The notes below the pieces were generated by a model that did not search any database, had not been told where the DNA came from, and worked only from the letters and a program-made list of their open reading frames with translations. Positions 1 to 31,616 of a DNA stretch of 31,616 nucleotides are shown piece after piece (the first letter of the stretch is position 1; every line of letters begins with the position of its first letter). The position numbers and the translations under genes were made by a program. The stretch is from Deltaproteobacteria bacterium. GTDB taxonomy: Bacteria; Desulfobacterota; DSM-4660; Desulfatiglandales; HGW-15. The DNA lies in the NCBI GenBank assembly GCA_016926135.1, contig JAFGPH010000512.1, positions 1 through 31,616 of the forward strand. The letters are read 5' to 3'.

Positions 1-120
1 CGATACTACGGGGCGGTCATCGGCAACGGATAAAGATGAGTTGCGGTCCTGAGAGACCACCCCCAGGGCGGCCCGCCATGCGCCCCGGATTCGTGAACGT
101 ATTTATGAAAAGGTGTACTA
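1..120 (+). repeat. Dispersed repeat, copy 1 (intact)
   Basis: Positions 1-98 match the reverse complement of 2528-2624 almost base for base. Positions 90-120 match the reverse complement of about 2221-2251. The tail GTATTTATGAAAAGGTGTAC is the most conserved part and recurs at 2812-2832 with one change. The repeat may begin before the window. It is the uninterrupted reference copy: TTCGTGAAC at 90-98 is the site that is duplicated around the insertion in copy 2. No known repeat family is recognised, and no coding function is evident. Confidence 0.85.
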
Positions 121-195
121 AGGCCGGGGCAGACGCGAGACCCAGGGGGCTAATCACGCAGAACCCGGCAATTCCGGCCATGCGCCAGAGGCGTG

Positions 196-1464
196 CTACA
201 CCTTCTCCACGATCATACAAATACCCAGTCCACCGCCGCCGCATACGGTCAACAGGCCATATTGAGCATCATTACGGCGACCCATTTCATGGACCAGGGT
301 TACCAGCCTGATCACGCCGGTAGCCCCGATGGGATGGCCAAGTGAGATACCGGAGCCATTCACATTGACTCTGGTCTCCATCTGAGCCTCCGTGAGTTTC
401 ATTAATCTTGCATCAGCAATCGTTTGAGCAGCGAAGGCCTCCTGGATTTCAATGAGGTCCATCTGGTCCAGCGCAAGGCTGCCTTTCTTCAACGCCCTGT
501 TTACAGCGACGGGTACGGCCGGATAGGTGAGTGTGGGATCGGCGCCGACGACGCCGAACGATATCACGCGCACCAGAGGTCTGACCCCGATTTCCTTTGC
601 CTTCTCAGGCGTCATCAAAACAACGGCCCCCGCACCGTCATTTTCGCTGGATGAGTTGCCTGCCGTGCAGATCCCATCAGGGTAGATGGGTTTTAACCTG
701 GCAAGTTGCTCCAGGGACGTATCCCGGCGGGGTGTCTCATCCGTATCGAATGTGATATCCGGTCCTTTGGATTGGGGGACCATGATCGGCACGATTTCTT
801 CCTTGAACTTGCCGGAGTCTATGGCTGCAAGGGCTTTCCTGTGGGAGCCCACTGACCAGTTGTCCGCTTCTCGCCGCGTAACGTTTTCTTTCCTGGCCGC
901 GGTTTCTGCCCACGTCATCATCGAATTCAGTTCACCGAAGCGCTCAATGGGTTGGTGGTTCGGACGACCACGTTGAATCCTGTCATAGAACGGAATACCC
1001 CACATGGCCATACTGCCATGTTGCCGGGGCATAAAGCCCCATTTGGGATCCGTACGCCCGCCCACGCCCCATTTGATGTATTCACCTGGAATATAGAATT
1101 CGCACCGGCTCATGCTTTCCATTCCAGAAGCGACGACGATTTCAGCGTTTCCTGTCTGGATTTCCATGGCGCCCGACCACACGGACTGCACTCCGGAACA
1201 GCAGCGGCGATCCAAAGTGACGCCGGGGATCTCTACCGGCCAGCCGGCTTCCAACAGCGCCAGACGGGCAAGATTCGGGGATTCGCCGCTGGCATAAGAC
1301 TGGGAACAAACAACATCATCGACCTGCTCCGGTTTCACATTGGAGAGCCTGATAACTTCGTTGAGAACAGTAGCTCCCATCTTTTCCACCGGGACTTCCC
1401 GCAAAGACCCGCAGTAGGCCCCGATAGGCGTCCTTACCGCTGATGTGATGACAACCTCTTTCAT
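196..1464 (-). CDS. Thiolase (acetyl-CoA acetyltransferase family)
   Basis: This 422-residue protein has the usual thiolase length and both catalytic regions. The nucleophile region reads DRRCCSGVQS, with C88 aligned to the acylated cysteine. The C-terminal half has GHPIGATG (H377) and the CGGGGLG loop (C408). The family condenses or thiolytically cleaves acyl-CoA and 3-ketoacyl-CoA in the cytoplasm. The ATG at 1464 is preceded by a GGGAGG-type ribosome binding site about 8-9 bases upstream. Two adjacent cysteines at the active site (CCSG where CGSG or CASG is usual) are a mild peculiarity. The gene follows a damaged tctA and lies between two inverted repeat copies, so it may have moved here as a block. 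Substrate chain length cannot be read from the sequence. It could serve the beta-oxidation-like reactions suggested by the dehydrogenases at 8775 and 30814. Confidence 0.92.
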   Translation of the reverse strand: MKEVVITSAVRTPIGAYCGSLREVPVEKMGATVLNEVIRLSNVKPEQVDDVVCSQSYASGESPNLARLALLEAGWPVEIPGVTLDRRCCSGVQSVWSGAMEIQTGNAEIVVASGMESMSRCEFYIPGEYIKWGVGGRTDPKWGFMPRQHGSMAMWGIPFYDRIQRGRPNHQPIERFGELNSMMTWAETAARKENVTRREADNWSVGSHRKALAAIDSGKFKEEIVPIMVPQSKGPDITFDTDETPRRDTSLEQLARLKPIYPDGICTAGNSSSENDGAGAVVLMTPEKAKEIGVRPLVRVISFGVVGADPTLTYPAVPVAVNRALKKGSLALDQMDLIEIQEAFAAQTIADARLMKLTEAQMETRVNVNGSGISLGHPIGATGVIRLVTLVHEMGRRNDAQYGLLTVCGGGGLGICMIVEKV

Positions 1465-1482
1465 TCGCTACCACCTCCCTGT

Positions 1483-1608
1483 TCAATTCTTCAATTCATT
1501 GAGGTGTCCTGCTTCGGGAGACAGGCCAGCAAGGGCAACCTCGAGTGTCTTATACAGCATGCTGGTGTCATGTCCCAGAAATACCTGTACAAATTCCAGG
1601 TGATCGAG
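1483..1608 (-). pseudogene. 3' remnant of an unidentified gene behind tctA
   Basis: In a different frame from tctA, the minus strand encodes about 40 residues (LDHLEFVQVFLGHDTSMLYK onward to a TGA at 1485-1483). The stretch looks protein-like, ends just before the thiolase ribosome binding site and has no start of its own. It resembles the C-terminal helix region of 3-hydroxyisobutyrate-type dehydrogenases, but this is only an impression. It appears that a deletion joined the 5' part of tctA to the 3' end of another gene. Confidence 0.35.
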
Positions 1609-2183
1609 GGGCCGCGCTGGGGGCGGTCGTCCAGGCCAATCAGCCCCAGGACAATGCCGAAACCGGCCATGATGAGGGCTTTGGGCATGGACCCATGTGC
1701 CAGGTAAATAAGGATCGTGATACCCAGCACCATGAGGGTGAAGTACTCCGGGGGTCCGAACTGGAGGGCGAATCTGGCAAGAGGGGGAGCCATCAGCATC
1801 AATCCCAGGATGGCAATAGTCCCGGCAATAAAGGAACCGAAAGCGGCAATGCCAAGAGCAGGCCCGGCGCGGCCCTGCCGGGCCATCTTGTAGCCGTCCA
1901 GACAGGTGACCACGGAGGCAGCCTCTCCAGGTATGTTGACCAGGATAGAGGTTGTGGATCCTCCATACATGGCACCATAATAGATTCCGGCTAACATAAT
2001 GATGGCCGCCTCCGGGGTGGCCTTGAAGGTAGAGGGAAGGAGCAGGGACATGGCCCCCACAGGCCCTATGCCCGGTAAAACCCCAATCAGGGTCCCGACG
2101 AACACCCCCACAAAGCAGTACAACAGATTCTCGGGCCGGAGGGCAACAGAAAAACCGATTTCCAGGTAATGGAGAAGTTCCAT
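1491..2183 (-). pseudogene. tctA: Truncated TctA-type tricarboxylate transporter subunit
   Basis: The first ~185 residues are typical TctA, the large membrane subunit of tripartite tricarboxylate transporters. Motifs include the PGIGPVGAM segment near residue 40, AGIYYGAMYGGSTTSILVN and PGEAASVVTCLDGYKMARQG. TctA is normally about 500 residues. Here homology stops near GLIGLD (around 1630) and the frame runs on through unrelated sequence to residue 230. The small subunit TctB and the binding protein TctC are not found nearby, and sequence upstream of the start is the repeat. A functional transporter is therefore unlikely. The ATG at 2183 gives a normal TctA N-terminus. The break on one side and the repeat on the other indicate rearrangement. 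Confidence 0.8.
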
Positions 2184-2220
2184 GTCGTATCAGATTCCCA
2201 ATAAGCCTTGAATCGGACCT

Positions 2221-2251
2221 AAGTACACCTTTTCATAAATACGTTCACGAA
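2221..2251 (-). repeat. Dispersed repeat copy 2, tail portion
   Basis: The reverse complement of this stretch reads TTCGTGAACGTATTTATGAA and continues to AAGGTGTACTT, the same tail as copy 1 at 90-120. It is separated from the rest of copy 2 (2528-2624) by the 276 bp inserted element. Positions 2243-2251 (GTTCACGAA) are the left target duplication. Confidence 0.85.
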
Positions 2252-2527
2252 CATGCCTGTCCAAAATCGGTTTAGGCGAGAGGCAGGTGCGAGGGGTATT
2301 GCCGGTTGCGGCGTATTTCGGCCCCGGAGCAGGACAGCGCAAGGGCCGAAATCCGCAGTGAGCGGAGCCATGGACGGCGAAGCGAACGTAGCAGAGGCAA
2401 TGCCCCAAAGTCCTGCCTGCCCCCCAATGAGAGGCAACCTGGTGCGGAATAACCTGTTCCCATCGAGGTAACTTGTTGACATCACAAGATCGACCCATGC
2501 AGGCCAAACCGATTTTGGACACTACTG
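2252..2527. mobile_element. MITE-like element, 276 bp, with TIRs and 9 bp target duplication
   Basis: The element is flanked by the exact direct repeat GTTCACGAA at 2243-2251 and 2528-2536; copy 1 carries this 9-mer once (reverse complement at 90-98), giving an empty-site comparison. Its ends carry inverted repeats: TGTCCAAAATCGGTTT at 2258-2273 and its exact complement at 2506-2521. Each lies exactly six bases inside the end, and both ends begin with CA. There is no transposase and no convincing ORF, so it must be moved in trans. CA termini with 8-13 bp duplications are seen in IS4-type elements, so an IS4-like parent is a guess. A 10 bp stem (ATTTCGGCCC at 2315-2324 with 2343-2352) lies inside. 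Confidence 0.85.
2315..2352. other. Internal hairpin of the MITE-like element
   Basis: ATTTCGGCCC at 2315-2324 is the perfect reverse complement of GGGCCGAAAT at 2343-2352, leaving an 18-base loop. No T-tract follows, so it is not a terminator. Such subterminal or internal folds are common in MITEs. Confidence 0.55.
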
Positions 2528-2624
2528 GTTCACGAATACGGGGCGCATGGCGGGCCGCCCTGGGGTGGTCTCTCAGGACCGCAACCCATCGTTATCCGCT
2601 GCCGATGACCGCCCCGTAGTATCG
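2528..2624 (-). repeat. Dispersed repeat copy 2, head portion
   Basis: The reverse complement matches positions 1-98 nearly throughout, from CGATACTACGGGGCGGTCAT to TTCGTGAAC, with only a handful of substitutions. Positions 2528-2536 are the right copy of the 9 bp target duplication. Copy 1 and copy 2 point towards each other and enclose the thiolase and tctA remnant. Confidence 0.85.
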
Positions 2625-2734
2625 AAATTCTTACCGTCGCAGGGACAGAGCTGCACCCCGTTTCGGGTGTCGCAGCATGGGGCTGCCTGCGGAAAACGCA
2701 GAATCCGGGTCCCGTCTTAGTCGCATCGGAGAAA

Positions 2735-2836
2735 TCGTTGCGGCCTGGACGACCACCCCCGGCGCGGCCCTTAACCGTTGCATGCTTCCATTCATGGCTG
2801 CAGAATACGTCACCGTATTTGTGAAAAGGTGTACCA
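2735..2836 (+). repeat. Dispersed repeat copy 3 (diverged)
   Basis: GTTGCGG, then CGACCACCCCCGGCGCGGCCC, corresponds to the middle of copy 1, after which about 30 bases differ. GTATTTGTGAAAAGGTGTAC at 2813-2832 then matches the conserved tail with one change. The middle is more diverged than the tail, suggesting an older copy or selection on the tail. It lies just upstream of the operator at 2893. Confidence 0.65.
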
Positions 2837-2892
2837 AGTCGGTCCCCGCACCGGCACTTTCATTGGAAGACTCTTCAGACATGACACCAATT

Positions 2893-2908
2893 CTGCAAAC
2901 GTTTGCAG
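2893..2908. promoter_or_regulatory. Perfect 16 bp palindrome, candidate LacI-family operator
   Basis: CTGCAAACGTTTGCAG is its own reverse complement. Its 14 bp core TGCAAACGTTTGCA fits the general LacI-family half-site pattern TGNAANCGNTTNCA. It lies 288 bases before the export operon at 3181, in a region without an assured gene. No LacI-type regulator is encoded in the window, so the binding protein is unknown. No clear -35/-10 pair was found beside it. Confidence 0.5.
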
Positions 2909-2950
2909 GAAGTCAAGGGTTTTTTCAGCTCTCTGCTCCGGCAGCCCGGA

Positions 2951-3184
2951 ATGGCGAAAGATGAAGCGCAACGCAGCATATGGGCGCTTCGCGAAGCCAT
3001 CAGGGATGGACAATGCGAATTCTCGGCAATGGCCCACTTCTCTATCGACTCACCAGCCGGAATCCGTTATGCTCGTATATCTCTCAGTAACAGCAAGGGG
3101 TCGTGGGTGAGGAGGAGATCGCGGAGGGAACCGTCCATCCCAAATGACCCACCCCTTCTGCGCCACGAGAACGGGATGACATGA
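2951..3184 (+). CDS. Possible small hypothetical protein before the export operon
   Basis: This is a 77-residue frame starting MAKDEAQRSIWALREAIRDG. It ends in an ATGA overlap with the membrane fusion protein start at 3181. It has no recognised domain and no clear ribosome binding site. The first ~40 residues look helical and soluble, while the rest is arginine-rich and less protein-like. The overlap hints at coupling, but chance is possible. This is the only coding candidate in the 555-base stretch 2625-3180. Confidence 0.25.
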   Translation: MAKDEAQRSIWALREAIRDGQCEFSAMAHFSIDSPAGIRYARISLSNSKGSWVRRRSRREPSIPNDPPLLRHENGMT

Positions 3185-4398
3185 CTGCTGCGGACATCTC
3201 GGGACTTCACATAGACAAGAAGAAGGTCGCCTCCAGGCGAGCGAGGAAGAAGCGCCACATCTATTTTCTGTTGCCCGCCCTGCTCATGGCGGCAGCCTTC
3301 CTCCTTTATCAGAAGGGCATGCTGAGGCCCGCGGTCGAGGTGCAGGTCTCACCCGTCCAGAACACGTACCCCTCTCAGAGCTTGACCCTGCTGAACGCCA
3401 GCGGCTACGTGGTGGCCCAGCGTAAGGCCGCCGTGGCATCCAAGACCACAGGCCGCCTTGTGGAACTCCACGTGGAAGAGGGAGACCGCGTGAACAAGGA
3501 TCAGGTGATCGCCCGCCTGGAGAACGAGGATGCGAGGGCAAGCCGTGCCCGGGCCCAGGCCAACGTTCACCTGGCGCGATCCAGGGTGGAACATGCCAAG
3601 GCCGAGCTGGTGGATGCCACCCTCTCCTACAACCGGAACCACGAACTGGCCGCCAAAGGCTTTGTGGCAAGGTCCGTTTTCGACACGGCCGAGGCGAGAT
3701 ACAGAATGGCCAGGGCCGAGGTCGCCGCCCAGGAGGCGGCATTGCGTGCAAGCGAGGCGGCCCTTGCCGAAGCGCAGGTCATGCTGGACTACTCCTTCAT
3801 TCGGGCCCCCTTTGACGCCGTGGTGCTCACCAAGAATGCGGACATCGGGGACATTGTCACCCCCCTGGGTGCGGCGGCCAACGCGAAGGCGGCGGTGGTA
3901 ACCATTGCGGACATGGAATCCCTGCAGGTGGAGGTGGATGTCTCGGAATCCAACATCGAGCAGGTCAGGGCGGGCCAGCCTTGCGAGATACGGCTGGATG
4001 CCTTCCCCGATGCCCGTTTTCAGGGCTCCGTCCACATGATCGTGCCCACCGCGGACAGGACCAAGGCGTCGGTGATGGTCAAGGTGGCCTTCCGGGAAAA
4101 GGACAGCCGGGTCCTTCCTGAGATGAGCGCAAAGGTGGCCTTCCTTTCTCGAGGACTCACCACAGAAGAACAGAAACCCTTCAAGTCCATCCCCCTTTCG
4201 GCCGTATTTTCAAGAGACGGAAACACGTTCGTCCTGGTGGTTCAAAATGACCGGGCTCTGAAAAGGGGAGTCCGCATCGGCAAACCTCTCAACCCTTTGG
4301 TCGAGGTTTTGGAAGGCCTTGAGCTTGGAGAGCGAGTCGTCGTGTCGCCCCAGGACAGAATGAAGGAGGGCGCCCGGGTGAAGGTCCCTGAAAAGTGA
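3181..4398 (+). CDS. HlyD/MacA-type membrane fusion protein
   Basis: This 405-residue periplasmic adaptor of an ABC exporter has a single N-terminal membrane anchor at about residues 27-43, after a basic KKKVASRRARKKR stretch. A biotinyl-lipoyl-like half-motif follows (LVELHVEEGDRVNKDQVIARL, near 97-117), then an alanine/arginine-rich coiled-coil hairpin at about 118-200. The second lipoyl half contains YSFIRAPFDAVVLTKNADIGD, and beta-barrel domains complete the protein. The family links inner-membrane transporters to outer-membrane factors. Its stop overlaps the ATPase start, and four genes (3181-7398) form one operon. No TolC-like gene is present. The start is the first ATG after an ATGA overlap with the small frame upstream; no strong ribosome binding site is visible. 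Confidence 0.9.
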   Translation: MTAADISGLHIDKKKVASRRARKKRHIYFLLPALLMAAAFLLYQKGMLRPAVEVQVSPVQNTYPSQSLTLLNASGYVVAQRKAAVASKTTGRLVELHVEEGDRVNKDQVIARLENEDARASRARAQANVHLARSRVEHAKAELVDATLSYNRNHELAAKGFVARSVFDTAEARYRMARAEVAAQEAALRASEAALAEAQVMLDYSFIRAPFDAVVLTKNADIGDIVTPLGAAANAKAAVVTIADMESLQVEVDVSESNIEQVRAGQPCEIRLDAFPDARFQGSVHMIVPTADRTKASVMVKVAFREKDSRVLPEMSAKVAFLSRGLTTEEQKPFKSIPLSAVFSRDGNTFVLVVQNDRALKRGVRIGKPLNPLVEVLEGLELGERVVVSPQDRMKEGARVKVPEK

Positions 4399-5099
4399 TG
4401 GAACCCAAGGCCCCTATCGTCGAGCTGAAGCACCTCTCCAAATCCTACCGAAGGGGAAACCAGGTCCTGCCGGTCCTGGAGGGGATCACCCTTTCCATTG
4501 AGGATGGTGATTTCCTCGCCATGATGGGCCCTTCGGGTTCCGGAAAGAGCACCCTCCTCAACTTGATTGCAGGCCTTGACCAGCCGGACGAGGGGACCAT
4601 TGTGGTGGCAGGCGTGGACATCACTTTTCTCTCTCAAAGTGAGCTCGCCGAATGGCGCGCCCGTAACGTGGGCTTCATCTTCCAGTTCTACAACCTCATA
4701 CCGGTCCTGACCGCCTTTGAAAATGTGGAACTCCCCCTCCTCCTTACGGGCCTGTCCAAGAGCGAACGACAGCGGCATGTCGGCACCGTCATGGAACTCG
4801 TGAAGCTTAAGGACAGGCTGGACCACTATCCCGGTCAGCTCTCGGGCGGGCAGCAGCAGCGGGTCGCCATCGCCCGCGCCCTGGTTACGGACCCGACCAT
4901 CGTGGTCGCGGATGAGCCCACGGGCGACCTGGACCGCACCTCGGCCGAGGAGGTGCTTTCCCTCATGGAGAGGCTCAACCGGGACATCGGGAAAACCATC
5001 ATCATGGTCACCCATGACCCCCGGGCCGCCAGGAAGGCCCACTCCCTGAAGTACCTGGAAAAGGGGGTTCTCGCCAATGGTCCTGAAACTGCTCTTTAG
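4398..5099 (+). CDS. ABC transporter ATPase, MacB/LolD type
   Basis: All ATPase motifs are present: Walker [10 protein letters not shown] near residue 45, Q-loop region [17 protein letters not shown], signature [15 protein letters not shown], Walker [13 protein letters not shown] and the H-loop MVTHD. The [18 protein letters not shown] stretch and the length (233 residues) are typical of LolD/MacB ATPases, which power mechanotransmission rather than classical substrate translocation. The ATG at 4398 overlaps the preceding stop; a GTG one codon earlier (4395) is possible. The 3' end overlaps the next gene by 23 bases, so translation is probably coupled. Confidence 0.93.
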
Positions 5100-6231
5100 A
5101 AATGCCTTCAGGCGCAAGCTCAGGACCTTCCTTACCCTTTGCGGCATGGGTGTGGCCATCCTTGCCTTCGGCCTTCTTCGCACGGTGATTGATGCCTGGT
5201 ACGCAGGGGTTGCCGGGTCTTCGGCCAATCGTCTGGTCACCAGAAACGCCATCTCCATCACCTTCCCCCTTCCCCTTGCTTACAGGGACAAGATCAGGGC
5301 CGTCGAAGGCGTGAGAAACGTCTCCCACGGGACCTGGTTCGGGGGGATCTACATCGACATGAAGAACTTCTTTGCCAACTTCGCCGTGGAGCCGGAGACG
5401 TTTCTGGAACTCTACCCCGAGTACGTCCTCCCCGAGGAACAACGGCTGGCCTTCATGAAGGACCGAAAGGCTTGCGTGGTGGGGACGAAGCTGGCAAAAC
5501 GCTTCGGGTGGCGCATCGGAGATACGATCACCCTCACGGGCACTATCTTTCCAGGAAACTGGGACTTTGTCCTGCGGGGCATTTATCGCGGCAGGAACAA
5601 GACCGCGGATACGACACAGTTCTTCTTCCACTGGGACTATCTCAATGAACACCTCAAGAAGAATCATCTGGGGTGGGTGGACCAGGTAGGATTCTACTTC
5701 ATTTCCGTGGCTGATGCGGATCTCGCCCCGCAGATTACAGAAAAGGTGGACCGGCTCTTCAAGAACTCTTACGCAGAGACCCTCACGGAGACGGAAAAGG
5801 CGTTCCAGATGGGTTTTGTAGCCATGACGGAGGCGATTCTCATCGTGATCAAGCTGGTATCCTTCGTGGTCATCGTGATCATCATGGCGGTGGTGGCCAA
5901 TACCATGGCCATGTCCGTCCGGGAGCGATTGGAGGAGTATGCCGTGTTGAAGACCCTGGGCTTTGGCGGGACTTATCTCTGCGTGTTGATCCTGGGAGAA
6001 TCGCTCCTCCTTTCCCTCCTGGGAACGTGCCTCGGGATCGCCCTCACCTTTCCCGCCGCAGATGCCTTTGCACGGTCCGTGGGCGAGTACTTTCCGATTT
6101 TTCATGTCAGCACCCAAACCCTCTGGCTGGACCTCATCGCCGGGCTCGCGGTGGGTCTGGTGGCGGCCATCCTTCCCGCATGGCGAGCGGTGAGCGTCCC
6201 CATTGCGGAGGGTTTGGGGAGGATCGGATAG
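5077..6231 (+). CDS. FtsX/MacB-type ABC permease 1
   Basis: This 384-residue permease has the FtsX layout. One N-terminal membrane helix at about 17-38 is followed by a periplasmic domain of roughly 200 residues and three C-terminal helices near 250-280, 300-330 and 345-370. The cytoplasmic loop [20 protein letters not shown] is the typical coupling segment that contacts the ATPase. It partners with the next permease, probably as a heterodimer like LolC/LolE. The start overlaps the ATPase gene. Cargo is unknown: lipoprotein or lipid extraction and drug or peptide export are all compatible. Confidence 0.9.
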
Positions 6232-7398
6232 ATGAAGCTCCTCTTCTTCTACAGCTTGAGGAATCTGCTCACCCGGCGACTGACCACCTTCCTCACCTCG
6301 GGAGGCATGGCCCTGGTGATTTTTGTCTTTGCCGCCATCCTCATGCTGGCCGAGGGCCTGGAGAAGACCCTGGTGGAAACGGGATCTTTCGACAATGTGG
6401 TGGTCATCCGACGCTCCTCCCAGGCCGAGATCCAGAGCGTGGTGGGGCGCAACCAGGCCGCCCTTGTGGAGACCATGCCCGAGGTGGCCTTCGGCCCCAC
6501 GGGCAGGCCGTTTCTGGCCAAGGAAAATGTAGTCCTCATGGTCCTGGAGAAACGCGGCTCAGGCACAGGGGCCAACGTGACAATCCGGGGGATCTCGGAG
6601 AACTCCCTCCTGCTGCGGCCACAGGTGAGGCTCCTTTTCGGCCGCCTCCCGAGGCCCGGGTCAACCGAGGTCGCCGTGGGTCAAGTCGTAGCCAGGGGAT
6701 TCAGGGGTGCGGGGCTCGGAGAGACTATCTCCTTTGCCACGCGGGCGTGGAGGGTGGTCGGTGTCTTCGATGCAGGCAACACGGGATACGGATCCGAGAT
6801 CTGGGGTGACGTGGACCAACTCATGCAGGCCTTCCGCAGGCATGGTTACTCATCGGTGCTGTTCCGACTGAGGGACTCTTCCGAGTTTCCAAAGCTAAAG
6901 GAGCGCATAGAGGGGGATCCCCGCCTCACCCTTGAGGCCAAGAGGGAAACCACATACTACACGGACCAGTCCGAGATGATGGCCAAGTTTCTGCGCATCC
7001 TGGGTCTCAGCCTCACCCTGATCTTTTCCACCGGTGCCATCGTGGGCGGCATGATCACCATGTATGCCTCAGTGGCCCAGCGCACCACAGAGATCGGCAC
7101 CCTGAGGGCACTGGGATTCCAGCGCTCCGCCATCCTGACGGCCTTCCTTGTGGAATCTCTCCTGATCGGCTTGATCGGCGGTCTCGCCGGCCTTTTTTTC
7201 GCCTCCTTCCTGCAGTTTTTCACGGTCTCCACCATCAACTTCCAGACCTTCTCGGAACTGGCCTTCCGGTTCTCCCTCACCCTGGACATTGCCATGAAGT
7301 CCCTGGCCTTCTCCATGGTGATGGGGTTTGCAGGCGGAATTCTGCCCGCCTTCAGGGCCTCGGGCATGAAAGTGGTGGAGGCCCTCCGGGCGATCTGA
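6232..7398 (+). CDS. FtsX/MacB-type ABC permease 2
   Basis: This is a 388-residue protein with the same topology as its neighbour: a helix at about 17-40, a periplasmic domain, then three helices from about residue 250. The coupling loop VAQRTTEIGTLRALGFQRSA is a textbook FtsX motif. The start codon directly follows the stop of permease 1. The two permeases are diverged from each other, which favours a heterodimeric transporter. It is the last gene of the export operon. Confidence 0.9.
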   Translation: MKLLFFYSLRNLLTRRLTTFLTSGGMALVIFVFAAILMLAEGLEKTLVETGSFDNVVVIRRSSQAEIQSVVGRNQAALVETMPEVAFGPTGRPFLAKENVVLMVLEKRGSGTGANVTIRGISENSLLLRPQVRLLFGRLPRPGSTEVAVGQVVARGFRGAGLGETISFATRAWRVVGVFDAGNTGYGSEIWGDVDQLMQAFRRHGYSSVLFRLRDSSEFPKLKERIEGDPRLTLEAKRETTYYTDQSEMMAKFLRILGLSLTLIFSTGAIVGGMITMYASVAQRTTEIGTLRALGFQRSAILTAFLVESLLIGLIGGLAGLFFASFLQFFTVSTINFQTFSELAFRFSLTLDIAMKSLAFSMVMGFAGGILPAFRASGMKVVEALRAI

Positions 7399-7449
7399 AA
7401 AAGTCGGCAAAGGCTGCATGTTTCATGAAATATTTCTACTCTCTCCACC

Positions 7450-7485
7450 CACGACGTCTCCCGATTCACGTGTGGGGGCGTCGTG
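7450..7485 (+). terminator. Hairpin after the export operon
   Basis: CACGACG at 7450-7456 pairs with CGTCGTG at 7479-7485, and CCC/GGG inside can extend the stem. No T-tract follows, so intrinsic termination is doubtful. Its place 50 bases after the last gene fits a 3' end structure. Confidence 0.35.
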
Positions 7486-7558
7486 CGGTCAACCCTGACG
7501 CCGGAAAAGGTGTTTACTGAAAACGCGGCGCTTGAATCGCGAGGCCCCCCCTGTTAGC

Positions 7559-8440
7559 ATGACCCCTGTGAAACGCTCTTTCAGACAGATCACAGCGCCT
7601 TCGAAACATGTCGTGTGGAACCTGATCCTCATCGCCGCAGGGAGCATGGTCTGCTGTGCGTCAGTGAACGGGATCCTCATCCCGAAAGGGTTCTTCGGGG
7701 CCGGATTCACGGGCCTGTCCCTGGTGATCCACTACCTGGATCCGTCCTTGCCGGTATGGGTGCTCTATTCCGCGCTCAACATCCCCGTCTTTATCCTGGG
7801 ATGGAGATACGTAGGCCGCCGCTTTTTCCTTTACAGCATTGCCGGTATGGCGCTCTTCACGGGGGCCCTTGCGTGGGTGCAGGTCAGCATCCCGGTTGAG
7901 GACAAAATCCTGGGCGCCCTGCTCGCAGGCATCATCATGGGTGTCGGCTCGGGGATCATCCTGCGCTCCTTGGGTTCTGCCGGAGGTCTGGATGTCCTCT
8001 CGGTCATTCTTCTCAAGCGTTTCTCCCTGCGACTGGGAACGACCATCCTGGCCTTCAACAGCACGATTCTGGCCGCAGGGGCATTCCTCTTCTCCCTGGA
8101 AGGGGCCCTCTACACCCTGATCTACGTCTTCGTAAATTCCTTTGTGGTCGACCTTGTGATCACCGGCCTCAGCCAGAGAAGGGCCGTCTTCATCATCTCT
8201 CCTGAATGGGAACGAATCTCCCGGGAGGTCATGGAGAAGATCCGGAGAGGGGTCACCATCATTGAGGGCCGGGGAGGGTACACCGGAAGGGAGATGCAGA
8301 TCCTTTACACGGTCGTTACCTTCAGGGAAGTCCCCCGGCTCAAGCACATCGCCCGCAACATCGACCCTGATGTCTTCCTCGTCGTATCCGACACCCGCGA
8401 GGTGATGGGCACCCGCATCGGCAACCAGCCCCATTGGTAA
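7559..8440 (+). CDS. YitT-family membrane protein with DUF2179 domain
   Basis: With the ATG at 7559 the protein has 293 residues. Five or six hydrophobic helices occupy about residues 20-200, including the GILIPKGFFGAGFTGLSLVI segment typical of YitT proteins. A soluble C-terminal DUF2179 domain follows (EKIRRGVTIIEGRGGYTGRE through DPDVFLVVSDTREVMG). The family is widespread and is often described as a putative transporter, but its substrate is not established. A TTG nine codons upstream (7532) is an alternative start; neither start has a good ribosome binding site. The gene stands alone, followed by a large hairpin. Confidence 0.85.
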   Translation: MTPVKRSFRQITAPSKHVVWNLILIAAGSMVCCASVNGILIPKGFFGAGFTGLSLVIHYLDPSLPVWVLYSALNIPVFILGWRYVGRRFFLYSIAGMALFTGALAWVQVSIPVEDKILGALLAGIIMGVGSGIILRSLGSAGGLDVLSVILLKRFSLRLGTTILAFNSTILAAGAFLFSLEGALYTLIYVFVNSFVVDLVITGLSQRRAVFIISPEWERISREVMEKIRRGVTIIEGRGGYTGREMQILYTVVTFREVPRLKHIARNIDPDVFLVVSDTREVMGTRIGNQPHW

Positions 8441-8466
8441 CCCGGTGTTGTGTCCATAAAATAGGT

Positions 8467-8512
8467 CTACGAAGGACCCGGGGCAAGGGGGGTAAGGGCC
8501 TCCGGGTCGTAG
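8467..8512 (+). terminator. Large hairpin after the yitT-like gene
   Basis: CTAC at 8467-8470 and GACCCGG at 8475-8481 pair with CCGGGTC at 8502-8508 and GTAG at 8509-8512, with a four-base bulge. It lies 27 bases after the stop. No T-run follows, so it could be an RNA-end stabiliser rather than a terminator. Confidence 0.4.
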
Positions 8513-8546
8513 GGTCAACAAGGGCGACGATCCCCGCCCAACGGGC

Positions 8547-8575
8547 TTGACATCAGTCGCCCGGTGGCCTAGGCT
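8547..8575 (+). promoter_or_regulatory. Candidate sigma70-type promoter for the dehydrogenase-channel operon
   Basis: A perfect -35 TTGACA at 8547-8552 is separated by 17 bases from TAGGCT at 8570-8575, a weak -10 (3 of 6). It lies about 200 bases before the dehydrogenase gene and just after the hairpin, which is where a promoter would be expected. Confidence 0.4.
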
Positions 8576-8634
8576 GCTGCGTAGCGACGAAGCCCTGCGT
8601 GACCTCGAGGATCAGATGGCGGTGAAGACTGCGT

Positions 8635-8778
8635 ATGGATTTGGGAGCCTTTACCCGCTTTTCAGAAAGCCACGCCGTGGAGTTCAAACCCAATCTGGAC
8701 GTGCTGGATATTGCGGAAGTTGGCTACACGCTGGTGACGTGGGAATCCCATTTCGATAATGAAGGAGGAATGCAATGA
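8635..8778 (+). CDS. Possible 47-residue protein or 3' gene remnant
   Basis: The frame begins MDLGAFTRFSESHAVEFKPN and continues LDVLDIAEVGYTLVTWES to a stop that forms an ATGA overlap (8775-8778) with the dehydrogenase start. The segment is protein-like in composition. No family is recognised. It could be a translation-coupled leader or the tail of a deleted gene. The rest of 8441-8774 shows only the hairpin and promoter listed. Confidence 0.35.
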   Translation: MDLGAFTRFSESHAVEFKPNLDVLDIAEVGYTLVTWESHFDNEGGMQ

Positions 8779-9899
8779 AAGACGTCAAAACAGTTGGAAT
8801 CATCGGTTTTGGTGTGATGGGTGCGGCCATCGGGCTCAATGCCGCGGCAAACGAATACCGGGTCGTGTACAAGGAACTCAACGATGAACTGGTCAAATCC
8901 ATGTACGACAAGTTCGTGGTCAAGGCCTTGGCCAAAAGGGTGGAGCGGGGGAAGATGACCCAGGCGGATATGGACAATATCTGCGGGATGATCAAGGGGA
9001 CCACGACCTACGACGATCTGAGCGCATGCGATTTGATCATCGAGGCGGCCATCGAAAAGATGGATCTGAAGATAAAGATCTTCGGAGAACTCTCCGATGC
9101 GTGCCCCAAAGAAACCATCATCGTGAGCAACACATCGACCTTCCTCATTGAAAAGCTCATGGAGAAGGTGACCAACCCGGCAAGAACCGCCGGCCTGCAC
9201 TACTTTTTCCCGGCCAACGTCAATCGCCTGGTCGAAGTGATTCGCCAGAAAAACACGAGCGATGAAACCTACAAGGCGCTGATGGCCTTCTCCAAACAGA
9301 ACAAAAAGGTACCGATCACGGTCAAGGATTTCCCGGGATTCGCAATCAACCCGATATTCATCTCGAGCTACCTGGTGCTCAACGGCTTCCTGGGCGAAAA
9401 ATACAACGTGGCGACGCTGGAAAGAATCTCCCAGGAAACCCTGGGACTCAAATACGGCATCATGTGGGTGCAAAACGGCTCCGGCCTCGGCACCGCCTAT
9501 CATGCAGGTGCCTCCATGGTCGAATACCTGGGCAACTCGGACATCGGATTTCCGGCGGTTCCGGATCAGTTAAAGAAGATGTTTGAGCTCGGTAAGGTGT
9601 GGGACCTCGAGGACGGCCCGGTTCTTGAAGATTCGGCAGCACGCAACGTCGTCGGCGACAGCCTGCTGGGCTCCATATTCTGCATCTCCACCCATTTGGT
9701 CGAAAAGGAAGTGGTGTCAGTGAAAGATCTGGAACTGGGGGTCTGCACGGCCCTGGCCTGGCCGAAGGGGCCTTTCACGCTCATGAACGAAATGGGGATG
9801 AAGGAGGTCTCAAACCGGGTAAGAATGGCGGTGGAAGCCGGGTACTTCAAGATGCCCCGCAAGTTCGCTTCCGGTGATCTGAAGCCGTGGGATCTGTAG
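8775..9899 (+). CDS. 3-hydroxyacyl-CoA dehydrogenase family protein
   Basis: This 374-residue NAD-dependent enzyme interconverts a 3-hydroxyacyl-CoA and a 3-ketoacyl-CoA. The dinucleotide-binding GFGVMG is at residues 11-16. The candidate catalytic set S121, H142, E154 and N192 keeps the spacing (21, 12, 38) of the well-known human mitochondrial enzyme. A longer C-terminal helical domain follows. The start has an excellent ribosome binding site, AAGGAGG at 8762-8768, six bases before ATG. The protein is somewhat longer than the ~285-residue paaH/Hbd type, so the substrate may be a larger or cyclic acyl-CoA. The channel gene follows after 54 bases and may be co-transcribed. Confidence 0.88.
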   Translation: MKDVKTVGIIGFGVMGAAIGLNAAANEYRVVYKELNDELVKSMYDKFVVKALAKRVERGKMTQADMDNICGMIKGTTTYDDLSACDLIIEAAIEKMDLKIKIFGELSDACPKETIIVSNTSTFLIEKLMEKVTNPARTAGLHYFFPANVNRLVEVIRQKNTSDETYKALMAFSKQNKKVPITVKDFPGFAINPIFISSYLVLNGFLGEKYNVATLERISQETLGLKYGIMWVQNGSGLGTAYHAGASMVEYLGNSDIGFPAVPDQLKKMFELGKVWDLEDGPVLEDSAARNVVGDSLLGSIFCISTHLVEKEVVSVKDLELGVCTALAWPKGPFTLMNEMGMKEVSNRVRMAVEAGYFKMPRKFASGDLKPWDL

Positions 9900-9953
9900 T
9901 GTTCCTGTTTTGAGGGATGAGAAGGGAAGGAAGCCTCTGCAGGGAGAAAAGCA

Positions 9954-11645
9954 GTGAAGTTTTACCCTGCCATATTGAGCTCCTTTATGCATGGCGGAGG
10001 CACCAAACGCAATCTCCGGCAGCTGCTCAAGTTCCTTCTCATTCTGGTCGTTTTGGTGACCGTTTACACCATTGCCTTCCATTTCCTGATGGCCATCGAA
10101 GGCAGATACTATTCGTGGATCACCGGATTTTACTGGACGCTCACGGTGATGAGCACCCTGGGTTTTGGCGACATAACGTTTCACTCGGATTTGGGGCGCC
10201 TTTTTTCCATTCTGGTGCTCCTATCCGGTGTGATCTTTCTTCTTACCTTGCTTCCTTTCACCTTCATCAAGTTTTTCTATGCGCCTTGGATGGAGGCGGA
10301 AGCGAGAAGCCGTGCACCGAGGGAGTTGCCGCCGGAGACCAAGGATCACGTTATCCTCACGGCCTATGACCCGGTGACGGTCGCCCTCATCGAAAAGCTC
10401 AAAGACCGGCGGCAGGAATATGTTCTGATTATAGAAGACCTCAAACAGGCGATGGAACTCTACGATGCGGGCATTCGAGTCGCGGTGGGAAACATCGACG
10501 ATCCCGAAACCTACCGCAAAATGCGGATTGATCGTGCATCCCTGGTCGTTGCCAACCATCGCGATGAAATCAACACGAATATCGCCTTTACCGTCCGCGA
10601 ACTGAACGAGCGGGTCCCGATCCTCACGACTGCGGATTCAGCCTACTCCGAGGACATCCTGCAAATGGCCGGCAGCACGCGGGTGCTTCAACTTTACGAG
10701 ATCTTGGGGCGCTCCCTGGCGACATGGACCGTAGGTGGCGACTGCCGGTCCAACATTATCACTCAGTTCGACGAATTGGTCCTCGCAGAGTTCCCTGCCC
10801 TTGGGACCCCTCTGGTCGGAAAGACGCTCGCAGAAAGCCGGATCAGGCAAGACTTCAACCTGACTGTGGTGGGGATTTGGGAAAGGGGTCAGTTCAGCAT
10901 CCCGAATGCCGGAAGGAAAATCGACCGTTCCAGTGTCCTGATGTTGGCGGGATCGAACGAAAACCTGGCCGCCTACGATGACGTTTACTCCTTCTATCAC
11001 ATCTGCCATCTCAGTTCCAATCCGGTCCTCATAGTGGGGGGTGGACGCGTCGGGAAGGCCATCGCGGATCGGTTCAGGGAGAGGGAGATGCCCTACCTGA
11101 TCATCGAGAAGAACCCCCGGAGGGTGGGGGAGGAGAATTACGTCGTCGGGGACGCCGCAGACATCCACACGCTGCAGAACGCCTGGATAGAAAAAGCCCC
11201 GGCCAGCTTGATCACCACCCACGATGATGCGACGAACATCTACCTGACGAAATACCTGAGAAGCTTGAGGTCCGATATGCAGATCCTCAGCCGGGCGAAC
11301 CTGGAGCGCAATGTGTCCACCCTTCACCGTGCCGGGGCTGATTTTGTCATGTCTTACTCCTCCCTTGGCGCTAACGCGATCTTCAACTTCCTCATGAACG
11401 AAGCCACCCTGATGTTGGCCGAGGGGATGAATGTCTTTCGCCTGAAGGCCCCACAGTGGCTGGTAGGCAAAACCATTGGCCAGTCGAAGATCCGTGAAAT
11501 ATCAAAGTGTTCCGTGGTCGCAATCAAAATGGATGGCCTCATGGAGATCAATCCCGAGCCGCAGGTGTCGATCCAGGAAAACGCCGAGATCATATTGATC
11601 GGAGACTATGAGGGGGAGAAGAAGCTTCTCCAGTGGAACGAATGA
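9954..11645 (+). CDS. Potassium channel with two RCK (TrkA) modules
   Basis: This 563-residue protein has two transmembrane helices at about 23-46 and 83-104, with a pore between them. The filter reads TLGFGD (68-73), a variant of TVGYGD. Two tandem RCK units follow. The first N-terminal lobe starts at HVILTAYDPVTVA and lacks the glycine-rich nucleotide motif. The second has the classic IVGGGRVGKAIADRF at about 359-373. TrkA-C-like segments lie near 275-330 and 490-560. It probably gates K+ flux in response to a ligand such as a nucleotide. The GTG start at 9954 is supported by AGGGAG eight bases upstream. It is convergent with sufB; nothing notable was found in 11646-11866. Confidence 0.9.
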   Translation: MKFYPAILSSFMHGGGTKRNLRQLLKFLLILVVLVTVYTIAFHFLMAIEGRYYSWITGFYWTLTVMSTLGFGDITFHSDLGRLFSILVLLSGVIFLLTLLPFTFIKFFYAPWMEAEARSRAPRELPPETKDHVILTAYDPVTVALIEKLKDRRQEYVLIIEDLKQAMELYDAGIRVAVGNIDDPETYRKMRIDRASLVVANHRDEINTNIAFTVRELNERVPILTTADSAYSEDILQMAGSTRVLQLYEILGRSLATWTVGGDCRSNIITQFDELVLAEFPALGTPLVGKTLAESRIRQDFNLTVVGIWERGQFSIPNAGRKIDRSSVLMLAGSNENLAAYDDVYSFYHICHLSSNPVLIVGGGRVGKAIADRFREREMPYLIIEKNPRRVGEENYVVGDAADIHTLQNAWIEKAPASLITTHDDATNIYLTKYLRSLRSDMQILSRANLERNVSTLHRAGADFVMSYSSLGANAIFNFLMNEATLMLAEGMNVFRLKAPQWLVGKTIGQSKIREISKCSVVAIKMDGLMEINPEPQVSIQENAEIILIGDYEGEKKLLQWNE

Positions 11646-11866
11646 TGGCGCAGGTCTACATCCGAGCACTACCGGTTGATGGTTCGTCTTCCAGGTTCTC
11701 GTGAATCTCCTGATCGTCCGATGCTGCCCGACTCGCAAAAAGTCCTGTTCGATTCAAGCCAATCGATGGTTGGAACAGAAATGGCGACAGAATCATGGCC
11801 ACAAGTTGGCCGAGCCCTCTCCCTTGGACCTGAGCCCAGGGAACCGTGCGAGGCTTGTGCGGCGGA

Positions 11867-13090
11867 TCACATGACATCCTTGTCACTTTCCTCGATGGCC
11901 CGGTCGATCTCGGCCTTGAGCTGCGGGGGCAGGCCCGGGATATCCACGCTCAGGAAGCCCCGGACAATGGTGGAGGTGGCCTCCTCTTCGCTGAGACCCC
12001 TGGACATGAGGTAGTTGATCTCTTCCTGGGCGATCTTGCCGACCGCCGCCTCGTGGGACATCTCCACCCCGTCCACGTGCCCTTCCAGTTCCGGGATGGC
12101 GTGGATGAGGCCGCCGTTCAGGAGCAGCCCCTTGCACTCCAGGTGGGCCTTCACCCCCGCCACCTGGCCGATCAGATGCCCCCTGGCGATGATCCTGCCG
12201 CCGTTGCTGATGGTGCGGGCTACGATCTCGGCCCGATTTCCTTCATGCTTGAGGAAAATCCGCCCTCCCAGATCATACTCGGAGCCGGGGCTTCCCACGA
12301 TGATGCTGTAAAACCGCGCCACCGCCTCTTTTCCCTCCAGATGGGTCGTGGGATACATCTGGAGATACTTCACGGGCTTCATACAGATATAGTTGTTCAG
12401 GAAAAGGCCCCCCTCCTCCACCCGCGCCACGGAGCGGGGCCGCACCACCATGTCCTCGGCCCAGTTGTGGATCATGGTAAAACTCAGCTTGGCATTCTTC
12501 TTGACGAAAAACTCCGAGATGCCCACATGGATGCCTCTTCTCATGTGAGGAGAAGTGGAACAACCTGTGATGATGTGAAGTTCGGCCCCCTCCTCGGCGA
12601 TGATGAGGTTATGCACATTCTGCTGGAGCCCCTCCTTGTCCAGGTAGAGACAGGCCTGCACAGGGTAAACCGACTTGCTGCCCGGCAGAGCCCGGATCAC
12701 ATAACCGTCGTGCAGATTCAACTCCACGGCGGCGGTATATTTGTCCATGTCCACAGGCACGAGCTTCCAATAGTACTCCTTCACCCAGTCCCGCTTCAGG
12801 GCCTCCCGGACGGGCATCACCTCGATCCCTTCCTGTGCGCTGTGGCAGTGAACCACGGAGGTGTCCATCTGGAAAAAAGTGCCCGCCCGATCCTTCTTGG
12901 TCACGTCCAGGCCGGCCATGATGAGCCTCTTCTGCTCTTCCCCGGGGAGTTGGCATAGGTCCTCATCCGCCATATACGCATGGGGCACGGGCGCGCTTTC
13001 AAACTGCGAAAGATCAATGTCTCTCCCGATAGTTGCCTTCTTGTCCGCGGCCTTTTCGGCCTTTTCTCTCAGCTCTTTCACGCTATACAT
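11867..13090 (-). CDS. sufB: SufB/SufD-family Fe-S scaffold protein
   Basis: This 407-residue beta-helix core protein is the partner of SufC in Fe-S cluster assembly. The C-terminal part has the SufB-type pattern: HLECKGLLL with a conserved cysteine, IPELEGHVDGVEMSHEAAVG, then YLMSRGLSEEEA. It is shorter than enterobacterial SufB (about 495) and resembles the compact SufB of archaeal and anaerobic minimal SufBC systems. GAGGAG eight bases upstream favours the ATG at 13090 over a GTG at 13099. The start overlaps the end of sufC by 13 bases. No SufS, SufU or SufE is nearby, so the sulfur donor is encoded elsewhere or not needed. Confidence 0.9.
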   Translation of the reverse strand: MYSVKELREKAEKAADKKATIGRDIDLSQFESAPVPHAYMADEDLCQLPGEEQKRLIMAGLDVTKKDRAGTFFQMDTSVVHCHSAQEGIEVMPVREALKRDWVKEYYWKLVPVDMDKYTAAVELNLHDGYVIRALPGSKSVYPVQACLYLDKEGLQQNVHNLIIAEEGAELHIITGCSTSPHMRRGIHVGISEFFVKKNAKLSFTMIHNWAEDMVVRPRSVARVEEGGLFLNNYICMKPVKYLQMYPTTHLEGKEAVARFYSIIVGSPGSEYDLGGRIFLKHEGNRAEIVARTISNGGRIIARGHLIGQVAGVKAHLECKGLLLNGGLIHAIPELEGHVDGVEMSHEAAVGKIAQEEINYLMSRGLSEEEATSTIVRGFLSVDIPGLPPQLKAEIDRAIEESDKDVM

Positions 13091-13845
13091 CGCACGCACT
13101 CCTCGTATCCGGATTGGCTGATACAGCCCAGGATCTCCCTGGGGTTGCTTACGCAGCTCAACATCCCGTTGTAGAGCACCTGACCCTTATCGGCCGCCAC
13201 GTAGTCCAGGATATGGCCCGTATGGGTAATAATGAGACCCATCTTGGTCCGCTCCAGCTTTTTCTGCATCTTGGGCTTGTTGTTCTGCTCAAAACCCATA
13301 TCCTTCTGGAGCAGCATGGCTATGGTTTTGCCCACCAGGTGAATGTTCTCCATGTCCACCCCGGACTCAGGCTCGTCGAATAGCATGAGATCCGGCCCCT
13401 GGGCCATGAGCTGCAGCAGCTCCGATCGTTTGATTTCCCCGCCCGAGAACCCCGCGTTCAGATCCCTTCCCAGAAAATCGCCGAAATTCACTCTCTTTGC
13501 CAGGTCTTCCTCATCGACCTTTTTCCCCCCTGCACAGATCTTGACCATCTGCCGGGTTTTGAGCCCATGAATCGTGGGGGGACGCTGATAGGACATGCCG
13601 ATCCCCAGTGCGGCCCTTTCGTTGATGGGCGCATGGGTGATGTCCTGTCCCTTGAAAATAATCTTTCCATCCACGACCCGGTACTGGGGATAGCCCATGA
13701 GGGTCATGAGGAGAGAGGTCTTTCCGGACCCGTTGGGACCGAAAAGGATGTGGGTCTCCCCGGGCTTAATCTCCAGGTCGATGTGCTGGAGGATCACCTT
13801 GTCGCCCAGTTGCACTTTCAGGTCTTCTACGATCAGCATCGCCAT
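13078..13845 (-). CDS. sufC: SufC ATPase of Fe-S cluster assembly
   Basis: This 255-residue ABC ATPase has Walker A FGPNGSGKTS near residue 35, signature FSGGEIKRSELLQ, Walker B LMLFDEPESGVD and switch histidine ITHTG. FSGGE followed by KRSE and DEPESGVD are diagnostic for SufC rather than transport ATPases. A lysine-rich segment (QNNKPKMQKKLERTK) sits between Walker B and the H-loop, as seen in minimal SufBC systems. The gene lies 16 bases after the MBL hydrolase and overlaps sufB. It works in the cytoplasm and drives opening of the SufB scaffold for cluster assembly. Confidence 0.92.
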   Translation of the reverse strand: MAMLIVEDLKVQLGDKVILQHIDLEIKPGETHILFGPNGSGKTSLLMTLMGYPQYRVVDGKIIFKGQDITHAPINERAALGIGMSYQRPPTIHGLKTRQMVKICAGGKKVDEEDLAKRVNFGDFLGRDLNAGFSGGEIKRSELLQLMAQGPDLMLFDEPESGVDMENIHLVGKTIAMLLQKDMGFEQNNKPKMQKKLERTKMGLIITHTGHILDYVAADKGQVLYNGMLSCVSNPREILGCISQSGYEECVRCIA

Positions 13846-13861
13846 TCCCCTGTTTAACCGG

Positions 13862-14587
13862 TTATCTCAAATAAGGCCCCCACTGTCTGGCCGTATCCTT
13901 AATATACCCTTTTGGCAAACCCTTCACCACCCGGTTGTGTCCTGGCAGAAGGATGTCCACCTCCAGATCGGCCAGTCGCAGGAGGGACTCCTCCAGGACC
14001 GGGGCATCGGCCCCGTGCAGATCGAAACGGCCAATAGCATAGTCTGCATATACCACGTCTCCCGGAATGAGGATCTTCTGTTCCCGGTGGTAGAGGGCAA
14101 TGCCACCGGCCGAGTGGCCCGGAATGTGGATCACCTCCCAGACCATGCCCCCAATTTCCAGGCTCTCCCCCCCCTTCAGTCTCTTGTCGACGGGAAAAGT
14201 AAAATCCCCCGGCTTGAGGCCATACTGCATCTGGCACATGCCCTTGAACATGTCCATTCCGTAGACGGTTCTCTCATCGCCCTTCTCCAGGGGTTCGGCC
14301 TCCTGTTCGTGGACCCACAGCTCCAGCCAGGGCATCTCCTTCCGGATCTCGCCGAGGCACCCGATATGATCCAGATGGGTGTGGGTCATGATCACCCTTT
14401 TCACGTCCTTCAACCCGATTCCCGTTTCTTCAATGGCTGAGAGCTTGTATCGCCCCTTCCCCATAAGACCCGCATCCACAATAGAAAGGTCTCCCGACGA
14501 GGGATCGCCGATCACATAGACATGGGAATCGGGGATGAATTCATCCTGTCCGGGAATGAACTGCACTCCCTTTACAATTTCAGGCAT
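13862..14587 (-). CDS. MBL-fold metallo-hydrolase
   Basis: This 241-residue protein has the metal-binding motif THTHLDHIG (H69, H71, D73, H74). Further ligands are in PGHSAGGIALY, GDVVYADYAIGR and LPGHNRVV. The overall pattern fits glyoxalase II-like or quorum-type hydrolases acting on thioesters or lactones. Its true substrate is unknown. The start at 14587 is chosen because GGAGG lies five bases upstream; an ATG 45 bases earlier lacks such a site. It leads a three-gene operon with sufC and sufB, an arrangement that suggests a role in sulfur or thiol handling, though this is inference. Confidence 0.87.
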   Translation of the reverse strand: MPEIVKGVQFIPGQDEFIPDSHVYVIGDPSSGDLSIVDAGLMGKGRYKLSAIEETGIGLKDVKRVIMTHTHLDHIGCLGEIRKEMPWLELWVHEQEAEPLEKGDERTVYGMDMFKGMCQMQYGLKPGDFTFPVDKRLKGGESLEIGGMVWEVIHIPGHSAGGIALYHREQKILIPGDVVYADYAIGRFDLHGADAPVLEESLLRLADLEVDILLPGHNRVVKGLPKGYIKDTARQWGPYLR

Positions 14588-14799
14588 GTCCGCCTCCGTA
14601 GATAACCTTGGGGATAATAGAACATAAACCATCGGGCCCGCCTGCGCAAGGGGAACATCTGCCGGCTGCGGCCTGATGTCCGTGGAGCACGGATACCCGG
14701 AGGGGAGAGCGTTATTCTACGACCTGAACGAGAATGATCGAGATCGGGTTATTGATGTGTCAATAGTGATATATCATGCTGGAAACATTGATTTTTTAG

Positions 14800-14828
14800 T
14801 TGACTTGCCCCAGCCCCGCCGATACTAT
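14800..14828 (+). promoter_or_regulatory. Candidate promoter for the AOR cluster
   Basis: TTGACT at 14800-14805 and TACTAT at 14823-14828 are separated by exactly 17 bases, with a T-rich stretch just upstream (14791-14798). It points towards the AOR cluster from the divergent intergenic region and would give a leader of about 350 bases. Confidence 0.45.
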
Positions 14829-14964
14829 TCTGCCGGGCTGATATGGAGCCCACAGAAGGGGAATCATTCTTTCATCGCCGAGTCCGTCAGCGAATTCTGG
14901 TTTTCGTTTTTTGCCAAGGCGCTGCATCTCTTTCCGCCTCCCTCTGGGGTTTTTTCGGGTTGGT

Positions 14965-15150
14965 ATGAGCATTTCCGTCCGATACATCCTGGAGAATCCA
15001 TCATCCATCAAAGAGGATCCGTTTGCGCTCTCATGCAAGGCCCTCAAGCGGAAACGGTTTCTGTCATTAGGCCCCAAGAGCCACGGGGCCGCGATCAACT
15101 ACCGGGAAATCTTCCCTGAAAAGCGGGCGTTTGTTGGAGGCTTTCCATAA
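14965..15150 (+). CDS. Possible small leader protein of the AOR cluster
   Basis: This 61-residue frame starts MSISVRYILENPSSIKEDPF and ends 36 bases before the Tat ferredoxin. Codon third positions are moderately GC-rich and the sequence is basic (KALKRKR). The ribosome binding site is poor and no family is recognised. It may be a real small protein, a gene tail, or chance. Apart from this and the promoter, 14588-15185 shows no other feature. Confidence 0.3.
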   Translation: MSISVRYILENPSSIKEDPFALSCKALKRKRFLSLGPKSHGAAINYREIFPEKRAFVGGFP

Positions 15151-15185
15151 CATGTTCCGAAACAAAAGGAAACGGAGGTGAAGCT

Positions 15186-15899
15186 ATGGAAAAGAAGGAT
15201 GAATCTGTGACCCAGAAAATTTTACAGAAGGAGGCGACCCGCCGGACTTTTCTCAAAGGGGCACTTGCGACTGCAGGGGGGGTTGCAGCCTGGGCAGCCG
15301 GCGCAGGAGCGGGTGCACCCATTGCTTCGGCGGCCGCGCCTGCACCCAAGCCGAAGATGAAGTACCTCTTTGCACAACGGGAAAACTGCACAGGATGTCG
15401 AGCCTGCGAATACGCCTGCTCATTGAAACATGAGGGGGTGGTGCGTCCATCGGTCGCAAAGATCCATGTGCGGCGATACTACAGCGTGATCGATATCCCA
15501 GTCATTTGCTGGCACTGTGATGATGCCCCTTGCGTCAAGGCCTGTCCGACCACTCCCGTTGCCATTGTCAAGGACAAGGAGACCAACGCCATCAAATTCA
15601 TCGATGATAAGACCTGCCTCGGTGCAAAGTGCAACAAATGCATCGAGGCTTGTCCGGCAGGCTTCTTGCGCCGTCATCCTGACACGGGCTGGCCCATGTT
15701 CTGCGATCTGTGTGACGGAGATCCCGAATGTGTCAAAGCTTGCCAGGAGCAGGCCGGTAACCCCCAGGGCCCTTGCCTGAGTGCGGGCCTGGCAGGCTTC
15801 GGGGTCAACCTGGCTTACCGGGCGGTCAACCCTGATGCGGCCGCCAAAGCGCTCCATTTGAACCTCTTCTACCCGAACGAAAAAGGTGAAAGGAGGTAG
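15186..15899 (+). CDS. Tat-exported 4x[4Fe-4S] ferredoxin-type electron carrier (AOR partner)
   Basis: The 237-residue protein begins with a twin-arginine signal (TRRTFLK, R19-R20, then an alanine/glycine-rich hydrophobic stretch to about residue 50). Four cysteine clusters of the DmsB/HycB type follow: CTGCRACEYAC (68-78), CWHCDDAPCVKAC, CLGAKCNKCIEAC and CDLCDGDPECVKAC. Such proteins carry electrons for molybdenum or tungsten enzymes; similar ferredoxins flank AOR genes, as in the E. coli ydh operon. GGAGGTG six bases before the ATG fixes the start. The stop is five bases before the AOR start, with an AGGAGG site between. The Tat signal is odd next to an AOR with no signal of its own: either the AOR is co-exported or the signal acts as an anchor. 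Confidence 0.9.
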   Translation: MEKKDESVTQKILQKEATRRTFLKGALATAGGVAAWAAGAGAGAPIASAAAPAPKPKMKYLFAQRENCTGCRACEYACSLKHEGVVRPSVAKIHVRRYYSVIDIPVICWHCDDAPCVKACPTTPVAIVKDKETNAIKFIDDKTCLGAKCNKCIEACPAGFLRRHPDTGWPMFCDLCDGDPECVKACQEQAGNPQGPCLSAGLAGFGVNLAYRAVNPDAAAKALHLNLFYPNEKGERR

Positions 15900-15904
15900 T
15901 GGCC

Positions 15905-17722
15905 ATGACAGCACCGAAAGGCGGATACTTCGGGAAAATCCTTGAAATCGACCTCTCCAAAAAGGAATACAAAACGCGAAAGATGGAGGATGAGGTCTAT
16001 CGTAAATACATCGGAGGTGCGGGACTGGGCGCCTACCTCCTCTTTACGGAACTCCCCGCCAAGGCAGACCCCCTGGGCGATAACAATTTCATCTTCCTGG
16101 GGACCGGTCCCCTCAATGGAACCTATTGCCCTTCCACACGGCTCAGCATCGCGTTCAAGAGCCCCTACACGGGCATTTTCGGGCATTCCGAAGTGGGTGG
16201 ATCCTTTGCCAATGAAATCAAGTGGGCGGGATGGGACGGCATCCTGATCAAGGGCAAGGCCAGGCTTCCCACCTGGGTCTACATCCACAATAACAAGGTG
16301 GAATTCAGGGATGCAAAAAAGGCGTTGTGGGGAAAGGATACCTACCAGACGGACGATCTGATCAGGCAGGAGCTCAATGACCCTGAGGTGAAAACCATTG
16401 TCATTGGCCCGGCCGGTGAGAACCTTGTCCCTTACTCCTGTCTCATCGTGGACCGTTTCCGGGCTGCCGGGAGAAGCGGTGCCGGTTGTCTCCTGGGAAG
16501 CAAAAACCTCAAGGCCGTCGCCATCAAAGGGACCGGATCCGTGCCGGTGGTCTCGAAAGATCCATTCCATGAAGCCGCGAAGCAGGCCAAGAAATTGGCC
16601 GTTGATCTTGAGGGCTGGCAGGGTATCAAACGGTGGGGTACGGCCGGTCTTCTCGAACTCAAGCACTGGGTCTCGGGGTCCCTGGTGACCCGGAACTTCC
16701 AATCGACCTGGTATCCCGATATTGAGGAAATCGGTGCCGAGCAGGCTGCGCGTGTTTTCTGGAAAAGGCATGTCTCCTGCCCACACTGCCCGGTTCACTG
16801 CATGAAGATCGGCGTTATCCGGGGCGGAGATTACAGTGGGCTCGTTGCGGAAGGTCCGGAATATGAAACCGGAACCATGTTGGGCAGCAACTGTGGCGTG
16901 AACGACTTCAACAGCTACATCAAGGCCATCGAGATGTGCGACGCCCTGGGTCTTGACGGTATATCCATGGGCAACGTGCTCGGATACACCATGGAACTGG
17001 TGGATCGCAAGATCCTGACCTACAAAGACCTGGACGGGGTCGAACTCGAATGGGGCGAAACCAAGGCGATGATCGAGATGATCAATCGGGTGGCCCACCA
17101 GCAGGGTAATGCCGGAAAGCTTCTCGCCATGGGCGTCAAAAGGATGGGGGAGAAGATCGGCAAGGGTGCGGATTTCTATGCCATCCATGTGAAAGGCCAG
17201 GAAATCGCCGCCCACGATCCCCGGGGAGACAAGCCCAGGGGGGTCAGCTACGCCCTTGGCCAAAGGGGCGGCTGCCACCATGAAGGAAACAACGCAAAGG
17301 GACAGGCCCAGTGGGCCATGCTCAACTCCCTGGTCATGTGCTCCTTTGTCGGAGGCTACCCCTGGGGAAAGCAGACGCCGGGCGTATTTAACAAAATGCT
17401 CAATCCTCTCTGCGGTTGGAACATGACGGATGAGGAGTTCTGGACAACCGCGAAAAGGATCATCACAATTCAGAGGTGCTTCAACGCAAGAGAAGGCATC
17501 AACCGCAAGGATGATTTCCTGCCCAAGAGGCTCCTGACGGAAAAGCTCCCGGAAGGCCCAAAAAAGGATGCCGTAGTTACGGCAGAGGAAATGAAGAAGA
17601 TGCAGGATGATTATTATGCCTTCTATGGATGGGACGACAAGGGTCTTCCAACGGAAAAGACCCTGAAGGATCTGGGCCTGGATTTTGCAGTCGAACCTCT
17701 CAAAAAAGTGCGAAGTGCTTAG
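15905..17722 (+). CDS. Aldehyde:ferredoxin oxidoreductase family protein (tungsten/molybdopterin)
   Basis: The 605-residue protein has a complete AOR architecture. The N-terminal pterin domain starts GGYFGKILEIDLSKK and contains GTGPLNGTYCPSTRLS and GHSEVGGSFANEIKWAG. Also present are RAAGRSGAGCLLGSKNLKAV and the C-terminal cofactor region HDPRGDKPRGVSYALGQRGG. The 4Fe-4S ligands are C292, C295, C299 and C479. The family interconverts aldehydes and acids, or reduces aromatic rings in the BamB subgroup. The start at 15905 is set by AGGAGG eight bases upstream. No Tat signal is seen. Its neighbours supply ferredoxin, HdrA-type and NapH-type partners. The substrate is not readable; BamB-like function cannot be excluded. 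Confidence 0.93.
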   Translation: MTAPKGGYFGKILEIDLSKKEYKTRKMEDEVYRKYIGGAGLGAYLLFTELPAKADPLGDNNFIFLGTGPLNGTYCPSTRLSIAFKSPYTGIFGHSEVGGSFANEIKWAGWDGILIKGKARLPTWVYIHNNKVEFRDAKKALWGKDTYQTDDLIRQELNDPEVKTIVIGPAGENLVPYSCLIVDRFRAAGRSGAGCLLGSKNLKAVAIKGTGSVPVVSKDPFHEAAKQAKKLAVDLEGWQGIKRWGTAGLLELKHWVSGSLVTRNFQSTWYPDIEEIGAEQAARVFWKRHVSCPHCPVHCMKIGVIRGGDYSGLVAEGPEYETGTMLGSNCGVNDFNSYIKAIEMCDALGLDGISMGNVLGYTMELVDRKILTYKDLDGVELEWGETKAMIEMINRVAHQQGNAGKLLAMGVKRMGEKIGKGADFYAIHVKGQEIAAHDPRGDKPRGVSYALGQRGGCHHEGNNAKGQAQWAMLNSLVMCSFVGGYPWGKQTPGVFNKMLNPLCGWNMTDEEFWTTAKRIITIQRCFNAREGINRKDDFLPKRLLTEKLPEGPKKDAVVTAEEMKKMQDDYYAFYGWDDKGLPTEKTLKDLGLDFAVEPLKKVRSA

Positions 17723-17742
17723 ACCTGCGCGGTAAAGACTGA

Positions 17743-17790
17743 GGGCGGTTGGGGAACCTGGATAATTTCCCTGCCGCCCTGGTTTTCTTT
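17743..17790 (+). terminator. Intrinsic terminator or attenuator inside the AOR operon
   Basis: GGGCGG at 17743-17748 pairs with CCGCCC at 17774-17779, and GGGAA at 17752-17756 pairs with TTCCC at 17767-17771. The sequence after the stem is T-rich (TGGTTTTCTTT, 17780-17790). It begins 20 bases after the AOR stop and sits in the only large gap (149 bases) of the cluster, so it could make the ferredoxin-AOR pair more abundant than the genes downstream. Confidence 0.6.
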
Positions 17791-17871
17791 GGGTTACATT
17801 CCGATGTGTGGGAGGAGTTCATCGATTCAGGGAGGGATGGGCTTCTGACCTCACCGCAAGGATGCGTTGAC

Positions 17872-18567
17872 ATGTCCCTGACCAGAAGAGGCTTTCTCCA
17901 GTTTGTCGCTGCAGCCGGGGTCTCCGGCACGGTTTTCGCCCTGTTCCCGGTGGGCCGGGCCGGCGCTTTGCCTCGGCCACCGGGAGCCTTGACCGAAGAG
18001 GCTTTTCTCAGCCTTTGCAGCCGTTGCCTCCAGTGTGTCGACGTTTGCCAGCCCCTTGCCCTGAGACCGGCCGGGCTCTTCGAGGGGGTCGCCAATCTCG
18101 GTTCTCCGGTCCTGGACGTGAGCAAATGCATTATCTGTATGGAGTGCGTCCGGGTATGTCCCACAGGGGCACTGCAAAAGATCCCCAAAAAGGAGGTTGA
18201 TCTCGGCACGGCCGTGATCCTGAAGGAGATCTGCCTGGCATGGCAAAACAAGAAACGGTGCCGCATCTGTTATGAGGCATGTCCGACCAAGGCTATCGTG
18301 CTGGACAGGAAAAGGAACCCGGTGCTCATTTCGGAAAATTGCAATGGATGCGGCATTTGTTACCGAAAATGCCCGACAGAGCCCAAGTCGGTAACCATCT
18401 CCTACCAGGGGGCCAAGCGATTCGATCCCCCTGAAGGGCGATTTGCCCTTCGTCTCGAGGACCGGGTGGGACCGTATGAGTTTCCTCCCCCGGACTTCAG
18501 AACATGGTTTGTGAACAGGGTCAGAACCCTGGCGGAGAAATACGGCATCCTGGGAAGAAACCCATGA
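17872..18567 (+). CDS. Tat-exported NapG/MauM-type ferredoxin
   Basis: This 231-residue protein begins with a twin-arginine signal (MSLTRRGFLQ, R5-R6, hydrophobic to about residue 33). Four 4Fe-4S motifs follow: CSRCLQCVDVC (49-59), CIICMECVRVC, CRICYEAC with an upstream ligand, and CNGCGICYRKC. Spacing and layout match NapG, the periplasmic partner of NapH in quinol oxidation. The ATG at 17872 is chosen because it places the Tat motif at the N-terminus; the frame upstream is not protein-like. The stop overlaps the next start (ATGA). A NapH-like gene five genes on supports a NapGH-type pair. Confidence 0.88.
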   Translation: MSLTRRGFLQFVAAAGVSGTVFALFPVGRAGALPRPPGALTEEAFLSLCSRCLQCVDVCQPLALRPAGLFEGVANLGSPVLDVSKCIICMECVRVCPTGALQKIPKKEVDLGTAVILKEICLAWQNKKRCRICYEACPTKAIVLDRKRNPVLISENCNGCGICYRKCPTEPKSVTISYQGAKRFDPPEGRFALRLEDRVGPYEFPPPDFRTWFVNRVRTLAEKYGILGRNP

Positions 18568-19799
18568 AAGGGATCGGAGGCCAATCGGTGATGGTCGTGG
18601 GGGGCGGCGTCGCCGGGATGACGGCAGCTCTGGATTTCGCCTATATGGGGTTCGCCGTGCACCTGGTGGAAAAAAGCGATCGTTTGGGCGGCCAGGTGGG
18701 AAGGCTTGATAAACTCTACCCCACAGATCACTGCGCCTTTTGTCCTCTCTGGACGCAAATCATGCAGTGCAAGGAGAACCCCGGCATCACCATTCACACG
18801 AACACGGAAGTGAAAAGGATGGAAAGGGAAGGGGCCGGCTTGCAGGTGAGTCTTCTCGAGAGGCCTGCTCTGGTGGATGAAGGAAAATGCGTTTTCTGTG
18901 GCCGCTGCGAAACCCGCTGTCCTGTCCTTCCGGTCCCTGCGATCCGCCCTCTCAAGGGTCACGTCTATCCCCCTGTTTACGGCATTGACACGAAGACCTG
19001 CACGCTGTGTGGGGACTGCGAAAAGGCCTGTCCCACAGGGGCCATCCGATTGAAGCAGACGGCAGAGGAAGTGGTTCTCACTGTGGCGGAGGTCGTATGG
19101 GCCACCGGCTTTCAAGAGGCGGATCTTTCCCGATTCGAGGAGTTCGGTTACGGATCGCACCTCGACATCATGGGCAGCCTGGAGTTCGAGGCCTGGATCT
19201 CAGAGGGGGGCGCGAACAAGGGGGACATCCGAAGAAGGTCTCTTCCTTCGGTGCCCCACTCCATCGCCTTTATCCAGTGCGTGGGAGCAAGAGACAAAAG
19301 ACATCTGGCGCACTGTTCCGCGGTCTGCTGTATGCATGCCCTGAAGCAGGCCCACTGGATCCGCAAGAGGCGGCCGGAGATCCTCTGCACGATTTTCTAC
19401 ACGGACCTTCGAACCGTGGGAAAGAATTTCTTCGCTTACGCTCAAGCCTGCCAGGAGAACGCAACAATCGAGCTCGTCAGAGGAAGGCCTGCCTCTGTGC
19501 TTCCTTCTGCAGGAGGAAAAGAGATCCTCGTCTCATTCGAAAACACCATGACCCGGAAAGTGGGGCATCGTGGGTTTGACATGGTCGTGCTGAACGGGGC
19601 CCTGCAGCCGTCTTCGGCCCCCGAGGACATAGGGCGATCAGACACTTGGATCACTGGCTTGCCCAAGGGGGAGACCCTGCGTAGGGCCCCCCCTTTTACC
19701 TGCGGGTTTTGCAGAGAGCCCGCAGACATGATCGAATCCGTGATTCAGGCGTCTTCAGCGGTTTTGCAGGCTTGCCTACGCATGGAAGGGGAGAGGTAG
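18564..19799 (+). CDS. QmoA-like HdrA flavoprotein
   Basis: The protein has 411 residues, the size of QmoA. The FAD-binding VVGGGVAGMTAALDFA is at 11-26, with EKSDRLGGQ near 36-44. The HdrA cysteine region follows (C57, C60, C69), then two ferredoxin clusters: CVFCGRCETRC (109-119) and CTLCGDCEKAC (146-156). The later CSAVCCMHALKQA is typical of HdrA proteins. Known relatives transfer electrons between flavin and Fe-S clusters; in sulfate reducers QmoA links quinol to APS reductase. The ATG at 18564 overlaps the previous stop. No apr genes are here, so the partner is more likely the AOR. Confidence 0.88.
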   Translation: MKGIGGQSVMVVGGGVAGMTAALDFAYMGFAVHLVEKSDRLGGQVGRLDKLYPTDHCAFCPLWTQIMQCKENPGITIHTNTEVKRMEREGAGLQVSLLERPALVDEGKCVFCGRCETRCPVLPVPAIRPLKGHVYPPVYGIDTKTCTLCGDCEKACPTGAIRLKQTAEEVVLTVAEVVWATGFQEADLSRFEEFGYGSHLDIMGSLEFEAWISEGGANKGDIRRRSLPSVPHSIAFIQCVGARDKRHLAHCSAVCCMHALKQAHWIRKRRPEILCTIFYTDLRTVGKNFFAYAQACQENATIELVRGRPASVLPSAGGKEILVSFENTMTRKVGHRGFDMVVLNGALQPSSAPEDIGRSDTWITGLPKGETLRRAPPFTCGFCREPADMIESVIQASSAVLQACLRMEGER

Positions 19800-19804
19800 G
19801 ACAC

Positions 19805-21940
19805 TTGGCGCGTCTGGTCGTTTTTCTGTGCAGATGTTTCGGCGAAATCGAGGAGAATCTCGGTCTGTACGGGCTTCAAAAAGGGCTGGAGAAACATCCT
19901 CTGGTTTCATCCGTCTTTAAACGCGAATCTCTCTGCATGGAAGAAGACATGGATTGGATGGCCTCCCTGATCGGGGAGACGGCGTCGTCAACGGCGCTTG
20001 TAGCGGCCTGTTCTCTCCTGGCCAAGGGTGACACCATCCTCCGCGGGCTGTGGAAAAGGGGGATCAGCCCCTCACGGCTGGAACTCGTGGACCTCCGGGA
20101 AGGCTGCGCCTGGATTCACACGAACGATGAGGCCGGGGCAAGTCGTAAGGCAGCCGACCTGGTCTCCATGGGTCTGGAAGGCCTTGCCCGGAAAGCGAGT
20201 ACCCTGCCCGTTACAGGCCCGGTTGAGCCCACCGCCTTGGTGATCGGAGCGGGGCCGGCAGGATTGGCGGCAGCCTCCTCCCTGGCCCGCATGGGATTCA
20301 AGGTCCATCTTGTTGAGAAGTCTGAAAGGCCCGGAGGCCTGCTTCATCACATCTCGCGGCTTTATCCCGACAACCGGTCGTCTTCGGATCTCCTCGGGCC
20401 ATTCCTGCAAGACCTGAAGAACCATCCGCTCATGGCTTTTCATCCCGGATCACAGCTTCTTTCTATGCGAGGGGCGGCAGGAAATTTTGAAGTCACGGTA
20501 GGAGGGGCGGCACGAGAAATGACCATCAGGGTGGGTGCGGTTGTTCTCGCCACAGGGGCAGGCCTCTTTCTGCCTGAGGGCCTTTATCGGTATGGGGACC
20601 TGCAAAATGTGGTCACGCAGATGGAACTGGAAAAGAAGCTCACCGAAGGCACTTTTTCCTTTCACCATGCCGTCTTTGTCCAGTGCGTGGGGGCAAGAAG
20701 CCCGGAACGCCCTTACTGCTCCACCGTTTGCTGTCCCGCAACCCTCAAGAACGCTTTGAGGATCAAGGAAGTTCTGCCTGATGCAGCCGTGACGGTGCTT
20801 CATCGTGACATCATGACACCTGGAAGGGTCCTCGAAGACGGCTATAGAAGAGCCATGGGAGAAGGCATTCGGTTCATTCGGTTCCATGCGGACGATCCGC
20901 CTGTGATTCATGGAAACGGCCGGGCAGAAACCGTTTGCGTTCAGGATGTTGTATCGGGGAAGGAGAGGCGTATCCAGGCCGACATGGTGGTTTTGAGTAC
21001 GCCTCTCGTGCCACGGCCCGACCATGCGAAGCTTTCCCGCCTGCTCGGCGTGAAACTTGACCGCCATGGGTTTTATTGCGGCGGCGATCCTTCCCATCCC
21101 CTGGAGACGAGCGTGGGAGGCGTGTTCCTGTCGGGTTCCGGCCGATGGCCGGTGTCGGCGGAGCAGGCCGTCATGCAGGGGGAGGCGGCGGCCGCCAAGG
21201 CCGCTATCCTTCTTCGACAGAAAGAGATCGTCCCGTCCTATTTCGATGTGCTGCCCGGGCTTCCATCCTTCAAGGCCGAAGTCCGTCCAGCGCTTTGCTC
21301 AGGTTGCGGCGACTGCGTGGCCGTCTGTCCTTTTCAGGCCTGTCACCTTGAAAACAGGGAAGGCGTAACGGTGAGTGTCGTCGACGCCTTGAAGTGTCGA
21401 GGCTGCGGAAGCTGTATGGCCGTTTGCCACACTCACGCCATTCAGATCCCTGAACAGAATTCTTATGCCATGGTCGAAAAGATCAATCATGCCTTCGAGT
21501 CCGTGAAGGATGCGCCGGGTTTTCCCCGCGTGCTCGTTTTTGCCTGCCGCTGGTGTAGCCTCATCGGTGCGGATGAGGCGGGAAGAATGAAAATCGTCAT
21601 CCCCTCTTCTTTTCGTCTCATCCCCGTGGAATGCGCGGGCCGGGTGGAAAGTGAATTCGTCATCAGGGCTTTTGTCAATGGGATGGACGGAGTGGCTGTT
21701 CTTGGTTGCCACCAAGGGGGTTGCCGCTACGAGCGCGCCAACCATCATGCAGCGAGAAGTCTGGATTCGTTGAAAGCCTTTCTCGATTTCGTGGGAATCG
21801 GCGGAGAGCGGTTGCTGTTGAACTGGGGCGAGGCCCACGAGGCGCATCAGTTCGTTGGGCTCTTGTCAGGATTCATGGCTTCTCTGGAGGCATTGCCCCC
21901 GGTGCCCATAAAAAAGGAGCTCAGGAAATGGCTCGCATGA
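19805..21940 (+). CDS. QmoB-like HdrA-MvhD fusion protein
   Basis: This 711-residue protein has the QmoB domain order. An N-terminal HdrA segment runs from MARLVVFLCRCFGEIEENLG through AACSLLAKGDTILRG to LVDLREGCAWIH. The FAD domain has VIGAGPAGLAAASSLA at about 146-161. VQCVGARSPERPYCSTVCCP follows, then two 4Fe-4S motifs at C498-C508 and C531-C541. A C-terminal MvhD domain begins near 572 (ACRWCSLIGADEAG, VECAGRVE, LGCHQGGCRYERAN) and probably holds a 2Fe-2S cluster. The TTG at 19805 is preferred: it follows GAGAGGTAGG and yields a typical HdrA N-terminus; an upstream ATG inside the previous gene does not. The fusion would collect electrons from or deliver them to the QmoA-like partner. Confidence 0.9.
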   Translation: MARLVVFLCRCFGEIEENLGLYGLQKGLEKHPLVSSVFKRESLCMEEDMDWMASLIGETASSTALVAACSLLAKGDTILRGLWKRGISPSRLELVDLREGCAWIHTNDEAGASRKAADLVSMGLEGLARKASTLPVTGPVEPTALVIGAGPAGLAAASSLARMGFKVHLVEKSERPGGLLHHISRLYPDNRSSSDLLGPFLQDLKNHPLMAFHPGSQLLSMRGAAGNFEVTVGGAAREMTIRVGAVVLATGAGLFLPEGLYRYGDLQNVVTQMELEKKLTEGTFSFHHAVFVQCVGARSPERPYCSTVCCPATLKNALRIKEVLPDAAVTVLHRDIMTPGRVLEDGYRRAMGEGIRFIRFHADDPPVIHGNGRAETVCVQDVVSGKERRIQADMVVLSTPLVPRPDHAKLSRLLGVKLDRHGFYCGGDPSHPLETSVGGVFLSGSGRWPVSAEQAVMQGEAAAAKAAILLRQKEIVPSYFDVLPGLPSFKAEVRPALCSGCGDCVAVCPFQACHLENREGVTVSVVDALKCRGCGSCMAVCHTHAIQIPEQNSYAMVEKINHAFESVKDAPGFPRVLVFACRWCSLIGADEAGRMKIVIPSSFRLIPVECAGRVESEFVIRAFVNGMDGVAVLGCHQGGCRYERANHHAARSLDSLKAFLDFVGIGGERLLLNWGEAHEAHQFVGLLSGFMASLEALPPVPIKKELRKWLA

Positions 21941-21980
21941 CCATAAAGGCATCTGGCTGGACAAACCGGAGCGATGAACA

Positions 21981-22427
21981 TTGAGAGGTTCTCTTGAAGC
22001 GCGGATTTTCAGTAAAGCCGGCATCTATGGATGCGTGGAGTGCGGGAGATGTGTTGCTGTATGCCCGATGCAGGAGATGTACCCCCGGTTTTCCTTTGAG
22101 ATGTCGCCGAGGGGAATGATCAAGAAATGCGTATTTGATGAGGGTATCCTGACCGACGAGAACCTCTGGTATTGCACGGAGTGCAACGCCTGCACCGATA
22201 TCTGCCCGGAAGGGGTCAGCTGCCGGGACCTCATCAAGGGGCTGAGGGCCGAGGCCCTTGGCATGGGGATCCTGAAAAACGTCCGATTTTGTTCGTCCTG
22301 CCGTGCTCCCTTTGTTCCTGTGCCGGTGCTGGATTACGTTCTGCGACGGCTCAAAGAGAGGCGCCTGTCCACGATGGATCTCTGCCCCTCCTGCCGGCGG
22401 GAACTCTATCTGCGCAGAAACGCTTGA
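21981..22427 (+). CDS. HdrC-like ferredoxin with a zinc-ribbon-like tail
   Basis: The protein has 148 residues. Two HdrC-type 4Fe-4S motifs are CVECGRCVAVC (18-28) and CTECNACTDIC (65-75). The tail carries CSSCRAPF (104-111) and CPSCRREL (135-142) with a helix between. This pair of CxxC knuckles recalls the end of HycF/HyfH-like hydrogenase subunits and is not usual for HdrC. No membrane helix is present, unlike QmoC. The frame opens after a TGA at 21975-21977 and the only plausible start is TTG at 21981, with GGAG nine bases upstream. It probably passes electrons between the HdrA proteins and the membrane protein encoded next. Confidence 0.82.
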   Translation: MRGSLEARIFSKAGIYGCVECGRCVAVCPMQEMYPRFSFEMSPRGMIKKCVFDEGILTDENLWYCTECNACTDICPEGVSCRDLIKGLRAEALGMGILKNVRFCSSCRAPFVPVPVLDYVLRRLKERRLSTMDLCPSCRRELYLRRNA

Positions 22428-22436
22428 GAGGTTGAC

Positions 22437-23726
22437 GTGGAAGCAGCACTTCGTCCCAAACCGAATCAACAGTCTCCATCGCCGGCAAGGCGATTTTTCC
22501 TGCCCGGGCGAATGAAGCGGAGCCCGTCTCCCTCCCTGGTCTTCGATCCCGAAAAGTGCACGGGGTGCCGGACCTGTGAGATGATTTGCTCGGCCCGTGA
22601 AGAGGCATTCCTGTCGCCGGCTTCCGCAGGCATCCGCGTGATCAGGGACGAGGAAAAGGGAAAGGCCTTTGCCGTTTTCTGCCAGCATTGCCGCGACCCG
22701 GTCTGCATGGACGTGTGCCCCACCAAGGCGATCCAGAAAGGGGTGGATGGAATTGTCCGAATCGAGGGGAAGGCTTGTGTCCACTGCGGCCTGTGCGCCA
22801 TGGCCTGTCCGGAGGCCGCCCCCCTGGTGAATCCTGCTGACGGTCGAATCCACAAGTGTGACCTCTGCCAGGGAGATCCCGAGTGCGTGAAGCACTGCCC
22901 GGAAGGCGCCCTGGTCTTTTCCAAGGGCAGGGCTTTTCCATGGATTCGATGGGTCCGGTGGCCCGTGCAAGCCATCTTCTTCCTCCTCCTCGTGGTAGTG
23001 CTCGTGGGAACATTCTGTTCCCTCAGCGTAGGTGGATTCCAGATCTCCTGTCCCCTGGGGGTTCTTCAGAATATCGCTTCATCAATGACCTTCATCGTTC
23101 TGAGCGCTGCCTCCGGAGTGGTAATCATCCTTCTGTCCTTTGCGGCGGGCAGAATCTTCTGCGGCTGGATCTGTCCTTTCGGCTTTGTGCTCGACGTTGT
23201 GGGCACAGTGATGCCCAGAAAGAGCAGGTTGCCCCTGTTCCTGAAGGCGAGGGCAGCAAAATACGGCGTGCTCACCGCCTCTGTGGGCGGGAGCCTGGCC
23301 CTCGGGTTTCAAGCCTTCTGTCCCGTATGCCCCATCGGAACCCTCTGCCGCTCTTACGGCGTTCAGGGAGGCTTCTGGGGCTACCAGTTGGCCATTTTGC
23401 CGGCCCTCGCCGCTCTGGAGATCGGGGAGAGGAGGAGTTGGTGCCGCTATTTTTGCCCTGTTGGGGCATTGCTTGCCCTTGCGGCAAAGCTTGGGATGGT
23501 GAGGATTTTCATCGGGGCCCGGAAATGCAAGAAGTTCTCCTGCAAGCGATGTGCGGACATCTGCCCCATGGGCATTATCGATCACCGAAAGCTCCAGGAA
23601 GGGATATCGCCGGACCTTCCCATGGAGGAGTGCATTTTCTGCATGCGGTGTGTGGACCAGTGCCCTTACGATGCAGCGAAGGTGCGATTTCGCTGGTGGA
23701 AAGGGGTACCTAAGGAGGAAACATGA
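22437..23726 (+). CDS. Fusion of HycB/DmsB-type ferredoxin and NapH-type membrane protein
   Basis: This is a 429-residue protein in two halves. Residues 35-160 hold four ferredoxin clusters (CTGCRTCEMIC at 41-51, CQHCRDPVCMDVC, CVHCGLCAMAC, CDLCQGDPECVKHC). Residues 170-360 hold about four membrane helices (near 174-192, 217-240, 275-293, 341-358) with the NapH motifs FCGWICPFG and WCRYFCPVG. A ferredoxin tail follows (CKKFSCKRCADIC, CIFCMRCVDQC). NapH-type proteins oxidise or reduce quinone. The GTG at 22437 has GAGAGG five bases upstream; an internal ATG at 22512 is less likely. The fusion would give the cluster its membrane anchor and a continuous wire of Fe-S clusters. Confidence 0.88.
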   Translation: MEAALRPKPNQQSPSPARRFFLPGRMKRSPSPSLVFDPEKCTGCRTCEMICSAREEAFLSPASAGIRVIRDEEKGKAFAVFCQHCRDPVCMDVCPTKAIQKGVDGIVRIEGKACVHCGLCAMACPEAAPLVNPADGRIHKCDLCQGDPECVKHCPEGALVFSKGRAFPWIRWVRWPVQAIFFLLLVVVLVGTFCSLSVGGFQISCPLGVLQNIASSMTFIVLSAASGVVIILLSFAAGRIFCGWICPFGFVLDVVGTVMPRKSRLPLFLKARAAKYGVLTASVGGSLALGFQAFCPVCPIGTLCRSYGVQGGFWGYQLAILPALAALEIGERRSWCRYFCPVGALLALAAKLGMVRIFIGARKCKKFSCKRCADICPMGIIDHRKLQEGISPDLPMEECIFCMRCVDQCPYDAAKVRFRWWKGVPKEET

Positions 23727-25060
23727 CAAGGCCCCTTTCCCATTTTTACTCCATGCATATGGCGGTGGTGGATCTTTCTGCCGGCACGGCAGAGGTGCTG
23801 CCCGTTCCGGAAGATCTGATTCGGAACAGCATGGGCGGGGCCTCGGCGAATCTGGATCTCCTGGATCAGTACCGGAAAGAGGATCCCCTTGTTCTGGGGG
23901 TAGGACCCCTCACCGGGACCTTTGCCCCGGCCTCCGCCCTCATGGCGGCAACCTTCATAAGCCCCAAAACAAAAAGACCCACGCACACTCCCGTCCTTCG
24001 ATCAGCCGGCGCAGACCTCAAGTTCTCGGGCTTGAGCTTCGTGGTGATCAAGGGCCGGTCCCCGGGGCCTCAGGCCCTTTTCATCAGCCAGGGCCGTACC
24101 CGCCTGTTTCCGGCAGATGATTTGACAGGTCTCCAAACCACCGCGGCATGGAAGGCGTTGCGCCGCAAAATCCCCGACTTTAGTGGTTCTATTCTTCTCA
24201 CAGGGTGCGTGGCGGATCAAAAAAGCCCGCTGGCAGCCCTTTCCGTCGATCTTGGGGGCGGTTGGGACAAGAACGGCATGGCTCTCTGGATGCAGGCCAG
24301 AAACTTGAAGGCCATTCTCCTGAGCGGCACAGGCAGGCTTCCGGTCAGTGAGGACCAGATGGCCCATGCCCGGGTTTTGCGGGGTCGGATGGATGCCCGC
24401 TTACCTTCTGGAGAGAGGGTGTGCCTTGCGGTCCTGCGAAAAATAGACCCAACTTTCAACCCCGGGGCTCTGCGGCCCAACATGATGAGAAAAGACCTCG
24501 CCTGCTATCATTGCCCATTCCCCTGCATCAGTTTCGTGGGTGCCGACCGAGAAAAGGGGAAAGGATTTGTTCTTTTCGATCATATGGGATTCCTGGCTCT
24601 TACAAGGAAAAGCGGTTCCCTGGCTCCGGGCCTGATGAGGCTGTGCCTGGATCTGGGCCTCGATCCCGCCGCGGCGGCAACGTGCTTATCCGGTGACGAG
24701 ACCATGGAGCAAGCGAGCGAAGTGCTTCTGAAGCTTGTATCGGGCGAGGACAGCCTCAGGAGGCAGGCAAGGGTTCACGCAGAGCCCTCCAAGGGGTATG
24801 AACAGGTTTTTGGTGGGGGAATACCTGCGGTTCCAACGGACAGCGGGGAGCAGGGCTCGGAAGGGTGGGCAAAACGAGTGGCTGCGGCGATGATCTTGGG
24901 CATTTGCCCCTTGGTTATGCTCCTTTTTAGCGTCATCGACGAAAAAATGTGGATTCGATTTCTTTGTGATCAACAGGAGGGTGTATTATCTCTTCAAAAG
25001 CGGCTTGAATTGACGATTGACAAGGTTGTCAGCCGTGAAAATCCCGGTACCCTCCATTGA
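23723..25060 (+). CDS. Shortened, divergent AOR-like protein
   Basis: The protein has 445 residues, about 160 fewer than a full AOR. The N-terminal domain is recognisable (AVVDLSAGTAEVLPV, GVGPLTGTFAPASALM, SFVVIKG, LWMQARNLKAILLSGTG). Cluster ligands remain as CYHCPFPC (C261, C264, C268) plus a candidate fourth, C395 in GICPLVM. The GRSGAGCLLGSKNLK motif is altered to GGGWDKNGMALWMQARNLK, and the usual EYETGTMLG and DPRG...YALG segments are absent. It may be a non-catalytic electron-transfer or structural subunit. The frame is open and coupled to the preceding gene by ATGA, arguing against simple decay. It closes the cluster. Confidence 0.75.
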   Translation: MTRPLSHFYSMHMAVVDLSAGTAEVLPVPEDLIRNSMGGASANLDLLDQYRKEDPLVLGVGPLTGTFAPASALMAATFISPKTKRPTHTPVLRSAGADLKFSGLSFVVIKGRSPGPQALFISQGRTRLFPADDLTGLQTTAAWKALRRKIPDFSGSILLTGCVADQKSPLAALSVDLGGGWDKNGMALWMQARNLKAILLSGTGRLPVSEDQMAHARVLRGRMDARLPSGERVCLAVLRKIDPTFNPGALRPNMMRKDLACYHCPFPCISFVGADREKGKGFVLFDHMGFLALTRKSGSLAPGLMRLCLDLGLDPAAAATCLSGDETMEQASEVLLKLVSGEDSLRRQARVHAEPSKGYEQVFGGGIPAVPTDSGEQGSEGWAKRVAAAMILGICPLVMLLFSVIDEKMWIRFLCDQQEGVLSLQKRLELTIDKVVSRENPGTLH

Positions 25061-25600
25061 GGTGTTTTCTCTCTCGCGTTGAAGAGGGGACGTCAAATGG
25101 CAACTCCTCAATCCTCTTACAAGGACCCTCATTGATGAGGCCAAAGACGTGCTTTGAGCCTGCCAATTGGCGTCAGTTGGAGATGGATATCCGGAAAGCG
25201 GATACTGCCGCTGGAGGCTGAATTCCTGGAAGAGACAGCTTACGGTGAATTATGGAGGATCCGAGATCGGCTTGCGGGCCAAACGGCGTTACCATCCACA
25301 GATACACCATCTGGATGTAAAAACGAAGGGTTCTCTCAAGGACTGGATGACGGTTAGATTTTCAAGTCCGAGAACAAATTTGGTGTAGACATAATCAACA
25401 AAATGGATTTTAAGAAGCTTTTGGATACCAAGGATGCCCGCAAAGCCACAATCAGGCAGGTTGATGCCCCGGCCAAGGCCGTGGAGGATTTGGCGTGAGG
25501 GGGCTCATGAGTGTCAAGGCAAATATGCGACCCTTCATAATATGAAACAATCAGATCATTACCTGGGCGGGAGCGGTGCCCCGCGGGAAGTTGGTTGAAT
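25061..25600. other. Long intergenic stretch with possible gene remnants
   Basis: This is about 540 bases without a convincing gene, and it looks less GC-rich than the AOR cluster. It holds a short perfect stem, CCTCATTGATGAGG at 25127-25140, too weak for a terminator. At 25403-25498 a 32-codon frame (MDFKKLLDTKDARKATIRQV and on to a TGA) is protein-like, and the frame extends upstream to a TAG without a start. It is probably the tail of a lost gene. Confidence 0.4.
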
Positions 25601-26167
25601 ATGTACATCGCGGTCCAGATTTTGACGGTCGTCAGGATACCCCTGGCTATTCTCTTTGCCTTTGTTTTGTTGAACAGCCAAAAGTCTACCACCACACTCT
25701 GTTTTTGTGCCGTGCTGCTGGTCATAGGGGAGATGACCGACCTCTTTGATGGTATCCTTGCCAGGCGATCCAAGACGGTTAGTGAGTGGGGCGCCATGCT
25801 GGACCCGTACGCGGACAGCATCTCAAGACTGATCGTCTACTGGACTCTCGCGGTGGCCTCGCTGGCCAGCCCCATCGTCCCTCTTACCATGGCATTCCGG
25901 GATGTTACAGTGGCTTATTCCAGGATAGTGCTGACAAGGTATGGGGTTTCGGTTGCAGCCAAGTGGAGCGGAAAAATCAAGGCAGGCTTTCAAGGGATCG
26001 GGGCATACGTGATCCTCATGGGTCCAGTCTACTGGCAATGGACGGGTGAATGGACAATACCCGTCTTCTCTTGGATAATCATCCTTGTTACTCTTGGCTC
26101 CATGGTCGAATACATCAAGGCATCCTTCAAGGCCGTGCAGAAAAGCAAACTGAATCGCCTTGGATGA
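25601..26167 (+). CDS. CDP-alcohol phosphatidyltransferase 1
   Basis: This membrane protein of 188 residues (from the ATG at 25601) carries the complete family signature D-G-x2-A-R-x8-G-x3-D-x3-D: D50, G51, A54, R55, G64, D68, D72. Hydrophobic helices flank it. The family moves a phosphoalcohol from a CDP-activated donor onto an alcohol such as glycerol 3-phosphate, serine or inositol phosphate, at the inner membrane. GGGAAG ten bases upstream supports the ATG; a TTG two codons earlier is possible. The acceptor alcohol cannot be deduced. It forms a tandem pair with the next gene. Confidence 0.87.
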   Translation: MYIAVQILTVVRIPLAILFAFVLLNSQKSTTTLCFCAVLLVIGEMTDLFDGILARRSKTVSEWGAMLDPYADSISRLIVYWTLAVASLASPIVPLTMAFRDVTVAYSRIVLTRYGVSVAAKWSGKIKAGFQGIGAYVILMGPVYWQWTGEWTIPVFSWIIILVTLGSMVEYIKASFKAVQKSKLNRLG

Positions 26168-26195
26168 TCGACATGAAAGAGACAGGACAGGCAAT

Positions 26196-26777
26196 ATGGC
26201 AGAAGTGATTGAAAGAGTGAAGGTCATGACCCCTGAGAGGGTTTGGACTCTTTCCAACATTCTCAGCATTCTCAGAGGGGCAATGGGGTTCCCCATCGCC
26301 GTGCTTCTGAGCAAGGATAGAACCGGGTGGGCGACTGTCTTGATTGTGCTCGCGATTCTCTCGGATGCCATAGATGGTTTTCTGGCAAGAAGGAACAACC
26401 AGGTTACAAATCTCGGGAAGGCACTCGATCCTATCGCCGACAAGGTCTGTATTCTGACCGTTGTCTTCTTTCTGATCATAAAGGAACAAATACCACTTCA
26501 GTTCTTTGTTATCGTGGCCATTCGGGACCTCATCATTTCCATGATGTACGTCTACCTCATGAACGTCAAGGATGTAGCTATTGGAGCCATTTTCACAGGT
26601 AAAATCTCTGTCGCCGCTGTTACCGCCGTGACCATCTCCTATGTCTACCACCTGGAGCAATGGCAAGGCCCCCTCACTCTGTTTGCCTATGTTATAATGG
26701 GCATCAGCTTTGTTCAGTATACCCTATTCTTCCTGAGAAACTTCGGAAGGCGAGGCGCAGGCAGAGCAGGGACCTGA
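26196..26777 (+). CDS. CDP-alcohol phosphatidyltransferase 2
   Basis: This is a 193-residue membrane protein with the same signature: D60, G61, A64, R65, G74, D78, D82. The region around NILSILRGAMGFPIAVLL resembles PgsA-type N-termini. It is only distantly similar to its upstream neighbour, so the two are likely to have different acceptors. The ATG at 26196 is preferred over a TTG at 26160 because the sequence before it is not protein-like and an AGG lies five bases upstream. It could make phosphatidylglycerol phosphate or an unusual headgroup. Confidence 0.87.
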   Translation: MAEVIERVKVMTPERVWTLSNILSILRGAMGFPIAVLLSKDRTGWATVLIVLAILSDAIDGFLARRNNQVTNLGKALDPIADKVCILTVVFFLIIKEQIPLQFFVIVAIRDLIISMMYVYLMNVKDVAIGAIFTGKISVAAVTAVTISYVYHLEQWQGPLTLFAYVIMGISFVQYTLFFLRNFGRRGAGRAGT

Positions 26778-26924
26778 GGAAATGGGCAATCATAAACACC
26801 GGGGCGCCAGTGGATACGCTCACACTCGGCTAAAAGGCTTTTGTCTTTTCGTACGAACCCAGGATGCACTCAAACGGAGAGGGCCTCCAGTGTGCTGGCA
26901 AACGCGCTTCGGTGAGGGTGGATT

Positions 26925-27944
26925 ATGACAATTCTGACAGCATTCTGGAGTGTAATTCTTAGAAACTGCCTGATCCGTCACCGTAATACACCCAGGACGC
27001 CGACATCTGTTATGATCGGCACGACCAATATCTGCAACTTGAAATGCTTCATGTGCGGGACAAAGGACAGTGCGGTCCCAAAGGGTTTCATCACCAGGGA
27101 TATGTATGAGCATGTAGTGAATCAATGCGCAAGAATGGGTGTTCGCAACATCGCACTCCACACTGTGGGAGAACCCCTCTTACATAGAGACTTGGTCGCT
27201 CAGATTGGCTATGCAAAAGGAAGAGGTCTGCATGTTTTCCTCAGCACCAACGGCCAGTTACTCACAGACGGGATGATTGAAAAACTCCTATCGACTGAGT
27301 TGGACGCCATTCGCATATCAATCGAGGGCGCCGGTAAGGAGACCTATGAGTCTGTCCGGATCGGGGCCAGTTTCGAGAAATTGATCGGGAACCTGGAGTC
27401 ATTAATGAAGAGAAGAACCCGAAGAGGGTCTTCCCTAAGAATATTCATCACATCGATACTAATGAAAAAGACCGTATCGGAGATAGCTCTTTTTTATCAG
27501 ATATTCCGCCCGCTTTGCGATGATATGTATTTCACGTTTCTCGCCAACCCGGGCAGGCAAGTCCCTGATATCGAAAATGACATGTACCTCAAGCAGTCGC
27601 AAGGAACATCGCCGTGTAGGCTCCTCTGGAACACCCCGTCGGTCAGTTTCGATGGTCAAGTCTCGGCCTGCTGCCTTGATTTCAACAATCAGCTCGTAGT
27701 CGGGAATCTCCGGGAACAAAACCTAAGGGATATTTGGCTTGGCCCGAGGTATGAGTATTTCCGAAGACTGCACAGGGAAAGACGCCTTCACGAGATGCCT
27801 CTGTGTGGTGAATGTAACAAGGATGTCAACTCGCCGCTCAACTTGCTCTTGTTGAATCTCAGGGCACACCTCCTTGCCTGTTCCCCTTCGTTCAGCGCCT
27901 TCATCTATAAAAGGCCTCGCATCTCGAGGATCCCGGAGACATGA
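26925..27944 (+). CDS. Radical SAM/SPASM protein
   Basis: The protein has 339 residues. The radical SAM cluster is CNLKCFMC (C37, C41, C44), followed by TVGEPLLHRD and ISTNGQLL-like segments (here LSTNGQLLTDG) and RISIEGAGKETYE. A SPASM-type region near the C-terminus has CRLLW, DGQVSACCLDFNNQLVVGNL and CGECN. Such enzymes modify peptides, cofactors or lipids by radical chemistry. The ATG at 26925 follows GAGGGTGG. The context of two phosphatidyltransferases and a DUF2062 protein suggests a lipid or envelope substrate, but this is inference; no precursor peptide gene is seen. Confidence 0.88.
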   Translation: MTILTAFWSVILRNCLIRHRNTPRTPTSVMIGTTNICNLKCFMCGTKDSAVPKGFITRDMYEHVVNQCARMGVRNIALHTVGEPLLHRDLVAQIGYAKGRGLHVFLSTNGQLLTDGMIEKLLSTELDAIRISIEGAGKETYESVRIGASFEKLIGNLESLMKRRTRRGSSLRIFITSILMKKTVSEIALFYQIFRPLCDDMYFTFLANPGRQVPDIENDMYLKQSQGTSPCRLLWNTPSVSFDGQVSACCLDFNNQLVVGNLREQNLRDIWLGPRYEYFRRLHRERRLHEMPLCGECNKDVNSPLNLLLLNLRAHLLACSPSFSAFIYKRPRISRIPET

Positions 27945-28026
27945 TAGCCGTATATCCCACCAAAAAACGGACATCTCTCCGAACGCAGATTCCGATTGCT
28001 GGCATTCCGACAGAACTGGTGCTCAC

Positions 28027-28575
28027 TTGACGACGAATCAGAGTGGAAAAAAACGAGGGTCCGGGCTCAGAAGGTGGCTGCGATATTTCCATCTCAGGTT
28101 TATAAGGCTCAGGGGCAAACCCCATGAACTCGCCCTGGGCATGGCCTTCGGAATATTCACGGGCTCGATGCCGATCATGCCCTTTCAGATTGCCTTGGCC
28201 ATTGCACTGTCCATGGTTTTCAAGGGCAGCAAGATTGCCGCAGCCCTGGGGACGTGGATCAGTAATCCCGCCAACTGGTATTTCCTTTACTATTACAGCT
28301 ACAAGATAGGGGCGCGAATCCTCGGCCTTCGTCACACAAGTGAGATGTTTCACTCAATCATGAGCTCCGTCCACCAGGGTGAGGATGGTATGGTCATTGC
28401 GGAAAAGATCATGGATGCGGGGGGTTCCATGGTCGCCGCCTTCCTTCTTGGCGGACTGATCCTGGGTTTGGTGATCGCCCCTCCTTCCTACTTCATCTTT
28501 CTGAGGCTCTTCCGCTCCATGGAGGAGTGGAGGCAAAGAAGGGCGGTTCGGCGCTGGCAGCACAGAAGCATTTAG
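28027..28575 (+). CDS. DUF2062 membrane protein
   Basis: With the TTG at 28027 the protein has 182 residues. It shows the DUF2062 pattern: a basic N-terminus (KKRGSGLRRWLRYFHLRFIR), GKPHELALGMAFGIFTGSMP, a first hydrophobic pair, SNPANWYFLYYYSYKIG, and a final helix LLGGLILGLVIAPPSYFIF. Its function is unknown; the family is often found beside lipid or polysaccharide genes. No ATG is available before the conserved region, so the start is uncertain; longer GTG/TTG options would overlap the radical SAM gene. Confidence 0.75.
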   Translation: MTTNQSGKKRGSGLRRWLRYFHLRFIRLRGKPHELALGMAFGIFTGSMPIMPFQIALAIALSMVFKGSKIAAALGTWISNPANWYFLYYYSYKIGARILGLRHTSEMFHSIMSSVHQGEDGMVIAEKIMDAGGSMVAAFLLGGLILGLVIAPPSYFIFLRLFRSMEEWRQRRAVRRWQHRSI

Positions 28576-28587
28576 AAAGAAGAAAAC

Positions 28588-28624
28588 GTTGGTGACCGAA
28601 GAAACGGCCGGGCTAACATTTTTT
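28588..28624 (+). terminator. Terminator after the lipid/radical SAM genes
   Basis: GTTGGT at 28588-28593 can pair with GCTAAC at 28612-28617 (two wobbles), and CCG at 28596-28598 with CGG at 28605-28607. Six Ts follow at 28619-28624. It starts 12 bases after the DUF2062 stop. Confidence 0.5.
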
Positions 28625-28715
28625 CAGAGAACTTTCATCTGTGGCATCATTCGTCACAGGGTGTACCAACGCATGGTTGACGTCATACCAGATATATCGT
28701 AGACCCCATTTGATT

Positions 28716-28748
28716 GATCTTGCTGATTCCTTTTCCTCAGCAAGGATC
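28716..28748. promoter_or_regulatory. Inverted repeat upstream of the second AOR gene
   Basis: CTTGCTGA at 28719-28726 is the exact complement of TCAGCAAG at 28737-28744. Three further pairs (GAT/ATC) follow after a one-base bulge. The 10-base loop is pyrimidine-only (TTCCTTTTCC). It may be an operator or a leader hairpin. Confidence 0.4.
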
Positions 28749-28904
28749 ACCTTACCGGGAAGCTCGACTCTGACGCTGCATCATCAGAAAGGCTGTAACG
28801 GTGGCGGATAACACACTCGAACCAATAGATTGCCCTGCTATTGCGTAGGTGCTTCCATTATCTGCAAAAAAGGAAATCAATCTGACAAGGGAAGGAAGGA
28901 ACTC

Positions 28905-30578
28905 ATGATGGATTTGCTGAGGGTGTCAATGACCGATGGTCAAACCAACCGGGAGGAATTCCCCAAAGACCCGATTGTAGGAGGTCGTGGGGTTATCGAC
29001 TACCTCTTGACAAAACATGCCGACCCCCGCGTTCATCCACTTTCCAGCCGCAGCCTCTTTGTGGTGGCGCCAGGTCTGTTGGCAGGCACGAATGCCCCGA
29101 ATTCCGGACGTCTTTCAGTAGGGGGGAAAAGCCCTCTCACCGGCACTATTAAAGAAGCCAACGTCGGTGGAACCTCTGCTCACAAACTGGCACGGCTGGG
29201 CATCAGGGCAATCATGGTGTCGGGCTCATCGGAAGGTCTGAAGATCCTGAAGATTGGCGACACCGGTGCTGTTTTGGAAGACGCAAGCACGTTAAAAGGA
29301 CTTGGAAATTATCGCGCCTGTGAAATCCTGCGCGAGCGTTACGGAGGCAATGTAGGGATTATTATTGCCGGTCCTGCCGGAGAAATGAGACTGAGTAATT
29401 CTACCGTAGCGGTCACAGATCCGGAAGGCAGGCCTTCGCGGCACGCGGCAAGAGGCGGCATGGGTTCCGTGATGGCGGCAAAGGGTCTAAAAGCGATTGT
29501 CATTGATGATGCCAATGGGAAGTGGCGTGAACCGGTCGATCAGGAAGGTTTCAAGATCGCGGTGAAGACGGCTGCCGAAACGATTGCCTCCAAGCCCATA
29601 TGCCAGAACCTGGCCAAGTTCGGCACAGGCATGTGGGTGGACGGCGATCATGCTCGCGGCAGCATGCCCACCTATAACTACCGGGCAGGTGCGTTCGAAA
29701 AATGTGAGAGAATCAACGGGAAAAGAATTTCCGAACTTGCCGAACAGCGCAAGGGAAAAATGGGACATAGATGCATGCCAACCTGCGTTGTTCGCTGTTC
29801 TGTGGTGTATAACGACGCCGAGGGACAGTATCTCACATCGGGACTGGAGTATGAAACGTTGGCCATGCTGGGCGCCAATCTGGGTATCGATGAGATTGAT
29901 GCAATCGCCATGATGGATCATCGATGTGACGATCTGGGCGTCGACACCATTGAAATGGGGGCCGCCATTGGTGTGCTGAATGATGCCGGTCTCTTTGAAT
30001 TCGGGAACAAGGCCCAGGCAATAACCTACCTGGATGAAGTGGCAAAGGGCTCACCTATCGGTCGCATTTTGGGAAATGGGGTTTCCTTCACCGCAAAGGC
30101 CTTCGGCATTGCTCGCGTCCCGGCTGTCAAAGGTCAAGCCATTCCGGCCCATACAGGGCGCACCGTGAAGGGATGGGGGGTGACTTATGCCACAAGTCCC
30201 CAAGGGGCGGATCACTCTGCCGGTCCGGTGAGTGTGGAGCCATTATCACCTGAGGGTCAGGTGGAAAGATCCCGATTGGCACAAATTCAGATGGCCTCAC
30301 TGGATGCCACGGGAATGTGTTTTTTAACATTCACGTTCGGCACTCCCGGGGTAATCATTCCCATGATCAATGCCCTTTACGGTATCCATTGGACCGATAA
30401 TGACTATTTGGACATGGGTAAGGAGATGCTGCGCCAGGAGATCGCCTTCAACAGAAAGGCCGGCATCGCCGTGGAAGGTAATTCAGTGCCCGATTGGATG
30501 CGTGAAGAACCGCTTCCTCCTAAAGGCACGGTTTTTGACGTTCCTCAGGATGAATTGGACAGGATTTTCGATTTCTAG
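28905..30578 (+). CDS. AOR-family oxidoreductase, second type
   Basis: This 557-residue protein is of AOR type but in a subgroup different from the one at 15905. The N-terminal domain has SLFVVAPGLLAGTNAPNSGR, GGKSPLTGTIKEANVGG and LARLGIRAIMVSG. Then come HAARGGMGSVMAAKGLKAI and SGLEYETLAMLGANLG. Cluster ligands are C290, C294, C298 (CMPTCVVRC, a C-x3-C-x3-C spacing instead of C-x2-C-x3-C) and C472. The ATG at 28905 follows GGAAGGA; a second ATG is at 28908. It stands alone, downstream of an inverted repeat, with no ferredoxin gene attached. The substrate is unknown. Confidence 0.88.
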   Translation: MMDLLRVSMTDGQTNREEFPKDPIVGGRGVIDYLLTKHADPRVHPLSSRSLFVVAPGLLAGTNAPNSGRLSVGGKSPLTGTIKEANVGGTSAHKLARLGIRAIMVSGSSEGLKILKIGDTGAVLEDASTLKGLGNYRACEILRERYGGNVGIIIAGPAGEMRLSNSTVAVTDPEGRPSRHAARGGMGSVMAAKGLKAIVIDDANGKWREPVDQEGFKIAVKTAAETIASKPICQNLAKFGTGMWVDGDHARGSMPTYNYRAGAFEKCERINGKRISELAEQRKGKMGHRCMPTCVVRCSVVYNDAEGQYLTSGLEYETLAMLGANLGIDEIDAIAMMDHRCDDLGVDTIEMGAAIGVLNDAGLFEFGNKAQAITYLDEVAKGSPIGRILGNGVSFTAKAFGIARVPAVKGQAIPAHTGRTVKGWGVTYATSPQGADHSAGPVSVEPLSPEGQVERSRLAQIQMASLDATGMCFLTFTFGTPGVIIPMINALYGIHWTDNDYLDMGKEMLRQEIAFNRKAGIAVEGNSVPDWMREEPLPPKGTVFDVPQDELDRIFDF

Positions 30579-30813
30579 GGAATAAAACGGCGTTTATCGG
30601 GAGAAGCCCATCCCTGACAACGGAATCATCAGACGATCTGCGCCCAACGGTCGTTTTCGGCCGCGGGGCAAGTGCTCAGGCTGAAATCAGCAGACTGCAC
30701 GACCTCGGGACAATCTGCAGAAGACTGCCAGCGGTTGCACGGAAAAATGTCCCCGTCCCTTACGAATGAACTTGCCCGTCCCGGCTGTAATTGTTGCGCT
30801 ACGGATACTTCTT

Positions 30814-31616
30814 TTAATGCTTATCCGGTCCGAATGATGAGAAATCCAGGTCATAGAACTGTCTGCAAACCGAGAACAAACCCAATTGCATCCCACCCAA
30901 GACCAGTTTCGCAACTGCCGAGTCTCGATAGTACTTCTCGTAATTTCCCTCACGGACGTATCCCTGGGCGCCCATGAACTCCATGCCTCTCAGGATAAGC
31001 TCAGACGCCCTCCTGCCCGCAAAACAGAGAACGGATCGTGCTTGAGCCATCATACTGTCGGTCGTCCGCAACCCGTATATCTCCGGGTGGTCATATTGAT
31101 AAGCCACCTGCAGGTAGGCCGATCTTGCTACAGAGATCACCGAGGCCATTTCCCCCAAAAAAGCGGCCGTGGAAAGATGTTGCCTCACAGGCTTTCCCCC
31201 CACCACCCTTTCTCCCGTATATGCGAGGAGTTCATCAAAAGCCCCTTGCAGCATACCCACGCAATTTGCAGCGTTCCCGGGAAAGGCTGATACCACGGTG
31301 GTGAGGAAGATATCCCACGCTTCCGGCCCTTTGAATCCCCATTCCTTTGGCACTCTGACGTCATCGAAATGGGTGGAAGTGTTCCTGTCTGCACTTACAC
31401 CGCATTTGACTTCAAATTTCCCATGGGATACACCCGGCCAAGGTTCGGGAACATAAACCAGAGTGAACCCGGCCGGTCCTGACTTTGAGTCCACATTGCA
31501 AACAACGCAGTTGAGGTCTGCTATCCCGCTATTGCTGGCCCATTGTTTGCTCCCGTTGATTACCCACTCGTTGCCCTTCAGTTCGGCTCTGGTACGGACC
31601 AATCTTCCTTGATTCA
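30814..31616 (-). CDS. Acyl-CoA dehydrogenase-like flavoprotein (5' end outside window)
   Basis: About 267 residues of the middle and C-terminal domains are visible; the frame continues past the window edge, so the N-terminal helical domain is missing only from view. Typical pieces are VINGSKQWASNSG, FDDVRVPKEWGFKG, and GMEFMGAQGYVREGNYEKYYRD. At the place of the usual catalytic glutamate (YEGT in medium-chain enzymes) the sequence reads VLGG. The alternative helix-G position seen in isovaleryl-CoA dehydrogenase holds alanine. The protein may use a different base or be a flavin enzyme with other chemistry. It is convergent with the AOR gene at 28905; 30579-30813 shows nothing notable. Confidence 0.85.
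   Translation of the reverse strand, partial: NQGRLVRTRAELKGNEWVINGSKQWASNSGIADLNCVVCNVDSKSGPAGFTLVYVPEPWPGVSHGKFEVKCGVSADRNTSTHFDDVRVPKEWGFKGPEAWDIFLTTVVSAFPGNAANCVGMLQGAFDELLAYTGERVVGGKPVRQHLSTAAFLGEMASVISVARSAYLQVAYQYDHPEIYGLRTTDSMMAQARSVLCFAGRRASELILRGMEFMGAQGYVREGNYEKYYRDSAVAKLVLGGMQLGLFSVCRQFYDLDFSSFGPDKH

What the first reader, a model, noticed from the sequence alone, without database searches (positions are those of the whole stretch)
15186..25060. AOR joined to a Qmo-like HdrA module and a NapGH-like membrane module
Eight tightly packed genes (several ATGA overlaps) combine a tungsten/molybdenum AOR, a DmsB-type ferredoxin, QmoA-like and QmoB-like HdrA flavoproteins, HdrC, NapG-like and NapH-like proteins and a second AOR-like subunit. 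Known relatives: Qmo complexes of sulfate reducers, BamB-I of obligate anaerobic aromatic degraders, and ydh-type AOR operons. This mix matches none of them. Inference: a quinone-linked, possibly electron-bifurcating aldehyde/acid or acyl-CoA oxidoreductase complex.
Basis: partly seen in the sequence, partly recalled or inferred. Interest (0 to 1): 0.82.

Follow-up and report, generated by a model that had tools for sequence, protein, structure and literature searches.

The report
Tungsten aldehyde enzyme wired across membrane
A conserved set of neighbouring genes in sulfate-reducing and related bacteria appears to connect an exported tungsten-type aldehyde enzyme, through a membrane iron-sulfur protein, to a flavin and (in relatives) formate enzyme inside the cell; this looks like a previously unassigned way of moving very energetic electrons across the membrane.

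Summary
Eight co-directed genes at 15186-25060 encode: a TAT-signal four-cluster Fe-S protein, a full-length AOR, a TAT-signal NapG-like protein, a QmoA-like HdrA, an HdrA-MvhD fusion, HdrC, a HycB-NapH fusion and a slimmed AOR paralogue. The order is not unique to this contig: all 11 relatives that span genes 1-7 keep it. It is rare: 3 of 395 sampled genomes of the phylum, a lower bound.

Between genes 5 and 6 they carry FdhB (20 of 20 that cover the spot). A formate dehydrogenase FdhA is in 17 of 24 loci, with an in-frame TGA at the catalytic site in three. The window has neither there.

The AOR is unlikely to be BamB: it keeps the aldehyde-oxidising second shell (18 of 18), lacks the BamB Cys ligand, and D. 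widdelii carries this operon besides a real BamB. Genes 4 and 5 are not Qmo.

Best reading: a TAT-exported AOR wired by NapGH-like proteins to a cytoplasmic HdrA/MvhD(-FDH) module, with menaquinone a likely second partner. Function is inferred, not shown. Part of such a locus was probably drawn in 2009 for strain HRM2. New variant of a known kind.

The parts
15186..15899 (+). gene 1: TAT-signal four-[4Fe-4S] ferredoxin subunit (WorS/AorA-like), 237 aa; twin Arg codons 15240-15245
   Evidence: Pfam Fer4_11; best PDB matches WOR5 small subunit, AorA, WorS; RR motif in 10 of 10 distinct system loci checked (window included), 0 of 6 gene-1 homologues of other AOR loci
15899..17722 (+). gene 2: tungsten/molybdenum AOR catalytic subunit, 607 aa, no signal peptide of its own
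   Evidence: AFOR_N and AFOR_C; PDB 9mqx 378 bits, 1aor 360, BamB 189; T248, Y322, E323, H460 at AOR second-shell positions
17872..18567 (+). gene 3: NapG-like TAT-signal four-cluster ferredoxin, 231 aa from the ATG at 17872
   Evidence: NapG model 81 bits, under cutoff 269; twin Arg in 14 of 14 distinct loci (window included), strict pattern 13
18564..19799 (+). gene 4: short HdrA (QmoA-like architecture), FAD-type domain plus two [4Fe-4S] motifs, 411 aa
   Evidence: own clade in HdrA tree 100/100
19805..21940 (+). gene 5: HdrA fused to MvhD/FlpD, 711 aa from TTG 19805
   Evidence: FlpD 121 bits; HdrA of Hdr complexes and MvhD in PDB; MvhD is a separate ORF or joined to FdhB in relatives
21941..21980 (.). 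junction where 20 of 20 covered relatives carry FdhB, and 14 of 24 also FdhA; empty here
21981..22427 (+). gene 6: HdrC-like two-[4Fe-4S] protein, 148 aa
   Evidence: Fer4_8; HdrC models under their cutoffs, QmoC model 35.5 bits vs cutoff 300
22437..23726 (+). gene 7: HycB-type ferredoxin fused to NapH-type membrane protein, 429 aa, 4 predicted TM segments
23723..25060 (+). gene 8: slimmed AOR paralogue (AORn), 445 aa; keeps the four cluster Cys, active site not conserved

Best explanation
The locus encodes one membrane-spanning redox complex. The AOR is exported folded, carried by the TAT signal of its Fe-S partner, and oxidises an aldehyde outside the cytoplasm. Electrons pass through gene 1 and NapG-like gene 3 to NapH-like gene 7 in the membrane. 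From there they go on the cytoplasmic side through the HycB domain and HdrC to the two HdrA flavoproteins and MvhD. In relatives FdhB-FdhA completes this module, so CO2/formate (and perhaps ferredoxin) is the low-potential partner and menaquinone at NapH the high-potential one. The window's version lacks FdhBA at this spot and must use another partner of MvhD, or FDH encoded elsewhere. AORn is a non-catalytic Fe-S or assembly subunit. Shown by computation: gene content, synteny, TAT motifs, AOR-type active site, FdhA catalytic site. Inferred: single complex, membrane topology, direction, quinone use, bifurcation, substrate, metal.
For: Synteny: 11 of 11 loci spanning genes 1-7 in order. TAT motifs on genes 1 and 3, none on the AOR, and none on 6 of 6 gene-1 homologues of other AOR loci. 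The sister AOR loci L021 and L022 (Negativicutes) have the same motifs, and L021 holds two tatC genes (L022 not scanned). AOR second shell T, Y, E, H kept in 18 of 18; PMC12096430 (passages) gives Thr243, Glu313, Tyr427, His448 as this shell in most AORs; Tyr427 is His here in 15 of 18, as reported there for one AOR. FdhA: TIGR01591 839 bits over cutoff 666; Cys or TGA at the catalytic position. FdhB: best PDB profile hits are FdhB chains of methanogen complexes, 142-154 bits, two of them also by fold from a weak model. MvhD and FdhB are one reading frame in L013, L014, L016 and L017 (coordinates), which links them physically. Cofactor or metal genes beside some loci: moaA after gene 7 in L133, L156, L157; TupA-like protein in L013, under its cutoff.
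Against: No biochemistry. NapGH in nitrate respiration carries electrons outward from quinol (recalled), the opposite of the direction proposed. FdhA is absent from the window's locus and was not seen at 6 of 24 relatives, so formate is not obligatory. No HdrB-type CCG domain in the window's eight proteins, so the high-potential branch is a guess. AORn was not found at three loci with flank. Genes 3, 6 and 7 score under the curated NapG, HdrC and NapH cutoffs. TM counts of gene 7 by simple hydropathy vary from 3 to 6 over 120 homologues. The metal could be Mo.
Confidence: 0.48

Rival explanations
1. Periplasmic aldehyde oxidation feeding only menaquinone. NapGH-like proteins pass the electrons to the quinone pool; the Hdr/FDH genes form a second entry for formate electrons to the same NapH. 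No bifurcation: a shared quinone reductase for two donors.
For: HycB-NapH carries two ferredoxin systems on one membrane protein. FdhA is dispensable. FeS, AOR, NapG and NapH homologues occur without Hdr in Negativicutes loci L021 and L022.
Against: Both HdrA genes, MvhD and HdrC are kept in the 11 loci that span genes 1-7, which is heavy for a plain formate to quinone path.
Confidence: 0.25
2. The cytoplasmic side drives the AOR backwards: formate or hydrogen electrons, boosted by bifurcation, reduce a carboxylic acid to aldehyde outside the membrane or at its face.
For: NapGH normally delivers electrons outward (recalled). AORs can reduce acids (PMC12096430 passages).
Against: Quinol is far too oxidising to reduce acids (potentials recalled), and I know of no low-potential route across NapH.
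Confidence: 0.1
3. BamB-like acyl-CoA reductase: the AOR reduces an aromatic or other acyl-CoA and Hdr supplies the electrons.
For: Bam complexes also join an AOR-family subunit to HdrA-type subunits (PMC13328260 passage; L150). AU test does not reject grouping with BamB (p 0.209).
Against: Thr248 and Glu323 are kept where BamB has Ser and Thr, and Val stands at the aligned BamB Cys322 position. 189 bits to BamB against 378 to WorL, while the BamB of D. widdelii scores 1241. A CoA ester would not be expected outside the cytoplasm.
Confidence: 0.04

Closest known systems
Class V (membrane-associated) tungsten oxidoreductases, e.g. E. coli YdhVY, Cetobacterium WOR41 (PMC13328260; abstract, passages, sections 12 and 16 seen)
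   Same: AOR plus Tat-signal Fe-S subunit plus membrane partners; Desulfovibrio and Syntrophobacter are listed there as carriers; no function assigned to any
   Different: In the main text 'Hdr' occurs only for Bam (supplements not readable). The AOR here keeps the second-shell Thr and Glu, which YdhV lacks.
Hdr-formate dehydrogenase complexes of methanogens (7bkb, 8rvu)
   Same: HdrA, MvhD, HdrC-like, and in relatives FdhB and FdhA
   Different: No HdrB domain in the window's proteins; joined instead to NapGH-like proteins and an exported AOR. FdhBA missing at the window's locus.
Class II benzoyl-CoA reductase Bam(BC)2DEFGHI
   Same: AOR-family subunit, HycB-type Fe-S subunit, HdrA-type subunit
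   Different: Active site, TAT signals, NapGH-like proteins; D. widdelii carries Bam separately
QmoABC
   Same: Short HdrA plus HdrA-MvhD pair and an HdrC domain
   Different: No QmoC-type protein, 33% and 24% identity to D. widdelii QmoA and QmoB, outside their clade
hdrA/aor5-type locus of Desulfobacterium autotrophicum HRM2 (PMC2702500, figure legend and passages)
   Same: The Fig. 4 legend on hdr loci lists Aor5, ferredoxin and Fe/S protein, and FdhB-FdhA at loci V and VI; HRM2 has a gene-7 homologue (P0302, 58%)
   Different: Treated as hdr loci; in the passages seen, no exported AOR, NapGH or complex is proposed. The figure was not readable, so the match is inferred.

Membership tests
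Class V WOR | WorL plus WorS with Tat signal | tested here: met
   (motif only, no export test)
Class V WOR | at least one further, membrane-associated subunit | tested here: met
   NapG- and NapH-like genes in conserved order; physical association not testable
Class V WOR | large subunit in clade 41 (with YdhV) | tested here: inconclusive
   best tree separates them, AU p 0.298; second-shell residues differ from YdhV
Class II benzoyl-CoA reductase | Cys ligand to the metal and loss of second-shell residues | tested here: not met
   with PMC12096430 passages
Class II benzoyl-CoA reductase | BamGHI (NuoEFG-like) genes | tested here: not met
   no such family among the eight genes; rest of the genome not held
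Qmo | QmoC (HdrC-HdrE fusion) | tested here: not met
   gene 6 scores 35.5 vs cutoff 300; membrane part is NapH-type
Qmo | QmoA/QmoB inside the apr-linked Qmo clade | tested here: not met
   one reference only, aprBA-qmoABC of D. widdelii (L139; apr genes named by eye)
Hdr-FDH complex | HdrA + MvhD | tested here: met
Hdr-FDH complex | FdhB and FdhA | tested here: not met
   absent in the window locus; FdhB in 20 of 20 covered relatives, FdhA in 17 of 24
Hdr-FDH complex | HdrB (CCG domain) | tested here: not met
   no CCG family in the window's eight proteins
E. coli ydhYVWXUT | cytochrome b YdhU and YdhW/YdhT | tested here: not met
   as best match YdhU and YdhW found only the E. coli ORFs; YdhT not tested
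NapGH (equivalog) | score over NapG and NapH model cutoffs | tested here: not met
   81 vs 269 and 103 vs 234 bits

The most novel reading that the evidence does not exclude
A transmembrane electron-confurcating machine: very low-potential electrons from an aldehyde oxidised outside the cytoplasm are merged, at the HdrA flavins, with electrons from menaquinol to make formate inside. This would let fatty-acid-oxidising syntrophs and sulfate reducers pull electrons out of the quinone pool without ATP or proton-driven reverse electron transport. The FDH slot is exchangeable between lineages: present, moved, or lost as in the window.
Probability: 0.15. Interest if true: 0.88.

Novelty: new variant of a known kind. 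Interest (0 to 1): 0.64.

Why it matters
Class V tungsten oxidoreductases have no known function (PMC13328260, sections 12 and 16 seen). Here a member-like locus gives a concrete wiring diagram with named partners on both sides of the membrane. It occurs in a complete genome of a named strain, D. widdelii PP31, and probably in D. autotrophicum HRM2 (one homologue found). That makes the question testable. If the reading is right, it joins periplasmic aldehyde oxidation to Hdr flavin chemistry and formate in one complex, which bears on how syntrophs and sulfate reducers balance quinone-level and formate-level electrons.

Tried and rejected
BamB: rejected on active site and on a separate BamB in D. 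widdelii; the tree alone does not reject it. Qmo: rejected. YdhV: 25% identity; clade-41 membership left open. A second AU test (ours + YdhV without Negativicutes) did not finish and was not repeated. AORn as a truncated N-terminal domain only: rejected; in the top three rows it aligns over 428-432 of 445 residues to chain residues 1-541 or 1-546.

The conserved HdrA lysine as proof of bifurcation: dropped, QmoA has it too. FdhB model: low confidence (pLDDT 67); its identity rests on the profile search.

The promoter and terminator scan of 14400-25800 gave nothing above shuffles. The RNA-family search of the window found none, nor did the tRNA search. The E. coli DNA search gave only short matches at E about 2.

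Papers: searches showed no title or abstract start that describes the complex. I looked at passages of PMC13328260, PMC12096430, PMC2702500, PMC5109826, PMC13101534 and PMC10553843, plus the sections named. Most subscription papers are not held; the HdrA review of Appel and others (2021) was not held; supplements could not be read.

Rows dropped: loci L021-L080 were not counted as the system (partial or distant matches). Redundant copies L002/L136, L007/L133, L012/L138 and L020/L137 were counted once. L156 and L157 were not in the TAT count or the trees.

Limits: one search scored 4 candidates per genome in the rows shown and includes D. widdelii, its centre, as does, so these counts are rough lower bounds. 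One search did not list HRM2. AORn at L156 and L157 was sought by tblastn only, which also missed the one in L014; in D. widdelii the AFOR_N search of the whole genome found 12 matches, all in frames of 583-831 aa.
Full report
WHAT IS THERE. Eight co-directed genes fill 15186-25060: a TAT-signal Fe-S protein; an AOR with both AOR domains; a TAT-signal NapG-like protein; a short HdrA; an HdrA fused to MvhD; an HdrC-like protein; a HycB-NapH fusion; and a 445-residue AOR paralogue. Packing is tight with two ATGA overlaps and one 1-base overlap; the gap after the AOR is 149 bp. A separate AOR with a radical SAM/SPASM gene lies downstream.

CONSERVATION. One pattern scan of 84,980 species genomes with gene 7 kept the best 80 of 416 confirmed loci. 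L001-L020 match along most of gene 7 at 47-62% (L018 is cut by its contig end); the rest are partial or distant. Record titles of L001-L020 are Deltaproteobacteria, Syntrophobacterales/Syntrophaceae, Desulfosarcina, Desulfobacteraceae, Desulfovibrionaceae and one 'Pseudomonadota' MAG. Four more loci came from whole-genome searches (L134 and L135, L156 and L157), giving 24 relatives without redundant copies. Eleven span genes 1-7, and all 11 keep the order. FdhB lies between genes 5 and 6 in 20 of 20 that cover the spot; four contigs start beyond it. FdhA follows it in 14 of 24, stands after AORn in 3, was not seen in 6 (two of these contigs end soon), and was not covered in 1. AORn follows gene 7 in 17, plus L014 by a weak match; it was not found in 3 with flank (D. 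widdelii and two of its family), and three contigs end first. Of the loci that cover the spot only the window lacks FdhB. The locus is rare: 3 of 395 sampled genomes of the phylum and 3 of 30 of the D. widdelii family, both counting D. widdelii itself; in the rows shown, one search scored only 4 candidates per genome. The protein database gave 222 gene-7 homologues at E <= 0.001 among 7995 candidates scored; the 120 listed reach down to E 2e-132.

THE AOR. Closest solved structures are WorL and P. furiosus AOR; BamB is last of nine. P. furiosus Thr243, Tyr312, Glu313 and His448 correspond to T248, Y322, E323 and H460. These four are kept in 18 of 18 system AORs and in both Negativicutes sisters, but also in most other AORs of the alignment. 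Tyr427 is His in 15 and Trp in 3. PMC12096430 (passages) gives Thr243, Glu313, Tyr427 and His448 as the conserved second shell of most AORs, reports Tyr to His in one, and says BamB and YdhV instead have a Cys ligand and lack this shell. At the aligned BamB Cys322 position the window has Val; BamB and YdhV lack the Glu and Thr. D. widdelii holds a BamB (1241 bits to 4z3w) next to HycB- and HdrA-type genes, besides this operon. In the tree the system AORs form one clade of 18 (100/100), with the Negativicutes loci as sister (98/96). The AU test does not reject grouping with YdhV (p 0.298) or BamB (p 0.209), so the residues, not the tree, carry this conclusion.

EXPORT AND MEMBRANE. Gene 1 has a twin-arginine motif in 10 of 10 distinct system loci checked, gene 3 in 14 of 14 (13 by the strict pattern), window included. 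Six of six gene-1 homologues from other AOR loci have none; no system AOR with its start has a signal of this kind. The Negativicutes sister loci repeat this, with two tatC genes in L021. Export of the AOR by carriage on gene 1 is the likeliest reading, but it is a prediction. Gene 7 has four predicted TM segments in the window (3 to 6 over 120 homologues) and the two NapH-type CX3CP motifs (both strict patterns in 105 of 120; 14 of the other 15 have a close variant). That its ferredoxin ends face the cytoplasm rests on the NapH model (recalled).

THE HDR AND FORMATE PART. Genes 4 and 5 fall in two clades of their own (100/100 each), outside QmoA/QmoB of D. widdelii. Both keep, in 28 of 28, the lysine aligned to K409 of 5odc HdrA. 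Its role near the flavin is recalled, and QmoA has it too, so it proves nothing about bifurcation. In relatives FdhB matches FdhB chains of methanogen complexes by profile (142-154 bits) and, from a weak model, by fold. FdhA passes the formate dehydrogenase model (839 vs 666 bits, L004). In L008, L010 and L011 a TGA stands exactly where the others shown have the catalytic Cys before His (NNVDHCARL-[C/TGA]-H), as expected for a selenocysteine enzyme; for three of the ten other genes the pattern printed nothing. In four Desulfovibrio/Mailhella loci (L013, L014, L016, L017) MvhD and FdhB lie in one reading frame (coordinates), which argues that they touch. One PDB FdhB chain (8rvu) is from a complex titled Elp-Hdr, so FdhB without FdhA may have precedent.

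MECHANISM. Aldehyde oxidation is strongly reducing (about -560 mV, recalled). From the exported AOR the electrons can reach NapH in the membrane. From there the high-potential exit is menaquinone; the other exit is through HycB/HdrC/HdrA/MvhD to FdhB-FdhA, where CO2 is reduced, or the reverse with formate as donor. HdrA flavin chemistry could split or merge the two. Which of these happens is not decided by sequence. The window's lineage, with no FdhBA at this spot, needs another MvhD partner, or FDH encoded elsewhere; an assembly loss at 21941-21980 cannot be excluded because no genome is held. Some neighbours fit a pterin metal enzyme: moaA after gene 7 in L133, L156 and L157; a ThiF/MoeB-like gene in L013, L014, L016 and L019; and a TupA-like protein in L013 (160 bits, cutoff 400).

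KNOWN OR NEW. The 2026 classification (PMC13328260; abstract, passages, sections 12 and 16) puts Tat-signal, membrane-associated WORs in class V, all clade 41, with no function known; its main text names Hdr only for Bam. Desulfovibrio and Syntrophobacter are among its carriers, so members of this locus may already be counted there. The HRM2 genome paper (PMC2702500; figure legend and passages) lists Aor5, Fe-S proteins and FdhB-FdhA at its hdr loci; HRM2 has a gene-7 homologue, so part of such a locus was probably drawn in 2009. Within the searches listed I found no account of the complex. I rate it a new variant of a known kind.

Noticed in passing
window 26925-30578: Separate downstream group: radical SAM/SPASM protein (best model W_rSAM_matur, 109 bits, cutoff 380), DUF2062 protein, and a third AOR (582 aa) related to one in D. 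widdelii (L143, 44%).
   Followed up: partly
L008, L010, L011: In-frame TGA at the catalytic position of FdhA, so TGA (selenocysteine) and cysteine versions of the same locus exist.
   Followed up: yes
L013 7147-8439, L014 1221-2702, L016 5420-8425, L017 7001-8467: MvhD and FdhB lie in one reading frame in these Desulfovibrio/Mailhella loci, a natural fusion of two cytoplasmic modules.
   Followed up: partly
L021, L022: Negativicutes sister locus: TAT Fe-S + AOR + NapG + NapH homologues; in L021 also a YeeE-type sulfur transporter, an aminotransferase class V (cysteine-desulfurase-like) gene, an NAD(P) oxidoreductase-like gene and two tatC genes. No Hdr found. Another unassigned exported AOR system.
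   Followed up: partly
L013 12350-18551: Mailhella locus without FdhA is followed by a ThiF/MoeB-like gene, a GltD-like oxidoreductase and an FeFe-hydrogenase-like protein with altered motifs (by eye), then a TupA-like protein: a possible swap of FDH for a hydrogenase-type partner. The hydrogenase-like gene was seen only in L013 among the 27 loci and the window searched.
   Followed up: partly
L151 3864-7168: D. widdelii has another HdrA pair that falls next to gene 4 and gene 5 respectively in the HdrA tree.
   Followed up: no
window 13862-14632 and 13078-13845, minus strand: Metallo-beta-lactamase-fold hydrolase and ABC ATPase upstream; among the system loci searched the first had only a weak 23% match in L002.
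   Followed up: no
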